Notes under the pieces: model-generated | Seen by the model: only the letters and a program-made list of their open reading frames with translations | Databases searched by the model: none | What the model was told of the DNA's origin: nothing | Position numbers and translations under genes: made by a program | In this document: one piece after another, positions 1-64,000 of the stretch | Numbering within the stretch: the stretch's first letter is position 1 | How the letters are laid out: every line of letters begins with the position of its first letter | NCBI RefSeq assembly: GCF_907164575.1 | Contig: NZ_CAJQYY010000006.1 | Location: forward strand, 124,001 to 188,000 | DNA from: Paraburkholderia gardini | GTDB taxonomy: Bacteria > Pseudomonadota > Gammaproteobacteria > Burkholderiales > Burkholderiaceae | Direction of reading: 5' to 3' | DNA length: 64,000 nucleotides

Positions 1-582
1 GCCGTCGTGCATTTCAGTGAGGTTCGTCACGCCAAGGTGGCCGCCCGCGTGCGCGGGATGCTCGATCACGATAGCGTCCGGCAGGCGCCCCTTCTTCATC
101 CACTTCTTCAGTACAAGCGTCGCGCCGCGGCTATCCGACAGGATGGGAATGAGTGCGACATCGAACGCATGCGTCATGTCAGGCAGGTCGAGCGGCAGGC
201 CCGCGCCCATGACGATCGCGTCGGCGCCGTTTTCGCAGGCAACCCGCACGTAATCGGCATGTGCGCTGACGGCTTTCATCACGTTGACGGCGATCATGCC
301 GCGTCCTTCCGAGAGCACACGCGCAGCCCTGATTTCGCGGGCGAGCGCCGTGAGGTTCGCGCGTTCGAGCGTCTCGCGATCAGGATGCGTGCGACATGTC
401 TCGACGAGATCCGCGTGGTGATGCCGCAGGTCGATGCTGGCGATCGTGCCCATCGCGCCTTCGCGGGCGACACTGCCGGCAAGCCGGTGCGCCGATATGC
501 CGACGCCCATCCCACCCTGCACGACCGGCAACAGCGAGCGGCCACGAATCACGAGTGGGGGAAAAGAATGCGCTGGAAACAT
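1..582 (-). CDS. Nitronate monooxygenase (NMO/2-nitropropane dioxygenase family), 3' end missing
   Basis: The reverse strand reads as an open frame of 194 codons from an ATG at 582 to the left edge, so the C-terminal part lies outside the window. The N-terminal sequence contains VVQGGMGVGIS near residues 20-30, the FMN-binding loop typical of NMO-family TIM-barrel flavoenzymes, followed by SEGRGMIAVNVMKAV, GADAIVMGAGLP and VIEHPAHAGGHLGV, all in the order seen in the family. Such enzymes oxidise alkyl nitronates to carbonyl compounds and nitrite using O2. No clear Shine-Dalgarno precedes the ATG. A related role, such as enoyl-ACP reductase FabK, is possible because the fold is shared. Confidence 0.85.
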   Translation of the reverse strand, partial: MFPAHSFPPLVIRGRSLLPVVQGGMGVGISAHRLAGSVAREGAMGTIASIDLRHHHADLVETCRTHPDRETLERANLTALAREIRAARVLSEGRGMIAVNVMKAVSAHADYVRVACENGADAIVMGAGLPLDLPDMTHAFDVALIPILSDSRGATLVLKKWMKKGRLPDAIVIEHPAHAGGHLGVTNLTEMHDG

Positions 583-772
583 GAGAGGCCCGCTTCGTCG
601 ACATGAAACGTCCATGGTCGCGAATGGGCCAGACCTCGCATTGCGTGAGGTCAAACAAAAGGCGCGTGGACCGGTATCGGCACACCGCTTCCTGATTCAG
701 ATCAGCGGCGATGCAAATAGCTTCGCCTGTATTGCGCCCAACGCTGCATCACCGTGGCCGCGTCGCGCGATG

Positions 773-801
773 AAAAAACCCGCTTCGAGTGAGGAAGCGG
801 G
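773..801 (-). terminator. Rho-independent terminator of the ABC-F gene
   Basis: An 8-bp perfect stem (779-786 with 794-801, CCCGCTTC/GAAGCGGG) with a 7-nt loop is followed on the minus strand by six T residues. It sits about 30 nt after the stop of the ybiT-like gene. Confidence 0.85.
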
Positions 802-830
802 CTCTTGTACCTCGGACCTGCATTGAAACG

Positions 831-2423
831 TTACTGCACGCCCTGGCTCAGCAGGAAGTCTTCGTAATTGCCGCCGAAGTCGTTCAGCGTGCCGTCCGTG
901 CGCACTTCGACGATGCGGTTCGCCAGACCGCTCACGAACTCACGGTCGTGCGAGACGAAAATCAGCGTGCCTTCGTACTTCTCCAGCGCGATCTGCAGCG
1001 ATTCGATCGATTCCATGTCCATGTGGTTCGTCGGCTCGTCCATCAGCAGCACGTTGTGGCGGCCGAGCATCAGCTTGCCCCAGATCATGCGGCCTTTCTC
1101 GCCGCCCGAAAGCACCTTCACCGACTTGCGGATATCGTCCGCGTTGAAAAGCAGCCGGCCCAGCGTGCCGCGCACCGACTGCTCGTCGTCACCTTCCTGA
1201 CGATAGTTGTCGATCCAGTCCATCAGCGTGATGTCGTCCGGAAACTCTTCGTACGTGTCCTGCGGCATGTAACCGATGTTCGCGTTTTCCGCCCACTTCA
1301 CCGTGCCGTGATCGAGTTTGATATTGCCGCGCAGCGAACGCAGCAGCGTGGTCTTGCCCGCGCCGTTCTCGCCGATGATCGCAATACGCTCGCCCGGCTG
1401 CACGCTCAGGTTGAAGTTCTGGAAGATCGTACGGTCGTACTTCTTCGTAATCGTGTCCGCCACCACCGCGATGTTGTGCAGCTTCTTTTCGTACTCGAAG
1501 CGAATGAACGGATTCTGCCGCGACGACGGCTTGAATTCCTCGATCTTGATCTTCTCGATCTGCTTCGCGCGGCTCGTGGCCTGACGCGCCTTCGACTTGT
1601 TCGCCGAGAAGCGGCGCACGAAGTCCTGCAGATCGGCGACACGTTCCTTCGCCTTCGCGTTGGCGGTCTGCTGACGCTCGCGTGCCTGCGTGCTGGCGAG
1701 CATGTAGTCGTCGTAGTTGCCCGGATAGACCTTCAGCGTGCCGTAATCCATGTCGGCCATGTGCGTGCAGACCTGGTTCAGGAAATGTCGATCGTGCGAG
1801 ATGATGATCATCGTCGAGTTGTACTGGTTGAGCACGTCTTCCAGCCAGCGGATCGAGTTGATATCCAGGTTGTTGGTCGGTTCGTCCAGCAGCAGCACGT
1901 CCGGCTTCGAGAACAGTGCCTGCGCGAGCAGCACGCGCAGCTTCCAGCCCGGCGCCACGTTGCTCATCGGGCCGTTGTGGTCGGCGATCGCGATGCCGAT
2001 GCCAAGCAGCAGTTCGCCCGCACGTGCTTCGGCCGTGTAGCCGTCGTACTCCGCGAATTTCGCTTCGAGTTCGGCGGCGTGCATGTAGTCGTCGTCGGTG
2101 GCGTCGGGGTTCGCGTAGATCGCGTCGCGCTCGGTCATCGCGCCCCACATCTCCGTGTGACCCATCATGACGACGTCGAGCACGCGCACGTCTTCGTACG
2201 CAAACTGGTCCTGACGCAATTTACCGAGGCGCACATTCGGTTCGAGCATCACGGTGCCCGAACTCGATTCGAGGTCGCCGCCGAGGATTTTCATGAACGT
2301 CGACTTGCCGCAACCGTTCGCTCCGATCAGGCCATAGCGGTTGCCTTCCCCGAATTTGACCGAAATGTTCTCGAAGAGGGGCTTCGGCCCGAATTGCATG
2401 GTGATGTTGGCGGTAGACAGCAC
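831..2423 (-). CDS. ybiT: ABC-F family ATPase, YbiT type
   Basis: 530 residues, the same length as E. coli YbiT, with the YbiT-like start [12 protein letters not shown] and the end [11 protein letters not shown]. Two ABC cassettes are complete: Walker [10 protein letters not shown] (34-42) and Walker B with DEPTNNLD (180-187), then Walker [10 protein letters not shown] (351-359), signature LSGGEKGR (438-445) and DEPTNHMD (462-469). As in YbiT, the first cassette has a degenerate signature (APGWKLR). There are no membrane segments. ABC-F proteins act on the ribosome in the cytoplasm rather than as transporters, and the exact role of YbiT is not settled. It is transcribed alone and has its own terminator. 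Confidence 0.95.
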
Positions 2424-2515
2424 GGTGCGTCCTTTGAATGTGTTGACTGCGAAAAACCCAACATTTTAGCAGGTTATTGAAACGGGACGCCCTGCCCGGC
2501 GCCCCCTCATCGCCG

Positions 2516-3457
2516 TTACGATCCGGCCCGCTTTGTTCCGCCGTCGCCGCGCGGCGCCTGACGGCGCTCTGGCTGCAATACGTCGATAAATGCCGTGAAA
2601 TCGGCATCCGCGAGACCTGCCGCGACCGCCAGCCGCAGCAGTTGCTGGACGGTGCCCGAGACCGGCATCGGCGTGCCGGTCTCGACAGCCGTGGCGGCGA
2701 CCGTCTCGACGTCTTTCTGGAACGTCCTGAAGGCGCCGAGCGGCGCGAAGCCGGTTTGCGTCATGCGCGGCACGAACGTCTGCAACAGCACGGAATCGGC
2801 CCAGCCGCCAGCAAGCGCTTCCGTCAGGCGCGAAGCGTCGATGCCGCTGCGTTCGGCAAGGGTGACCGCCTCGGCGATCGCCGCGATGGTCGACGTGACG
2901 ATCGCCTGGTTGCACAGCTTGGTGGTCTGGCCCGCGCCGGCCGTGCCCATGTGCGTGACGCGCGACGCGTACGCCTTGATCAGCGGCGTGACGGCTTCGA
3001 CATCGGCGGCCTCACCGCCCGCCATCACGGCCAGCGTGCCGGCTACGGCGCCCGTCGTGCCACCCGAAACCGGCGCGTCGATCCAGCCCACGCCGGCCGC
3101 CGCGGCGCGCGCCGCGAGGCTGCGTGTCACGCCCGGCGGAATGCTCGAATGATCGACGATCCAGCGCAATTTCCCTTTTGTGCGATCTCGACCATGAGCG
3201 TGCGCATCCGGACCCAGCACGCCGTGTTCGTCGAACACGACCGCTTCGACCGCCGCGGCGTCGGCGACGCATAGCACGATGGCTTCGGCGCACGCCGCGA
3301 GTTCACGCGGCGTATCGACGACCGTTGCACCGTCGCCCTGCAACGCCTCGGATTTCGCACGCGTGCGGTTCCAGACATGCACGACATGGCCCGCGCGCAG
3401 CAGATGCCTGATCATCGGCGCGCCCATCAGGCCGGGGCCACAGAATCCGGTTTCCAC
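2516..3457 (-). CDS. NAD(P)-dependent beta-hydroxyacid dehydrogenase (3-hydroxyisobutyrate dehydrogenase-like)
   Basis: The Rossmann motif begins at residue 4 (GFCGPGLMGAPM), so the protein should start at the GTG at 3457, which has AAGGA seven bases upstream; the frame stays open 51 codons further but without family-like sequence. That gives 313 residues. Other family marks are DAPVSGGTTGA (127-137, substrate loop) and GAGQTTKLCNQ with the catalytic lysine at about 180. Family members oxidise short beta-hydroxyacids such as 3-hydroxyisobutyrate, tartronate semialdehyde or glutarate derivatives; the substrate cannot be told here. Residues about 80-100 (GPDAHAHGRDRTKGK) look like a short insertion compared with usual members. 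It stands alone between ybiT and dodecin. Confidence 0.88.
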   Translation of the reverse strand: METGFCGPGLMGAPMIRHLLRAGHVVHVWNRTRAKSEALQGDGATVVDTPRELAACAEAIVLCVADAAAVEAVVFDEHGVLGPDAHAHGRDRTKGKLRWIVDHSSIPPGVTRSLAARAAAAGVGWIDAPVSGGTTGAVAGTLAVMAGGEAADVEAVTPLIKAYASRVTHMGTAGAGQTTKLCNQAIVTSTIAAIAEAVTLAERSGIDASRLTEALAGGWADSVLLQTFVPRMTQTGFAPLGAFRTFQKDVETVAATAVETGTPMPVSGTVQQLLRLAVAAGLADADFTAFIDVLQPERRQAPRGDGGTKRAGS

Positions 3458-3608
3458 GTTGTTTTCCTTACTGGTCTGGTGTTGAAGTCCTGGCCATGAT
3501 ACCGCCCGCCAGTTGCTGCCGGACGTACCGCGCCGCGCCGGGCACGCTCCGCGCGGGCCGCTAACGGCCTTGTCATTGCCTATACTTTCTTCAACCCAAG
3601 GAGGGCTC

Positions 3609-3818
3609 ATGAAAGACCACGTCTACAAGCACATCGAACTGACCGGATCGTCGACGAAATCGAGCGATGACGCCGTGCGTACAGCCATCGAAAAAGCGGC
3701 GAAGACGCTGCGAAACCTGCACTGGTTCCAGGTCACGGAGACACGCGGACAGATCGAGAACGACAAGGTCGTCCACTGGCAGGTAACGCTCAAGGTCGGC
3801 CTGCGTATCGACGACTAG
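3609..3818 (+). CDS. Dodecin family flavin-binding protein
   Basis: A 69-residue protein beginning MKDHVYKHIELTGSS and ending VTLKVGLRIDD. Length, the N-terminal VYK-IELTG strand, the helix VRTAIEKAAKTLRN, the HWFQVTETRG segment with the flavin-stacking tryptophan and the final amphipathic strand all match dodecins, dodecameric cytoplasmic spheres that store or buffer riboflavin/FMN. A strong Shine-Dalgarno AAGGAGG is centred eight bases before the ATG. The gene is monocistronic. In-frame sequence upstream is open but has no ribosome-binding site and no dodecin similarity. Confidence 0.93.
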   Translation: MKDHVYKHIELTGSSTKSSDDAVRTAIEKAAKTLRNLHWFQVTETRGQIENDKVVHWQVTLKVGLRIDD

Positions 3819-3945
3819 TACATGCAGTTGCGCCACGAGCGCGCCCGCGATGGTGCGTGCGCGGCGCAACGGAAAAGGGCCATGCCGGTTCGGGCACAGC
3901 CCCTGAAAGCGGCGGCCCTGCAAGGTCGCCGTCTGGTCGAAAGTG

Positions 3946-3972
3946 AACAGCCCGCGGGTGCCGCGGGCTGTT
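3946..3972. terminator. Strong hairpin between dodecin and the BMP-type gene
   Basis: A perfect 12-bp stem (3946-3957 with 3961-3972, AACAGCCCGCGG) with a 3-nt loop lies 8 nt past the stop of the minus-strand binding-protein gene and 128 nt past dodecin. Short T-rich sequence follows on both sides, so it may stop transcription from either direction. Confidence 0.7.
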
Positions 3973-3979
3973 GTCTGCA

Positions 3980-5071
3980 TTACTTCGGCAGCGAGCCGTC
4001 GACGCCTTCCACATACCAGTTGAGGCGTTGCAGTTCCGGATCGGACAGCGTCTTGCCGGCAGGCACCTTCACGCTGCCTGACTGGTCCTTGATCGGGCCG
4101 GTAAACACGTCCCACTTGCCGCCAGCAAGTTGGGTGCGTTTCGCTTCGACGTCCTTCTGTGCGTCAGCCGGAATCGCGCCCGTGTTCAGGTCCTCGAGGT
4201 TGACGGCCTTTTGCGGGATGCCCCACCACACCGGATCGTTCTTCCACTTGCCGTCCAGCACCTGCTGGATCGCCGCGTTGTAATACACGCCCCAGTGCGC
4301 GACCACCGAACCGAGGTGCGCGTCAGGACCGAACTTCTTCATGTCCGAATCCCAGCCGAACGCGTGCACGTGCTTTTCCGAAGCCGTCGCGAGCGTCGCG
4401 CTCGAATCGGTGTTCTGCAGCAGCACGTCGGCGCCCTGCCCGATCAGCGTTTCCGCCGCCTGCTTTTCCTTGCCCGGATCGAACCAGCTGTTGATCCAGA
4501 TAACCTTCGTGTGGATCTTCGGATTCACCGAACGCGCACCAAGTGTGTACGCGTTGATGTTGCGCACCACTTCCGGAATCGGTACCGACGCTACGAAGCC
4601 CAGCGTGTTCGTCTTCGTCACGTGGCCCGCGACGACGCCCGCCAGATACGCACCCTGGTACATCCGCACGTCGTACGTGCCGAAGTTCGCGGCCTTCTTG
4701 TAGCCTGTCGCGTGCAGGAACACGGTGTCCGGGAAGTCTTTGGCGACCTTCAGTTCGAAGTCCTGGAAGCCGAAGCTCGAACCGATGATGATCTTGTTGC
4801 CCTTGTTCGCCAGATCGCGGAACACGCGTTCCGAGTCGGCCGATTCAGGCACGTTTTCGACGCGCGTGATCTTGATCCGGTTGCCGAACTTCGCCTCGAC
4901 TTCCTTCGAACCCTGATCGTGCGCGAACGTCCAGCCTGCGTCGCCCGGGTTGCCGAGATAGACAAACGCGACGCCCGGCGCATCGGCCGCGCGCGCGGTC
5001 TGGGTCAGCGCGGCACCGAGACCCAGCGCGGCGGCGGTCAGCGCGAGCGCGCCCAGTAGTTTTCTTTTCAT
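3980..5071 (-). CDS. BMP family periplasmic binding protein of a purine/nucleoside ABC transporter
   Basis: 363 residues with an N-terminal signal peptide (MKRKLLGALALTAAALGLGAAL, cleavage expected after ARA near 28). The mature part has BMP/Med-family features: GVAFVYLGNPGDAGWTF at the start, IIIGSSFGFQD, FGTYDVRMYQGAYLAGVVAG and the VIWINSWFDPGKEKQAAE segment. The ATG at 5071 has AGGAGA upstream. In Gram-negative bacteria these proteins bind nucleosides or purine bases for an ABC importer. Two permease genes and an ATPase gene follow upstream in the same direction, and 8-oxoguanine deaminase lies a few kb away, so a purine ligand is the best inference. Confidence 0.9.
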   Translation of the reverse strand: MKRKLLGALALTAAALGLGAALTQTARAADAPGVAFVYLGNPGDAGWTFAHDQGSKEVEAKFGNRIKITRVENVPESADSERVFRDLANKGNKIIIGSSFGFQDFELKVAKDFPDTVFLHATGYKKAANFGTYDVRMYQGAYLAGVVAGHVTKTNTLGFVASVPIPEVVRNINAYTLGARSVNPKIHTKVIWINSWFDPGKEKQAAETLIGQGADVLLQNTDSSATLATASEKHVHAFGWDSDMKKFGPDAHLGSVVAHWGVYYNAAIQQVLDGKWKNDPVWWGIPQKAVNLEDLNTGAIPADAQKDVEAKRTQLAGGKWDVFTGPIKDQSGSVKVPAGKTLSDPELQRLNWYVEGVDGSLPK

Positions 5072-5139
5072 CGTGGTTTCTCCTGTCGTGTGATTGAAAT
5101 ACTCGAAACAGTTTTGTAATGCGCGGGCTCGCGTCGCCG

Positions 5140-6069
5140 TCAGCCCGCGGCGAAGAACGGCTTGCCAAGCGAAGCCGGCGCGTTCAGCCGGATCGTGTTC
5201 GGATTGCGCGAAATCAGCACCAGCACGACGACGGTCGCGATATAAGGCGTCATCGCGAGGAATTGTGTCGGCACCGGCACGCCGATCGCCTGCGCGTAGA
5301 ACTGCAGGCCCGTCACCGCGCCGAACAGCAGCGCGCCGATCAGGAGGCGCCCCGGACGCCACGTCGAGAACACGACGAGCGCAAGCGCGATCCAGCCGCG
5401 GCCGGACGTCAGCTGCTCCTGCCACAGGTGCAGGTTGACGATCGAGTAGTAGCCGCCCGCGAGACCCGCCATGCCGCCGCCGAACAGCGTCGCGCCGTAG
5501 CGCACGCCGATCACTGGAAAGCCGACCGAGTGCGCGACCGCGGGCGATTCGCCGACCGAGCGCAGCACGAGCCCGGCGCGCGTGCGATACAGAAACCAGC
5601 CGATCACGGCGAACATCGCGAACGCGAGGTAATCGAGCGGCGTGAGGCTGAAAAACGCAGGCCCGATGACGGGAATCTTCGACAGACCGGGGATCGTCCA
5701 TGTGTCGATCGTCGCGCGCACGGCGGCCGATGTATACGGCTTGCCGACATAGGCCGACAGGCCGATGCCGAAGATCGTCAGCGAGAGGCCGGTGGCAACC
5801 TGGTTGGCGAGCATCGTCAGCGTGAGGAACGCGAACAGCAGCGCCATCGCAAGACCCGCGCCTATCGCCGCCACGACGCCGAGCCACGGGCTGCCAGTGA
5901 CGGCGGTCACGGCGTAGCCGGTGACGGCGCCCATCAGCATCATGCCTTCGACGCCCAGGTTGAGTACGCCCGACTTCTCGGTGACGAGTTCGCCCGCGCC
6001 CGCGAACATCAGCGGAATGGCGGCGGTGACGGCGCTCGAGGTCAGCGCGCTGGCTTGTTGAATGTCCAT
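5140..6069 (-). CDS. ABC transporter permease (BMP-type nucleoside/purine importer), second subunit
   Basis: 309 residues, strongly hydrophobic, with the family segment GELVTEKSGVLNLGVEGMM near residues 26-44 and about eight to ten predicted membrane spans. This matches the shorter permease subunit (YufQ-like) of BMP-type importers. The ATG at 6069 is chosen because the protein then begins at the family start MDIQQASALTSSAV; the Shine-Dalgarno is weak. The longer open frame upstream overlaps the neighbouring permease and is not family-like. It lies 68 nt before the binding-protein gene in the same operon. Confidence 0.9.
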   Translation of the reverse strand: MDIQQASALTSSAVTAAIPLMFAGAGELVTEKSGVLNLGVEGMMLMGAVTGYAVTAVTGSPWLGVVAAIGAGLAMALLFAFLTLTMLANQVATGLSLTIFGIGLSAYVGKPYTSAAVRATIDTWTIPGLSKIPVIGPAFFSLTPLDYLAFAMFAVIGWFLYRTRAGLVLRSVGESPAVAHSVGFPVIGVRYGATLFGGGMAGLAGGYYSIVNLHLWQEQLTSGRGWIALALVVFSTWRPGRLLIGALLFGAVTGLQFYAQAIGVPVPTQFLAMTPYIATVVVLVLISRNPNTIRLNAPASLGKPFFAAG

Positions 6070-6095
6070 GGGGATCGCCGGGAAATCAGTGGGTC

Positions 6096-7202
6096 TTAAT
6101 GCGTCTGGGAGGCCACGGTGTGGCGGCGCACGCGGTAGTTCACAAACACGTCGGCACCCAGCAGGCAGAACAGCAGCAGCCCCTGGAACACGCCGGAGAG
6201 CGCCTGCGGCAACTGCATCGAGGTCTGCACCGCTTCGCCGCCGAGGTACAGCAGCGCCATCAGCAGGCTCGCGAGCACAATGCCGACCGGATGCAGCCGT
6301 CCGACGAACACGACGATGATCGCGGTGAAGCCGTAGCCCGGCGACCACGTCGCCTGCAACTGGCCGATCGGGCCGGCGATCTCACCCATACCGGCGAGAC
6401 CGGCAAGCGCGCCGCCGATCAGAAGCGACGTCCAGATGGCCTTCTTTTCGGAGAAGCCCGCGTAGCGCGCGGCAAGCGGCGCGAGACCGCCGACGTTCAT
6501 CCGGTAGCCCGCGAAGCTCTTCTTCATGAACACCCACACCAGCGGAATCGCGATCAGCGTAACGATGACCGACGCGTTCAAACGCGTGCCGTGCAGGAAT
6601 TTCCAGTGCCAGTCGCCGGCGAACGTCGGATAGAGCGCGTCGCCGCTGAACATCTCCGAAAGCGGGAAATTCATGCCCTGCGGATCGCGCCACGGGCCGC
6701 TCACGAGCCAGATCAGCAACTGCGTCGCGACGTAGGTGAACATCAGGCTCGTCAGGATTTCGTTGGTGTTGAAGCGGCTTTTCAGGAGCGCGGGAATCGC
6801 CGCCCACGCCATGCCGGCCAGCATGCCGGCGATCATCATCAGGAACAGGATCCACCAGCCCGACGCCTGATCGAAATAAATCGCGACGCCGCTCGCGCCG
6901 ATGCCGCCGAGAATCATCTGCCCTTCGGCGCCGATGTTCCACACGTTCGCGCGATATCCGACCGCGAGCCCAAGGCCGATCAGGCACAGCGGCGAGGCTT
7001 TCAGCAGCAGTTCAGACCAGCCGTTGACGCTCGACAGCGGTTCGATGAAGAACGCGTGCATCGCCTCCAGCGGATCACGGCCGACGAGGCCGAAAATGAG
7101 AAAGCCGATCGCGAGCGTGAGTAGCGCGGCGATCAATGGCACAGCGAGCCGCATCGTGCGGGAGGGCATCGTGCGCGCTTCGAGTCGGTACGGAAAAATC
7201 AT
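6096..7202 (-). CDS. ABC transporter permease (BMP-type nucleoside/purine importer), first subunit
   Basis: 368 residues with many membrane spans and the conserved stretch GYRANVWNIGAEGQMILGGIGA near residues 80-105, typical of the larger permease (YufP-like) of these importers. It precedes the second permease with a 26-nt gap. The ATG at 7202 is used; a second ATG at 7169 (MPSRTMRLAVP) directly before the first membrane span is an alternative start, and neither has a strong ribosome-binding site. Together with the ATPase, second permease and BMP protein it forms a complete importer. Confidence 0.9.
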   Translation of the reverse strand: MIFPYRLEARTMPSRTMRLAVPLIAALLTLAIGFLIFGLVGRDPLEAMHAFFIEPLSSVNGWSELLLKASPLCLIGLGLAVGYRANVWNIGAEGQMILGGIGASGVAIYFDQASGWWILFLMMIAGMLAGMAWAAIPALLKSRFNTNEILTSLMFTYVATQLLIWLVSGPWRDPQGMNFPLSEMFSGDALYPTFAGDWHWKFLHGTRLNASVIVTLIAIPLVWVFMKKSFAGYRMNVGGLAPLAARYAGFSEKKAIWTSLLIGGALAGLAGMGEIAGPIGQLQATWSPGYGFTAIIVVFVGRLHPVGIVLASLLMALLYLGGEAVQTSMQLPQALSGVFQGLLLFCLLGADVFVNYRVRRHTVASQTH

Positions 7203-7272
7203 GGGTAGCCGTGGTTAGCGTGTTGTTATGTATTCGATCGCAGGGGTTCGGTCTCAGGCTGCGGCCGTGCGT

Positions 7273-8901
7273 TCAGGCGTGCGCCGGCTCGCCCGCCGGT
7301 GGTGGCGGCGTGCCGCCGGCGCCGCCGTTGCGCTCGCCGAAGAGGCCCGCCATCCAGCGGCCGATTTCCTCCGCGTTCGTATCGCCCGTCGCCCGAACCG
7401 GCGACAGGCGGCCGCGCGCGAGCACCGCGAGGCGGTCGCAGATGTCGAACAGCTCTTCGAGCTCCTCGGAGATCACCAGGATCGCGACGCCGCTCGCCGA
7501 CAGGTCGAGCAGCTGCTGACGGATGAACGCCGCCGCGCCGACATCGACGCCCCACGTGGGTTGCGCGACCACCAGCACCTTCGGCGCCTGGAGAATTTCC
7601 CGGCCGACGATGTACTTCTGCAGATTGCCGCCCGACAGGCTTTGCGCGATCGCGTCGGGGCCGCCGCAGCGTACGTCGAACGATGCGATGCAACGGTCCG
7701 CGAACGCGCGCATCGCCTTCGTGCTGATCCAGCCGGAACTCACCATCTTCTGCCGGTGCGCGGTCAGGAGTGCGTTGTCGGAGAGCGACATCGCCGGCAC
7801 CGCGCCCCGCCCGAGCCGCTCTTCCGGCACGAACGCAAAGCCGAGCGAACGCCGGCCGCCCGCGCCGAGCCTGCCCGCGGCCTTGCCGCAGATCGTGACC
7901 GCTTCGGCCCGGTTGCCGCGCTGCTCGCCGGAGAGGGCCGCCAGCAGTTCTGCCTGACCGTTGCCCGAGACACCCGCAATGCCGAACACTTCGCCCGCGT
8001 GAACCGAGAACGACACATCGTCGAGCGATGTGCCGAACGGATCCTCGCTCGCCACGGAGAGATGCTTCACGTCGAGTAGCACATTGCCCGGCGTGTGCGT
8101 GCGGCGCTCGTAGTCCGGCAGCGAATGCCCGACCATCAGCTGCGCGAGCGACGCGTGCGTTTCCTCGCGCGGCTTCACGTGGCCCGTCACGCGGCCGCCG
8201 CGCATCACCGTCGCGGTGTCGCAGAGTTCCTGGATTTCGTCGAGTTTGTGGCTGATGTAGAGAATGCTGCAGCCTTCGGACGCGAGGCGCTTCAGCGTCG
8301 CGAAGAGCTTGCGCACGGCCTGCGGCGTGAGCACCGAGGTCGGCTCGTCCATGATGAGCAGACGCGGATTCTGCAGCAGGCAACGCACGATCTCGACGCG
8401 TTGCCGCTCGCCCACCGTCAGGCTGTGCACGTGGCGCTGCGGATCGATGTCGAGGCCGTAATCGGCCGATACTTCGCGGATGCGCCGGGAGAGTGTCTTG
8501 AGGTCGAACGGATCGTCGAGCGCGAGCGCGATGTTTTCGCCGACGGTCAGCGTCTCGAAGAGCGAAAAGTGCTGGAACACCATGCCGATACCGAGCTTGC
8601 GCGCGGCCGCCGGGCTCGCGATCTCGACGGCTTGCCCTTCCCAGCGGATCTCGCCCGCGTCGGGCCGCACCGAGCCGTAGATGATCTTCATCAGCGTGCT
8701 CTTGCCCGCGCCGTTTTCGCCGAGGACCGCGTGGATTTCGCCGGGCTCGACGACAAGCGTCACGTCGTCGTTGGCGCGCACGGCCGGATATTGTTTGCTG
8801 ATGCCCGACAGTGCGAGACGTGGCGCGGCCGCGGCTTTCGCCGGCGATGTACCCGCGGGCCGTTCGGCGGCGTCGCCGCCAGAGGTGGAAATGTCGACCA
8901 T
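7273..8901 (-). CDS. ATP-binding protein of BMP-type nucleoside/purine ABC importer (two fused ABC domains)
   Basis: 542 residues with two ABC domains in tandem, as in sugar and nucleoside importers. The first has Walker A GENGAGKST (61-69), signature LTVGERQRVE (about 165) and LLIMDEPTSVLTP. The second has a degenerate Walker A (AGVSGNGQAEL, lysine absent) with QSLSGGNLQK as signature, the usual asymmetry in this family. The ATG at 8901 gives a protein starting MVDISTS. It is first in the four-gene transporter operon and divergent from the LysR gene at 9157, which probably regulates it. Confidence 0.92.
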   Translation of the reverse strand: MVDISTSGGDAAERPAGTSPAKAAAAPRLALSGISKQYPAVRANDDVTLVVEPGEIHAVLGENGAGKSTLMKIIYGSVRPDAGEIRWEGQAVEIASPAAARKLGIGMVFQHFSLFETLTVGENIALALDDPFDLKTLSRRIREVSADYGLDIDPQRHVHSLTVGERQRVEIVRCLLQNPRLLIMDEPTSVLTPQAVRKLFATLKRLASEGCSILYISHKLDEIQELCDTATVMRGGRVTGHVKPREETHASLAQLMVGHSLPDYERRTHTPGNVLLDVKHLSVASEDPFGTSLDDVSFSVHAGEVFGIAGVSGNGQAELLAALSGEQRGNRAEAVTICGKAAGRLGAGGRRSLGFAFVPEERLGRGAVPAMSLSDNALLTAHRQKMVSSGWISTKAMRAFADRCIASFDVRCGGPDAIAQSLSGGNLQKYIVGREILQAPKVLVVAQPTWGVDVGAAAFIRQQLLDLSASGVAILVISEELEELFDICDRLAVLARGRLSPVRATGDTNAEEIGRWMAGLFGERNGGAGGTPPPPAGEPAHA

Positions 8902-9156
8902 GTAATTCCGTTGTTCGCAGTGACTGCCCTTTCGCAACGTGGCCGTCCGAAGCCGTGCGAAGCGCGCTGGACGACGTTGCAGCCGGGTGACAATACCTAA
9001 TTCGACACAGCCCGTCGAGCCATCAAAATTCCCGGAAACCCGCGTCGCAACAAGGCGTTGCGGGTAAGCCTCCCTTGACGGCTCTTTCTGTCCATACTAA
9101 AACGCATATACCCCAAAGCCCATTCGATCAGCCAGAACATATATTCCGGAGAAGTC

Positions 9157-10089
9157 ATGAGTCAGCAACGCGAGGCGATCGATACTTACTTACTACGCGT
9201 CTTGCACACGCTGTTGATGGAACGCAGCGTGACCCGCGCGGCGGTCAAGCTCAACCAGTCACAACCCGCCATCAGCGCGGCACTGCGTCGCCTGCGCGAC
9301 ATCACCGGCGACCCGCTGCTGGTGCGCGGCAAGTCGGGCATGGTGCCGACCGAGTATGGGCTGCGTCTGCTCGAACCCGTGCAGAACGCACTGCGCGAAA
9401 TCGAGCGCATCAAGTTCCAGCAGCACAATTTCGATCCTGCCACGTCCATTCGCTGCTACCGCATCGGTTGCCCGGATTACCTCAACGTGCTGTTCGTGCC
9501 GACGGTCGTCGAACGCTTCCGTCAGGCTGCGCCGAACGCGACGCTCGAGTTTCATTCGCTCGGCCCCTCCTTCGACTACGAGCTCGCGCTCGAGGACGGC
9601 AAGCTCGATACCGTCGTCGGCAACTGGCCGGAACCGCCTGAGCAACTGCATCTGTCGAATCTGTTCGTCGACCAGATCGTATGCCTGATGAGCAACACGC
9701 ATCCGTTCGCCAAACGCGGCGGCCTGACGCTCGACCAGTACCTGAACGCCCCGCATCTCGCACCGACGCCGTATTCGGTGGGCCAGCGCGGCGCGATCGA
9801 CGTTCACCTCGCGCGTGAACGTCTCAAACGCCATGTCGTCGTGACACTGCCTTACTTCAACCTCGCGCCGTATGTGCTGGTCAAGTCCGATCTGATCTTC
9901 ACCACGACGCGTCTTTTCGCCGATCACTACGCGAAGTTCCTGCCGCTCACCGTCGTGCCCGCGCCGCTCGATTTTCCGCCGATGCAGTACTACCAGTTGT
10001 GGCACGAGCGCTGCCATTACTCCGATGAAGTGCGCTGGCTCAGAAGCCTCGTCTCCGAAGCGACCCGCACGCTGATCGACAAGCCTTAA
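9157..10089 (+). CDS. LysR family regulator beside purine transporter
   Basis: 310 residues with an N-terminal winged helix (SVTRAAVKLNQSQPAISAALRRLRD, about 24-50) and a C-terminal effector domain. GGAGA lies seven bases before the ATG. It diverges from the BMP-type transporter operon and converges on the 8-oxoguanine deaminase gene. The context suggests control of purine uptake or breakdown; the effector is unknown. The octamer CGCATATA at 9103-9110, just upstream of this gene, recurs on the opposite strand at 11891-11898 in the gap between the deaminase gene and uraH, which could reflect a shared binding site, though this is only a short match. Confidence 0.9.
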   Translation: MSQQREAIDTYLLRVLHTLLMERSVTRAAVKLNQSQPAISAALRRLRDITGDPLLVRGKSGMVPTEYGLRLLEPVQNALREIERIKFQQHNFDPATSIRCYRIGCPDYLNVLFVPTVVERFRQAAPNATLEFHSLGPSFDYELALEDGKLDTVVGNWPEPPEQLHLSNLFVDQIVCLMSNTHPFAKRGGLTLDQYLNAPHLAPTPYSVGQRGAIDVHLARERLKRHVVVTLPYFNLAPYVLVKSDLIFTTTRLFADHYAKFLPLTVVPAPLDFPPMQYYQLWHERCHYSDEVRWLRSLVSEATRTLIDKP

Positions 10090-10176
10090 GCGTTCTCTTC
10101 GACGTTCACACCAGCGCGCGGAACGCGTGGCCGGTGCGAATGTCTTTCTTCTTGCGTCCTTCGTCCTGCGTGCAGC

Positions 10177-11583
10177 TCAGGCCGCGGCTTCGTACAGACT
10201 TTTCGCCAGACGGTTGTGCTGCTCGATCACCGTGCCCAGCTCGACCGTCGTCAAAACGCCGTCCTTCACCACGATCTTTCCGCCAATCACGCTGTGCGCA
10301 ACCTGTGACGGCGCGCAGAACACAAGCGCGGCAACCGGGTCGTGCAACGCGCCGGCGAACAACGGCTGACGCAGGTCGAACGCGACAAAATCCGCTGCCA
10401 TGCCGGGCGCCAGCGCGCCGATATCGTCGCGATTGAGCACCTTCGCGCCACCGAGCGTCGCGATTTCGAGCGCTTCGCGCGCAGTCATCGCCTCGGGACC
10501 GAACCCGACGCGCTGAAGCAGCAGCGCCTGACGCACTTCGGCGACCATCTGCGCGCCGTCGTTCGACGCGGAACCATCGACACCGAGACCCACCGGCACG
10601 CCCGCGAGCCGCATCTTTTTCACCGGCGCGATTCCGGACGCAAGCCGCATGTTCGAACACGGACAATGCGCGACGCCGGTTCCGGTCCGTGCGAAGAGTG
10701 CGATGCCTTCGTCGTCGAGCTGCACACAGTGCGCGTGCCACACGTCATGCCCGACCCAGCCGAGATCTTCCGCGTACTGCGCCGGCGTCATGCCGAACTT
10801 CTCGCGGCTGTACGCGATGTCGTTGACGTTCTCCGCCAGATGCGTGTGCAGCGACACGCCATACTGCCGCGCGAGCGCCGCCGATTCGCGCATCAGGTCG
10901 CGGCTCACCGAAAACGGCGAGCAGGGCGCGACGACCATCCGCAGCATCGCGTAGCGACCGTCGTCGTGATACGTCTCGATCAGCCGCTGCGTGTCCTTCA
11001 GGATGTCCGCTTCCTTTTCGACGACCGGATCCGGCGGCAATCCGCCATCCTTCTGCCCGACGCTCATGCTGCCGCGGCTCGCATGAAAACGCATGCCGAT
11101 GCGCTGCGCGGCCACGATGCTGTCGTCGAGCCGGCTGCCGTTCAGATAGATGTACAGATGGTCGCTCGACGTCGTGCAGCCGGAAAGCAGCAGTTCGGCC
11201 ATCGCGGTCAGCGTCGACACTTCGATCATCTCCGGCGTGAGGTTCGCCCACACCTTGTACAGATTCGTCAGCCAGCCGAAAAGCTCCGCATCCTGCGCGG
11301 CGGGAATGGCCCGCGTCAGGCTTTGATACATGTGGTGATGGGTGTTGACGAGCCCCGGAATCACGAGGTGTCCGCGCATGTCGAGCACTTCGTCGGCGCT
11401 TTCTGGCAGTTCGTGGGTCGGGCCCGCCGCGACGATCCGGTTGTCTTCGATATAGAGGCCGCCGTCGCGTATTTCGCGCCGCGTGGCATCCATGGTGACC
11501 AGCACGTCGGCGTGCTTCACCAGCATCGTCCGGCCGCGCCTTGGTGTCTGTGATATCTGCGATGTTTGTGTCTGCATCGTCAT
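10177..11583 (-). CDS. 8-oxoguanine deaminase (amidohydrolase superfamily)
   Basis: 468 residues from the ATG at 11583, which has GGGAG upstream; an internal ATG (MLVKHADVLVTMD, residue 20) matches the usual family start. Metal and active-site marks of cytosine/guanine-deaminase-type amidohydrolases are present: NTHHHMYQSLTRAIP (80-94), LHTHLAENVND, WHAHCVQLDDEG and LGVDGSASNDG. The sequence pattern is that of proteins long annotated as hydroxydechloroatrazine ethylaminohydrolase and now known as 8-oxoguanine deaminases, which release ammonia and yield urate. Urate is the substrate of puuD nearby, so this enzyme feeds the pathway encoded here. Guanine or isoxanthopterin deamination cannot be excluded. 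Confidence 0.85.
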   Translation of the reverse strand: MTMQTQTSQISQTPRRGRTMLVKHADVLVTMDATRREIRDGGLYIEDNRIVAAGPTHELPESADEVLDMRGHLVIPGLVNTHHHMYQSLTRAIPAAQDAELFGWLTNLYKVWANLTPEMIEVSTLTAMAELLLSGCTTSSDHLYIYLNGSRLDDSIVAAQRIGMRFHASRGSMSVGQKDGGLPPDPVVEKEADILKDTQRLIETYHDDGRYAMLRMVVAPCSPFSVSRDLMRESAALARQYGVSLHTHLAENVNDIAYSREKFGMTPAQYAEDLGWVGHDVWHAHCVQLDDEGIALFARTGTGVAHCPCSNMRLASGIAPVKKMRLAGVPVGLGVDGSASNDGAQMVAEVRQALLLQRVGFGPEAMTAREALEIATLGGAKVLNRDDIGALAPGMAADFVAFDLRQPLFAGALHDPVAALVFCAPSQVAHSVIGGKIVVKDGVLTTVELGTVIEQHNRLAKSLYEAAA

Positions 11584-12080
11584 TCGTGTCTCCCGGTTCC
11601 CGCGAGGTTGATACCGTCCGAACGCGATGCGGCGAGCACGCTCCGGCGCCGCCGCGTCCATTCGAACGCCGTTGGCCCGGTTACCCAGCGTACAGCGCCG
11701 TCTTCGGGATGCACAGCACGCTGCGCATTGGCGTAACCTTCAGCGGCCAAAATTGCGCTGGCAATTCACCCAGTCGCCATACTTGTCTTCACAAACCCGA
11801 TATACCGGTCCTTTTCTGACGTCGGCAGGATCGGTCCAGGTTTCGGCGTGCCTGGGAAAACCCGTATCCAGCGGACGTGAAACGCGTATATATATGCGCC
11901 AGGTATTATCTTTCCTATCGGGCACGCGCGGACGCAACATCCTTTTTACAATGGCTCCCACGGCGCTCGCTTCAATTCGCCGACGGGTATGTAGCCACTG
12001 ACGTGGAGCCTCGATCCGCCGCAACGTATTCTGGATCGGGCCGCCGCTGAAACTCGCAATTTACACAAGGAAAACTGCGA
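11584..12080. other. Intergenic region with probable divergent promoters
   Basis: About 500 bases without a convincing gene between the 8-oxoguanine deaminase and uraH. It contains an AT-rich near-palindrome around 11883-11899 (GCGTATATATATGCGC), a plausible regulator site, and promoter-like AT-rich sequence after it. The open frames here have no recognisable protein similarity. Confidence 0.4.
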
Positions 12081-12434
12081 ATGGGCAAGCTCACTACCCA
12101 CGTGCTCGACACCGCGAACGGCCGTCCCGGCGCCGGCATCAAGGTCGAACTCTTCGCGCTCTCCGGCGACACGCGCCGCGCGATCAAAACCACCACCACC
12201 AATCACGACGGCCGTTGCGATGCGCCCCTGCTCGAAGGCGACGCACTCGTTACCGGCGAATACGAACTCGTGTTCCATGCAGGCGACTACTTTGCCGGGA
12301 CCGGCACGCAAGCACCCGAACCGCGCTTCGTCGATCGTGTCGTGCTGCGTTTTGGCGTCGCCGATGCGGGCGCGCACTGGCATGTGCCGCTGCTGGTGTC
12401 GCCGTGGTCATGGAGCACGTATCGCGGCAGTTAG
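12081..12434 (+). CDS. uraH: 5-hydroxyisourate hydrolase (transthyretin-like)
   Basis: 117 residues ending in the family signature YRGS. The N-terminal GKLTTHVLDTANGRPGAGI carries the conserved histidine and the middle has the arginine and histidine residues of the HIUase site. The enzyme opens 5-hydroxyisourate, the unstable product of urate oxidation, to OHCU in the cytoplasm. AAGGAAAA lies before the ATG. It is followed in the same direction, 235 nt later, by puuD, which makes its substrate, and the product is used by UraD at 17.4 kb. Confidence 0.95.
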   Translation: MGKLTTHVLDTANGRPGAGIKVELFALSGDTRRAIKTTTTNHDGRCDAPLLEGDALVTGEYELVFHAGDYFAGTGTQAPEPRFVDRVVLRFGVADAGAHWHVPLLVSPWSWSTYRGS

Positions 12435-12669
12435 GGCGGCAGCGGTTGTCTCGATGCATGCAAGGAACAGACGGTCAGCGGATATGAACCGGCAGCCCTG
12501 GTGAAAACCGCACACCCGCGCACCGCGCTCACTCCGACACAACCCGACTGGATAGCAACGACCCGCAATACCGCCGCGTTTTGCAGATGCCAGGAGACGC
12601 ACCTGCAAAACGCCGTCGAATCGAATAGCAAGGCGCTACGCGCCAACGAATGAGAAGTGGAGGCGTTTC

Positions 12670-13863
12670 ATGGAAGGCTTTATCACCGACTGGCTGAATC
12701 TCGCGATTCGCTGGTTTCACGTTATCGCTGCGATCGCCTGGATCGGCGAATCGTTTTATTTCGTCGCGCTCGACAACAGCCTGAAACCACCGACTGACCC
12801 GAACCAGCGTCGCCGGGGGGTCTTCGGCGAGCTGTGGCATGTGCACGGCGGCGGCTTCTACAACATGCAGAAGTACACCGTCGCGCCGCCGGAAATGCCG
12901 GAAGACCTGCACTGGTCCAAGTGGCCGTCGTACACGACGTGGCTCTCGGGCTTCGGCCTTTTCACCGTGCTGTATCTGTTTGCACCGAACACCTACCTGA
13001 TCGACAAGAACGTGCTCGACATGGGCCCCGTCGTCGCGATCTTTTCGGCGCTTGGGTTCCTGATGGCCGGCTGGATTGTCTATGACTCGCTGTGCCGTCT
13101 GCTGGGCAACAAGGACCGCGTGCTCGGCATCTGCGTCGGCATCTATGTGCTGATCGCGGCATGGCTTGCCTGCCACATCTTCGCGGGCCGCGCCGCGTAT
13201 CTGATCATGGGCGCGATGCTCGCGACGATCATGTCGGCGAACGTGTTCTTCGTGATCATCCCGGGTCAGCGCAAGATGGTCGACGCAATGCTCAAGGGCG
13301 AAGTGCCGAATCCGGTCTACGGCAAGCGCGGCAAGCAGCGCTCGGTACACAACACGTATTTCACGCTGCCGGTCGTGTTCGCGATGCTCTCGAACCACTA
13401 CGCGATGACGTACACGCATCCGTACAACTGGGCCGTGCTCGTCGTGATCATGCTGGCGGGCGCGCTGATCCGCCAGTTCTTCGTGATGCGCCATCGCGGC
13501 CAGGTGCTGTGGTATCTGCCGCTGGTCGGGATTGCGTTGATGTTCGTCGCCGTGGCCTCTACGATGCCCAAGCCTGTGGTCGCGCAGGCACAGGCCGCGA
13601 ACGCGCCCGTCCTCAAGATCGCCGACATCCAGCCGGTGTTGCAGCAGCGGTGCGTCGCCTGCCACTCCGCGCACCCGACGATGATGGGTAGCGCGCCGGC
13701 CGGCGTGCTGTTCGATACGCCCGACGAAATTTCGCGGAACGCGCAGCGGATTTATCAGCAGGCGGTGACGCTGAAAGCAATGCCGCTTGGCAACGTCACG
13801 CACATGACCGACGACGAGCGGCAGAAAATCGCCGCGTGGTTCCAGGGCGGTGCGATCAAATAG
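12670..13863 (+). CDS. puuD: Membrane urate oxidase with C-terminal cytochrome c domain
   Basis: 397 residues. Residues 1-295 form a membrane region with about eight spans (starting MEGFITDWLNLAIRWFHVIA and with FHV, HVHGGGFY and SNHYAMTYTHP histidines). Residues 300-397 form a small c-type cytochrome with CVACHS at 328-333 and a likely axial methionine in KAMPLGN. This is the architecture of PuuD, which oxidises urate to 5-hydroxyisourate and passes electrons to the respiratory chain instead of O2, thereby avoiding peroxide. GGAGG precedes the ATG. No separate cofactor-free uricase gene is present, so this gene probably supplies the urate oxidation step. Confidence 0.92.
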   Translation: MEGFITDWLNLAIRWFHVIAAIAWIGESFYFVALDNSLKPPTDPNQRRRGVFGELWHVHGGGFYNMQKYTVAPPEMPEDLHWSKWPSYTTWLSGFGLFTVLYLFAPNTYLIDKNVLDMGPVVAIFSALGFLMAGWIVYDSLCRLLGNKDRVLGICVGIYVLIAAWLACHIFAGRAAYLIMGAMLATIMSANVFFVIIPGQRKMVDAMLKGEVPNPVYGKRGKQRSVHNTYFTLPVVFAMLSNHYAMTYTHPYNWAVLVVIMLAGALIRQFFVMRHRGQVLWYLPLVGIALMFVAVASTMPKPVVAQAQAANAPVLKIADIQPVLQQRCVACHSAHPTMMGSAPAGVLFDTPDEISRNAQRIYQQAVTLKAMPLGNVTHMTDDERQKIAAWFQGGAIK

Positions 13864-13924
13864 CGCTACTTATCGGGTGCTACGGGACATCGGGCTTCCA
13901 GTTTCCCTGTTACGGTGCATCAGA

Positions 13925-13955
13925 ACGGGCCTTTGCGGAAGCAAAGGCCCGTTTT
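13925..13955 (+). terminator. Rho-independent terminator after puuD
   Basis: A perfect 12-bp stem (13925-13936 with 13941-13952, ACGGGCCTTTGC) with loop GGAA is followed by TTTT. It separates the uraH-puuD unit from the hipBA pair. Confidence 0.9.
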
Positions 13956-13991
13956 CATCTGAAGCCCGGAATAGTTATGTCTGTATCTCTT

Positions 13992-14116
13992 GGGCTACAT
14001 TTTTGGCGCTATTAGCTATTTATGCAGCCTTTGGGCTACAAGTTAGCGTGGAAAGTTTGTATCCTGTGGGCTACAATAAATTGCATAAACCCGCCTATTG
14101 ATGCCCAAGGGCTACA
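13992..14116 (+). promoter_or_regulatory. Four direct GGGCTACA repeats, candidate HipB operator array
   Basis: The octamer GGGCTACA occurs at 13992-13999, 14033-14040, 14068-14075 and 14109-14116, all in the same orientation, with start-to-start distances of 41, 35 and 41 bases. The surroundings are AT-rich. A possible -10 hexamer TACAAT (14072-14077) overlaps the third copy, and the fourth copy contains the GGG of the AAGGG ribosome-binding site and ends one base before the hipB ATG. A DNA-binding antitoxin bound here would cover both promoter and translation start. The link to HipB is inferred from position only. Confidence 0.65.
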
Positions 14117-14117
14117 T

Positions 14118-14387
14118 ATGACCACGCTCGCAGACGTCTCGGACATGCTAAAGGATGTCCGCCATGAAACCGCCCTTTCACAGGGCGAACTGGCTCGACG
14201 CGCCGGTGTCGCGCGCACGACAGTCGCCCGTATGGAAACGCTGGCGAGAGGCGACATGAGCGTGTCGGTTCTTGTCCGCCTGCTGGAGGCCGCCGGTTAC
14301 GATCTGAAAGTTGTTGCTCACGGGCACGGTCGCACGCTTGAGGACATCCTCGCCGAGCAGCGTGCATCGAACGGGCCGGCGCAATGA
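14118..14387 (+). CDS. hipB: HipB-like antitoxin, XRE-family helix-turn-helix protein
   Basis: 89 residues starting MTTLADVSDML, with a Cro/CI helix-turn-helix (LSQGELARRAGVARTTVARMETLARGD, about 19-41) followed by a short dimerisation part. The chosen ATG matches the usual length of HipB-like proteins; the frame is open upstream but runs through the repeat array. Its last four bases overlap the start of hipA (ATGA), the standard antitoxin-first arrangement with translational coupling. HipB-type proteins bind their own promoter and hold the HipA kinase inactive. Confidence 0.88.
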   Translation: MTTLADVSDMLKDVRHETALSQGELARRAGVARTTVARMETLARGDMSVSVLVRLLEAAGYDLKVVAHGHGRTLEDILAEQRASNGPAQ

Positions 14388-15742
14388 GGCTTGATGTTCA
14401 TGTGCAAGGCCGCAAGGTCGCCTCGCTGTTTCGTGAGCGCGACGACTACGTGCTCAAGTATGGGCGTGACGTCGCGGCAACCGATTTCATCAGCCTCGCG
14501 ATGCCGGTGCGCGAAGAAGCGTGGCGCTGGCCGCGCGACCTGCATCCTTTCTTTCGCCAGAACCTCCCCGAAGGTTATCTGCTGGGCCTGATCCGCGAGC
14601 AGTTCGGGCCTTTGCTCGACGGCACCGACCTGTCGCTCCTTGCCGTGGTCGGCGCTATGGGAATTGGCCGTGTCACGGTGACCCCGGAAGGCGTCGCGCC
14701 CGGAACGGAACTGCAGGCGCTCGACGTCAAGGAAATTCTTCAGGGCGACAACACGGCCGATCACTTCGCCCAGCTGGTTCGCCAATACGCGCGGGCGGCT
14801 ATCTCCGGCGCTGTTCCGAAGTTCATCGCGCCGGAAAGCGATACCGCCAGCCAGGCAACGCCGCCACTGCCGCTCGGCAAATCGACGATCAAGACGAGCC
14901 GGTATATCGTCAAAGGCTCGGACGAGAACACGCCGTTTCTCGGCTTCAACGAGTTCTACTCGATGCGCGTACTAGACAAGCTCGACGTCGCGCCTGTTGC
15001 ACGCACGCAGATGTCCGACGATGGCCGCGCGCTCGTTGTCGAACGTTTCGACGTGAACGAAGCAGGATTGCCGGTGCATGGCGTCGAGGACATGTGCGGC
15101 CTGCTCGGTCTGCCGCCGCACGAAAAGTACAACTCGACGACCGAGAAAATGGTCAACGCAGCAAAAGCGTATCTGCTTCAGCGGGACAGTCTGCGCCTGC
15201 AGCTCGAACAGCTCGCGTGGCACCTGCTGACGAACTACGTTGTCCGCAACGCCGACTGTCACACGAAGAACGTGGCGCTCTTCTACACGTCCGTCGACGA
15301 TATCGCGTTCACGCCCGCGTACGACATCGTAACGACCCAGGCTTATCCGCGCTTCGCGGCGAACCCGCCGGGGCTACCCGTCGATGGCCGCAAGACATGG
15401 GCGGCCGGAAAGACACTCGAACGTTTCTTCAACACGCGAGCCGGTATTGCGCCGCGTGTTTATGCGACGATGGTCGAAGCACTCTGCGACTCAGCGGTAT
15501 CCGTGGGTCACGAGGTGATCGCGGCGGCCAATAACGAGCCGCAGTGGCGCACCGTGGCCAAACAGATGCTGCACGCGTGGAACGAAGGAATGGAATCGTT
15601 GCGCAGCCCCAGAAAGAGCGTGCACTTCAAGGGGCTGACATCTGCGATAGAAGCCGCTGGATTCTCGGATCCGGAGCCGGCCGAACCCCCGCGAAAAGTC
15701 GTCGGACGCTCGCCGCTACTGGGCAAACGCGGCGGAATTTAG
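14384..15742 (+). CDS. hipA: HipA-type serine/threonine kinase toxin
   Basis: 452 residues, close to E. coli HipA (440). The kinase core is intact: a Gly-containing loop ISGAVPKF (140-147), an ATP lysine in YIVKGSD (174-180), catalytic VVRNADCHTKN (286-296, with D291, K295 and N296) and a metal-binding PAYDI (311-315, D314). HipA toxins phosphorylate aminoacyl-tRNA synthetases such as GltX, which causes growth arrest or persistence. Because the key residues are all present, the toxin is predicted active and in need of HipB. The pair is inserted between puuD and allA and is bounded by a terminator on each side, which suggests it arrived as a unit. Confidence 0.9.
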   Translation: MRLDVHVQGRKVASLFRERDDYVLKYGRDVAATDFISLAMPVREEAWRWPRDLHPFFRQNLPEGYLLGLIREQFGPLLDGTDLSLLAVVGAMGIGRVTVTPEGVAPGTELQALDVKEILQGDNTADHFAQLVRQYARAAISGAVPKFIAPESDTASQATPPLPLGKSTIKTSRYIVKGSDENTPFLGFNEFYSMRVLDKLDVAPVARTQMSDDGRALVVERFDVNEAGLPVHGVEDMCGLLGLPPHEKYNSTTEKMVNAAKAYLLQRDSLRLQLEQLAWHLLTNYVVRNADCHTKNVALFYTSVDDIAFTPAYDIVTTQAYPRFAANPPGLPVDGRKTWAAGKTLERFFNTRAGIAPRVYATMVEALCDSAVSVGHEVIAAANNEPQWRTVAKQMLHAWNEGMESLRSPRKSVHFKGLTSAIEAAGFSDPEPAEPPRKVVGRSPLLGKRGGI

Positions 15743-15763
15743 GCCCCGACTGCCCCGGCAAAC

Positions 15764-15793
15764 AAAAAACCCACGGATGCCGTGGGTTTTTTT
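15764..15793. terminator. Bidirectional terminator between hipA and allA
   Basis: A 7-bp perfect stem (15770-15776 with 15780-15786, CCCACGG) with a 3-nt loop has six A before and seven T after it. It can therefore serve both hipA (plus strand) and allA (minus strand). Confidence 0.88.
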
Positions 15794-15814
15794 CGCATCG
15801 AACCGTCCATGCAG

Positions 15815-16327
15815 TCAGGCCGACACTGCGCTCAATGCATCTTCGGTAAGCCAGAGCGATTCGGCCAGATCCTGCTCGTTGAGATTCAGCCCGTCGCCGC
15901 CACGATCGACGACGACAAAATCGCTTACCTCGCCGAGCGCGATCAACGGATGGTGCCAGACGCCCTTCGCGTAGTTCACGCCCTGCCAGCCACTCGTGAC
16001 GAACGCGCGAATCTCCGCCGCATCCAGATCGCCCGTCGGTGCCACGACCACCAGATACGGCTTGTCGTTGAGCGGCACGAACGACTGGCTTCCCAACGGA
16101 TGCCGCTCGAGCATTTTCACCTCGAACGGCAGCACGCGCGGCTGTCCGCGAAACAGGTTGACGAGCGTGCGGCCGCCCTCGTCCGTCACATCGACTTTCG
16201 CGAGATCGTGAAAGCGGATCGTCGTGCCGAGATTGATCGGAATCTGCTTCGCGCCTTCGAGTTCGATCACGTCGCCGAACGGGGCGAACGCTTCGCGCGT
16301 CAACGGTTCGATGGCGAGCGTTTTCAT
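15815..16327 (-). CDS. allA: Ureidoglycolate lyase
   Basis: 170 residues starting [22 protein letters not shown], with the family segments [28 protein letters not shown] and WHHPLIAL. AllA is a small cupin-like enzyme that splits (S)-ureidoglycolate into glyoxylate and urea, the last step of the urate route here. The ATG at 16327 overlaps the stop of alc as ATGA, so the two genes are translationally coupled. It is last in its operon and is followed by the bidirectional terminator. Confidence 0.93.
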
Positions 16328-17337
16328 GATGCGAGCGTGCCCCACAGACGCAGACGCGACACACCACCGTCCGGAATGATGTTAAAGCGCACGTGCGTGA
16401 CCGGCCCGAGCGCCGCAAGCTCGCTTTCGAAGTCATGCTGCTTGTCCATCTGCAGTTTCTGTTCGCCGAGCAGCACCGGCCAGAACATCGCCTGCGTGAC
16501 GAGCGAGCTGTCCGTGCCGCCCGTCACGTACGCAGCCTGGATCGAGCAGCGGTCCGGGAAGTTGCCCTTGAAATGGGCCGTGTCGACTTCGATCTTCCTG
16601 ATGACGCCCGGTTGCGCCAGCGCCACGATCGCCCAGTCGTTACCCGGCTCGCGACGACGGCGCGTTTCCCAGCCGTCACCCATGTTCACACCGCGGCCCG
16701 GCATCAGGATCGTCGATGCGGCACCGAAGTGCTGGTTGTTCGCAGCCACGAGATACGCACCGTTTTCCATCGCGGCCAGATCGAACTGTTCGGTGCGGCT
16801 CGCGCCCGCCCAGTCGACCTGCGGCTGACCATACACGCGCAGGCGCGCAATGCCGCCGTCCGGATAGATATTGACGCGCAGATGCGTGAACGCGTTCGCA
16901 TCTGCGACGTCGACGTAGTGATGGCTGTTGCCCTGCAACGTCATCGAAGGAACGATTTCGGTCCATTGCGTCGACGGGTTCGGCGCGCCATCCACTACAC
17001 GCGCCGCTTCAACCGAAGCCGCCGGCGGAAAATTGCCGGTGAAGTGGCTCGTGTCGATATCGAGACCCTTGATCACACCCGGGCGCGCGAGCTTCACGAT
17101 GCACCAGTCGTAGCCGCTGACGCGCTTGCGACGCGTCTCCCAGCCGTCCATCCACTTGCCGTGTTCGTCGTATTTGCCCGGAATGAAGACCGCCGGCTCG
17201 GGATTCAGCATGCGTTCTTTCGGCGCGAAGAAATCGTCGCTGGTTTCGAGCGCCTGTGCGCCCAGACGCGGATCCGCCAGGTTCACATAACGGCGCGTGA
17301 AGTCGGGGGCGTTGGGATCGAGAGTCGGGAGTGCCAT
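16324..17337 (-). CDS. alc: Allantoicase
   Basis: 337 residues built of two similar beta-jelly-roll repeats, visible in the paired motifs GWETRRKR (about 66) and GWETRRRR (about 229), [13 protein letters not shown] and [13 protein letters not shown], and [14 protein letters not shown] and [14 protein letters not shown]. Allantoicase hydrolyses allantoate to (S)-ureidoglycolate and urea. AAGGAAG precedes the ATG. It lies 85 nt after uraD and overlaps allA by four bases. Confidence 0.95.
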
Positions 17338-17422
17338 CGTTGTCTTCCTTTGTGTCTGTTAATGCAAAAAGCGCTTCGATTTCGGTTCGGCCTGCGTGAT
17401 GCGTCCGGCGCACCGGACGCAC

Positions 17423-17944
17423 TTACGCGTCGATCAGGTCGTCGAGTCTGAAGCGTGCGATGCGATAGATCTGGTCGAGGCTCGCGCGCAACTCGTCCGC
17501 ACGGCTATTGTTCACGCGCGCCTCGAAGTTCGCGATGATGCCGTGGCGGTCATAGCCGCGCACCGCGAGAACGAACGGGAAGCCGAACTTCTCGCGATAA
17601 GCCTGGTTCAGGTGCAGCAGCCTGTCGAACTCTTCCTGCGTGCACTGCGAGAGGCCCGCGCCGCTCTGCTCGCGCGTCGACTCGGCGGTCAGTTCGCCGC
17701 GCACCGCGGCTTTCCCGGCGAGCTCCGGGTGAGCGTTGATGAGCGCCAGCTGTTTCGCTTCACCGGCTGTTTCGACCGCGTGCGACATCGTGCGATGCAA
17801 CGCGTCGATATCGACGTAAGGCCGTTGCGAAGCGGCGATTTCCGCGACCCACGGCGAGTGCTCGAAAATGCCTGACAACGCCGCGACGAACGCGTCGGTC
17901 GAGGTGTGATTGAGCTGGTCGAGGGTATATTGCATGGCCTTCAT
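17423..17944 (-). CDS. uraD: OHCU decarboxylase
   Basis: 173 residues from the ATG at 17944, which overlaps the stop of puuE as ATGA. The family signature is present: IFEHSPWVAEIAASQRP, the histidine-containing ALHRTMSHAV, LALINAHPELAGKAA and KFGFPFVLAVRGYDR. UraD converts 2-oxo-4-hydroxy-4-carboxy-5-ureidoimidazoline to (S)-allantoin, after UraH and before PuuE. The open frame upstream of 17944 lies inside puuE and is not family-like. Joining uraD with puuE as one translational unit places two successive steps together. Confidence 0.95.
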   Translation of the reverse strand: MKAMQYTLDQLNHTSTDAFVAALSGIFEHSPWVAEIAASQRPYVDIDALHRTMSHAVETAGEAKQLALINAHPELAGKAAVRGELTAESTREQSGAGLSQCTQEEFDRLLHLNQAYREKFGFPFVLAVRGYDRHGIIANFEARVNNSRADELRASLDQIYRIARFRLDDLIDA

Positions 17945-18891
17945 ACCGCTGCCCCGTGGTGATTGTTCTGGTAAGGATGATGTTCGCGCCAGTGACGCGC
18001 GATATCGACGCGCCGTGTTACCCAGACGCGATCGTGCTGCTCGATATGATCGAGAAAACGCTGCAATGCCCGGAAGCGGCCCGGACGGCCCAGCAGCCGG
18101 CAATGCATGCCGATCGACAGCATCTTCGGTGCTTCGCCGCCCTCTTCGTAAAGCACGTCGAACGCATCGCGCAGATACGTGAAAAAGTGATCGGCGGTGT
18201 TAAAGCCCTGCGGGCTTGCGAAACGCATGTCGTTGGTGTCGAGCGTGTAGGGCACGATCAGTTGCGGTTTCGTTTCGCCGCCCGTCACTTCGACGTCCAT
18301 CCAGAACGGCAGGTCGTCGCCGTAATAATCCGAGTCGTACAGAAAGCCGCCGTATTCGGCGACGAGACGATGGGTGTTCGGACTGTCGCGACCGGTGTAC
18401 CAGCCGAGCGGACGCTCGCCCGTGATGCGTTCGATCGCTTCCATACCAAGACGCATGTGCTCTGCTTCTTTCTCCGGCGACATGTCCTGATAGTGAATCC
18501 AGCGATACCCGTGGCATGCGATCTCATGACCGAGCTCGACAAATGCGCGCGCGAGGTCCGGATTACGTTCGACCGCCATGCCCACGCCAAACACGGTCAG
18601 CGGCAGCCGGCGCTTTTCGAATTCGCGCAGGATGCGCCACACGCCGGCGCGCGAGCCATATTCGTAGATCGACTCCATGCTCATGTGTCGGGACGGATAG
18701 GCCGCCGCACCGACGATTTCCGACAGGAACTGCTCCGAGCCCGGATCGCCATGCAGCACGCAATTCTCGCCGCCTTCTTCGTAGTTGAGCACGAACTGCA
18801 CGGCGACGCGGGCGCGACCGGGCCAGTTCGCCTGCACCGGATGCCGGCCGTAGCCGATCAGATCGCGTGGGTAGTTCGAATCGAATGACAT
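17941..18891 (-). CDS. puuE: Allantoinase of the polysaccharide-deacetylase-like type
   Basis: 316 residues beginning MSFDSNYPRDLIGYGRHP. It contains ACHGYRWIHYQDMSPEKEAEHM (metal and active-site region of the NodB-like fold), GWYTGRDSPNTHRL, YDSDYYGDDLPFW and a late MLSIGMHCRLLGRPGR. This is PuuE, a cofactor-independent allantoinase unrelated to amidohydrolase AllB; it hydrolyses allantoin to allantoate. It starts the puuE-uraD-alc-allA operon. No strong Shine-Dalgarno is seen before the ATG. Confidence 0.94.
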   Translation of the reverse strand: MSFDSNYPRDLIGYGRHPVQANWPGRARVAVQFVLNYEEGGENCVLHGDPGSEQFLSEIVGAAAYPSRHMSMESIYEYGSRAGVWRILREFEKRRLPLTVFGVGMAVERNPDLARAFVELGHEIACHGYRWIHYQDMSPEKEAEHMRLGMEAIERITGERPLGWYTGRDSPNTHRLVAEYGGFLYDSDYYGDDLPFWMDVEVTGGETKPQLIVPYTLDTNDMRFASPQGFNTADHFFTYLRDAFDVLYEEGGEAPKMLSIGMHCRLLGRPGRFRALQRFLDHIEQHDRVWVTRRVDIARHWREHHPYQNNHHGAAV

Positions 18892-19048
18892 GATTTTGAC
18901 GAAAACAGGGTAATGACGTTGCGACGGGAATTCGCGGGGGCGACAGGCGCGAAACGGCGAAAAGCCGTATCGCTATCCTGCCACCAGGACGAAGTCAGTG
19001 TAGCGAAAACACCCGGATGCGCCCATACATCCGGACAGATAGTGCGGG

Positions 19049-19876
19049 TCAGACGGAATGTATGTGCGTCGGCGCCGTGGGCGCGGCTTCGCCCGCCGAA
19101 CCGCTCGTGTTTACCCCTGGTGCAGCTGCATCTGTCGCATCGCCCGTCGGGCTGAAGCGCGCGAACTCGCCGTCGTAGCGCTTTGCCAGCGGCCGCGCAT
19201 AATCGCCGCGCTTGGCTGTACCCAGACGCAGCGACACCAGGGCCTCCACCCATTTGACCGCCGCCGTGACGCCTTCGATAACCGGCGCACCCAGCGCATC
19301 CTCGATTTCCGCGCACAGTTCGGCCATGCCCGCGCAACCGAGCACGATCGCGTCCGAACCGTCTTCGTCGAGCGCCCGGCGGCATTCGTCGAGGATGATG
19401 CGACGCGCCGCCGACCCCGGACGGTCGAGTTCGAGCACGGCGACGTCTGTCGCGCGCACGTTGCGGCAGAAACGCTTCATGCCGTAGCGCTCAGCGAGAT
19501 GCCATGCCATGCCGCAGGTGCGCGACAGCGTCGTCACGACGGAGAAGCCCGGTGCCAGCACGCTCGCCGCGTGCATCGCGGCTTCGGCAATGCCGATCAC
19601 CGGTCCACGCGCCAGTTCGCGTGCCGCGTACAACCCCGGATCGCCGAAACACGCGATCACGTAGCCGTCGAAGCCCTCCCGCTCGCCCGCCGCGATCTCG
19701 GCCAGCAGGCCCGGCGTGGCCAGCGCTTCGTCGTAATAGCCTTCGATGGACGGCGGTCCCATCTTCGGGCTGACCGCAACGAGCTCGGTGCCGGGCGCGA
19801 CGACATCACGGGCACAGCGGCCCATCGCGTCCGTCATCCGTTGCGTTGTGTTGGGATTGATGAGCTTGATACGCAT
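19049..19876 (-). CDS. Aspartate/glutamate/hydantoin racemase family protein, probable allantoin racemase
   Basis: 275 residues starting MRIKLINPNTTQRMTDAM, the characteristic start of hydantoin/allantoin racemases, with two catalytic cysteines expected at YVIACFGDPG (about 75) and IVLGCAGMAEL (about 180). AAGGAG precedes the ATG. It lies 24 nt behind the permease gene and 157 nt before puuE. In this context it most likely interconverts allantoin enantiomers so that both can be used by PuuE and Alc. Roughly the last 30 residues are a low-complexity Ala/Thr/Gly tail. Confidence 0.88.
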   Translation of the reverse strand: MRIKLINPNTTQRMTDAMGRCARDVVAPGTELVAVSPKMGPPSIEGYYDEALATPGLLAEIAAGEREGFDGYVIACFGDPGLYAARELARGPVIGIAEAAMHAASVLAPGFSVVTTLSRTCGMAWHLAERYGMKRFCRNVRATDVAVLELDRPGSAARRIILDECRRALDEDGSDAIVLGCAGMAELCAEIEDALGAPVIEGVTAAVKWVEALVSLRLGTAKRGDYARPLAKRYDGEFARFSPTGDATDAAAPGVNTSGSAGEAAPTAPTHIHSV

Positions 19877-19900
19877 GTCGACTCCTTGCGGCAACGTCAC

Positions 19901-21385
19901 TTACTTGCGCGCGAGTGCGCGATAGAACACGGCGCCGAGCAGCGCCCCGATGAACCACGAGAAATTCGCCATGCCATTGATGCCCGGTACGAGCACGCAG
20001 GCAACCGCGATTGCAGCTGCCGGCAGTAACGCAAGGACAGCGGTGTAGTTCACGCCGTTGCGATACCAGTACGCGCCCTTTTCCGACATCGAGTACAGAT
20101 CGTGCAGTTCGATCTTCTGACGCTTCACGAGATAGAAGTCGACGATCAGCACGCCGTACAAAGGGCCAATAAAACTGCCCAGGACGTCGAGCGTGTAGTG
20201 GATTACCGTCGGGTTGTTGAAGAGATTCCACGGCGTGATGAAAATCGACGCTACCGCCGCCAGCATCCCACCCGCGCGCCAGCTGATAAGACGCGGCGCC
20301 ACGTTCGAGAAGTCGAACGCCGGCGAGACAAAATTCGCCACGATGTTGATGCCGATCGTCGCGATCGTGAAGGTCAGCGCGCCAAGCACGACTGCCATCG
20401 GATAGTCGATGCGGCCCACCGTTTCGACCGGATCGGTAATCAGTTGGCCGAACACCGGCAGCGTGGCGGCCGTCGTGATCACCGTGACCAGCGAGAACGC
20501 AAGGAAGTTGACCGGCAAGCCCCAGAAATTGCCGCGTTTCACGCTGCGAAAGCTCTTGCCGTAGCGCGAGAAGTCGCCGAAGTTCAGCATCGGTCCGGAG
20601 AAGTACGACACCACCAGCGAGATTGCCGTGATCATTACCGGCACGACTTCCATGCCGTGATACTTCACGCCGCCCAGGTTGATGCCGATGTTCTGCCAGC
20701 CCGCGCGCCACACCATGTAGCCGGCCAGAATGAACATCACGATATACACGGCCGGGCCGGCGAAGTCGATGAACTTCTTGATCGTTTCCATGCCGTTCCA
20801 GAACACGAATGCCTGAAGTACCCAGAGCACCATGAAGCCGGCCCAACCCACCGTCGACAGGCCCATGAAACCGTGATGGTGCACGTCGGCATAAGGCAGC
20901 ATTTGCGGGAAGAACTTGAGCACGACGATCACGAGCGCGCTCGACGCGAGATACGTCTGGATGCCATACCACGCCACCGCGATCAGGCCGCGAATCACAG
21001 CCGGCACGTTCGCGCCGAGCACGCCGAACGTCGAACGACACGCGACCGGATACGGCACACCGTTCAGCTGGCTTGGCTTCGCGATCAGGTTGCACAGCAG
21101 GTTGACGATCGCGATGCCGACCAGCAGCGCGATCAGCACCTGCCAGCTTGTCAGACCGAGTGCGAAGAGACTTCCCGCGAACACATAACCGCCGACGCTA
21201 TGCACGTCCGACATCCAGAACGCGAAGATGTTGTATGCGCTCCACGTCTGATGTTTCAGCGGCGCAAGATCTTCGTTGTACAGACGTTCGCTGTAGCCCG
21301 CGGGCATGGATGGATTGCCGTCGCCGGCGCCCTCTTCGAACGTGGGAATGGCGGGATTACCCGGTGCTGCACTGAACTGAACCAT
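19901..21385 (-). CDS. NCS1 family nucleobase:cation symporter, likely allantoin or hydantoin permease
   Basis: 494 residues with about twelve membrane spans. NCS1 hallmarks are NEDLAPLKHQTWSAYNIFAFWMSDVHSVG (residues 34-62), PYPVACRSTFGVLGANVPAV and the late GPLYGVLIVDFYLVKRQ. CAAGGAGGAG precedes the ATG. NCS1 carriers bring in uracil, cytosine, allantoin or hydantoins with Na+ or H+. Position at the head of the racemase and allantoinase genes points to allantoin. The GntR gene lies upstream on the same strand. Confidence 0.92.
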   Translation of the reverse strand: MVQFSAAPGNPAIPTFEEGAGDGNPSMPAGYSERLYNEDLAPLKHQTWSAYNIFAFWMSDVHSVGGYVFAGSLFALGLTSWQVLIALLVGIAIVNLLCNLIAKPSQLNGVPYPVACRSTFGVLGANVPAVIRGLIAVAWYGIQTYLASSALVIVVLKFFPQMLPYADVHHHGFMGLSTVGWAGFMVLWVLQAFVFWNGMETIKKFIDFAGPAVYIVMFILAGYMVWRAGWQNIGINLGGVKYHGMEVVPVMITAISLVVSYFSGPMLNFGDFSRYGKSFRSVKRGNFWGLPVNFLAFSLVTVITTAATLPVFGQLITDPVETVGRIDYPMAVVLGALTFTIATIGINIVANFVSPAFDFSNVAPRLISWRAGGMLAAVASIFITPWNLFNNPTVIHYTLDVLGSFIGPLYGVLIVDFYLVKRQKIELHDLYSMSEKGAYWYRNGVNYTAVLALLPAAAIAVACVLVPGINGMANFSWFIGALLGAVFYRALARK

Positions 21386-21688
21386 GACTCCTCCTTGGAA
21401 TGAGATCAGCTGAACACTGATCGTGGGGCACTCTCGTCCGCCTGCGTCGCGCGCCGTTTTTCATTCCGGCAAGTTGCGTTTGCATGCGGGCGCCGCGGTT
21501 GTGTCCGTACTTACGTACTTGTTTTTATGGTTTGAAACGGGCCGCGAACCCGTCCTCAAACGTCTCCTGGAGCACGACACACGTTGCGTACCAGCGCAGC
21601 GCGGTCACCGTGCATTTATTCGATTCGCTTCAGTTCACATTCAGTGCAGCGCAGCCGCTCCCGGGCGCGCCGTGGTCATGCCAGTGGC
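21386..21688. other. Intergenic region between GntR regulator and permease
   Basis: About 300 bases with no gene that can be supported. It should hold the promoter for the permease-racemase-puuE-uraD-alc-allA run; a run of AT-rich sequence at about 21500-21540 is the likeliest place. Confidence 0.35.
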
Positions 21689-22399
21689 TTACAGATGCCG
21701 GCCTGCGCGCGGGCCAAATATTTCGTGCAGATCCGCCGCGCTGTTCGCCGGGCGGTCGAGCATCTTCAGTTCCACGCTCTGCAGATGGCGCGACATCAGG
21801 GCCGCGGCTTCCGTTGCATTGCCGGCGTCGAGCGCGACGAGAATCGCTTCGTGATCTTCGAACGAACACGGGCTGCGACCCAGCGATTCGTACAGTGCCG
21901 AGATCAGTGTCGAACGCGCGACGAGGCCGTTCAGACAGTCACACAGCACCGTGTTGCCTGTCAGCGACGCAAGCTCGGTATGGAACTCGCCGGACAGACG
22001 GATCCACGCGGGAAAATCACGCGTTTCGAACGCCTTGCGTTCGCGGCCGATCATGCCGCCGATGCCTTTCAACCGGCGCGCCCCGTGCCCGGTGCAAATT
22101 TTCTCGACTACCGCGAGTTCGACGATGCGACGCATCTCGAAGACCTCGTGGACCTCCTGCAGCGAAGGGCTTGCGACGAACGCACCGCGATTCGGTTCGA
22201 GATCGACGAGGTGGTCGGTCGCGAGGAGCGCAAGCGCCTGACGGATCGGTCCACGCTTCACGTTAAACACTTCGCAGAGCTGCGCCTCGGTCAGCTTGGC
22301 GCCTGGCGAAAGCCGATGCTCGAGGATCGCAGCGCGAATGCGCTCGGCGATCACTTCGGGTTTCGTGCCTGCGGAAGCTGCGGATATGTTTTCAGACAT
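21689..22399 (-). CDS. GntR family (FadR subfamily) regulator
   Basis: 236 residues with an N-terminal winged helix (VIAERIRAAILEHRLSPGAKLTEAQLCEVFNVKRGPIRQALALL, 15-58) and a C-terminal all-helical FCD domain with the metal-binding histidines expected around DFPAWIRLSGEFHTELA and MSRHLQSVEL. It is upstream of and codirectional with the allantoin permease gene, so it probably controls the allantoin part of the purine locus. Two TTGTCAACAA sites lie in its own upstream region. Confidence 0.9.
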   Translation of the reverse strand: MSENISAASAGTKPEVIAERIRAAILEHRLSPGAKLTEAQLCEVFNVKRGPIRQALALLATDHLVDLEPNRGAFVASPSLQEVHEVFEMRRIVELAVVEKICTGHGARRLKGIGGMIGRERKAFETRDFPAWIRLSGEFHTELASLTGNTVLCDCLNGLVARSTLISALYESLGRSPCSFEDHEAILVALDAGNATEAAALMSRHLQSVELKMLDRPANSAADLHEIFGPRAGRHL

Positions 22400-22443
22400 G
22401 ATGTGCGTCTCGGTATGTTGGGTATCTTAGGATGGACATTAAG

Positions 22444-22455
22444 ATTGTCAACAAT
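22444..22455. promoter_or_regulatory. Candidate GntR/FadR-type operator, copy 1
   Basis: ATTGTCAACAAT has mirror arms ATTGT/ACAAT around CA. It lies 45 nt upstream of the GntR start and contains the 10-mer TTGTCAACAA that recurs at 22589-22598. FadR-subfamily operators often follow TNGT-(spacer)-ACNA, which this fits. Confidence 0.5.
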
Positions 22456-22587
22456 TTTTAGATAAAATTAGCGACAATCCCCGGGTCAAATAATCACTGC
22501 CAGATTACTCCGCGCGGGCAAATGCATTGTATCAAGGCGCCTACGCCGATTTAACGGTGAAACGGACGAACGTTTTCTGGCTGACTT

Positions 22588-22599
22588 TTTGTCAACAAA
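22588..22599. promoter_or_regulatory. Candidate GntR/FadR-type operator, copy 2
   Basis: TTTGTCAACAAA shares the core TTGTCAACAA with the site 144 bases away. It lies between the GntR gene and ldcA, upstream of the first copy. Confidence 0.45.
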
Positions 22600-22672
22600 C
22601 CTTTCTTTTCCCGGCATCATCTGTGCATGTGGGAACGTTGGAATAACTGACGGTTAGTTGCGTTTCTGCGTG

Positions 22673-22698
22673 AAAATAAAGCGGGCAGCGCCCGCTTT
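22673..22698 (-). terminator. Rho-independent terminator of ldcA
   Basis: A 9-bp perfect stem (22678-22686 with 22690-22698, AAAGCGGGC) with a 3-nt loop is followed on the minus strand by ATTTT. It lies about 20 nt past the ldcA stop. Confidence 0.8.
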
Positions 22699-22718
22699 CC
22701 CCTGCTGCAAAACGAACC

Positions 22719-23645
22719 TCAGGTGAGATAGGGGTATCCGGAGACCGTCAACGTAAAGCCATGGGTGTCCGCCTTGAGTTGCGCGTCGGCACCGACAGGC
22801 AGCGTCAACATATCCTCGACGTGGCCAAACTGAAGGCCCGTAATCACCGGAATACCAATCACTGAGCGGATCTGCCCGACCATCGCATTCAGGTCGTAAC
22901 CATTGTCATAATCGAACGGCCGGCCGCCGGAAAAATCGCCGAGCACGAGCGCCTGCTGCTGCGCAAGAATTCCCGATAGATGCAACTGGTAGATCATCCG
23001 TTCGATCCGGAACGGCTGCTCGTTGACGTCTTCGAGAAAAAGAATGCCGTGCTCGACGGGCGGCATATACGGCGTGCCGACGAGCGACGTCAGCACCGCC
23101 AGATTGCCCCCCCACAGCGTGCCGCTGACTTCGACAGGCTGAACCTGCGGAACGTGGCTCGTGACCGTGAAGGACGGTTTCGACAGCGTTTCCCAGAAAT
23201 GCTGCATCGTGAAGTTGCTGACTTTCTCGGCCCCGAAATCGCTCATCAGCATCGGGCCGCCGAAGGTCGTCAGGCCGGCGCGCGCCAGCAGCGCCATCTG
23301 GATGGCCGTGAAATCGCTGTGACCGACGAATGCAACGGGCTGATCCGTGAGGCGTCGCTGCAGGCCTTCATAGTCGAGGCCGTGCAGAATGCGCACCGCG
23401 CCGTAGCCGCCACGCACGGCCAGCACGATGTCGGGCAGCTTGCGCGACGCATCCGCGAGGCGGTTGAGTTCCGCGGCGCGCTCGCCGTCCGTTCCCGCGA
23501 ACCGCTGAAAGCGGCGCTCGGTTGCCTGCACACCCACGACGTGATGCCCTTGATGACGAAGCCGGCCGAGGGCGCGATGAACGACCGCCGGATCATGTGG
23601 ATAGCCCGAGGGCGCGATTAGTTCGATGGTGCGAGGCGCGATCAT
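22719..23645 (-). CDS. ldcA: Muramoyltetrapeptide L,D-carboxypeptidase
   Basis: 308 residues of the serine peptidase S66 family. The nucleophile lies in VAFVGHSDFTA (S110), the glutamate in FLEDVNEQPFR and the histidine in LQFGHVEDML; an RGGYGAVRILHGLD segment (78-91) is also typical. LdcA removes the terminal D-alanine from tetrapeptides during murein recycling in the cytoplasm; there is no signal peptide. It lies 40 nt behind tadA in the same direction, so the two may be cotranscribed with the DUF1992 gene. Confidence 0.92.
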   Translation of the reverse strand: MIAPRTIELIAPSGYPHDPAVVHRALGRLRHQGHHVVGVQATERRFQRFAGTDGERAAELNRLADASRKLPDIVLAVRGGYGAVRILHGLDYEGLQRRLTDQPVAFVGHSDFTAIQMALLARAGLTTFGGPMLMSDFGAEKVSNFTMQHFWETLSKPSFTVTSHVPQVQPVEVSGTLWGGNLAVLTSLVGTPYMPPVEHGILFLEDVNEQPFRIERMIYQLHLSGILAQQQALVLGDFSGGRPFDYDNGYDLNAMVGQIRSVIGIPVITGLQFGHVEDMLTLPVGADAQLKADTHGFTLTVSGYPYLT

Positions 23646-23684
23646 AGGTGAAATGGGTAAACGCTCTGATGGGGACGATTCAGA

Positions 23685-24652
<968 letters not shown>

Positions 24653-24867
24653 CAGCAATCCAGCACGTTGAGGCTCTGGCATTCTATCAGGGTGCTCAAA
24701 GGAAGTTCTGGCGCCGCGCTGGCGACCGCCAGACCGGCTCGCGGCGATTCGACTCCAACGGTCGGTCACCCCCGATCGCGACGCTGATGATAGCCGCCCC
24801 GGCCACCATCAAACGACCTGCGGCGGATGACCACGCCGGCCGCGCGATTTTCTTCTGGCCTTTGATT

Positions 24868-24904
24868 AGGGAAAACCCTATAATTACATCCAAGGGAAAA
24901 CCCT
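24868..24904 (+). promoter_or_regulatory. Promoter with two AGGGAAAACCCT elements
   Basis: The dodecamer AGGGAAAACCCT occurs at 24868-24879 and 24893-24904, 25 bases apart. Each has AGGG/CCCT mirror arms around AAAA. Between them is a perfect -10 box TATAAT (24879-24884) that shares a base with the first copy; no good -35 is seen, so an activator or an alternative factor may be required. It precedes the small gene at 24933. Confidence 0.6.
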
Positions 24905-24932
24905 CTCACCAGCATTCAACAAAGGAATCGTC

Positions 24933-25091
24933 ATGAGCTATCTTTTCGCACTCTTTCAAAAGGTTAGCGATCTTTTTGCGTCGCACCATCTGCCCCTGGA
25001 TTCGGACTACTCGTACGCCGCGCGTCACCGCGAAGCGGAGCGCATTCGCCAGTCGCAGGCCACGCTGTTCGGCATTCGTCTGACAGACTAA
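24933..25091 (+). CDS. Small hypothetical protein, 52 residues
   Basis: An ATG with AAAGGAA seven bases upstream opens a 52-codon frame: MSYLFALFQKVSDLFASHH at the start and ATLFGIRLTD at the end, with an Arg/Glu-rich helix (RHREAERIRQ) between. It lies immediately after a perfect -10 box and paired dyads, so expression is likely. The start resembles small Burkholderiales proteins of the DUF3563 or DUF1127 kind, but I cannot assign it to a family. No membrane span or cysteine is present. Confidence 0.7.
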   Translation: MSYLFALFQKVSDLFASHHLPLDSDYSYAARHREAERIRQSQATLFGIRLTD

Positions 25092-25374
25092 TCCGCTTCA
25101 CGTTATATCGCCGGTACCGTTTGTGCTTTTCTCCTGACGGGGTAACGCACTGAACGGGACGACTGACATTCACCGGTCTGAGTTCGCGACGGCGATGTGC
25201 GCATCTCGCCGCCGCTCTATTTCGCGGCTGCCGCGACAAGCCCGGTCGCAATGGCTCCCGGCGACGCCAGTTCGTTTCCGCGGCCTAATGGAATGACTCC
25301 ATCGGCGTCGGCTGCGCCGTCACTCTCCTCTCCGATCTTCATCTGCTTGCCTGCCCTGAGGACGTTCAGTGTCC

Positions 25375-26199
25375 TCACGCGTCGTCGCGAAACAGCCCGT
25401 TGAGCGTCGCGCCCGGCGCAGCGTTCGCAAAACCATCAAAACGCCCTTCGGCCAGCCGCTGCGCGGCATGCATGAGTCCACCCCAGGCGGCGCGAGCCAG
25501 TCCACCGCCCACGCTGATGCGTCGCACGCCAAGGCGGGCGACATCCTGCACGGTCAGATCCGAGGTCGATCCAATCAACAGGTTCACCGGCTTCGGTGCG
25601 ACTGCCGCCACCACCGCTTCGATCTGTTCCCGCGTTTGAATGCCCGGTGCGTAGAGGCAGTCCGCGCCGGCCGCCGCGTATGCCTTGAGACGCGCGATCG
25701 CGTCGTCGAGATCCGGCACGCCCGCGACGAAATTTTCCGCACGGCCGACGAGCAGCGTATCGCCGCCACGCGCGTCGATGGCGCGACGCGCGGCCTTGAT
25801 CCGCTTCACGGCGACATCGATGGCGAATAGCGGCGCATCGGCGTCGCCAGTCGAGTCTTCGACCGAGAGGCCCGCGACGCCTGTTTCAACCGCCAGCCCG
25901 ACGCTCTGCGCAACCTCCTCCTCATTCATGCCGAAGCCGTTCTCGAAGTCGGCGTTGACGGGCAAGTCGGTCGCATCGACGAGCGCGCGCAGATGAGCGA
26001 GGATCGCCTCGCGCGGCGAACTGTTGTCCGCCTTGCCCATCGACCACGCGAATCCGGAACTGGTCGTCGCCAGCGCCTTGAAGCCGAGGCTTTGCAGATA
26101 GCGGGCACTTCCGATATCCCACGGATTGGGTAGCACGAAGCAACCCGATGTGTGCAGATCACGAAAAATTGCGCGTTTTTCGGCGGCGGTGCGAGGCAT
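25375..26199 (-). CDS. Isocitrate lyase/PEP mutase family protein
   Basis: 274 residues with a TIM barrel of this superfamily: LPNPWDIGSARYLQSLGFKALATTSSGFAWS (23-53), NADFENGFG (82-90, metal site), GLSVEDSTGD and RAENF. The KKCGH loop of true isocitrate lyases is absent. Related enzymes cleave or form C-C or P-C bonds in 2-hydroxy dicarboxylates, for example oxaloacetate decarboxylase or carboxyphosphoenolpyruvate mutase; the substrate is unknown. CAGGAGA precedes the ATG. It is monocistronic. Confidence 0.85.
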   Translation of the reverse strand: MPRTAAEKRAIFRDLHTSGCFVLPNPWDIGSARYLQSLGFKALATTSSGFAWSMGKADNSSPREAILAHLRALVDATDLPVNADFENGFGMNEEEVAQSVGLAVETGVAGLSVEDSTGDADAPLFAIDVAVKRIKAARRAIDARGGDTLLVGRAENFVAGVPDLDDAIARLKAYAAAGADCLYAPGIQTREQIEAVVAAVAPKPVNLLIGSTSDLTVQDVARLGVRRISVGGGLARAAWGGLMHAAQRLAEGRFDGFANAAPGATLNGLFRDDA

Positions 26200-26883
26200 G
26201 GCGTATCTCCTGAATCGGGAAGCCGGGGGCTCCTGAGGGTGTTATGCGGGTAGACGGTGCGTCAGGCGTGGGGTTCAGCGACGGGCAAGCGCAACGACAT
26301 TACGCCGGGCGTGACGGTTAGTCAAAGTGAGTCAAAGTGGCAGCTGGCGGCGCCATCGCCAACCTTCGGAGTCTGAGCGAAAGGATGGATCGACGCCGAC
26401 GCCCCGGATACAAAGCACTACTGAGGTTATCTGCAATTCCATCAAACCCGGATGAACCCGGAACGGATACACCAGATCGAACAGCAAGTTCGCGATGCTG
26501 CCGCGCAGCGCCCTTCCCGGCTTCTGCGTATCCAACAAACAACCTGGGCCCTGCGGGCCGGCAGCGCGTGGCCAGCCTTCCCCGCAATAGCCGCGACGCC
26601 CGAATGCGCTTTGAGGACTACCTCGAATATCGGCAAGTGTTTAGACCATATTGCGCTAAGCACTTTTAGGCCTGTTCTATCAAGAATTCAATCTATCACG
26701 GCGTGATGGTTGTTCGGTAAAGTTGCGGTGCTGCGCATCCATGGCAAGTGCATGGAAGGCAACAGCACGTTCAATCCCGGGCACCCCAATACGACCGGAA
26801 TCGCTGCATGGCGTGAATTGCCTGATACGGGCACGCCGGATGGCACATCCACGTACACGTCGTTAGATCATCTGGAGGATCGC
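26200..26883. other. Intergenic region before SsuABC-like operon
   Basis: About 680 bases with no convincing gene. Visible structure: a tandem GTCAAAGTGA/GTCAAAGTGG at 26321-26340 and a perfect 13-bp palindrome ATCACGGCGTGAT at 26695-26707. The palindrome lies 177 bases upstream of the permease ATG and could be a regulator site. Confidence 0.4.
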
Positions 26884-27738
26884 ATGGCCGAAAGGCAGCT
26901 GGAGCAGACAGGCCATTTTGCTACGAGGCCCGCTTTCAACGCGTTTGATTCTGGAATCGAGAAGGTCCGCCATCTGAAGATATGGGCCTTTCTCAATCGA
27001 TACGGTGTGCTGATCCTGTTCTTCGCGCTATGGCAGACTGGCAGTTCTCGCGGATGGCTCAATCCAGCGGTGATTCCGCCTGTCGACGCTATCGTGCGCG
27101 CACTGTTTGCCGCGCTGGTCAATGGCGTGCTGCTCGGCGACCTGTTCATCAGCCTGCAGCGGGCTGGCATCGCGTTCGGCGCAGCCGTCGTCGTGTCGAT
27201 CCCACTGGGTCTCGTCATGGGTACGTTCTCGCGGTTCGAGAACGCGATTGATCCGATCTTGCAGATGTTCCGCCAGACGTCCGCGCTCGCCGTCTACCCG
27301 ATTTTCATTCTGCTGATGGGTCTTGGGGAAACGTCGAAGGTGTTCGTGATTTTCTGGGCAACGGTGTTTCCGCTGCTGATGAATACGATGACGGGCGTCA
27401 AGCAGGTCGACCGGCGTCTGATCGAGATGGCGAGCATGTTTGGTGCGTCGAAACTGCAGACTTTCCGCCGCGTGACCCTGCCCGGCGCGATTCCGTCGAT
27501 TTTCGTCGGGCTGCGCCTGAGCGCCGGGACGGCTTTGCTGATGCTGGTGGCGTCGGAAATGATCGGGGCCAATCAGGGGCTCGGTTTCAAGGTCATGCAG
27601 GCCCAGTACAACTTTCAGATCCCGCTCATGTTTGGCGCGATCGTTCTTCTCGCCGGCCTCGGTTTGCTCAGTAACTACTCGTTGATCTTCCTGCAAAGAA
27701 AAATATGCAAATGGGTCGATCCGAGAGATATCGGATGA
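26884..27738 (+). CDS. ABC transporter permease, SsuC/TauC type
   Basis: 284 residues with six predicted membrane spans and the inner-membrane EAA-like loop near IEMASMFGASKLQTFRRVTLPGAIPSIFVGLR. The ATG at 26884 has CTGGAGG upstream; sequence before it is open but not family-like. This is the permease of a nitrate/sulfonate/taurine-type importer and is followed by its binding protein and ATPase in order. The gene order permease-binding protein-ATPase is less usual than binding protein first. Confidence 0.88.
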   Translation: MAERQLEQTGHFATRPAFNAFDSGIEKVRHLKIWAFLNRYGVLILFFALWQTGSSRGWLNPAVIPPVDAIVRALFAALVNGVLLGDLFISLQRAGIAFGAAVVVSIPLGLVMGTFSRFENAIDPILQMFRQTSALAVYPIFILLMGLGETSKVFVIFWATVFPLLMNTMTGVKQVDRRLIEMASMFGASKLQTFRRVTLPGAIPSIFVGLRLSAGTALLMLVASEMIGANQGLGFKVMQAQYNFQIPLMFGAIVLLAGLGLLSNYSLIFLQRKICKWVDPRDIG

Positions 27739-27820
27739 ATCCGGCTCCAGCAGCCGCACCGTTGTCCCCTCGCGTTTCTCTTGACTTCATCCGCACAAAA
27801 AATACTGGAGTGGCAAACCG

Positions 27821-28846
27821 ATGGTCCATGGGTTCAGAAATCTGGTTTTGAATAAGCTCGGACTACTGGCGGCGGGACTCGTCCTTCTCGCCAGTGCTCA
27901 CGCTGCAGAATCGGTACCGCCCGCGGCGGGCACGCAGAAAGTCACCGTGATCCGCTATCTGAGCAATGCCGGTTCGATCAATGCCAGCGAGATTGCCGCC
28001 GCGAAGGGGTGGTTGCAGGCCGACGGTGTCGTGCTGGAATCGAAAGGCTTTTCGCAAGGCGGCCCGGAGAGTCTCTTCGCGATAGCGTCGGGTTCGGTCG
28101 ATGTGGCGGGTGCCGCGACCGCGGCGGTGCTCAACGCGATCTCCAACGGCAACGACATCATTGCGGTCAAGCCGGGCGGCGGCCTCAGCAAGACGGTGAA
28201 GAGCAACTTCTACGTACTCTCCAAAAGCCCGATTACCAAACCGGCTGACCTGATCGGCAAAACCATCGCCGTGAATACGCTGGGCGCGCATCTCGACTAT
28301 ACGGTGCGCGAGTATCTGCGGATTCACAACATCCCGCAGAATGCGGTGAGGCTCATCGTGGTCCCCGGGCCGCAACTGGAACAGACGCTTCGATCGGGTC
28401 AGGTCGACGTGGCGGCTGTCGGAGCGTGGCAGGCAGTATTTGCCGGCAAGCTCGAGGCCGATGGCGGAGTGCGCGTGCTGTTCGACGACTATCAGGTCCT
28501 CGGCGACATCACATTGGGCTACGACGTCATGCGTAAAACGTTTCTCGAAGCCCACCCCGCCGCCGCGCGCGCCTTCGTGACCGATTCCGCGAGAGCGGCG
28601 GACTGGGCCGCCGAACATCCGGACGACGCGAGGAAACTGATCGCGCAACTGCTTGCGAAACGCGGTGAAAATCCGGCGCTCGCCGGCTATTGGCCTGGTT
28701 TCGGACTCAGGCAGCATGCGCTTTTCACCGATCACGATGCGCAGTTCTGGCTCGACGTTTTTGAACGGGAAGGAAAGTTGCGCAAGGGACAGCTGCCGGT
28801 CAATGCCGTGCAGACGAACCGGTTTAACAGTTACGCGTCTCAATAG
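27821..28846 (+). CDS. Periplasmic binding protein, SsuA/nitrate-taurine type
   Basis: 341 residues with an N-terminal signal peptide (LLAAGLVLLASAHAAE, cleavage near 29). The mature domain has VTVIRYLSNAGSINASEIAAAKGWLQADGV, FSQGGPESLFAIASGSVDVAGAA and LIGKTIAVNTLGAHLDYTVREYL, typical of SsuA/TauA/NMT1-like proteins. Such proteins bind sulfonates, taurine, nitrate or thiamine precursors; the ligand is not readable. It sits between the permease and ATPase genes of one transporter. Confidence 0.87.
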   Translation: MVHGFRNLVLNKLGLLAAGLVLLASAHAAESVPPAAGTQKVTVIRYLSNAGSINASEIAAAKGWLQADGVVLESKGFSQGGPESLFAIASGSVDVAGAATAAVLNAISNGNDIIAVKPGGGLSKTVKSNFYVLSKSPITKPADLIGKTIAVNTLGAHLDYTVREYLRIHNIPQNAVRLIVVPGPQLEQTLRSGQVDVAAVGAWQAVFAGKLEADGGVRVLFDDYQVLGDITLGYDVMRKTFLEAHPAAARAFVTDSARAADWAAEHPDDARKLIAQLLAKRGENPALAGYWPGFGLRQHALFTDHDAQFWLDVFEREGKLRKGQLPVNAVQTNRFNSYASQ

Positions 28847-28856
28847 GAGAGCCGGT

Positions 28857-29636
28857 ATGGTGTCGGTTAGCGGGTCACCGCACAAGCTGCAGATCAACCG
28901 TCTGAGCAAGTCGTTCAGGATCAACGGATCCGTCGTGCCTGTTCTCAAGGACGTCGAACTCGATATCGCGGCGGGTGAATTCGTCGTCATCGTCGGCGCT
29001 AGCGGTTCCGGCAAGACAACGCTGTTGCGCATTCTCGCCGGACTGGAAAAAGGCGATCGCGGAACCGTGAAGGTGGATGGCGAGATCGTGACCGGCGTCA
29101 GCAGCGAGCGGGCGATGGTCTTTCAGGAGCCGCGCCTGCTGCCGTGGCTGACGGTCGAAGCGAATATCGCTTTCGGGCTGGAATTGCAGAAATACACCGG
29201 TGAGGAACTGCGCCAGAGGATTGGCGAATATCTGCACCTCGTGGGACTGGAGAATTTCCGTACCGCTTACCCGAGCCAGTTATCCGGCGGCATGGCGCAG
29301 CGCGTGGGCATCGCGCGGGCGCTCGCCATCAACCCTGACATTCTGCTGCTCGACGAACCGCTCGGCGCGCTGGATGCGATGAAGAAGATGGCCATGCAGC
29401 AGGAACTGGAGCGCATCTGGCTGGAAGAACAGGTCACCATGGTGATGGTGACGCACGATATCGAAGAAGCGGTCTACCTGGCGGACAAGATCGTGGTGAT
29501 GTCGGGCGCCGGAGCGGATACGCCGTTCAGGATCGTTCCGGTGGATTTGCCGCGTCCGCGGGATCGGGGCAGTCCGGCGTTCGTTCGCTTGCGGGAATCG
29601 TTGCTGCAGGAGTTCCAGTTCGATATTCGCAATTGA
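28857..29636 (+). CDS. ABC transporter ATP-binding protein, SsuB/TauB type
   Basis: 259 residues from the ATG at 28857 (TAGGAGA upstream), ten bases after the binding-protein stop. Walker A GASGSGKTT (47-55), Q-loop MVFQEPRLLPW, signature LSGGMAQRVGIARAL and Walker B with DEPLGALD are complete. The RLLPWLTVEANIAFGL stretch is characteristic of the nitrate/sulfonate/taurine group. It energises the permease at 26884. Confidence 0.92.
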   Translation: MVSVSGSPHKLQINRLSKSFRINGSVVPVLKDVELDIAAGEFVVIVGASGSGKTTLLRILAGLEKGDRGTVKVDGEIVTGVSSERAMVFQEPRLLPWLTVEANIAFGLELQKYTGEELRQRIGEYLHLVGLENFRTAYPSQLSGGMAQRVGIARALAINPDILLLDEPLGALDAMKKMAMQQELERIWLEEQVTMVMVTHDIEEAVYLADKIVVMSGAGADTPFRIVPVDLPRPRDRGSPAFVRLRESLLQEFQFDIRN

Positions 29637-29889
29637 CGGGATGTCGCCCGGCGGGCGCAACCCGCGGCTGCCGGGCGCACGCGCCCTTCTGAAGACAATG
29701 GGTCATGCCCCGGCCTCTACGGCCCCCCCTGTTCCCCAGACCCGCGTTCAGCGAAGTCTTTTTATCGCCGCTGCCGTTGCCGATACCGTCGGCGACCTTC
29801 CCCGCAGGCGCCTCGATGCGCGCCATTACGCGCCTGATTCCCGGACTTCCAGATCGAAAGCCATCCGCTCGGTTTGTACGCGATAATTG

Positions 29890-30058
29890 CCCTCGCGACG
29901 GCTGCCGCAAGGCATTAATAGGGAATATGGTGAGGCAAACGCCAGGACCATAGCTGTGCCCGCAACTGTAAGCGCGAAGTCCGATGTCATCAGGCCACTG
30001 GGCAACCGGGAAGGCGGCGTCGGGCGCTAACGCGCAAGCCAGGAGACCTGCCGCGCCC
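29890..30058 (+). ncRNA. Cobalamin (B12) riboswitch
   Basis: Conserved cobalamin-aptamer blocks occur in order: GCCGCAAGGCATTAATAGGG (29904-29923), the B12-box-like GCTGTGCCCGCAACTGTAAG (29953-29972), GCCACTGGG (29994-30002) and AGCCAGGAGACCTGCC (30037-30052). It ends about 63 bases before the ATG of a nickel/cobalt permease on the same strand. This implies that cobalt import is turned down when B12 is plentiful. Confidence 0.93.
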
Positions 30059-30120
30059 GGACGCAATCGCGTCCGGCACACCCGCCCATGCGGGCGCTTC
30101 ACCAGCATGCGAGGACATTC

Positions 30121-31182
30121 ATGCGACAGTCTTACCTTTCCCATCTGTTCGACGACGGCCCGCAGGCGCTGCGCGGCAAGATCATCGGCATTTTTTCATT
30201 GCTCATCGTGGCCAACGTCGGCGTCTGGATCTGGGCGCTCACTGCCCTCCATGGACACCCCGCGTTGATCGGCACCGCACTGCTCGCTTACACGTTCGGC
30301 TTGCGCCACGCGGTCGATGCCGATCACATCGCCGCAATCGACAACACCACACGGAAGCTGATGCAAGGCGGCAAACGCCCGGTTGCAGTGGGCTTTTTCT
30401 TTTCGCTGGGGCATTCGACGATCGTGATCGCGCTCTCGGTTGCGGTCGCGTTCGCGGCCGTCACGCTGAAAGCGCGCTTCGAAGACATGAGGTCGATCGG
30501 CGGCGTGATCAGCACCTCGGTGTCGGCGGGTTTTCTGCTCGTGCTGGCCATCGTCAACGTAATGATTCTGGTGTCGGTGGTGAAGACTTTCCGGCGCGTG
30601 CAGCGTGGCGAGCGCCTCGTCGAGGAAGACCTCGACATGCTGCTCAACAGGCGCGGTTTCCTGTCGCGCATTTTCCGTCCGCTGTTCCGCCTTGTTTCAC
30701 GTAGCTGGCACATGTACCCGATCGGCTTCCTGTTCGGCCTGGGCTTCGATACGGCGACGGAGGTGGCGCTGTTCGGCATTTCCGCCGCTCAGGCCGCTGA
30801 CGGCATGTCTCTCGCGACCATCCTGATCTTCCCCGCGCTGTTTACCGCCGGCATGTGCCTCGTCGATACCATCGATGGCGTGCTGATGCTCGGCGCGTAT
30901 GGCTGGGCGTTCATGAAGCCGGTCCGCAAGCTGTACTACAACATCACGATCACGTTCGTGTCGGTGGTGGTGGCGGTGCTGATCGGCGGCATCGAGGCGC
31001 TGGCGCTGATCGCGGACAAGCTCGAGCTCAAAGGCGGCTTCTGGGATCTGATCGGCACGGCATCGGACAACTTTGGCCTGCTCGGCTACATGGTGATCGG
31101 CCTCTTCGCCGTCAGCTGGCTGGTGTCCGTGTTGTTCTACAAGCTCAAGCGCTACGACGACATGCCCGTCAACCTGGGCTGA
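30121..31182 (+). CDS. Nickel/cobalt permease, NiCoT (HoxN/NixA) family, under B12 control
   Basis: 353 residues with about eight membrane spans. The NiCoT signature RHAVDADHIAAIDN (62-75, containing HX4DH) and LGFDTATEVALFGISAA are both present, as is the TAGMCLVDTIDGVLM stretch. These permeases take up Ni2+ and/or Co2+ at low concentration. The cobalamin riboswitch upstream argues for cobalt as the relevant metal. The ATG at 30121 with GAGGAC upstream is the start; MRQSYLSHLF follows. Confidence 0.93.
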   Translation: MRQSYLSHLFDDGPQALRGKIIGIFSLLIVANVGVWIWALTALHGHPALIGTALLAYTFGLRHAVDADHIAAIDNTTRKLMQGGKRPVAVGFFFSLGHSTIVIALSVAVAFAAVTLKARFEDMRSIGGVISTSVSAGFLLVLAIVNVMILVSVVKTFRRVQRGERLVEEDLDMLLNRRGFLSRIFRPLFRLVSRSWHMYPIGFLFGLGFDTATEVALFGISAAQAADGMSLATILIFPALFTAGMCLVDTIDGVLMLGAYGWAFMKPVRKLYYNITITFVSVVVAVLIGGIEALALIADKLELKGGFWDLIGTASDNFGLLGYMVIGLFAVSWLVSVLFYKLKRYDDMPVNLG

Positions 31183-31250
31183 CTCGAAAGCCAGCGGTCG
31201 CGGTGGGGGGCACGTTCATGGAACCCGCCACGCGCGACCCGCACAGCGCG

Positions 31251-31539
31251 TCAAGGAGCCCCGCTTCGCAATCCTGTCAGCACTGTTTCCATCAGCGGCT
31301 GCGAAGCATCCAGCGCTTGCGGTGTGAACGGAAAGCGCGACCACGCCTTGTGTGCATAAGCGCGGGTCCCGGCGCGGTAATACGGCGACGCGGCACTCGC
31401 GCAGCCAGTATCGCGGATCCACGCGTTCGGCTGGATCGGGCGCGACGGCTGGATCATCGCCCGTTGAAGACGGCCCAGGCGGACGGGATTGCGGCGGCAC
31501 ATTCCCGGTGTATTCGCCCTGCACGGCAAAGAGGCTATT
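31251..31539 (-). pseudogene. Possible 3' remnant of an unrecognised gene
   Basis: The minus-strand frame ending at 31251 has good host-like codon use (third positions mostly G or C) over its last 70 codons, with a protein-like stretch around WIRDTGCASAASPYYRAG and SRFPFTPQALDASQPLMETV. No start or family can be assigned, and the frame runs into the end of jetD. It may be the tail of a chromosomal gene cut when the Wadjet operon was inserted. Confidence 0.35.
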
Positions 31540-32787
31540 TCACTGTCCTGCAAGCGCGGCGAGCGCGGTTTCAACCCACTGGAAGCCAATACGCTCCTGC
31601 TCAAGCCTCAGATTCCCGCGAAGCCGGTTATCGCGCAGGTCGTTGAACAGCGCCTGCTCCGCATCGGCGAGCCGTGGCAAGTCGCGGAGTACCTGATCAT
31701 GCTCCTCGCCCCATTGAGCTTCGTGGGCGATCAGCGTCGCCCGGTCCATCAGGAAAGACGCGACGTGGTCGAAGCGGCTGCGCAACTGATCGAGGATGGC
31801 GAAGCCGTGAGTGTCGATATCTCCCCAGTAGTGGATGCTGCAGCGGGAAAGCCATGCCGCTTTTGACAGCGCGTCCCATCCGTAGCCTGCGCCGAAGACG
31901 ACGATCGTATCGGCCAGAGGCGGGAACGCGAGGAAGTTTGTCTCGTTCTCGGTGATGAAAACCCGGCGGATCGGCACGGCCAGCGCGGCAAAGCTGTCTG
32001 CATCGACTGCGATATCGGGAAGCGCGGAGCCGGGAAGCATGGGCAACCGTGCGTCGAGCACGCGAAACCGGATACGAACAGGCTTCTCGAGAAAACCGTA
32101 GCGGGCCGCGAAGTGCGCACCACCGTTTCTTTCTATCGCGACGGCCTCCAGCGGCAGTACGAGATCGAGCCATTCCGCCAGCACACCGCGCCAGTTTTCG
32201 ATGAACTTGCTGTGCACACCGGCAATGTCCACCTGTCTCAGGTAAATGCCGGGACGTGGATGCCGTACGATCCAGCCGACCACCGCCAGTAAACGTTCAC
32301 ATTCGTCAGCCAGCTCGAGCGCCTGCAGCGGACGCCGGCGAAACCATGCCAGCAGCGCCGGCTGCCGCGAGCCCACGAGGACGAGCAGGCGGCCGAACTG
32401 TGCCGCGTCGCCGCGCTTGCCGATCATCGCCAGCGCACTGTCCAGATCGCCGATCCAGACCGCCTGCGGCACGCGCTGAACACCCAGGACACGATGCCTG
32501 AACTCGCGCCATTCGATCCGGATCTCCGCGACCGCGACAAGCCCGGCAATCCATTCACGAACGGCCTGGAAACGTTCGGTGAGTTCGGCCGAAGCCGGTC
32601 CCTTCAGGACGAGTCGCAGGGGGAACGCACAGCCGGCGCGCGGGCCAACCTTCGCTTCTTCGCGAGCGACAGGCACGGCATTCGGCGCCGCGTCCGCACC
32701 GTCGCTCATCATGCTGCGCAACAACTCGCCTCGCTCCCACAAGCGGCGCACCTGTGCTTTCAGGTCGCTGGCGGTCGTCCAGCTCAC
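31540..32787 (-). CDS. jetD: Wadjet nuclease subunit JetD
   Basis: 415 residues, DUF3322 followed by DUF2220, starting at a GTG that overlaps the jetC stop (GTGA). A TOPRIM-like C-terminal half is visible: [13 protein letters not shown] (277-289, acidic E280) and [17 protein letters not shown] (320-336, D323 and D325). In Wadjet, JetD is the DNA-cutting subunit that acts on circular DNA after loop extrusion by JetABC. The catalytic acidic residues are present, so the subunit should be active. It is the last gene of the complete jetABCD operon. Confidence 0.9.
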
Positions 32788-35700
32788 GCCGAGCCCTCCG
32801 CCTTGCGTGCAAGATGCTCCTCGATCGACAGATTGCGCAGCTTCGAAGCGCGCCCCTCATCGTTGTGCACGAAGCCGACGCTGGAAACGAACGGCTCGAT
32901 GATATGGATCTTCTGCAGCGGCGTGACGATCAGCAGTTGCAGATTGAGCTGCCTGAACAACTTGAGCCCATATTGCGCGGACTCGTCCGAGCCGCGTCCA
33001 AACGCTTCGTCGATGACCACGAAGCGGAACGAGCGTGACCGTACCGCGCCCCACTCCAGACCGAACTGATACGCGAGACTGGCCGCGAGGATCGTGTAGG
33101 CCAGCTTTTCCTTCTGCCCGCCCGACTTACCGCCCGAATCCGAATAGTGCTCGTATTCCGTGTCGTCTTCACGCCAGCGCTCGCTTGCGGCGAACAGAAA
33201 CCAGTTGCGCACGTCGGTGACCTTCGTCGTCCACCGGCGGTCCTGATCCGACAGGCCTTCGCGGCCGCGAAACCGGTCGACGATCGCCTTGACCTGCAAA
33301 AACCTGGCTTCCGAATACTGCGTGTCGTCCGAACCGGTCAGCGTACCCTCCGTGCAGGCTCGCAGTTCCGCCTGGAAATCGCGGATGTCCGCGTCGGGGC
33401 TTGCCTGGGATTCCAGCACGATATAACGGCCTGGGTCGTAGTCGATTTGCGCCAGCGATTCATTGATGCGGGCGATGCGCTCCTTGATCGTTTCACGTTC
33501 CCGCGCCAGTTGCCCGTTGAAGTTGGCAATCTCGTTGATCGTGTTGATGTTCAACAGCTCCTTGAAGCGAGCCTCGAAGCGGGGAAGATCGTCGGTATTC
33601 AGGCGAGCCAGCAGCTGGCGATACTCGAACGCGGCTTCGAGGCTGGCGTCGAAGTCGGCCGTATCGAGCTTGTATGTGTCCTTGAACGTCGACATGCTCT
33701 TGATGATGCGCTCGGTGAGGCGATCCAGGCGCCTGGCCTCGGCGTCCATATGGGCCTGCAACGCGTCACGCAGTTCGCGTTCACGGTTATCGCATGACTC
33801 GACCGAAAGCTGATGCTCGCCCAGAATCTGTGCGCGCAGCACGTCTAGCCGCGCGCGGATATCGGGGGCGATCGCGGCCAGCCATGCCGCGGTTTGCTCC
33901 CGCAATGCATCGGCCGCTTCGCGTCTGGCGTCGATACCACCCAACTCGCGGTTGACGTCCGACAATGCCTTCTCGCTCTCCTTCAGCGCCGTCTGCACCG
34001 ACTCGAGCTGCGCGGCCAGTTCCAGCAGCGCATTGCTGGCCGCCTCCAGACGCGCCTTCTCATCCTGCAGGCGAGCGATCATGGCAGAGCAGTGCTGCCA
34101 GTCCAGCTCACGAAAATCGTTGAACTCGTTGAGCGCCGCCAACACCTCCAGCTGCCGCCGCAGCTTCGTCTGATCGCCCTGCGCTGTGGCGATCTGACTG
34201 GCGATGCCCCCGAGCCGCACCTCGAGCGCACGCACCTGCCCTTCCAGCGCGGCGATCTTCGCGGCGTTGCTCCAGCCGAGAACGTAGCGGCTGCGGTCGT
34301 CGAGACGATGGCGGTCGTCTTTCTCATGGCGTTCGCCGGGCGCCTTGACCTGCCCTGTGCGAGTCAGCGCACGGGACTCGCGACGAAACTGCTCCTGCGT
34401 CGCGCAGCACGCGTAATCGAAGCGCTGTGCCAGCATCCGCTCAAGCCAGCCGTAAAATGGCGAATCCGGTTTGAGCGCGACGTTGTGCACCAGCGAATCG
34501 CGATGCAGCCCGGCGATGTCCTGGTCGCGCATGGCCCGCACGCGGAAATAGACGAGCCGTCCCGCGAGATGCGTGCGATCCACCCACGCGGCGACATCGG
34601 CATAGTGCGCATCGGGCACGAGAAGCGAGAGGCCAAAGTTATGCAGCACCCGCTCGATCGCGCCTTCCCATTCGCGCGCCTCTTCGCGCACCTGGATCAG
34701 TTCGCCGGCGAACGGCATGCTGTCTTCGTCGAGACCGAGTGCCGCGCACAACGCCGCACGCATGGCGACCTGCTCCCTGGGAATATTGCTGCGCCGCGCC
34801 TTCAGGCTCGCGACTTCCTCGCCAAGCACGTCATGTTCGCGCTTGCCCTCGCGCAGCGACACGCCCCACTCGGTGATCTGGTTTTGCAGATCGGCTTCCC
34901 GCTGACTCACGCCCTCGCGCAGATCGGCCACCTGCTGCCGCTGCGCCATGAAGGCAGGCTCGTCGGCTGCAGCGGTTTCACCGATCGCAGCAAGCAATTG
35001 GGCGTGACGTTCGGCGCGCTGCTGGCGTCGATTGCGCTCACGTTCCTCGTCGCGAATAGCGGCTGCAAGCTGCTCCAGCCGGTCACCGCCCTGCTCGGCA
35101 ATCGCACGCTTGAGGCGATCGGCCTGCGTTCGCTCATGGTCGCACTGCTCGATGCGCCGCTCCCTCTGCGCGGCCAGGCGTGCATGATCTTCGGCGAGCA
35201 ACTGCAAGCGCCGATCCAGCAGGCCCAGCTTCAATTCGGCGAAGTACGGCTTCAGCGCATCACGGCACGCGCGCGACGCCTCCTGTTCCGCCGCCAGCGT
35301 GCCGTGCTGGTCGCAGTCCGCCACCAGCGGCCTGAGCAGTTCCACCTGGCGCTTCGCCTTGAGCACTGCCTCGTGCGCGCGGGTCAGATCGTCGAAGTGC
35401 GAGATCAGCGCGGCAATACGAGGCGCGACGTCGAATGGCTCGAGCATGTGGCTACGCACGAAATCGGTCAGGTTGCCGACCGACTTCATCGACACCGTCT
35501 GATGAAACAGCTCGAGCGCCTGCTCATTGTCGATGCCGAAGCGCCGGCGAAACCACGCGCTGTATTTCGGAAAGGTGTCCTCGATTTGCGCGCCGAGGCC
35601 GCGCAGCTTTTTGCGCAATTGCGCGATATCGGAGCCGAAGTGGACAAAATCCGTCGCTATCGACAAATTCCGCTCGGCGCCCACGTAAAAGCGCTCGGGT

Positions 35701-36161
35701 TGGCTCTGCGCCTCTTTCATCCAGAAGACCTGCGCGAGCGAGATCGTCTGGTCATACCCGGCGTTGTGGAACACGCCGAGGATCACCGAGTAGCTGTTGC
35801 GGTCCCGCAAGGACACGGGCCTCGCTGTACCGGTCACCTCGTTGCGCTCGGACTTGTAATGCCCGAGTACGTACGAGCGCAGCGTCCGTTCCTTGCTGTC
35901 CGCGCCTGCCGCCTTGTTGTAGGCGATGCGCTGCGAGGGGACCATGAGCGTCGTGATCGCGTCGACCAGCGTCGACTTGCCCGAACCGATGTCGCCCGTC
36001 AGCAGACCGTTCTTGCCGTCCAGCTGAAGCGTCCATACGCGCCCATCGAATGTGCCCCAGTTGAAAACTTCCAGGCGGATCAGGCGAAAACCGGAGAGCG
36101 TGTCGTCGGCAAGAAAATCCAGCTCCAGCAGTTGTGGAATCGCCTCGTTCGGCTCATTCAT
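32784..36161 (-). CDS. jetC: Wadjet SMC-like ATPase JetC
   Basis: 1125 residues with MukB/SbcC-like architecture: N-terminal Walker [10 protein letters not shown] (56-64), a long coiled-coil middle rich in Glu, Arg and Leu, and a C-terminal signature GGKSGGQ (1010-1016) with Walker [11 protein letters not shown] (1048-1057). JetC is the motor that extrudes DNA loops in the Wadjet complex. It overlaps jetB by eight bases and jetD by four. All ATPase motifs are intact. Confidence 0.93.
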
Positions 36162-36795
36162 CGACGTCCCCTCCCGACCCTGCCGTCGTGCCCGCCAGCT
36201 GCGCCTGGTACGCAGCGAGGCGGGTGTCGAAGTCCGACAGCCATTGCGCGTCGACGAACGCCTTCAGGATGCGCCGCACCTCGAAACTGGCCGGGCCGCT
36301 CGCAACCTTCAACCGGCGCAGGAAGCCCAGTTCAACGATCTTGTTGATGTGCGTCTCGATCTGATCGATCAGCTTCGCTTCATTGCTGCTGTCCGGAAGG
36401 AAGACCCTGACAAGCTCGACGATGTCGTCGCGCGATAGTACGAGGCGCGTATCGCCACCGCCGGCATCGAATTCGGCAAGCTTCTTGCGCAGCAACGCCA
36501 GCAGCAGGCTGACCGGAAAAGAGATCGGCCGGCGTGCAATCAGACGCGGCAGCTTTGGCGCCGCGCCATCTTCGGCCTGCTCGGGAAGGCTGCGCAGGAA
36601 CGCGTAGCCTTCGGCCTCGTCCAGCACGAGTTCCAGGCCCAGTACCGACACGTAGTCCCGCACGCGCGCCTGCAGGTCGAGCAACGCGCCCCACAGACGT
36701 TCATCACCCTCACGATAGATCACGCCTTTGAGCAGCGTGATCGCCAGTGTCGACAGATCGGTGTTCGCCGCCACCTCTTGCCGTTCGTCTTCCAT
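36154..36795 (-). CDS. jetB: Wadjet subunit JetB (DUF4194)
   Basis: 213 residues starting [35 protein letters not shown], the usual DUF4194 start. The protein resembles the MukE-like winged-helix subunit of condensins and bridges JetA and JetC. GAGGTGAGG lies directly before the ATG, two bases after the jetA stop; upstream open frame lies inside jetA and is not used. A closing acidic tail (GSGGDVDE) overlaps the jetC start. Confidence 0.88.
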
Positions 36796-36797
36796 CC

Positions 36798-38252
36798 TCA
36801 CCTCACAAAGATCACGCGTGGCAGCCGGGCGCGCCGTGCCTTCGGCATCTCGTCGCGACGGGTTGTTTGCCACGCGATGACTTCGTGCGCGTCTTCGTCC
36901 ACCACCGTCTTGAATGCGTCGCTGCCCAGTTGCAGATACGCGACGAGTTCCGCAAGACCCTGCTGCAGCGGATGCGATTCGATCAGCTCGCGCAGCGTCA
37001 CTTGCGACCGGTCCTGCAACGCCTGGCGGATGTGACCCGCAAGCTGCGCCCGGTCGACCACCACCTGCGAATACAGCGCCGCAGCGTCGAGATCGACGTC
37101 GCCCGTTTCCAGCGCGATATCCGTGATAACCGGCTTCTGCACGGGCGTGTGCAGCGGACGTTCCATCGGAAGCTCGACGTCGGATGACGACCCGGCAAGA
37201 GTCATTATCTCGCCGACCGGCGGCGTGTCGCGTACGGCCAGCGCTCTCGCCTCGATGCCGCGCAGGATGTCCATGATGCGGCGGTTCTCCAGCCACGCCT
37301 GGTCATCGAGAAACCGGCGCAGTTGCTGCGACAGCTGCGCGACCGTGCGCTGCGTATGTTCACCCGCCTCCAGCCAGTCGTAGTGCACGCGACCGGTCCG
37401 CGCGTCGGGTTTCAGGTTGGCCACCGCGGGCAATGCGAGTACTCGCGCGAGCCGTTCGGTGAGCTCTTCCTGGCGCGTGCTGGACATCAGGAAATCCCAG
37501 AATGCGCGGAAGCTTTTGCCCTGGTCGGAGTCACCGATCGCGTCGCGCTCGCCCATGATCTCCTCCAGTAGCGCGCCCTTCGATCCCTCCCATAGCGCGA
37601 TGCGCTCGCGCACGCGACGATCGAGCATGCGAAAGTTCTGCTCGACCTCGCGAAAGTCGGTCAGCAGGTCACGCGCCAGCTGCATGAATTGCTGGAAGCG
37701 ATCCTTGAGGGCCGTGTCGTCCAGCAGTGGAAGATCGCCGGCATTCACCCGTGCGATCTCGGCATCGATCTCGTCTCGACGGCTGTGTAATTCGGCCACG
37801 CGCTTTTGCGGATCGGATTCGCTGCCTTCGCTCATCTGCCGCAGTAACTCGAACAACGTCAGCAGGCGTGATTCCGTGCCGACGAAACTGCGTTCCGTGA
37901 GTGCGTCCAGCCAGACGATCGCTTTTTCCGTCGCTGGCGTAAGGTCGAAGTGCGGTTCGTCCGAGTCCTGGCGGTAGAACTTGCGCAACCAGCCTTTTTC
38001 CGCGCTTGCCCAGTCGTTGAGGTAGTCGAGCGCGCGTTTTGGATAAGCATCCTCACCCAGGCGATCGCGCAGGGCATAAAGTTCGTCTTCCAGCGCTTCG
38101 GCCAGGTCGGCGGCGGACATCGCGCGCACGTTCGGCACCACGAAAACGCGATGCAGGAAGCTCGCCACCAGCGCGACGTGGTCGGAACGTAATAGCCGCC
38201 ACGCTGGATGGTGCGTGCGAAGGGCGTCGAGGGTTAAGTAGTCGAGGGGCAT
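36798..38252 (-). CDS. jetA: Wadjet subunit JetA (DUF3375, MukF-like kleisin)
   Basis: 484 residues with the DUF3375 layout: start MPLDYLTLDALRTHHPAWRLLRSDHVALVASFLHRVF, a helical middle (DRFQQFMQLARDLLTDFREVEQNFRMLDRRVRERI) and a C-terminal winged-helix part. JetA is the kleisin that closes the JetC ring. It is first in the operon; with jetB, jetC and jetD it gives a complete type I Wadjet system, known to block plasmid transformation by cleaving circular DNA. Confidence 0.9.
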   Translation of the reverse strand: MPLDYLTLDALRTHHPAWRLLRSDHVALVASFLHRVFVVPNVRAMSAADLAEALEDELYALRDRLGEDAYPKRALDYLNDWASAEKGWLRKFYRQDSDEPHFDLTPATEKAIVWLDALTERSFVGTESRLLTLFELLRQMSEGSESDPQKRVAELHSRRDEIDAEIARVNAGDLPLLDDTALKDRFQQFMQLARDLLTDFREVEQNFRMLDRRVRERIALWEGSKGALLEEIMGERDAIGDSDQGKSFRAFWDFLMSSTRQEELTERLARVLALPAVANLKPDARTGRVHYDWLEAGEHTQRTVAQLSQQLRRFLDDQAWLENRRIMDILRGIEARALAVRDTPPVGEIMTLAGSSSDVELPMERPLHTPVQKPVITDIALETGDVDLDAAALYSQVVVDRAQLAGHIRQALQDRSQVTLRELIESHPLQQGLAELVAYLQLGSDAFKTVVDEDAHEVIAWQTTRRDEMPKARRARLPRVIFVR

Positions 38253-38995
38253 GGCTTTGCTCTCGGGCCGGATCGGATCATTGAGTACGAGCCGCCCGCG
38301 CGCTCATGTTAACCCGACGATTGTAACTGCATGCCGTTTGCGCGCGCATTGAAACCTGTCGTCGCACACCCTCTGCCGCTTCCGTCTTCGATATCCTTGC
38401 GCGGCAAAGCGTGTGAAACGCGGTCCTCGATACAGGTCACAACCGCGATGCAGCGCGAAGATCGTCGTGCTCGAAGGCACTCGCCATGCGTGCGATCCCT
38501 GCCCGCCTGCAACCAGCCTCCCCGGCAACCACGTGCGACGTTCGGGTGACGTGGCTCACCTCCCGGGTCGTCGCCCGAGCCTGTCTCAGCGACAAGCCAG
38601 AAAACTCCGCGGCATTTTCCTGGAGTCCACGGGCGTGTGGAATTCGTCCTCTGCGCTCCAGCGGAATCGCAGCGCGCCCGGGCGAGTTCCATCAGCTACG
38701 CCCCGAAGGACGTCAATTCATTCCCACTCGATCATCAACGAGGCTCGCAAGTCCACATGGTTAAAGGGATTTGCAGTGATCGACATGGGTCTTTACCGTC
38801 GCTTTTACCGTCAGGAAAACATGCTCTTTTGCTGGCGCGGGAGATGGAGCGATTTGCGGGGCGACGACTCTTGCGACACCATCATCAATCAGGCAGTAGC
38901 ATACCGAAGATGCACTCTCAAGTCAGGCCCGGCTTTCGGCAAGGTCCTCTCACAGATCACACAGTGACCAATTCTCAGGAGCGAAGCTGAATCAC
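38253..38995. other. Gene-free stretch between the Wadjet and Qat regions
   Basis: About 740 bases with no supportable gene; the frames present have no recognisable protein features. It must contain the jetA promoter on the minus strand. A guaA-3'-end-like sequence at 38718-38732 is annotated separately and may mark an element boundary. Confidence 0.5.
38718..38732 (-). other. guaA 3'-end-like sequence, candidate attachment site remnant
   Basis: On the minus strand these bases read ATCGAGTGGGAATGA, which codes IEWE-stop. IEWE is the conserved C-terminus of GMP synthetase GuaA, and several genomic islands and ICEs integrate at the 3' end of guaA, leaving this piece at their far end. No other guaA sequence is nearby, which fits a distal attachment-site copy rather than a gene remnant. 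Confidence 0.5.
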
Positions 38996-39253
38996 TCACA
39001 ACTTCTCCGCAAGGGCCTTTAACTGCTTGCTCGCCCGCGCTACCTTAATCTGCGCCTTCCCATCCTTGCTCACTCGCACCGAGGTGGCGTATTGAATGAT
39101 CGCGTCATATGCCTCCTTGCTGGTTGCCTCGTACCAGCCTGACTTGCGAGTGAGCTTTCCCGCGGCAACCATGCCTTCAAGGTCGGGGTAGTTATCCACT
39201 TGATCTCTGATCAGCTTCTTGAGGTCCGCTATGTCTTTTTCTGTGAGTTGCAT
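38996..39253 (-). CDS. Small hypothetical protein at the end of the Qat operon
   Basis: 85 residues, MQLTEKDIADLKKLIRDQVD at the start and ASKQLKALAEKL at the end, rich in Lys, Ala and Glu and predicted soluble and mostly helical. CAAGGGCAACC precedes the ATG. It lies 68 nt behind qatD on the same strand. I do not recognise the family; it has no signal, membrane span or cysteine. Position suggests an accessory of the defence operon or cargo between the operon and the element boundary. Confidence 0.65.
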   Translation of the reverse strand: MQLTEKDIADLKKLIRDQVDNYPDLEGMVAAGKLTRKSGWYEATSKEAYDAIIQYATSVRVSKDGKAQIKVARASKQLKALAEKL

Positions 39254-39321
39254 GGTTGCCCTTGTTTTTGGGTCAGTGAGTCGGTGACAAAAATACTTGC
39301 GTAGCTGAAAGCTCGACCACT

Positions 39322-40116
39322 TTACTGATCCCGCGGGGAAACCTGTGCATCATGCTCTAGCAAGCTGCGTAGGTTACTCCGCACGATCGCTGCGACCGTG
39401 GCCGCCGAAACATTGTGCAGGCTGCCCAGCCTCTCAATAACCGCAGCCACGTCTGCAGGCTTCGAAGGCCGTGTCCCGGTCTTGGTGAAAGGACCATCCG
39501 TCTCGGTCAGCAGCCGTTCGAACGGAATGGCTGCGACCATGGCCGAGTGTCGTTGGTTGTCCAGCATCGCAGCATTGATCGAGAAGTAACAACCTAACTC
39601 TAGGGCACGCGTCGCCTCCGCCTTGGTACCAGTAAACCAATGAAGCACGACTTTGCCTCGCGCGGGTGGAAGATAAGACTCGATGTGATCAAGCACAATT
39701 CTGGCAGCGCGGATGCTGTGGACGGTAACCACTTTGTCCCCTGCTTCCGCACAACGCTGCAGAACATGTTGAAAGACTCGCTTCTGCAGATCAATTGACT
39801 TGTAGAACCGCGGCCCAGCGTCGAGTCCCACTTCCCCAACATAGCGCGTTTCTGGCAGATGCCGATCCCACAGATCGAGTTCGTCCGCCCTTTCCGCGAC
39901 CAGTTGAGGATGCAGTCCGAGCGCCGCCCGGACGTGCCGCGTACGTTGGGCCAACTCATGATTACGGGGCCATGCCCTTGGAGTCGTCGTGACAGCCAGT
40001 GTAAAGACTCCCGCGTCCTCCGATTCTTGAACCGCAGCCTGATGATCAGGGTACAGATCCAGATGACAATGGAAGTCCACGAGGCCTGCCGTGGTAAGCA
40101 TATTCGGTTCCGACAT
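39322..40116 (-). CDS. qatD: QatD, TatD-like DNase of the Qat defence system
   Basis: 264 residues of the TatD metal-dependent hydrolase family: DFHCHLDLYPD (14-24, first metal-binding histidines), YVGEVGLDAGPRF (metal glutamate), VTVHSIRAA, VVLHWFTGTKAEA and LTETDGPF. The ATG at 40116 shares a base with the qatC stop (TGATG), so translation is coupled. In Qat (QatABCD), loss of the TatD nuclease abolishes phage defence in the described systems. The usual metal residues are all seen. Confidence 0.9.
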   Translation of the reverse strand: MSEPNMLTTAGLVDFHCHLDLYPDHQAAVQESEDAGVFTLAVTTTPRAWPRNHELAQRTRHVRAALGLHPQLVAERADELDLWDRHLPETRYVGEVGLDAGPRFYKSIDLQKRVFQHVLQRCAEAGDKVVTVHSIRAARIVLDHIESYLPPARGKVVLHWFTGTKAEATRALELGCYFSINAAMLDNQRHSAMVAAIPFERLLTETDGPFTKTGTRPSKPADVAAVIERLGSLHNVSAATVAAIVRSNLRSLLEHDAQVSPRDQ

Positions 40117-41483
40117 CAACTCGGTCTCGTCTCGACGCCATCGATCAAGCGTGCAACTTCATTTAGGCCGCGCCGGTAGACGTCGGCGAGCTGACCGAGA
40201 TGAGCAACCTCGTCGGCGAGCGAGCCAGGTTTATGGATCAGAAGGTTGGCAAGCTGCGGCCGATCACGCAGACGCTCGATCGCGTATTGAAAGGATCGCA
40301 CCTGCTTACCCATAGATTCCCGGGTATCCAATGCCCTGGCGCGAAGATCCGGCACCGTATAGGTTGTCTTGTCGCCTCCAGTACCCCATGCACGCTCCAA
40401 TGCTGCGCGCCGGATCAGGCACGGCAAGCAGTACCCGCAATGCTCGATGCCCAGCCCCTGCCATCGCCCCTTCGTCGGGGACGAGCACGACAAAGAATCC
40501 GGTGCAAGCTTGGTCAGCAGCGCCGGGTTACCACAATTTGATGCCATCTCCCCTTTGGTCTGATCCCAATATGGGTTCGCAATGCGTCCGTTGATGCCGA
40601 GTTCTGCAAGGAGTTCGTTCCAGCGAGCCATATAGTATGGGTGCGTGGTACGTGTGCTATTCGAACCGAGTCGCAATGGGTCCAGCGGAACGTTCAACGC
40701 GATCAGCCCATTCTCTGGCACCCGCAAGGTGAAGGCCTTTCCCATCCCGGTCCCTGTAAACACGCCGAGCGCGAAGAACAAGAACGAGCGGCCACGCGTG
40801 CTGTTCTCCGATCCAACGTCCTCGACCAGACCGTCAACGAATGTCATGCCCACGCGCAAGCGCTCGAATGACGACTTGTCGTAGTGCTTCTTCAAGGTGG
40901 CGAAGAGCTTGCCTTGGGCATCGCTGGTCGCCCCTTCCCCAAAGTGACTGACCAGCAGTGGCGTCGATCCGGCCTGCAGCAAATCGATAGCACCGATCAA
41001 GCTGTCCAAGCCACCCGAAAACAGGCTCACGGCATCGAAAGGAAGAGCAATCAAGGTTGGTGGTGCATCTTGGGCTATGCCCGCGAACCTTGGCGGCCGC
41101 GCCCGAAACCCAATCGTCCATCGGTCGCCTGTGAGGAAATCTAAGGCCTTCGTCAGCGTTGATACGGCGCCTGTCCAGCGCCCCGGGTCACTGACTGGAA
41201 CGACCAGGCGGATCTCCCGCGTCCAAGAGTCCTGCGACTGTTCTGCGCGAGAAATGCGGGTGTCTGCCGCGTGGACATGCGCAGCGACAACCAACAAGTC
41301 AATACCGATTTCCGATGGGAAAATGCCCAGCTTTTTCAAGCTCGTCAACGCACCGCCAATGCCGTGGTCAAGTGACGTTTCACCAGCGACCATCTGAAGC
41401 GAGGTGCACTGTTCGTCGGCCGCCGTGGGAACGCTCACTTGATCGTCAGGGCCGAAGCGGCCTACCAGGAGTTGCCGTTTCAT
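40116..41483 (-). CDS. qatC: QatC, QueC-like PP-loop protein of the Qat defence system
   Basis: 455 residues. A PP-loop ATPase motif SLFSGGLDSLIGAI (153-166) and a C-terminal Cys cluster (SCSSP..., HCGYCLPCLIRR) resemble QueC, the 7-cyano-7-deazaguanine synthase of queuosine synthesis. About 140 residues precede the PP-loop, which true QueC lacks. In Qat the role of this protein is thought to be nucleotide- or protein-directed chemistry rather than queuosine synthesis; the exact reaction is not settled. It overlaps qatB by four bases (ATGA). Confidence 0.9.
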   Translation of the reverse strand: MKRQLLVGRFGPDDQVSVPTAADEQCTSLQMVAGETSLDHGIGGALTSLKKLGIFPSEIGIDLLVVAAHVHAADTRISRAEQSQDSWTREIRLVVPVSDPGRWTGAVSTLTKALDFLTGDRWTIGFRARPPRFAGIAQDAPPTLIALPFDAVSLFSGGLDSLIGAIDLLQAGSTPLLVSHFGEGATSDAQGKLFATLKKHYDKSSFERLRVGMTFVDGLVEDVGSENSTRGRSFLFFALGVFTGTGMGKAFTLRVPENGLIALNVPLDPLRLGSNSTRTTHPYYMARWNELLAELGINGRIANPYWDQTKGEMASNCGNPALLTKLAPDSLSCSSPTKGRWQGLGIEHCGYCLPCLIRRAALERAWGTGGDKTTYTVPDLRARALDTRESMGKQVRSFQYAIERLRDRPQLANLLIHKPGSLADEVAHLGQLADVYRRGLNEVARLIDGVETRPS

Positions 41484-42370
41484 TGGTCGGCCTCCGCTTG
41501 ACCCAGCGATTGGAGGATCGAGAAGGCGGATTCGTACACCGTGTCGACGAACGACTGAATGCGCTCCGGGGTCAGTTCCGGCGATTCGGCACGCGCCCTC
41601 GTTAGCGCATCGCTTACACCACCACGGATGAAATCACGCAGCTGCGCCTCCGCCCGGTGCGCAGCCTGCGCGTCCGTTGGCATCGTCACAGCCTTGGCGC
41701 CAATGTCGTTGCAGATCCGCGCTTCGATCGCATGCGTCGCATACAACTCGAACACGGTTTGCATCTGGTCAGGCGTGAACGTCGAAAGGTCGGTCAACCC
41801 CTCGGAGGTCAGTTCGATTATGGTCTCGATATAGGCCTCTCGCGCGATACCTTCGTCGACAGTGCCTGCACCAGGACAGATGTAGTCCGCCAAACCGACG
41901 AAAATCTCTATGATCGGACGTCCCGCAAGCGACTCAAGGTCCAATGAGCGCAGTGCTTCGCGCACGCCGCGGGCCTGTGCATCCGCCAGAAAGCCGAGCA
42001 ATCTCGCACCAGAGCCGCGTGAGGCTCCCATGCGTTGGGCCGCTTGGCGTGCGCCCCCTGCGGAAGTGGAGACGTACCGTGAAACGGCGCGCCCGAGGCT
42101 GGCCCGGTCACTGCCGCCCGAGCCAGCAAATCGCGTGAAGCTATTGCGGGCACCGGAAAAGCGCTGGGAATCTGCTGCAGCGGGAATAGCCGGCCGGTTA
42201 GGTGCGGCAGGTGGCGCCGTGCCGTTACCCGGTGCAACGCCGTCGCCGTCCGCCCCATTGCCTGCGGCGGGCAATGCCGGCGGTGAGCCACCGCCATCCG
42301 CTTCTCCCAACCATGAAGGCACCAACGGCGTCCCCCCACCCGGACCGCCATATGCTGTAGACGTTCCCAT
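41480..42370 (-). CDS. qatB: QatB, Qat defence system protein
   Basis: 296 residues beginning MGTSTAYGGPGGGTPLVPSW, a start that is characteristic of QatB proteins. A Gly/Pro/Ala-rich flexible region (about 20-105) is followed by a helical domain (GARLLGFLADAQARGVREALRSLDLESL and onward). QatB has no enzymatic assignment; a linear Gly-rich N-terminus next to a QueC-like enzyme suggests it may be a modification substrate, which is inference. Its ATG overlaps the qatA stop by one base. Confidence 0.88.
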   Translation of the reverse strand: MGTSTAYGGPGGGTPLVPSWLGEADGGGSPPALPAAGNGADGDGVAPGNGTAPPAAPNRPAIPAAADSQRFSGARNSFTRFAGSGGSDRASLGRAVSRYVSTSAGGARQAAQRMGASRGSGARLLGFLADAQARGVREALRSLDLESLAGRPIIEIFVGLADYICPGAGTVDEGIAREAYIETIIELTSEGLTDLSTFTPDQMQTVFELYATHAIEARICNDIGAKAVTMPTDAQAAHRAEAQLRDFIRGGVSDALTRARAESPELTPERIQSFVDTVYESAFSILQSLGQAEADQ

Positions 42371-44331
42371 CAGCGCGTCCCCTTCGTGTCTTTCAGTGCC
42401 AGCTCGGAAGCAGTCTTGAGTGCGAGGTTGTTAGTCACCTTGCTCCATTCCGTGAGTAGTTTCGTCAGGCGCCCGACGCATTCAGTGTCCTTGACGACAC
42501 CCTGCCACCCACGGACCGCCCAAGGCCCACATTTACTACTTGGCAAAGCCTCTAGGAAGTCCAGCAGTTTGCTTTGCAGGCCGGGTTGCGCCTTCACCAA
42601 CACAATGAGCCCCTCAACACCGGGCGGCATGGTCTCGAAGGCACCGGCTCCCATGATCCTGGTGCGCATCGCCTCAAACACCTTGTCTGCTTCCGGCTGC
42701 ACAAGCTGCTTCAGCTCGGTGTCATAGCCCTGAACGGTCATCTTTCCGCCAAACAGCTTCTCCACCACACTGGCTAGGTGTCCCAAAACCGACACTGGGC
42801 CGAAGTAGTCCTTCTTGTCTTTCGTCACGAAGAGATACGGGCGAAGATCGATGCCAGACAGCAAGGGCTGGACACGCGCCCAGTCGCAAACCGTGTCCGA
42901 TGATTTCCACTCTGCCAGGACGACGCTCTCCGTTGCGGGCGAAGTGACTTCTGTCACCTTGTGTCCTTTGTTAGCATCCCCCGCCGCTTTGCCGTCGCTC
43001 TTGGCATCGACGCCATCGGTTGCGAGGCTCTTCTCAAGTGTCTCAAGGTCCTCGCAGATGCCCTTCGAGTGAACAGCCGCGACATAAGCGATCTGCTCGA
43101 AAAGCCGTGGGATGAAGCGCTCGGCGAGCATCAGTTTCGCTAGCACGGGCAAGGTGATGTCAGCGCCGAATCCACGCGCGGTCGCCGTGCGCTCCCGCAA
43201 CAGTAAGGTATTCAAGAACCGCTTTATCTGGCGCGGGTTGCCCTTGGTACCGCTCGCCAGGATCGGACCAATCTGATCACTGAGTGCAAGCGCGTTATTG
43301 GCCTTGTCCGCCTTCGTCCCGAGCGCGGCTCTGACGGTTGCAGCATCGAGGCCGACGTTTGCCCAAGGCCGTTTGAGGCGTTCTCTTGCTGCTGTAATGA
43401 GCTTCGCGTATTCAGCGTCCGAATCGCCGATCTCTGCGCCCGCCAACAGCAGTGTCACGTAGATGCGCGTCTCGGACTCGCCCAGAGCTGGGATGCGAAA
43501 CGGCACCTGAATCAGTTTTTCCAAGTAGTTTCGGGCGTAGTCACGCGGGCCCGTGGTTTCCGGCAGATCAGGAAAGTGCTTGCGCACCGCGTATTCGATC
43601 ATCGCCTCATCGGCGGCAACCACGAAAGCAGTGCGGGCGGTAAACACGAACAGCCGAATTGCTTCGAGCGTCTCTATGGCTGTATCCGGCAAACAGCGGT
43701 CAAGGTCATCAATCAACACAATGAGCTGCTTGACGCCCGCATCTTTCAGAAGCTTGTCGAATGCCCTCCGAAAGGCCTCAACCTCCTCAGGGACGTTCCT
43801 GGTTTCTGCCGGCTTTAATATCGACTTCACGCCATCGATTGCGGACGTGAGATTTTCTTTGGTCGCCAGCTTGCCGGGGTCCGCGAACATCCCTTCGAGC
43901 ATCCCCACAACAGCGCCGATCTGGTCCGGCGTCGGCATGCCAGTGAATGCAGTAACAGCCAAGCCCCCCGCGCGCTTCGCAACCTTTAGCCAATCAATGC
44001 GATTGAAGACATCCTTGACCGCGCCTGCAGCTTTTGTCATTGCTGGGCGCTTGTCCACGAGGCCAGTGACGATACCCTCAATCAGTGCGATCTTGGCGTC
44101 TTCGAAACCTTGGAAGCGCCAGCCGTTGAACTTCAGGCAAAGCACGTCGTCCTTGCCCGAGAATCCCGCTTCGATCATCTCCAGGACACTGGATTTCCCG
44201 GCGCCCCAATCGCCGTGGACTCCGATCGTGACGGGGTGGTCTGGCTTCTCCCTCAACAGTTCAATGATCGTCGTCGCGATCGCTTCGTTGTTAAGGAGGT
44301 CAACCTTAGTTTCGTTGTCGGTCAGGATCAC
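42370..44331 (-). CDS. qatA: QatA, KAP-family P-loop NTPase of the Qat defence system
   Basis: 653 residues from a GTG at 44331, chosen because GAGGAG lies six bases upstream and the protein then begins with the family-like ILTDNETKVDLLN. An ATG at 44358 would add nine residues (MRRGDEEKR). KAP NTPase motifs: Walker A GVHGDWGAGKSS (37-48) and Walker B LIVLIDDLDRCLPD (about 215), followed by the KAP-type segment FVVAADEAMIEYAV. QatA is the ATPase of the Qat system and may sense phage infection. It follows herA with a gap of 48 bases on the same strand. Confidence 0.9.
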   Translation of the reverse strand: MILTDNETKVDLLNNEAIATTIIELLREKPDHPVTIGVHGDWGAGKSSVLEMIEAGFSGKDDVLCLKFNGWRFQGFEDAKIALIEGIVTGLVDKRPAMTKAAGAVKDVFNRIDWLKVAKRAGGLAVTAFTGMPTPDQIGAVVGMLEGMFADPGKLATKENLTSAIDGVKSILKPAETRNVPEEVEAFRRAFDKLLKDAGVKQLIVLIDDLDRCLPDTAIETLEAIRLFVFTARTAFVVAADEAMIEYAVRKHFPDLPETTGPRDYARNYLEKLIQVPFRIPALGESETRIYVTLLLAGAEIGDSDAEYAKLITAARERLKRPWANVGLDAATVRAALGTKADKANNALALSDQIGPILASGTKGNPRQIKRFLNTLLLRERTATARGFGADITLPVLAKLMLAERFIPRLFEQIAYVAAVHSKGICEDLETLEKSLATDGVDAKSDGKAAGDANKGHKVTEVTSPATESVVLAEWKSSDTVCDWARVQPLLSGIDLRPYLFVTKDKKDYFGPVSVLGHLASVVEKLFGGKMTVQGYDTELKQLVQPEADKVFEAMRTRIMGAGAFETMPPGVEGLIVLVKAQPGLQSKLLDFLEALPSSKCGPWAVRGWQGVVKDTECVGRLTKLLTEWSKVTNNLALKTASELALKDTKGTR

Positions 44332-44379
44332 CCGTTTCTCCTCATCGCCACGGCGCATTCATTCCGCTCTACTCTGAAA

Positions 44380-46422
44380 TTACACGCGCGAGCTGGGATA
44401 CGAGCTCTTGATGTAGACGTGCAGGAACTTCCCCTTCGAATCCGAGGCCATGAAATCCTGATAGACCGATTCCGGTACGTTGTAGTACTGGTAAAGACCA
44501 CCGCTTTTGAATTCGACTTCCAATGTCTCTGACGCGGCCTCATAGCCCACAGACAAGACCGTGGACGAAGCTACCATTTCGCGTTCCATATCAGCAATCT
44601 CCCCAGGTTTGAGTTTTTCCCGCTTCAAGTGAGCCGCGGCCCATAATGGATTTTGGGCTCGCCACGATGCAGCAAGCCTGGTGTAGTCCTCACTGATACG
44701 AGAACCCTTCCAGCGTTTCGCAACTGCGGGATCTTCGCTCTGCGGACGATGCTCTTCATTCGGCAACGCGATGCGACAGCGTAACGGAAGACGTGCGGCT
44801 TCGCCTGTAATGATCGCTTCGCCAGTTCGCAAAACGGGAAGGCTCTCGACAATGCCGGACAGGTTGTCCGGCAAAGCGCCCTGGACTTTACTGCGGTCTG
44901 CCGCGTTGGAAAGCCGCAAGGCAATGAATGTGCCGCACTGCGATAGGATCGTTTCGTCGACCTCGGAAGGACGTTGACTGACGATCATTGCACCAATACC
45001 GAACTTGCGTCCTTCCTTGACGATTCTCTGCACGATGTCGCGCGCCGGACCACCGCCCTCCTTTGAGAGATAGCGATGCGCCTCTTCCATGACAACAAGC
45101 ATGGGGCGGTGAATGCCGCCCTCGCTTTTTTCGCGCCCCCAGAATAAGCCCTCGTAGATGATCTTCAAGATGGCCGCGATCAATTGGGCGAGTACAGCAC
45201 TCGGAATGCCGGAGAGGTCCAGAATGGTTATTGGCTTCCCATGGCCGAGCCAGGTACTTAGCAAATCCGGAAGGTCTTTCTCGGTACTGCCATCGATCTC
45301 AGGCTCCCACGCGCCTGGGTGCAACAGGAAGTCATAGCGTCGATCAAGAAGACGCGACCGCATTTGATCCAAGGGCCGCCGGATGCTGAGCACGCCGATG
45401 TTGTTGATGAAGGGTGCCGTCGATCCCAAGCCGTTTGGCTTGTACTTCGGCGCCCTCAGTGTTTCCGCATCACCAGCTTCCATGAGCGCAGGCTTGGTCT
45501 TGGCCGAGTCCTCCCAGGTCTTGATCTCCGGGTCAACCAGTTCAAACCACAGCTTCTTCAGATTGAACGGAATGGGGCTGTCCGCCGTCATCGACGTGAC
45601 GTCCAGCCCTGCGAATGACACTGCATTGGCGAGCGTCATCTTATATTCCAGAACCTTGTCCAGGATCTGACTCATGGCTTTGTCGTCGAGTTTCCCCATC
45701 AGGAAAGTCAACAGGTCAGCAGGATCAAGTGCCCAGAACGGGATGTGCAACGGTTCCTCGCCGTCACTGGGGTTGACCCGAAAGACCGTAGCGATGGATT
45801 GCAAGGCGCGGCTGTACTCACCATGGACGTCAAGCAGGAGAACGCTCGCGCTGGGGAACCCGCCCTGCTCATCTCCGGCGTCGCCCATGACGATCGACCG
45901 CAGCAGACTTGCCACCGTCGTCGATTTCCCTGCACCCGTCGAACCAAGCACGGCACTGTGCCGTGTGACGAGTTTGTCGAGATCGATTCGGACTGAAATT
46001 CCTTCAGCGTTGGCCAAGCGGCCAATGACGACCTGGCCACCATCAGCCGAACCGTAAATCACAGCCAGATCTTCCTCGGTGACCAAGTGCACTTCATCGT
46101 TGACGCTGGGGTACTGGCTGATTCCGCGCTCGAAGGACGAGCCGACAATCTCACCAACCAATTGAATCGTCATCCACCGGTCGCCGCGATCATTGGGTTC
46201 GCGCACTGCCTCCGGCGTCGCGTTTGCACCGACCTCGGCGACGATGCCGTACAGGTCGTGATACCCCTGTGGGATGCGCACGAAACTGCCGACCTGGCCT
46301 ATGCGATAGCTCTTGCCCCCAATGATGGCGATGCCTGAAGCCACACTCGGCGATTGACGGATACTCACCGTCGCGCCTGTCACGGCGCCAACGTATCCCA
46401 ATAGCGTCGGCTTCGAGTTCAT
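44380..46422 (-). CDS. herA: HerA-type ATPase with C-terminal KTSC domain (SIR2-HerA defence)
   Basis: 680 residues. HerA/FtsK-like translocase core: an N-terminal HAS-barrel (1-130), Walker A VLGSTGAGKST (158-168), LLLDVHGEY, Walker B VVMEEAHRYLSKEGGG and a sensor region VSQRPSEVDETILSQC. Residues 622-680 (YEAASETLEVEFKSGG and the following YYNVPESVYQDF) match a KTSC domain, an addition not normal for HerA. In the known SIR2-HerA system HerA assembles with the NAD-hydrolysing SIR2 protein as a large complex. It overlaps sir2 by four bases. Confidence 0.9.
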   Translation of the reverse strand: MNSKPTLLGYVGAVTGATVSIRQSPSVASGIAIIGGKSYRIGQVGSFVRIPQGYHDLYGIVAEVGANATPEAVREPNDRGDRWMTIQLVGEIVGSSFERGISQYPSVNDEVHLVTEEDLAVIYGSADGGQVVIGRLANAEGISVRIDLDKLVTRHSAVLGSTGAGKSTTVASLLRSIVMGDAGDEQGGFPSASVLLLDVHGEYSRALQSIATVFRVNPSDGEEPLHIPFWALDPADLLTFLMGKLDDKAMSQILDKVLEYKMTLANAVSFAGLDVTSMTADSPIPFNLKKLWFELVDPEIKTWEDSAKTKPALMEAGDAETLRAPKYKPNGLGSTAPFINNIGVLSIRRPLDQMRSRLLDRRYDFLLHPGAWEPEIDGSTEKDLPDLLSTWLGHGKPITILDLSGIPSAVLAQLIAAILKIIYEGLFWGREKSEGGIHRPMLVVMEEAHRYLSKEGGGPARDIVQRIVKEGRKFGIGAMIVSQRPSEVDETILSQCGTFIALRLSNAADRSKVQGALPDNLSGIVESLPVLRTGEAIITGEAARLPLRCRIALPNEEHRPQSEDPAVAKRWKGSRISEDYTRLAASWRAQNPLWAAAHLKREKLKPGEIADMEREMVASSTVLSVGYEAASETLEVEFKSGGLYQYYNVPESVYQDFMASDSKGKFLHVYIKSSYPSSRV

Positions 46423-47672
46423 GCCGGGCCGGCGGTGGAGCCCGCTGCAGGCAATGGCCCGTCGCCTCGCGGAGCAGGTTCGACAGCTGCGGCCACGGGG
46501 TCTACTACCGGTGCAGCGGGAGGAAAATGCTGCGCAGCGCGCGAGGACGCGAAGAACCGCGCGAGCCGATCAAAGCGCCCGAGTTGAAATTGCGCGGCCC
46601 CGCTCTTCTCGTCGATGGCCCAGTAGGTGGCTCGAATCGCACCCCAATCGCGTGTCGGCATGTCACCCGGCATCCACGGAGCGGCGATGCCGTTGATCAT
46701 GGCTTTATCCGGGGAATACAAACTCATGTTGGCGCGGCGCCCCGCGATGTCGCAGGCATAGACTTCCTGGTCAAGCGGCTTGAATTGAAACGCGAACACG
46801 CTGGCCGAAGGATTGGCCGCCAGGCATTCATCGATTCGTGCGGAGATGTGCGCATCGGCAAAGGAAAACCCAGTGGCGATCAGCAGCGTGTCGGGTGTCA
46901 TCAGGAATGCTCGCAGCCTGTCGAAGAGTGCGGCATACGGCGCCTTCTGCGTCTGGTCGTACTTGAGGTGTTCTGGGAACACCAGATGCGTCGCGTCGGC
47001 TCGCCCGGTGCGGATCACCTCACCCCTTGCATTGGCTGCCCAACCGAGCGAACCATGCAGTTTCCACAAGCGCGTCCAGCGTGCTGGCAAATCATTGCTA
47101 GCAACCGAAGAGGGGTCGAAGAATGGCTCACTGGCACCGCTAAAACCGTCGAAGAATGGGACGCGCGTGCGTTCCAACGCTTGCTCAAACAGCAGGTCGT
47201 AGTTGGTGGTGAAAATTTCAACTGGGTGTTCGCGACCTGTACCACTGATCCACGTCACAAACTCGGTGTATGGCGAAGGGCCCTCGTGAAGGGGCCTGTT
47301 GACGATGGCGCCGATCTGCTCGCAGATCGCCTCGCTCAGCTGCTTGTACCCCTCCCCATCCAGGTCATGAACCTTCGTCTTTCCGATGACGCCAGCCAGA
47401 CTACGCACGCGCGACAGGATCGTTTCGATGTTGGGAGTATCGAGTTCAGCCCGCACGGAATCCAAGGTTTTGCCGTAGTCGGGTTTCAAAACCTCCATCA
47501 CCATATTGGTGAGGCCCGCCACAGCAGGAATCAAAGGCTTGTCGCTGCCGGGAGGGAAGATGCCGGCCGGCGCGCCGGCGCCGACCAGAAGGCCGATCCG
47601 CTTACGTCCCTGTGCAATGATCTGCCGCAGACTCGCCATGTACTGGTCTGGATTGTGGACACTGACCGTCAT
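46419..47672 (-). CDS. SIR2-family NADase of the SIR2-HerA defence module
   Basis: 417 residues from the ATG at 47672, which has AGGGGAAG upstream; an ATG at 47711 would add 13 residues but has no ribosome-binding site. SIR2 motifs: LLVGAGAPAG (28-37), IFTTNYDLLFEQ (153-164, N157), KLHGS (204-208, H206) and GFSFADAHI (about 268). The last 40 residues are Ala/Pro-rich. Defensive SIR2 proteins deplete NAD+ on phage infection and abort the cell. As the first gene of the sir2-herA-qatABCD run its promoter would drive all; an extended -10-like TGTGATAAT lies at 47730-47738 on the minus strand. Confidence 0.88.
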   Translation of the reverse strand: MTVSVHNPDQYMASLRQIIAQGRKRIGLLVGAGAPAGIFPPGSDKPLIPAVAGLTNMVMEVLKPDYGKTLDSVRAELDTPNIETILSRVRSLAGVIGKTKVHDLDGEGYKQLSEAICEQIGAIVNRPLHEGPSPYTEFVTWISGTGREHPVEIFTTNYDLLFEQALERTRVPFFDGFSGASEPFFDPSSVASNDLPARWTRLWKLHGSLGWAANARGEVIRTGRADATHLVFPEHLKYDQTQKAPYAALFDRLRAFLMTPDTLLIATGFSFADAHISARIDECLAANPSASVFAFQFKPLDQEVYACDIAGRRANMSLYSPDKAMINGIAAPWMPGDMPTRDWGAIRATYWAIDEKSGAAQFQLGRFDRLARFFASSRAAQHFPPAAPVVDPVAAAVEPAPRGDGPLPAAGSTAGPA

Positions 47673-47803
47673 CGGGTACTTCCCCTGTTTTTTGAACAGC
47701 TTAGGAGGCATTTCGCTGTTTCAGTTCTTATTATCACATTTTCGAAGACTAACGATTTTCATGGAACCCGGACTTCACGCTGAATCCTCAATCCCCATCA
47801 TGA

Positions 47804-47959
47804 ACGCTTCCGGCAGGCGTGGAGTATCGGCTGACGCCGCTCTGGCAATCCGTGCTCGATCCGCTTACAAACCTGATGAATTGGTCAACTCGGCAGTACG
47901 CCGAGATCAGCGCTGTGCGGGCGCGCTACACGCTGTTGCATCCCAGTTTGTATGCGTGA
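47804..47959 (+). pseudogene. C-terminal remnant of an HxlR-family regulator
   Basis: The plus strand encodes TLPAGVEYRLTPLWQSVLDP followed by LTNLMNWSTRQYAEISAVRARY and a stop at 47957. This is the C-terminal half of an HxlR winged-helix protein; a stop codon directly precedes it (47801-47803) and no N-terminal part is present. It lies between the conjugation and defence gene sets, where insertion or recombination has evidently cut an older gene. Confidence 0.75.
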
Positions 47960-48223
47960 TAGTTGCCCGCATGAAGCAATACTTGCTAATCGCGCCAATG
48001 CAACGATGTCATCGACCCTTCCATACAACTCATTCGCTTTAGCCGCGAGACGCTGACGGAATCGTCGCGGCGGCCGGCTACGGGTAACTTTATTCGACCG
48101 AAAGCCCAGGCCACTTTCAAAGATGCAACGACATTCCCGAGCCACACAGAGTCGCAGTGATGTTTTGCCCTATGCGTCGTTCAATAAGTGACCTTTAAGG
48201 CATTAAGCTGAAACATCAGCATT

Positions 48224-48231
48224 TTTTTCAT
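48224..48231 (+). other. TTTTTCAT octamer at the end of the conjugation module, candidate ICE attachment site
   Basis: The octamer overlaps the stop codon of the DUF2274 gene, the last gene of the trb cluster. Tn4371-family ICEs are reported to integrate at TTTTTCAT-like octamers, with trbI and its follower near the right end. The same octamer occurs inside the nickel/cobalt permease gene (30192-30199), so chance cannot be ruled out. Confidence 0.45.
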
Positions 48232-48491
48232 TCTGACGAGAAATCCGTGGGAGAAGAACTTCGGCTGCGATCTACCCTGCCCTGTCGGAAGCCCCGATCC
48301 CGGGCCATAAACGCTTCCAGCATATGTGGAATCAGCGCCACAGCATTGGCCGTCTCGCCATAGATTTGCGCATGCAGCGCTGCGTAACATTCCAGTTCGG
48401 CCTTGAGTTTCGCGGTGCAGGCGAAGGTAATCTTTACGCTCTCGTTTTTTGGCAACGGCCCTAGTCGTAACTTTCTCCTGGATACGCTCAT
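48228..48491 (-). CDS. DUF2274 family protein following trbI
   Basis: 87 residues starting MSVSRRKLRLGPLPKNESVKITF, the usual DUF2274 start; a small soluble protein found directly behind trbI in Tn4371-like elements, of unknown function. Its ATG overlaps the trbI stop by four bases. The second half is Arg/Ser-rich (GFRQGRVDRSRSSSP). Confidence 0.85.
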   Translation of the reverse strand: MSVSRRKLRLGPLPKNESVKITFACTAKLKAELECYAALHAQIYGETANAVALIPHMLEAFMARDRGFRQGRVDRSRSSSPTDFSSE

Positions 48492-49780
48492 GGCATTAAC
48501 CCTCGCTGGACAAAGAGCGGCTGGTACAGCCGCAGCACCATATCCTTGTTCACCATCACGTTGACTTGAAACCCCGGCCGTACCGTCAGCGTCGGCTGGA
48601 TACTCAAGTCGCGGCGTGTGATTTCCTGACCGACCTGATTGGCCGTGTCCTGCGAGCTGTCGCGCAGCGCGATCACCGTATTACCGTTGGCGCTGCCCTG
48701 ATTCGAGACGGCCAACTCGGAACCGACGCCGAGCATCGTGGACAGCACAGCACCCGTCAGAATGCGGCCCCAATGCCAGTCCACGCCATCCTCCAGGCCG
48801 GCATAACCGGCTGGGTCGATGCCGGGCAACTTGTCGAGCGCGATCGACGAGGTATCCGGCAATACCAGCCGCAACCAGACCAGCAGCACCCGCTGCTGCC
48901 CGAAGGCAACCTGACTGTCATAGCGCCCGATCAGGCGCGAACCCTGCGGAATCAGCAGGTAGTGGCCAGTCGCGGTGTCGTACACGGGCTGCGTCACCTC
49001 GGCAATGATCTGCCCCGGCAGGTCGGAATTGATGCCCGTCACCAGCGCGGCCGGAATGATCGTGCCCGCCATCACCGTGTATGGCGAGGCCGGTGCCTGC
49101 AAGCTGCCGGTATTGCTGGTCGCAGCGTCGCCGCCCTTGGCCATGAACGCTTCCTTCTGGTCCTGCCGATTCTGGATCGCCGTCGGATCGTTGGGTTGTG
49201 CGGCCGTGGATGCCGGCCCGGCCCCCATCGGATTGAAGGCGCCGGCCGCCGCATTGGCCGCGGACATGGTGCCCGCAGACGCGGTGGCTGCATCAGGCTT
49301 GCCGGTATCGCTGCCGGTGTGGAAGAACACCGCAGAGCGGGCAATCTCGTCGGCCTGGCGCTGCCGGTCGATGTTCTCGGCCGATGGCCCCGGATTGACG
49401 TTGCCACTTGGTAGCGGTGGCATCGCCGACGCTGCACCCCAGTCGCCGGGCAACGGCGGCCCGAGCTGCGGCACGCTGGCCGGCGCCGCCGGAGCGGGTT
49501 TCGCCGGCAGCTTCGAGTAGTCGGACGGCAACTGGTCGAGATCGTCGGCTTTGGCGACCCGATCGACGTTGTAGAGGTTGGTCTGATCGCCCGAACCGCG
49601 CCGGCCCTTCGATTGCAGCGCCCACATCGACACGCCGGCCACGGCCACCGCGAGCAGCGTGGCGGAGACGGCCAGCGTTCGACGGTTGAGCCGTGTTACC
49701 GCACGCGGTGCCGCGCGCAACGCAACGCCCTCGGGAGCGACCTTCGGAGCGGGCTGGGCTTCGTGGTCAGTCGTGCCCAT
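48488..49780 (-). CDS. trbI: Conjugal transfer protein TrbI (VirB10-like)
   Basis: 430 residues from the ATG at 49780 (GGGAGC upstream), overlapping trbG by 14 bases. A cytoplasmic N-terminus with a membrane span at about 36-53 (TLAVSATLLAVAVAGVSMWAL), a Pro/Ala-rich periplasmic linker and a C-terminal beta-barrel domain (TVMAGTIIPAALVTGINSDLPG and PQGSRLIGRYDSQVAFGQ) are those of VirB10/TrbI, which spans inner and outer membranes in the secretion channel core. Confidence 0.94.
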   Translation of the reverse strand: MGTTDHEAQPAPKVAPEGVALRAAPRAVTRLNRRTLAVSATLLAVAVAGVSMWALQSKGRRGSGDQTNLYNVDRVAKADDLDQLPSDYSKLPAKPAPAAPASVPQLGPPLPGDWGAASAMPPLPSGNVNPGPSAENIDRQRQADEIARSAVFFHTGSDTGKPDAATASAGTMSAANAAAGAFNPMGAGPASTAAQPNDPTAIQNRQDQKEAFMAKGGDAATSNTGSLQAPASPYTVMAGTIIPAALVTGINSDLPGQIIAEVTQPVYDTATGHYLLIPQGSRLIGRYDSQVAFGQQRVLLVWLRLVLPDTSSIALDKLPGIDPAGYAGLEDGVDWHWGRILTGAVLSTMLGVGSELAVSNQGSANGNTVIALRDSSQDTANQVGQEITRRDLSIQPTLTVRPGFQVNVMVNKDMVLRLYQPLFVQRGLMP

Positions 49781-50780
49781 GACCAGCTCCCGCAGCGACG
49801 CCATCGGTACGCTCGATGCGTACCACGGCCGCCCTACTCCCATCCTTGCCGCCCAGGCGCAGCTCCGCTGCGCCAAACAGACGATCCACGATGTCGTAAG
49901 GGGCATGGAAACGGTAGTTCACCAGCTCGCCCTTGCCATCCGGCCCGACCACGAACAGCGGCGGCAATTCGCCCTGTGCGATCCCCGCCGGAAACTGGAT
50001 ATAGACATGCTGCCCGTCATCGAACGCGCGCACGGGCTTCCACGGCGGGCTGTCGCCCGTGATCGCATAGCGGAAATGCAACTGGTCGAGTGACAGACCA
50101 TCGGCCGCAGGCGCGACCGCATCGGCGGCCTGCGCCTGGGCCTGCAAGGCCAGCATCTGGTCCTTTGGATACTCCCACGATACTGAGGCCATCCACGCCT
50201 TCACCGTGGACGTGAGTTCAAGCAGATAGGTGCGCCGGTTCGTGGTGATGACAAGGTTCGTCATGATCCCCGCGCGCACCGGCTTGACCATCACGGCCAC
50301 GCGCCGGCTCGTGCCGCTGCCGCTCGCGGTATCGCCCACGATCCATTGCACGGTATCGCCGGCGGCGACGGTCACCAGTTCCTCCCCCGACTGCAAACTG
50401 ATGACCGTCACGCGGCCGGGGCTGGTATAGACCTGATACAGCGCGCCATCGGAGAACGGCCAGACCTGGATCGCGTTGATGTAGCCGTCGCGCGTCGGCA
50501 CCACGCTCGCGTCGGCATTGGCCTGCTCGACGCGCGCTTTCGCATCGGCCAGCTCAGGGGCTGGCTTTGCATCTGCGGGAGGCAGCGGCTTCATCTGATC
50601 CGGCAATGGCAAGGGCTTCGGCACTTCCACGACCGCAACCGGCTTGGGCGGCTCAGGCAATGGCTGCGCCTTGACCGATTCGTCCAGCGAGATCGCCGGC
50701 GGTGGTTTGCCTTGCGTGGCGCACCCGGCAACGCTGCCCAGCAAGACGAGGAAGGCAATGGCAGTGATCGACGGTTTCAT
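49767..50780 (-). CDS. trbG: Conjugal transfer lipoprotein TrbG (VirB9-like)
   Basis: 337 residues with a lipoprotein signal (FLVLLGSVAGC, lipobox cysteine at 20), a Pro/Lys-rich stretch to about 70 and a VirB9/TrbG beta domain (IQVWPFSDGALYQVYTSPGRVTVISLQSGEE). It forms the outer-membrane part of the core complex with TrbI. Coupled to trbF by an ATGA overlap. Confidence 0.93.
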   Translation of the reverse strand: MKPSITAIAFLVLLGSVAGCATQGKPPPAISLDESVKAQPLPEPPKPVAVVEVPKPLPLPDQMKPLPPADAKPAPELADAKARVEQANADASVVPTRDGYINAIQVWPFSDGALYQVYTSPGRVTVISLQSGEELVTVAAGDTVQWIVGDTASGSGTSRRVAVMVKPVRAGIMTNLVITTNRRTYLLELTSTVKAWMASVSWEYPKDQMLALQAQAQAADAVAPAADGLSLDQLHFRYAITGDSPPWKPVRAFDDGQHVYIQFPAGIAQGELPPLFVVGPDGKGELVNYRFHAPYDIVDRLFGAAELRLGGKDGSRAAVVRIERTDGVAAGAGHGHD

Positions 50781-51484
50781 GGCTTCTTCGCTCCTTCCGG
50801 CGCGTCCAGGTCACGACTCCAGGACAGCCCGTTGATATAGATACCGAGGGGATTACGGCGCACCTGCTGTTCGGTGCGCGGCGTCTGCATGACGAGAGTG
50901 AGCATCGCCGTCCATTGCTCGGTGCCGGTCGGCGTGCCGTCGTTGAAGTGCTGTTCGGTCCAGCGCACCTGGAACGAGGTGTCGCTGACGCGCACCACGC
51001 TCGTCACTTCCACCGATATGGAGTCCTGCCCGACATGAGCGAACGGATCGTGGGCACGCGCGTAATCGTTCAGCGTCGCCGCGCCTCGGTCGGTGGTGTA
51101 GCCGTAGGCTTCAAGCCAGTTCTGCCGTACCACCACCGGGTCGATCGACAGCGAACGCACGTCGGTCACGAAGCGCGCCAGGTGGTACGCGATCTGTGCA
51201 TCGGTTGGCCGGTACGGTGTCGTAGCTGCCCCGACCGCGCGGACCTGCCCGGCGTGATCGACCTCGACCACGTAGGGCGTGACGCGCGACTGGCCGGACT
51301 GCCAGACAAGGCCCGCAGCCATCAGCAGCGCAAGGCCCAGGCAGCCGAAGGCCATCAACCGCCAGTTCTTCGCCTGCACGCGCGCGCTGCCGAGGCGTTC
51401 ATCCCATACCTGCGCGGCGGCCTGATAAGGCGTGGCGGGCGCAGGTGATTCGCTGTAGCGCACGCCGGGTCGTGTGAAGCGCAT
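50777..51484 (-). CDS. trbF: Conjugal transfer protein TrbF (VirB8-like)
   Basis: 235 residues. One membrane span at about 43-60 (LMAFGCLGLALLMAAGLVW) is followed by a periplasmic VirB8 domain (RPTDAQIAYHLARFVTDVRSL and NPLGIYINGLSWSRDL). VirB8-type proteins nucleate assembly of the secretion channel. It lies 12 nt behind trbL and overlaps trbG. Confidence 0.94.
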   Translation of the reverse strand: MRFTRPGVRYSESPAPATPYQAAAQVWDERLGSARVQAKNWRLMAFGCLGLALLMAAGLVWQSGQSRVTPYVVEVDHAGQVRAVGAATTPYRPTDAQIAYHLARFVTDVRSLSIDPVVVRQNWLEAYGYTTDRGAATLNDYARAHDPFAHVGQDSISVEVTSVVRVSDTSFQVRWTEQHFNDGTPTGTEQWTAMLTLVMQTPRTEQQVRRNPLGIYINGLSWSRDLDAPEGAKKP

Positions 51485-51496
51485 GGCTCGCCTCCC

Positions 51497-52846
51497 TTAC
51501 TCGTTCGAGGAATCGTTGAGATCCGGCGCGGCCCCGCCGCCGCCGTGGTCGGCCGAGCGCACGACATGCGCGGCCGTCGAAGCGCCATGCGCGGCGCGCT
51601 GGCGGCGTTGCAGGCGTTGCGCCCAGTCGGGCGGTTTGTCGGTGGATGCTTGCGATGCGTTATCGGTGGTCGCCGATGGTATGGATGTTTCGCCGGCGTT
51701 TCCGTGCGAGGCGGATGGCGCGCTCGCGCCGACGGCCGATACCGCGCGATCACGCGCAGCGCGAGCACCGGCTGCAACCCGCTCGCCGGCGGCCTGTGCG
51801 CCGCTGTGCGCGACGTTGGCCACACCGGCACCGAAAGCACGCGCGCCAGTCGCGCCCGATGCAGTCGCACCGGCGCGATAAGCCGACGCGGCGCCGCTGG
51901 CCGCGCGTGCGGTCCCGACTGCGCCGCGCGCTGCAAGTCGTGCGCCGGCGGCGACTGCCGCGCCACCCGTCGCCACGGCCGCACCACCGGCAACGGCAAG
52001 GCCCGCGACACCTAGCGCCGTACCGGCGGCCGCTCCGGCGCCGAGCTGCGGTGCACCGGATACCAGGCCGGTCGCAATGCCCGGCCCGAAGATGCCAAGT
52101 CCCAGCATCGTCAGCGAGGCCAGCATGATGGCGAGCGCGTGGTTCAGCGACGGATCGGCACCGGCCGGCGTCTGGAACTGACTGAAGATCGTCGAGCCAA
52201 TGCCGACGATGACGGCGAGCACCAGTACCTTCACGCCCGACGACACCACGTTGCCCAGCACCTTCTCGGCAAGAAACGCGGTCTTGTTCCAGAGCGCGAA
52301 CGGGACCAGTACGAAGCCCGCGAGTGTGGTTAGCTTGAACTCGATCAGCGTCACAAAAAGCTGCACGGCCAGGATGAAGAAGCTGATGACCACGACGACC
52401 CAGGCGAGCAGCAGGATCACGATCATGTCGATGTTGCTGAAGACCGCGGTGATGCCGTTGGACATCGTGCCGACCTGTTGCAGAATCGGCTGTCCGGCCT
52501 GGACGCCAATCGCGGCCAGGCGTCCGGGTTGCAGGAAATTGCCGATGCTGATCGACGAGCCGGACGCGAGCAGGCCGAGGCCCACGAACGAGCGGAAGAC
52601 GATGCCCGCGAGCGTGTTGAAGTTGCCGATGATGTAGGCGAACGCGCCGACGTAGAGCGTCTTGCGGATCAGCTTCGCCAGCACTTCCTCGCCACCCATC
52701 GCCCAGAACAGGCCGGCGAGCGTCATGTCGATCACGATCAGCGTGGCCGAGAGATAGGCGACTTCGCCGTGCAGCAGACCAAAGCCTGAGTCGATGTACT
52801 GCGAGAAGACGGCCAGGAACTGGTCGATGACGGAAAGATCATTCAT
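51497..52846 (-). CDS. trbL: Conjugal transfer protein TrbL (VirB6-like)
   Basis: 449 residues from the ATG at 52846, which overlaps the stop of the lipoprotein gene. Five or more membrane spans lie in residues 25-300 (IVIDMTLAGLFWAMGG, MIVILLLAWVVVVISFFIL and others), followed by a long Ala/Gly-rich cytoplasmic tail from about 300. TrbL/VirB6 forms the inner-membrane channel of the mating apparatus. Confidence 0.93.
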   Translation of the reverse strand: MNDLSVIDQFLAVFSQYIDSGFGLLHGEVAYLSATLIVIDMTLAGLFWAMGGEEVLAKLIRKTLYVGAFAYIIGNFNTLAGIVFRSFVGLGLLASGSSISIGNFLQPGRLAAIGVQAGQPILQQVGTMSNGITAVFSNIDMIVILLLAWVVVVISFFILAVQLFVTLIEFKLTTLAGFVLVPFALWNKTAFLAEKVLGNVVSSGVKVLVLAVIVGIGSTIFSQFQTPAGADPSLNHALAIMLASLTMLGLGIFGPGIATGLVSGAPQLGAGAAAGTALGVAGLAVAGGAAVATGGAAVAAGARLAARGAVGTARAASGAASAYRAGATASGATGARAFGAGVANVAHSGAQAAGERVAAGARAARDRAVSAVGASAPSASHGNAGETSIPSATTDNASQASTDKPPDWAQRLQRRQRAAHGASTAAHVVRSADHGGGGAAPDLNDSSNE

Positions 52847-53133
52847 GGCCGATCTCCTTGCGACGCCTCGAAGCTCGCCGGAATCGGCGGCAACTCGGCG
52901 AGCGTCTGGTATTCGTTGGCGCCGCCCAGTTCGAGGAAGAAACGCCGCGCATACGCCGCGTCCACCAGGCCGCATGTGGCGTTGTCCATGTGGGGGTGTG
53001 CAACGGCACAGCGATGGCGCAGTGCGTAAAGCCGCTGCGGATCATGTGCGAGTGCATCGGCCGTCAACGCCGGCTCATGCCGACCGCAAGCGGTCAGCAT
53101 GGCGATGATGGACAGGACCAGTGCGCGGCGCAT
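52843..53133 (-). CDS. TrbK/EexN-like lipoprotein between trbJ and trbL, probable entry exclusion
   Basis: 96 residues with a lipoprotein signal (LSIIAMLTACG, cysteine at 16). The middle (ALAHDPQRLYALRHRCAVAHPHMDNATCGLVDAAYARRFF) shows the TrbK/EexN pattern of a short Cys-containing helix with DPxRL. In IncP and Tn4371-type systems a protein in this position blocks entry of related elements. It starts five bases after the trbJ stop. Confidence 0.75.
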   Translation of the reverse strand: MRRALVLSIIAMLTACGRHEPALTADALAHDPQRLYALRHRCAVAHPHMDNATCGLVDAAYARRFFLELGGANEYQTLAELPPIPASFEASQGDRP

Positions 53134-53138
53134 GGCCG

Positions 53139-53867
53139 TCAGTTCCCGTAGAAGCTCACCGACTGCGGCGTGTATTGCGGACCGCTGCCAATGAAGCGGG
53201 TACGGACCTGCTGGGCCTGCGCCTCATCGGCCGCAGCACGCGCCTGGTCCAGTGCTGTCGCGCGCTGCTGGGATACGGTGAGTTGCTGCGACTGAATCGC
53301 CTGACGTGCGATCAGCGCGAGCAACTGGTTCGTCGCCTGGCTCGCCTGCAAGGCACCGACCGCGCCCTGGCTCTGTGTCACCAGACTGCTCAATACGCCT
53401 TGGTCGGACAGCAGGTTCTGCGCGGCCTGCGACTGCATCTGCGTCGAGGTCTGCAATGCCTGTACCGATGTCTGCCAGCGCGTCTGCGCGTCCTGCACCA
53501 TCTGCGCGTTGCTGGTGGTAGCGCCGTAGGACGACGGGTACAGCCGGTTGAACGTCGCCTGCGACTGCGCGACGTTGAAGGTCAATCCCTGCGCCTGCGA
53601 GATCAACTGGTTCGTCGTCGCCAGCGTGGACAACAACTGCGACAGCGAATTGAAGTTCAGGCTCGTAAGATTGCGACCCTGGTTGACCAGCATCGTCGCT
53701 TCGTTCTGCAACTGCTGGATCTGGTTGTCGATCTGTTGCAGCTCGCGTGCGGCGGTCAGCAAGTTCTGCGAATAGTTGGCCGCGTCGAACACCGCCCACT
53801 GTGCGAAGCTCGTGGACGACACCGACAGCAGCAAGGCCGTGACGACGGCCAGCCCGGTCTTCTTCAT
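53139..53867 (-). CDS. trbJ: Conjugal transfer protein TrbJ (VirB5-like)
   Basis: 242 residues with a signal peptide (VTALLLSVSSTSFA, cleavage near 22) and a long Gln-rich coiled coil (LQQIDNQIQQLQNEATMLVNQ and onward). VirB5/TrbJ is a minor pilus component. The C-terminus FIGSGPQYTPQSVSFYGN shares GxGPQYTP with the exclusion-type lipoprotein at 60630. Overlaps trbE by four bases. Confidence 0.92.
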   Translation of the reverse strand: MKKTGLAVVTALLLSVSSTSFAQWAVFDAANYSQNLLTAARELQQIDNQIQQLQNEATMLVNQGRNLTSLNFNSLSQLLSTLATTNQLISQAQGLTFNVAQSQATFNRLYPSSYGATTSNAQMVQDAQTRWQTSVQALQTSTQMQSQAAQNLLSDQGVLSSLVTQSQGAVGALQASQATNQLLALIARQAIQSQQLTVSQQRATALDQARAAADEAQAQQVRTRFIGSGPQYTPQSVSFYGN

Positions 53868-56290
53868 GGCTGAATCTCCGTTGATGTGAGGAACGAAGGC
53901 ATAAGGTCGGCAGCCCAGTCGAGGCCGCTATGGCGCAGCCAGGCACCCGCGAAACCGGGCGTGCCGGCGTTCAGCAGCACGTGGTCGATGTCGCGCTGGT
54001 CCTGCGGCGTGGACGCGCCGACGAATGCCAAAGTGGCCGGCCCCAGGTCGAGGTCGAACAGGCGATTGCCGAGGCGCGACTGGTAGTAGTAGTCGCGCTT
54101 GGGCTCGGCGGTGGCGACGATCTCGATCTGCCGGCTGTTCAGGCCAAAGCCTTCGTAGATCGTGCGAATCTGTGGCTCGGTCGCCTGGGGGTTCGGCAGG
54201 AAGATGCGGCTCGCGCAGCTCTCGATGATCGCGGGCGCGATGCTCGAATCCTTGATGTCGGCGAGCGACTGCGTGGCGAAGATCACGCTGACGTTCTTCT
54301 TGCGCAGCGTCTTGAGCCACTGGCGGATGCGCGCGGCAAACACCGGGTCGTCGAGGAACAGCCAGGACTCGTCCAGGATCAGCAGCGTCGGCGCACCGTC
54401 GAACCGTTCATCGAAGCGCGCGAACAGATAGCCCAGCACGGCGAGCACCGCCGCCTTGCTGGGCATCAGTTCCTCCATCTCGAAGCCCTGCACGTCGGCC
54501 ACGCCGAGCCGGTCGTGGTCAGCATCGAGCAGGCGGCCATGCGCGCCGCCAAGCACGTAAGGCGCAAGCGCCTGACGCAGCACATTGGACTGGAGCAACA
54601 CCGACAGGCCCGTGAGCGTGCGCTGTTCGACGGGCGCACCGGCGAGGCTGCCAAGCGCCGACCATACAGCGGCTTTTTCGTCGGGGCCGACGGCAATGCC
54701 TTCGTGCAATAGACGGCCTTCGACCCATTCGGCCGCCCAGGTGCGATAGCCTTCGCGGTCGATGCGTGCGAGCGGCTGGAACGCGATCGCACCATCGGAG
54801 CCGAGGTCGTAGTGCTCGCCGCCGAGGCCGAGGATCGTGGCGCGCATCGAGCGGCCCATGTCGAACGCGAAGATGCGCGAGCCGCGATACCGGCGGAACT
54901 GCATCGCCAGTGTGGCGAGCAATACCGACTTGCCCATGCCGGTCGGGCCGACCACCAGCGTATGGCCTACGTCGCCGATGTGCGTCACCAGCCGGAACGG
55001 CGTGTCGCCGTCGGTGCGCGTGACGATCAGCGGCGGGCTGTCGAGATGCTTGTTCTTCTCCGGACCGGCCCACACCGCCGACAGCGGCATCAGGTGCGCG
55101 AGGTTCAGCGTGGAAATGCTCGGCTGCCGCACGTTGGCGTAGGCGTGGCCGGGAATCGACGAGAGCCACGCTTCGACCGCATTAAGGGTTTCGGGAATCG
55201 TGACAAAGCCCCGGCCCTGGATGACGCGCTCGATCCTCCGCAGCTTCTCGTCGGCCGCCGCCGCATCCGCGTCCATGACGGTCACGGTCGCCGTCACGTA
55301 GCCGAACGCCACCTGATCGCTGCCGAGTTCCTGCAGGGCGGCATCGGCATCCATCGCCTTGTTGCTCGCGTCGGTATCAACGAGCGGCGATTCCTGCTGA
55401 AAGATCGTTTCGCGTAGCAGCGCGATGACGTTCTTGCGCTTGGCGAACCATTGCCGGCGCAGCCGCGTCAGTGCCTTCTCGGCTTCGGCCTTGTCCAGAC
55501 ACAGGAAGCGCGTGGACCAGCGGTAGGCAAAACCAAGCCGGTTGAGGTCATCGAGCAGGCCCGGCCAGGTCGAGGTCGGAAAACCGCGCACCGTTACGAC
55601 GCGCAGGTGCTGGTCGCTCAGCATCGGTGCGAGGCCGCCGATCAATGCCGAGTCGGCCAGCAGCGCGTCGAGATGAAACGGCACCTCCGGCACGCCGATG
55701 CGGTAACGCCGCGTCGAAATGGTCGCGTGCAGGTACGTGAGCGTTTCGCTGTCGTCCAGCCAGGCGATCTCCGGCATCACGCCGTCGAGCAGGTCGAACA
55801 CGCGATCGGTTTCGGCGACGAAGGCGGCGAGCCGTTCGCGCCAGTCCACGCCGGACGTCGGTGTGTTCTCGTACAGGAGCTTCGCGGCGCGTGCGCGCGA
55901 CTCTTCCGGCGGCAGGTACACCAGCGTCAGGTGATAGCCACTCTCATAGTGGCTGCCGGTCTGCTCGAACGCGGCACGCCGTTCCTCGTCCACCAGCCAC
56001 GACAACACCTCGGGAAAGTCCGAGTGCGGATAGTCGGCTGCCGGTCGTCGATCGGCGTCGATGAACAAGGCCCAGCCCGATCCCAGGCGGCGCAATGCGT
56101 TATTCAGGCGCGCGGTCGTGGCGATCAGTTCGCCCTGCGTGGCGCTGTCGAGGTCCGGCCCGCGAAAGCGTGCGGTGCGCTGGAACGAACCATCCTTGTT
56201 GAGCGCCACACCGGGCGCGATGAGTCCGGCCCACGGCAACCAGTCGGCAAGCAGTGCGGGACGCTGGCGGTATTCGGCAAGATGCAGCAT
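53864..56290 (-). CDS. trbE: Conjugal transfer ATPase TrbE (VirB4-like)
   Basis: 808 residues, as usual for VirB4/TrbE. The N-terminal CagE/TrbE domain is followed by a Walker A in VVGPTGMGKSVLLATLAMQF (about 445) and Walker B LLILDESWLFLDDP (about 650), then IFATQSLADI. The ATPase energises pilus assembly and substrate passage. It starts ten bases after trbD. Confidence 0.95.
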   Translation of the reverse strand: MLHLAEYRQRPALLADWLPWAGLIAPGVALNKDGSFQRTARFRGPDLDSATQGELIATTARLNNALRRLGSGWALFIDADRRPAADYPHSDFPEVLSWLVDEERRAAFEQTGSHYESGYHLTLVYLPPEESRARAAKLLYENTPTSGVDWRERLAAFVAETDRVFDLLDGVMPEIAWLDDSETLTYLHATISTRRYRIGVPEVPFHLDALLADSALIGGLAPMLSDQHLRVVTVRGFPTSTWPGLLDDLNRLGFAYRWSTRFLCLDKAEAEKALTRLRRQWFAKRKNVIALLRETIFQQESPLVDTDASNKAMDADAALQELGSDQVAFGYVTATVTVMDADAAAADEKLRRIERVIQGRGFVTIPETLNAVEAWLSSIPGHAYANVRQPSISTLNLAHLMPLSAVWAGPEKNKHLDSPPLIVTRTDGDTPFRLVTHIGDVGHTLVVGPTGMGKSVLLATLAMQFRRYRGSRIFAFDMGRSMRATILGLGGEHYDLGSDGAIAFQPLARIDREGYRTWAAEWVEGRLLHEGIAVGPDEKAAVWSALGSLAGAPVEQRTLTGLSVLLQSNVLRQALAPYVLGGAHGRLLDADHDRLGVADVQGFEMEELMPSKAAVLAVLGYLFARFDERFDGAPTLLILDESWLFLDDPVFAARIRQWLKTLRKKNVSVIFATQSLADIKDSSIAPAIIESCASRIFLPNPQATEPQIRTIYEGFGLNSRQIEIVATAEPKRDYYYQSRLGNRLFDLDLGPATLAFVGASTPQDQRDIDHVLLNAGTPGFAGAWLRHSGLDWAADLMPSFLTSTEIQP

Positions 56291-56300
56291 GGCATCGTCC

Positions 56301-56573
56301 TCACACGTCCAGCAGCGATTTGTGCTTCAGATGCCGCGCGAAGACCTGCATGAACTGCGGATCGACTTTTGCGCCCCACACAGCGAGCGAATGGCCGATC
56401 AGCCACAGCGCCATGCCTGGAATCCACAGTTGCAGGCCAAGCCCGACGGCAGCGGCGAGCGTGCCGTTGGCGATCGCCACGGTGCGCGGCGCACCGCCCA
56501 TCAGGATCGGCTCGGTGAGCGACCGATGCAGCGGCACCTCGAAGCCGAGGGTGATGGTGGCTGGCTCGTTCAT
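56301..56573 (-). CDS. trbD: Conjugal transfer protein TrbD (VirB3-like)
   Basis: 90 residues starting MNEPATITLGFEVPLHRSLTE, with two membrane spans (TVAIANGTLAAAVGLGLQL and PGMALWLIGHSLAVW). VirB3-type inner-membrane protein working with TrbE. The ATG overlaps the trbC stop (ATGA). Confidence 0.93.
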   Translation of the reverse strand: MNEPATITLGFEVPLHRSLTEPILMGGAPRTVAIANGTLAAAVGLGLQLWIPGMALWLIGHSLAVWGAKVDPQFMQVFARHLKHKSLLDV

Positions 56574-56941
56574 GCCACCACCGCGCCGCCGGAGAAACTG
56601 AAGAACGACAAGAAGAAAGACGATGCGGCGAAGGCGATCGAGAGTCCGAACACGATCTGGATCAGGCGCCGGAAGCCGCCGCTGGTGTCGCCAAACGCGA
56701 GCGTGAGGCCCGTCACGATGATGATGATGACGGCGACGATCTTGGCAACTGGCCCCTGGATCGAGTCGAGGATGGATTGCAGCGGCGCTTCCCACGGCAT
56801 GTTCGAGCCGCTGGCTTTCGCCGTGCTGGTCAGCGCGAGCATCACGACGGCCAGCATCAAACCCTGCCGTGCGGGCTGGACCAGGCGACGAAGACGTGGA
56901 AGCGGATTTACGGAAAAGCGCAGAACATGGACATGGCTCAT
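56570..56941 (-). CDS. trbC: Prepilin TrbC (VirB2-like)
   Basis: 123 residues with an N-terminal signal region (RQGLMLAVVMLALTSTAKA, cleavage near 43) and two hydrophobic helices (AKIVAVIIIIVTGLTLAFG, GLSIAFAASSFFLSFF), the pilin layout. It forms the conjugative pilus. Its ATG overlaps the trbB stop (TGATG). Confidence 0.93.
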   Translation of the reverse strand: MSHVHVLRFSVNPLPRLRRLVQPARQGLMLAVVMLALTSTAKASGSNMPWEAPLQSILDSIQGPVAKIVAVIIIIVTGLTLAFGDTSGGFRRLIQIVFGLSIAFAASSFFLSFFSFSGGAVVA

Positions 56942-57951
56942 CAGAGTTCTCCGGTGGGAAGCGAAGACGGGGCTGGATCGGATGGCGACGGCATGGCGTC
57001 GCAGAGCTGATAGCTAGTGGCATCGAAGCCGGTCACACGGGCGATGCGTTCGATGCGGCGGCGACGGCCACGCCCAGCGATGTGGATGACGACATTCACC
57101 GCCTCGGCGATCAGCGCGCGCGGCGGATTCACGGCAACTTCGAGAATTAGTTGTTCGAGGCGCAGCAGCGCGCCCAGCGCGGAACCGGCGTGGATCGTGG
57201 CAATGCCGCCTGGGTGGCCGGTGCCCCACACCTTGATGAGATCCAGCGCCTCGCCACCGCGTACCTCGCCGACGATCACGCGGTCGGGACGCAGGCGCAT
57301 CGTGGCGCGCACCAGCTCGGTCATGGACACGACGCCGGCGCGCGTGCGCAGCGGTACGTGGTCGCGTGCCGTGCATTGCAGTTCGATGGTGTCTTCGAGC
57401 ACCAGCACGCGGTCGCCGGTGGCGGCGATTTCCGCGAGCAGAGCATTGGCGAGCGTGGTCTTGCCGGTACTGGTGCCGCCGGCGATCAGGATGTTCTGGC
57501 GCTCGCGCACCGCGTCGCGCAGGAACGCAGCCTGCTCGGCGGTCATCATGCCGTCGGCGATGTACCGATCCAGCGGAATGACACCGACCGCGCGCTTGCG
57601 CAGTGCGAAGGCCGGCCCTGGCGCAGCGGGCGGCAAAATGCCCTCGAACCGTTCTCCGGTTTCGGGCAATTCGGCGGTCAGCAGCGGCTGACCGCGATGG
57701 ACTTCCGCGCCGACGTGCGCGGCAACCAGACGGATGATGCGCTCGCCCTCCGCCTCGGACAGCTCGGCACCCATCGGCGCGCGGCCCGATGACAGGCGAT
57801 CGACCCAGAGCGTGTGGTCGGGATTGAGCATGATTTCCACCACGTCCGGGTCTTCGAGCGCGGCAGCGATCAGCGGCCCCATTGCCGTGCGCAACATGCG
57901 GATGCGCCGGTCGAGCGACGTGGTAGCGAAAGATTGGGGCTGCGCGCTCAT
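56941..57951 (-). CDS. trbB: Conjugal transfer ATPase TrbB (VirB11-like)
   Basis: 336 residues from the ATG at 57951, overlapping the CopG-like gene (ATGA). VirB11 motifs: Walker A AGGTSTGKTT (157-166), VLEDTIELQC, RPDRVIVGEVRGGEALD (Walker B region) and GHPGGIATIHAGS (His box). A hexameric ATPase at the cytoplasmic base of the channel. Upstream open frame lies in the neighbouring gene and is not used. Confidence 0.95.
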   Translation of the reverse strand: MSAQPQSFATTSLDRRIRMLRTAMGPLIAAALEDPDVVEIMLNPDHTLWVDRLSSGRAPMGAELSEAEGERIIRLVAAHVGAEVHRGQPLLTAELPETGERFEGILPPAAPGPAFALRKRAVGVIPLDRYIADGMMTAEQAAFLRDAVRERQNILIAGGTSTGKTTLANALLAEIAATGDRVLVLEDTIELQCTARDHVPLRTRAGVVSMTELVRATMRLRPDRVIVGEVRGGEALDLIKVWGTGHPGGIATIHAGSALGALLRLEQLILEVAVNPPRALIAEAVNVVIHIAGRGRRRRIERIARVTGFDATSYQLCDAMPSPSDPAPSSLPTGEL

Positions 57952-58412
57952 GAGGCACGCTCCTGCGCTTCGGCCTGCGCTGCCGCATCGTTCAGCCGTT
58001 CGGCGTCGGGGTTCAGCTCCTCCACCACCTCGCGCACGAGGCTGCGCCCGCGCATCAGGTGGCGGCCGAGCTGTTCGACGAACTGCTCGAAACGCGCTTT
58101 GCCCTGCGCACGAGCGGCATCCTGATGAGCTTCGGGAACGGGCGTGCTGACCGTGAGGAAGTAGCGGACGAATAGCGCCAACGTCTCGATCTCGATGTTC
58201 TGGTCGCGCTCCAGCTTCTCGAACTGGCGCGAGAGTCGGTCGAGTCGTTTGGCAATGGCCGCCTCGCGCTGGTCGCCCGCGTCGGGCGAGAGCCAGGACG
58301 CGAGCGCCGCCGCAACGATCGACGACTTCGACACGCCTTTCTTCGTCGCCAGCTCGTCGAGACGCCTGGCGTGCTCGGGCAGAATGAACAGGTTGAGGCG
58401 GTACTGGCTCAT
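57948..58412 (-). CDS. CopG/ribbon-helix-helix-type protein between traG and trbB
   Basis: 154 residues. The N-terminus MSQYRLNLFILPEHARRLDELATKKGVSKSSIVAAALASWL is a ribbon-helix-helix DNA-binding domain, and the rest is helical (RLDRLSRQFEKLERDQNIEIETLALFVRYFL). It is conserved between traG and trbB in Tn4371-like elements, where it may regulate the transfer operon. Overlaps traG and trbB by four bases each. Confidence 0.88.
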   Translation of the reverse strand: MSQYRLNLFILPEHARRLDELATKKGVSKSSIVAAALASWLSPDAGDQREAAIAKRLDRLSRQFEKLERDQNIEIETLALFVRYFLTVSTPVPEAHQDAARAQGKARFEQFVEQLGRHLMRGRSLVREVVEELNPDAERLNDAAAQAEAQERAS

Positions 58413-60409
58413 AGCTGGAGTCCATCGTCGTGATCGAGGGATGCCAGCCGGGCCGTGCGCTGCATGGCCGGGTCGAACTGGCGAGGGAGCGGCAGCGGCA
58501 GGTCGTCGTCGAGCAGCGCGAGGTCGCTGTCGGCGGCCTGCTGTTCGGGGCTGTATTCGGAGATTTCCGATAGCTCCGGTTGCCGGCGCAGGCCACCGTC
58601 GTCAGCGGTGCCGTCATCCTCGTCGACCAGGCCAGCGGCGACCGGCGCAGCCGGTACAGTGGGAATAGCCAACCCGCTCCAGTCGTCGGGACGAACGGTC
58701 GGCACATCGGCGTAGTGCCCGACGGCGAGTACGGGCGGCGGCAGCACGCGGCGTTTGAAATTGCCGTCGCTGTAGTAGCGCAGCTTCTTCGCCCTGATCG
58801 GCGCGACACTGGACACCATCACCACGGCCTCGTCGGGCGGGAGCTGCATTACTTCGCCGGGCGTCAACAGCGGACGTGCGGTCTCCTGCCGCGACACCAT
58901 GAGATGACCCAGCCACGGCGCGAGCCGGTGGCCGGCATAGTTGCGTTGCGCGCGCAGTTCGGTGGCCGTGCCAAGCGTTTCGGAAATGCGCTTGGCGGTG
59001 CGTTCGTCATTCGTGGCGAACGTCACGCGCACATGGCAGTTATCGAGAATCGAGTGATTCTGGCCGTAGGCTTTATCAATCTGGTTGAGCGATTGCGCGA
59101 TGAGGAAGCTGCGAATGCCGTAGCCGGCCATGAACGCGAGTGCCGTCTCGAAGAAATCAAGCCTGCCGAGTGCCGGAAATTCGTCGAGCATCAGCAGCAG
59201 CTTGTAGCGGCGTGCGATACCGTCGCTACCGTCGAGCGATTCGGTCAGACGCCGGCCAATCTGGTTGAGGATCAGACGTATCAGCGGTTTCGTGCGGCTG
59301 ATGTCCGAAGGCGGCACAACCAGATACAGCGAGACGGGATGCTCTGACGCGATCAGGTCGGCGATGCGCCAGTCACAGCGCGAGGTGACTTCGGCTACCG
59401 TGGGATCACGGTACAGGCCGAGGAACGACATGGCCGTGGACAGCACGCCCGACCGCTCATTGTCCGACTTGTTGAGCACTTCGCGCGCAGCGGACGCGAC
59501 GACGGGATGCGGCGTGTCGCCGAGGTGCTTCGTCGTCATCATCCGGTGCAGCGTCAGCTCGAACGGGCATGCCGGATCGGACAGGAAGTTGGCGACCCCG
59601 CGCAGCGTCTTGTCTTCGCCTGCATAGAGCACGTGCAGGATGGCTCCGACCAGCAGCGCGTGCGAAGTCTTTTCCCAATGATTGCGGCGTTCGAGCGCAC
59701 CCTCGGGGTCGACCAGGATGTCGGCGATGTTCTGCACGTCGCGTACTTCATGCGCGCCGCGCCGGACTTCGAGCAGCGGGTTATACGCGGCCGACTTCGC
59801 ATCGGTCGGGTTAAACAGCAGGCAATGCGAGAAGCGCGAGCGCCAGCCCGCGGTGATGGTCCAGTTCTCACCCTTGATGTCATGGATGACAGCGGATGCT
59901 GGCCAGCTCAACAGCGTGGGAATCACCAAACCCACGCCTTTGCCCGATCGTGTCGGCGCGAAGGTCAGGACGTGCTCCGGGCCTTCGTGGCGCAGGTAGT
60001 GGCCGTCATGCAGGCCGAGAAAGACACCTGCCGGTTGCGTCAGGCTAGCCTTGCGAATGTCGCGGGCATCGGCCCATCGCGCCGAACCGTAGGTGGTGAC
60101 GAGGCGCGATTGCCGCGCGCGCCACACCGACATGCCGATGGCGACGAAGGCGGCGGCAACTCCGCTGGTCGCCGCGATAGCACCGCCCGTGAGGAACAGG
60201 CGCGGCGCATAGGCGTCATACCAGTACCACCACTCGAACAGCCGCCACGGGTGATAGAACGGAATGCCAAGGTAGTCGAACCAGGGCGAGCCAAGGCGTA
60301 GCTGGTAGCCCAGATGTGCGGCGGTCCATTGGGTAGCACCCCAAGTTCCCGCGACCACGATGCCGAACACCGTCAGCATCTGGCCGAACAACACACTGGT
60401 CCCGTTCAT
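58409..60409 (-). CDS. traG: Coupling protein TraG (VirD4-like)
   Basis: 666 residues with N-terminal membrane spans (5-25 and 70-95), a Walker A in LTFAPTRSGKGVGLVIPTLL (148-167), Walker B LLLMLDEFPALGRLDFFE and the VirD4 segment IAQSLNQIDKAYGQNHSILDNCHVRV. The coupling protein brings the relaxase-DNA complex to the secretion channel. GGAGGCCGGC precedes the ATG. It is first in the traG-copG-trb operon. Confidence 0.95.
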   Translation of the reverse strand: MNGTSVLFGQMLTVFGIVVAGTWGATQWTAAHLGYQLRLGSPWFDYLGIPFYHPWRLFEWWYWYDAYAPRLFLTGGAIAATSGVAAAFVAIGMSVWRARQSRLVTTYGSARWADARDIRKASLTQPAGVFLGLHDGHYLRHEGPEHVLTFAPTRSGKGVGLVIPTLLSWPASAVIHDIKGENWTITAGWRSRFSHCLLFNPTDAKSAAYNPLLEVRRGAHEVRDVQNIADILVDPEGALERRNHWEKTSHALLVGAILHVLYAGEDKTLRGVANFLSDPACPFELTLHRMMTTKHLGDTPHPVVASAAREVLNKSDNERSGVLSTAMSFLGLYRDPTVAEVTSRCDWRIADLIASEHPVSLYLVVPPSDISRTKPLIRLILNQIGRRLTESLDGSDGIARRYKLLLMLDEFPALGRLDFFETALAFMAGYGIRSFLIAQSLNQIDKAYGQNHSILDNCHVRVTFATNDERTAKRISETLGTATELRAQRNYAGHRLAPWLGHLMVSRQETARPLLTPGEVMQLPPDEAVVMVSSVAPIRAKKLRYYSDGNFKRRVLPPPVLAVGHYADVPTVRPDDWSGLAIPTVPAAPVAAGLVDEDDGTADDGGLRRQPELSEISEYSPEQQAADSDLALLDDDLPLPLPRQFDPAMQRTARLASLDHDDGLQL

Positions 60410-60629
60410 GCCGGCCTCCGACTTCCACCTGCGTCATGCGGCGAAGACGTGCCGCATAGCCAGGAGCATCGGTGCCGGGTCAGTGCTGGTCAAAGACCGT
60501 TATGGCGATAAAAAAGATCGAAAATGCAAGATTTCTAGCTGGGAAAATGCGCTGCGCGTCACAGCACATTTCTGCGTGTGACAGCGCAAGCGCCAACGAA
60601 GTCAGCCAATGTGTTGCGCAACCAAAGAA
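60410..60629. other. Region upstream of traG with an inverted repeat
   Basis: About 220 bases without a gene. It holds imperfect arms GTCACAGCA (60558-60566) and TGCGTGTGAC (60573-60582) around a short AT-rich loop, with GCGC on both flanks. This may be an operator or hairpin controlling traG; the region should contain the transfer operon promoter. Confidence 0.4.
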
Positions 60630-60875
60630 TCAGAACTTTGGAGCATCTTTAGACGGCGTGTATTGCGGACCCCTGCCGATGAACAGCCGATGCCTTGCTT
60701 CAGATGCAGCGCTGCATTCAGCAGCAGGCATTTTGGCGTCACTGTCCGTACACTGTCTTTCGACTTCACGGAGTCGATCTGGATGAGAAATTAGCGAGTC
60801 CACCGTATCATTGGGTTCTGATTTGCCACAGCCCGTCAGTGCCAAAACGAGCATCAGCAACGTGATCTTGTTCAT
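60630..60875 (-). CDS. EexN family entry-exclusion lipoprotein
   Basis: 81 residues with a lipoprotein signal (LLMLVLALTGCG, cysteine at 16) and the EexN pattern TVDSLISHPDRLREVERQC with a second cysteine at AAECSAASEA. The end FIGRGPQYTPSKDAPKF resembles both EexN proteins and TrbJ of this element. It probably sits in the inner or outer membrane and blocks redundant transfer. Its ATG overlaps the LysR stop, so the two are translated as a unit. AT-rich codon use differs from the trb genes. Confidence 0.82.
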   Translation of the reverse strand: MNKITLLMLVLALTGCGKSEPNDTVDSLISHPDRLREVERQCTDSDAKMPAAECSAASEARHRLFIGRGPQYTPSKDAPKF

Positions 60876-61816
60876 GGCTCGACGTCCTCAGAAGCGGTGG
60901 AGTCAGATAAAGCGACGGGTTTCTTTGTAGCGGATGATTCAAGCGTACTGGCTCTCTCAATGAAACGAGCCAGTGCCTCTGAAGGCTCGCTATCCAGATA
61001 TAGCAAATAAGTGGTTAACGTGGCCGGCGGTCCGTCAAGCAGCCGAGCTACCACGCCCGGCTCGCGGCAGGCGGCGATCTGAGAAGCACCAGCCAGACCC
61101 AAGGCGAAACCGGCCGCCACCAACGCCATCATCAGGTCAATGGATGCCACCCGTTCAGCAATTAAAGGTTCTTGATCGACCCGGCGCAGCACACGTTCGA
61201 GCTGTCGGGTATAACCTTCGCAGGTATGGGGATCACCAAGTACCAGCGGATGGCGCAGCACTTCTTCCAGAGGGATGCGTTTGTGCGCTAGCAGAGGATG
61301 GCGAGCTGGCACCGCTACCACCAGGGGATCATTCCAAACGGCCTCAGCTATGATGCCGTCGCCGACCTCATCCGACCGCGAGAACCCTACGTCGTACAAA
61401 TCGTCGTGCAGCCCTTTGATCTGCTGCGCCAGCGGAACCTCGAATAGACGTATTTCTATTTCCGGTTCTTCTTCGCGGCACAACGCCAGAAAGGTCGAGA
61501 AGCGCGCCGTTGGGATGCCATCCGAGAGCGCGACCCTCAACTGGCTATGGAAGCCATTGGCAGCGGCCTTCACGCTATCGCGTGCCTGCTGCAACGCCGT
61601 AAAGACACGCGGCACGTACTCAAGAAACAGCTTTCCTGCGCGGGTTAGGCGAGTGCTGCGCGTAGTGCGCACAAAGAGTTGGGCGCCCAGATCTTCTTCC
61701 AGTTCCTTGATCGCCCGCGACAGCGGCGACTGTTCAATGTGCAGTCGCTCCGCTGCCCGAGCGAAATGTAGTTCTTCGGCGACTGCAATAAAGCATCGTA
61801 AGTGGCGCAATTCCAT
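60872..61816 (-). CDS. LysR family regulator coupled to eexN
   Basis: 314 residues starting MELRHLRCFIAVAEELHFARAAERLHIEQSPLSRAIKELEEDLG, with the LysR winged helix and an effector-binding domain (PTARFSTFLALCREEEPEIEIRLFEVP). Genes of this type occur upstream of traG in Tn4371-like elements. The effector is unknown. A decayed second copy of its N-terminal coding part lies at 63430-63535. Confidence 0.9.
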   Translation of the reverse strand: MELRHLRCFIAVAEELHFARAAERLHIEQSPLSRAIKELEEDLGAQLFVRTTRSTRLTRAGKLFLEYVPRVFTALQQARDSVKAAANGFHSQLRVALSDGIPTARFSTFLALCREEEPEIEIRLFEVPLAQQIKGLHDDLYDVGFSRSDEVGDGIIAEAVWNDPLVVAVPARHPLLAHKRIPLEEVLRHPLVLGDPHTCEGYTRQLERVLRRVDQEPLIAERVASIDLMMALVAAGFALGLAGASQIAACREPGVVARLLDGPPATLTTYLLYLDSEPSEALARFIERASTLESSATKKPVALSDSTASEDVEP

Positions 61817-61883
61817 AAGTCATCGCTCGCCCCAGCCAGCCCAAGTCGCGAATTGCGTTGTTTAAGCGGCCAGCTTTTCTTTT

Positions 61884-61987
61884 TCACAATCGCATCGAGC
61901 CACCGCCAACCTCTAGCGTCTGCCCTATCGCATAGCGCGCATCCGTACCGGCGCCGAAGGCAACGAGGTCAGCGATAGCAGCCGGGT
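61884..61987 (-). pseudogene. C-terminal remnant of a short-chain dehydrogenase
   Basis: Minus-strand codons read NPAAIADLVAFGAGTDARYA then IGQTLEVGGGSMRL and a stop at 61884. This is the end of a Rossmann-type SDR (ARY-TGQ-LEVGGG). It begins exactly at the stop of the formate dehydrogenase, so the rest of the gene has been replaced. Confidence 0.75.
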
Positions 61988-63148
61988 TCACTTCATTTCG
62001 TAGGACTTTGCACCCGTACCTGCCAAAGTGCCGTTATCGACGATCAGATATTCTGGCCGGATCGGCTTGCCATCGAAAAAGCATTGCAGGATCTCCAGCG
62101 TGCCGGCCGCATAGCGCGCCTGCCCAGATAGCGACGTACCGGAAACGTGTGGCGTCATCCCGTTGAACGGCATCGTGCGCCACGGATGGTTGGCGGGTGC
62201 CGGTTCCGGAAACCACACGTCGCCCGCATAGCCTGCCAGATGACCGGACGTGACCGCGTCCACGACCGCGTCGCGATCGACGAGTTGTGCGCGCGCAGTG
62301 TTGATTAGATAGGCGCCGCGTCTCATGCGCGCGAGCATTGCCGCGTCGAATAGGTTTTCCGTCGACGGATACAGTGGAATCTGCAAATTAACAATGTCAA
62401 CGGCGCTTGCGAGCGATGCCGCGTCCGGATGGTAGATCAGATCCAGCTCTCGCTCGACGTCCGCGCCGAGGCGATGGCGCTGCGTGTAGTGCAGGGTTAG
62501 GCCAAACGGTTTCAGCCGGCGTAGGACCGCGAGGCCAATGCGGCCAGCGCCTACCGTGCCGAAATGCATCCCCTCGATGTCATAGCTGCGCGATACGCAA
62601 TCGGCGATGTTCCAGCCGCCTTGCTCCGCGAACCGATGTGACGGCAGGAAATTACGGACCAGCGCAAGCGTGCTCATCACGACGTGCTCGGCGACGCCGA
62701 TGCTGTTCGAGCCGGTTACTTCGGCGACGACGATGTTCGCACGGGCGGCGGCCGCGAGATCAACGTGATCGGAGCCGATGCCAGCCGTTAGCGCGAGCTT
62801 CAGCTTCTTCGCCTTCGCGATCCGCTCGGCGCTCAGGTAGGCGGGCCAGAACGGCTGTGAGATCACCACATCGGCCTCGGGCAACCATTTCTCGAATTCC
62901 GAGTCAGGGCCATCCTTGTCGCTCGTCACGATGAATCTATGCCCGCTCGCCTCCATGTACTGATGCAGCCCGAGCGCGCCGGACACGCACCCAACGAGTT
63001 CGCCCGGCTTGAACCCGAGAGGCTCTTTCGGCGTCGGCGCGGTCTGGCCGTCGGCGTAATGGGTGATGACCGGGATAGCGTCCCGAACATAGCGCGGCGG
63101 ATAGCCGTCGATCGGATCGGGGTAAAGTACGCACAAGACGGTTGCCAT
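61988..63148 (-). CDS. fdh: Formate dehydrogenase, D-2-hydroxyacid dehydrogenase type, probably NADP-dependent
   Basis: 386 residues from the ATG at 63148 (GAGGAG upstream). The sequence follows metal-free formate dehydrogenases throughout: TSDKDGPDSEFEKWLPEADVVISQPFWPAYL, TAGIGSDHVDL, VTGSNSIGVAEHVV (N148), the Rossmann GTVGAGRIGLAVLRR, R286 in NTARAQLVDRD and H334 in MTPHVSG. At the coenzyme-specificity site it has Gln (LHYTQRHRL, Q223) where NAD enzymes have Asp, as in the NADP enzyme of Burkholderia stabilis. E315 (WFPEPAP) replaces the Gln usual at this active-site position. The product is CO2 with NADPH. Confidence 0.9.
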   Translation of the reverse strand: MATVLCVLYPDPIDGYPPRYVRDAIPVITHYADGQTAPTPKEPLGFKPGELVGCVSGALGLHQYMEASGHRFIVTSDKDGPDSEFEKWLPEADVVISQPFWPAYLSAERIAKAKKLKLALTAGIGSDHVDLAAAARANIVVAEVTGSNSIGVAEHVVMSTLALVRNFLPSHRFAEQGGWNIADCVSRSYDIEGMHFGTVGAGRIGLAVLRRLKPFGLTLHYTQRHRLGADVERELDLIYHPDAASLASAVDIVNLQIPLYPSTENLFDAAMLARMRRGAYLINTARAQLVDRDAVVDAVTSGHLAGYAGDVWFPEPAPANHPWRTMPFNGMTPHVSGTSLSGQARYAAGTLEILQCFFDGKPIRPEYLIVDNGTLAGTGAKSYEMK

Positions 63149-63209
63149 CGAAGACTCCTCTTGAGTAGCGTCCAGCAAAGCCGAACTCAGAATAGGTTGA
63201 TGCTGTCGA

Positions 63210-63387
63210 TCAGAGTCGCACCAGCCTGCCATCGACCACGAGTACTCGGCCGGTGGCGAAGCGGACACCGTCGCTGATGAAAAAGGCTATCGGTCCGGCG
63301 ATGCCGGTGAGCCTACCTAGCGGGCACTGGCGAGACTTCACCGGATCGCCCTCTGATGCAACATCGGGGATGTAGGGGATATCCACT
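63210..63387 (-). pseudogene. C-terminal remnant of a second short-chain dehydrogenase
   Basis: Minus-strand codons read DIPYIPDVASEGDPVKSRQC, then PLGRLTGIAGPIAFFISDG, VRFATGRVLVVDGRLVRL and a stop at 63210. This is the SDR C-terminal region (PLGRL-GIA-PIAFF-SD--RFATG--L-VDG). A stop precedes it, so the N-terminal half is missing. It differs from the other SDR remnant and lies upstream of the formate dehydrogenase. Confidence 0.75.
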
Positions 63388-63429
63388 TAAATGCTCGCAG
63401 CAATGAATTGGCGTCCTCGAATCTAAGTA

Positions 63430-63535
63430 GATCGCCCGAGACTGCGGCGACTGCTCAATGTGCAGTCGTTCCGCCGCGCGGGAAATGCAATTCCTCGGCG
63501 ACCGCAATGAAACAGCGTAGACGGCGTATTTCCAT
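63430..63535 (-). pseudogene. Decayed N-terminal fragment of a LysR gene
   Basis: From an ATG at 63535 the codons read MEIRRLRCFIAVAEELHF, then a one-base deletion near 63480 shifts the frame to RAAERLHIEQSPQSRAI, after which similarity ends. Compared with the LysR gene at 61816 the match is clear in DNA and protein but with many differences, so the duplication is not recent. Confidence 0.8.
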
Positions 63536-63625
63536 CCAGTTTCCAGTCACACCGTCGCGCCGTCGATCAGAGGCAGTCGTTTTTTCAAGCCCTCGTTCGG
63601 ACGAAATACTCTTCGTTCCTATTAG

Positions 63626-64000
63626 TCAGATTGCGATCACGACCTTTCCGACCGTCCTGCCGGATGCGACGAGTTCGTGGGCAGCTTTCATCGTTTCGGC
63701 CGTGAGGCCCTCCAGCAGCGTCGTCATAATCGGCTTCACGCGACCCTCGACGACGAGCGCGGCAACGGTTGCCAGGATTCTTCCCTGCCGTTCCGGCTCG
63801 CTGCCGTAGATGATCCTGCTGAATACCATCTCCAGATGGAGCGAGGCTGCTTTCGGCGCGAGCGGGCGGACATCGAGCGGTGGGCCGCCATCCACGACGG
63901 AGAGATGGCCGAAAGGGCGTAGTACGTTTGCGATCCAGCCGATGTTATCGGCAGACTTCGCCGTGGAGAGTACCCAATCGACATGCGGGATGCCTGCCGC
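63626..64000 (-). CDS. Zinc-type alcohol dehydrogenase/quinone reductase family protein, 5' end missing
   Basis: The last 124 codons are in the window; the start lies beyond the right edge. The visible part is AGIPHVDWVLSTAKSADNIG, PFGHLSVVDGGPPLDV, LEMVFSRIIYGSEPERQGRI and GKVVIAI at the end, matching the C-terminal half of NADPH:quinone reductase-like medium-chain dehydrogenases. The substrate cannot be told. Confidence 0.82.
   Translation of the reverse strand, partial: AAGIPHVDWVLSTAKSADNIGWIANVLRPFGHLSVVDGGPPLDVRPLAPKAASLHLEMVFSRIIYGSEPERQGRILATVAALVVEGRVKPIMTTLLEGLTAETMKAAHELVASGRTVGKVVIAI

Follow-up and report, generated by a model that had tools for sequence, protein, structure and literature searches.

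The DNA described here carries the complete genes of two predicted anti-phage systems, a SIR2-HerA pair whose HerA is fused to a KTSC domain and the four genes qatA to qatD, on the minus strand of a 64,000-nucleotide stretch of the Paraburkholderia gardini genome (the window). We consider it likely that they represent two autonomous systems stacked as one read-through, two-layer cassette in a probable cargo slot, and not one merged machine. The original prediction had placed sir2, herA, qatA, qatB, qatC and qatD in this order on a single strand, and re-reading of the sequence bore out order, strand and coordinates apart from the start of sir2, which had been set at 47711 and is placed at 47672 by the alignment of its relatives. 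Every motif sought was intact in all six proteins.

From this family start, sir2 (46419..47672, minus strand) encodes a predicted SIR2-like NADase of 417 aa with the motifs TTNYD and HGS, which matched PADLOC PDLC04094 (4.8e-179), Pfam PF13289 and PDB 8w9l (6.2e-77). The product of herA (44380..46422, minus strand) is a HerA-type ATPase with the Walker A sequence GSTGAGKST, matches to PDLC04105 (6.9e-158) and PF01935, and PDB 8wiv as best structural match, aligned over residues 4-680 (2.6e-190). With SIR2-like Asn/His motifs adjoining a P-loop HerA, the pair belongs to SIR2-HerA in the broad sense of PADLOC. Given that the scores against the NCBIfam anti-phage equivalogs NF042942, NF042943 and NF042944 were 61.9/500, 154.8/800 and 235.6/850 bits (61.9 of 500 for SIR2 and 235.6 of 850 for HerA), far under the cut-offs, we file it as KTSC subfamily only and not as an equivalog of these families.

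The KTSC domain (PF13619) at HerA residues 619-675 was absent from the earlier description of this DNA. HerA lay on the expected strand in 89 relatives, of which 70 have KTSC as a separate small gene 3' of herA (one of them, L019, with a split HerA) and 14 have it fused to HerA, together 84/89; of the five relatives in which it was not found, three have sequences that break off no more than 121 bases from the HerA frame, and HerA is shortened in the other two. Since a KTSC gene or domain accompanies the SIR2-HerA relatives to this extent, the front half of the run is best regarded as a three-part SIR2-HerA-KTSC system, two parts of which were apparently fused in the clade of the window, and KTSC is a third component to be considered in functional tests of this subfamily. 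Residues 628-692 of the 8wiv chain match a stand-alone KTSC protein, and a SIR2 homologue and a KTSC-tailed full-length HerA homologue occur in common PDB entries (8wld, 8woc, 8wod, 8wof), which means that the structure of a KTSC-bearing SIR2-HerA complex has already been determined. The excerpted text of PMC11559045 describes SIR2-HerA as an assembly of 12 SIR2 and 6 HerA subunits that hydrolyses NAD+, both being needed in Vibrio, while according to excerpts of the review PMC12198126 the NAD+ pocket of SIR2 is opened by HerA binding in another homologue. KTSC is presented as RNA-binding in the portion of PMC7824862 consulted. By analogy with these homologues of solved structure or published function, six HerA and twelve SIR2 subunits would assemble here as well and hydrolyse NAD+ upon infection, and the KTSC tail likely aids HerA in engaging nucleic acid.

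The Qat half is equally complete, with all four genes in order and each over its equivalog cut-off. The KAP-family ATPase QatA (42370..44331, minus strand; Walker A and B motifs) reached 924.6 bits against NF041923 (cut-off 600), and the predicted substrate protein QatB (41480..42370, minus strand; PDB 9zee and 9vll) 249.2 bits against NF041924 (cut-off 100). For the QueC-like enzyme QatC (40116..41483, minus strand; PDB 9vlk and 9zee), which contains SGGLDS, TRTTH and the cysteines, the score was 545.6 bits against NF041925 (cut-off 280), and for the TatD-family nuclease QatD (39322..40116, minus strand), with the metal-site motifs DFHCH, GEVGLD and ETD, it was 353.6 bits against NF041926 (cut-off 230). 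The motifs brought out in PMC13279940 are likewise present, namely MGTS at the N-terminus of QatB, and SGGxDS and two threonines (T-x-T) in QatC. As far as the excerpted text of that study goes, QatB and QatC are sufficient for defence against phage lambda, the QatC active site and the QatB glycine motif are required, the phage range is widened by QatA and QatD, and the reaction of QatC on QatB was not reconstituted by its authors. In the mechanism that we propose for this half, the N-terminal glycine of QatB would be modified by QatC in an ATP-dependent, QueC-like reaction, and QatA as a DNA-binding ATPase and QatD as a nuclease would widen the range of phages.

The spacing of the genes was re-measured as claimed, with overlaps of four bases at sir2-herA and qatB-qatC and of one base at qatA-qatB and qatC-qatD, a gap of 48 bases between herA and qatA, and an 85-residue orphan gene 68 bases beyond qatD. 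The 48-base gap refers to the GTG start of qatA at 44331 behind GAGGAG; from an alternative ATG at 44358 it would be 21 bases. A promoter or terminator in this gap had been named as a sign against a joint unit, and none was listed there by a scan of positions 38200-48600, a weak one that returned one promoter-like site (3.3 expected by chance) and eight terminator-like sites (9.3 expected). The view that the run forms one regulatory unit is thus upheld as regards the overlaps, the spacing and their recurrence in other genomes, and from these features we infer the remaining part, co-transcription, which we regard as likely: a single mRNA from a promoter upstream of sir2 would span both modules, with Qat expressed by read-through.

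The orphan (38996..39253, minus strand) had been counted as the last member of a seven-gene run. It lies on the same strand downstream of qatD and is a conserved small protein (50 proteins among the matches listed, itself included) whose fold is predicted with confidence (mean pLDDT 86, pTM 0.61), features that would suit a seventh part of the cassette acting as regulator or antitoxin. However, it was not matched in any other composite examined, was confined to its own genome when 97 from the genus were searched, and has no fold match of known function, so that its membership in the run is not sustained and such a role appears very improbable. Neither Pfam, NCBIfam nor PADLOC gave a family at E 0.001, the fold found no PDB match at E 0.001 and one uncharacterised phage protein in BFVD (5.1e-4), and the comparison with plasmids gave no match.

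The same six-gene order was then sought in other genomes, as had been proposed, and the pairing recurs with two unlike Qat lineages. A scan with the SIR2 alignment, using one genome per species, identified five loci, among the best 80 of 425 SIR2 relatives, in which a complete Qat follows immediately downstream on that strand. Three of these, two Rhodoferax MAGs (L012 and L021) and a Janthinobacterium MAG (L014), have a QatA 85% identical to that of the window; in the other two (L013 and L017) the order is the same and QatA is about 34% identical. A search with QatC added L183, where a second-lineage Qat, 94-97% identical to that of L017, follows KTSC and the rear part of a broken HerA on a 9.5-kb contig without a sir2 match. 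Remnants show signs of Qat loss or replacement: in L015 the match to such a qatA covers no more than its first 24 codons and a SMODS nucleotidyltransferase gene comes next, and in L019 just a few bases of the qatA start remain. Canonical SIR2-HerA is also joined to the Qat lineage of the window, with a poly-gamma-glutamate (PGA) hydrolase gene between them, in L144 (by family scan, PDLC02185/02186 and PGA hydrolase) and in L180, whose HerA is 99% identical and whose PGA hydrolase was assigned by position. None of nine plasmid SIR2-HerA loci had Qat, no plasmid matched the whole run at the DNA level over more than 5% coverage, 12 KTSC-type SIR2 relatives in viral contigs had no Qat match in the stretch examined, and the QatC search of phages yielded two weak matches only.

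It had further been suggested that the two modules perhaps act as one functional unit, with NAD depletion, a HerA translocase and the QueC/TatD chemistry working together or as back-up layers. In such a unit HerA-KTSC would sit on phage DNA, and SIR2 and the Qat proteins would act from the same complex or signal. The recurrence is in line with this idea, as three kinds of pairing exist (the KTSC type with the Qat of the window, the KTSC type with the second Qat, and canonical SIR2-HerA with the Qat of the window), and HerA lies upstream on the Qat strand in all nine loci concerned, six of these being the window itself or loci retrieved through SIR2, and L183 being the one with the broken HerA and no sir2 match. 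Against it, such a HerA is missing from the stretch examined in 46 of the 55 loci that carry a QatC-like gene, some stretches being short, and a HerA of the SIR2-HerA type on the same strand was present in nine of the 55, or in 3/49 when the loci are left out that owe their inclusion to the window or to SIR2. Seen from the other side, in 76 SIR2-HerA loci that include KTSC and for which 1.5 kb or more of downstream sequence was available, a tight co-directional follower was present in 19 and Qat in only five. Other tight followers, where scanned, were DUF2130 (inferred for L034 and L046 from length and position, like L032), metallophosphoesterase-like, SLATT, nSTAND3 and HNH proteins and one without a family, and in L022 JetA lies about 220 bases downstream. 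Moreover, close HerA relatives occur without Qat in L018 (95% identical), L020 (91%) and L023 (shortened HerA), and the defence against lambda by QatB and QatC alone also speaks against a merged function.

The genes in front of Qat are no less varied. We compared 46 Qat loci for the gene upstream of qatA, leaving aside L001, L002 and L092-L121, which were short or redundant, as well as loci whose QatA match did not exceed 150 bits (e.g. L128, L148-L155), and defined the Qat lineage of the window by a QatC at least 75% identical, which gave 12 loci, four of them the window or found through SIR2. All 12 have a co-directional upstream gene of defence type or for a PGA hydrolase that overlaps qatA or lies at most 48 bases away. 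These immediate neighbours are of six kinds, two of the twelve being assigned by position and length only. HerA-KTSC is found in four loci and a PGA hydrolase in four others, two of these behind canonical SIR2-HerA and two, with identical QatA, behind an Mrr-like endonuclease; the remaining neighbours are a HerA-like protein that matches mad8, a PtuA-like ATPase preceded by a type I specificity gene, a reverse transcriptase, and HsdR. Upstream genes were identified by family scan in L123, L124, L125, L144, L145, L146, L122 (305-aa gene) and L132 and from the annotation in L168, and the PGA-hydrolase genes of L122 and L180 were inferred from length and position.

It could be argued that the two systems are plain defence-island neighbours, independently expressed and only incidentally close. 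This would agree with SIR2-HerA being a minor neighbour of Qat in the loci found through QatC (3/49), and with 27 of 33 Qat loci outside the lineage of the window lacking a tight co-directional upstream gene. The contrast between lineages argues otherwise: tight upstream spacing was seen in 12/12 loci of the lineage of the window and in 6/33 others (L174, which has no upstream sequence, omitted; Fisher 6.5e-7), in 8/8 and 5/38 when the window and the SIR2-found L012, L013, L014, L017 and L021 were also left out and seven loci from a phylum sample added (p 4.9e-6), and in 6/6 and 5/34 when near-duplicates were merged as well (p 1.2e-4), figures that are descriptive and not tests, because the lineage was picked after the pattern had been seen, the sequences are related, the gene calls are mechanical and the sister locus L169 (QatC 65%) is loosely spaced (199 bases). 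In addition, the herA-qatA junctions are alike (38-48 bases) across two Qat lineages. We therefore consider independent, incidental neighbours to be quite unlikely. Given that this Qat lineage is just as tight behind HsdR, reverse transcriptase, PtuA-like and PGA-hydrolase genes, one functional unit seems slightly more doubtful still.

Divergence and phylogeny indicate how the pairing has been kept. Between the window and L012, L014 and L021, dS was 1.09-1.18 for sir2, 1.03-1.09 for herA and 1.12-1.60 for qatA, with dN/dS below 0.1; the values of 1.9-2.2 for qatC are close to saturation. Similar dS of the three genes together with the low dN/dS is what is expected of a block kept together under purifying selection, and the pairing is likely to be old in this lineage. 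The comparison with L013 and L017 is different, with SIR2 89-93%, HerA 79-80% and QatA about 34% identical. The flank 5' of sir2, named AbiEi/AbiEii in L021, is common to loci with either Qat (81-92% DNA identity) and absent from the window. As SIR2 and this flank are alike and HerA and QatA diverge, herA and qat seem to be exchanged as one block under a similar sir2, a point that can be counted in favour of a functional unit. The HerA tree (39 rows picked from those available; six others dropped as their aligned stretch crossed a stop) fits this picture, since clade A (seven rows, four composites with the Qat of the window and three Qat-free loci) pairs with one Qat lineage and clade B (four rows, L013, L017, L015 and L022) with the other. 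The QatA tree, drawn without L133, L137, L145 and L170 (short or unusable frames; QatA of L145 was intact on inspection), places 11 of the 12 loci of the lineage of the window in a single starred clade, inside which the four KTSC composites form one starred group.

Taken together, the different modules behind close HerA relatives and the varied genes before Qat amount to a promiscuity of both partners that argues for stacking. A functional link between SIR2-HerA and Qat is possible given the recurrent pairing, while their merging into one machine is not supported; no such machine is needed, as systems working side by side explain the data. In the two-layer cassette that we favour, phages escaping one layer would be met by the other, and a shared trigger would not be required. 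A bolder idea is that the Qat lineage of the window is an obligate rider without a promoter of its own, always docked downstream of an operon whose products contact foreign DNA (HerA, HsdR, Mrr, reverse transcriptase), from which it would borrow expression and perhaps the trigger, so that Qat would be a universal second-layer plug-in firing once the first layer has been engaged or overcome; we hold this to be unlikely. A Qat lineage docked behind another gene set in every compared locus would point to layers of defence that can be passed on in a single cassette. Defence systems are catalogued singly, and such composites would supply natural two-layer constructs for testing.

The run is likely cargo of a Tn4371-like conjugative element. 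The architecture of such elements, used here as a yardstick, comprises traG, a trb cluster ending in trbI-DUF2274, a relaxase, ParA and RepA. All of these were found: upstream of the run there are traG, trb genes, trbI and DUF2274, and the same contig has a relaxase, an S26 peptidase, ParA and RepA beyond the window; no integrase was detected among the ORFs scanned, which were a part of all ORFs. DUF2274 and trbI (48228..49906, minus strand; PF10038 and PF03743) form the end of the trb cluster and the upstream border of the probable slot. On the other side, 38671..38910 (minus strand) is a conserved, apparently non-coding stretch of 240 bases with paired GACGGTAAA repeats and likely the right end of the element. 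Segments of about 80-205 bases from this stretch are matched downstream of Qat in L012, L013, L017, L021, L183, L132, L144 and L180. The slot is empty in a Salmonella plasmid (L185), where the match begins about 50 bases beyond DUF2274 and no gene intervenes. The shared right end, the trbI-DUF2274 border and the empty slot suggest that the run is cargo lying between trb and the right end. The same slot in L132 holds the second Qat with a ChaC-like gene and no SIR2-HerA, and in L014 trbI and DUF2274 precede the flank and the composite. GC3 is 0.60-0.70 in the run compared with 0.79-0.84 in trbE, trbI and traG, with DUF2274, counted as backbone, low like the run (0.59).

The conserved stretch was also considered as a tRNA-borne attachment site, which we rejected: the window contains no tRNA, and in nine loci scanned none lies at the element (L180 has two tRNAs 4 kb away from it), and its 17-base core, allowing up to two mismatches, occurs eight times in the genome compared with seven for a control. 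When a second copy of the right end was sought at the opposite border of the element, only matches of chance length were obtained (L197), the exact paired-repeat pattern was absent from viral contigs, and an Rfam scan of 38000-50000 gave no match at E 0.1. Wadjet genes at 31540-38252 would fall beyond the right end of the element.

No published description of a joined SIR2-HerA/Qat run was found in the open-licence literature, and papers naming both list them as separate systems in the lists, tables or references consulted. The defence hotspots of Pseudomonas genomic islands described in excerpts of PMC12629846 resemble the locus in their swappable modular defence genes, whereas the window represents another element type with a recurrent specific pairing, and Qat is not named in the main text of that paper. 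The variants of HerA with a DNA-binding KTSC protein and an endonuclease replacing the sirtuin, described in the text available from PMC9503650, share the coupling of HerA to KTSC with the window, which has SIR2 where those have the nuclease and in which KTSC is fused. Compared with SIR2-HerA (Nezha), a SIR2-like protein and a HerA ATPase, sir2 upstream and overlapping stop and start are common to both, but the pair of the window belongs to the divergent KTSC subfamily, and the canonical HerA of L144 (590 aa) has no KTSC match. The Qat half agrees with QatABCD in its four genes, their order, the equivalog scores and the motifs, and the lineage to which it belongs is set apart by a tight upstream gene in all 12 loci compared.

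One stretch of the window (38671-38910) is conserved and appears to be non-coding; it carries GACGGTAAA repeats in pairs, and sequence comparison revealed matches to it 3' of Qat in eight further loci. We infer that this stretch is the end of the conjugative element. The Wadjet-type genes, encoding JetA, a DUF4194/MksE-like protein, a JetC-like ATPase and JetD (31540-38252, on the same strand), sit immediately past the element's likely right end. A LysR regulator and a D-2-hydroxyacid dehydrogenase, encoded next to traG (60872-63268), probably belong to this element too, as metabolic cargo.

In the compared loci L013, L014, L015, L017, L019 and L021, sir2 is preceded by a pair of divergent genes, which in L021 is AbiEi/AbiEii. 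This pair, with DNA 80-92% alike, is present with either Qat lineage, the window's own or the second one.

In L015 (13326-14481), a qatA of the second lineage is matched over its initial 24 codons only, ahead of a SMODS nucleotidyltransferase gene, which seems to reflect reuse of the slot downstream of SIR2-HerA-KTSC. A DUF2130 gene, found closely 3' of SIR2-HerA-KTSC in L032 and L058 and judged by length in L034 and L046, is possibly another rider, docked tightly behind KTSC. A poly-gamma-glutamate hydrolase gene overlaps qatA in L144 and L168 (assigned by position in L122 and L180) and stands behind two different defence-type modules.

A Solidesulfovibrio MAG (L066, 11293-13341) carries a second and apparently separate HerA-KTSC fusion.
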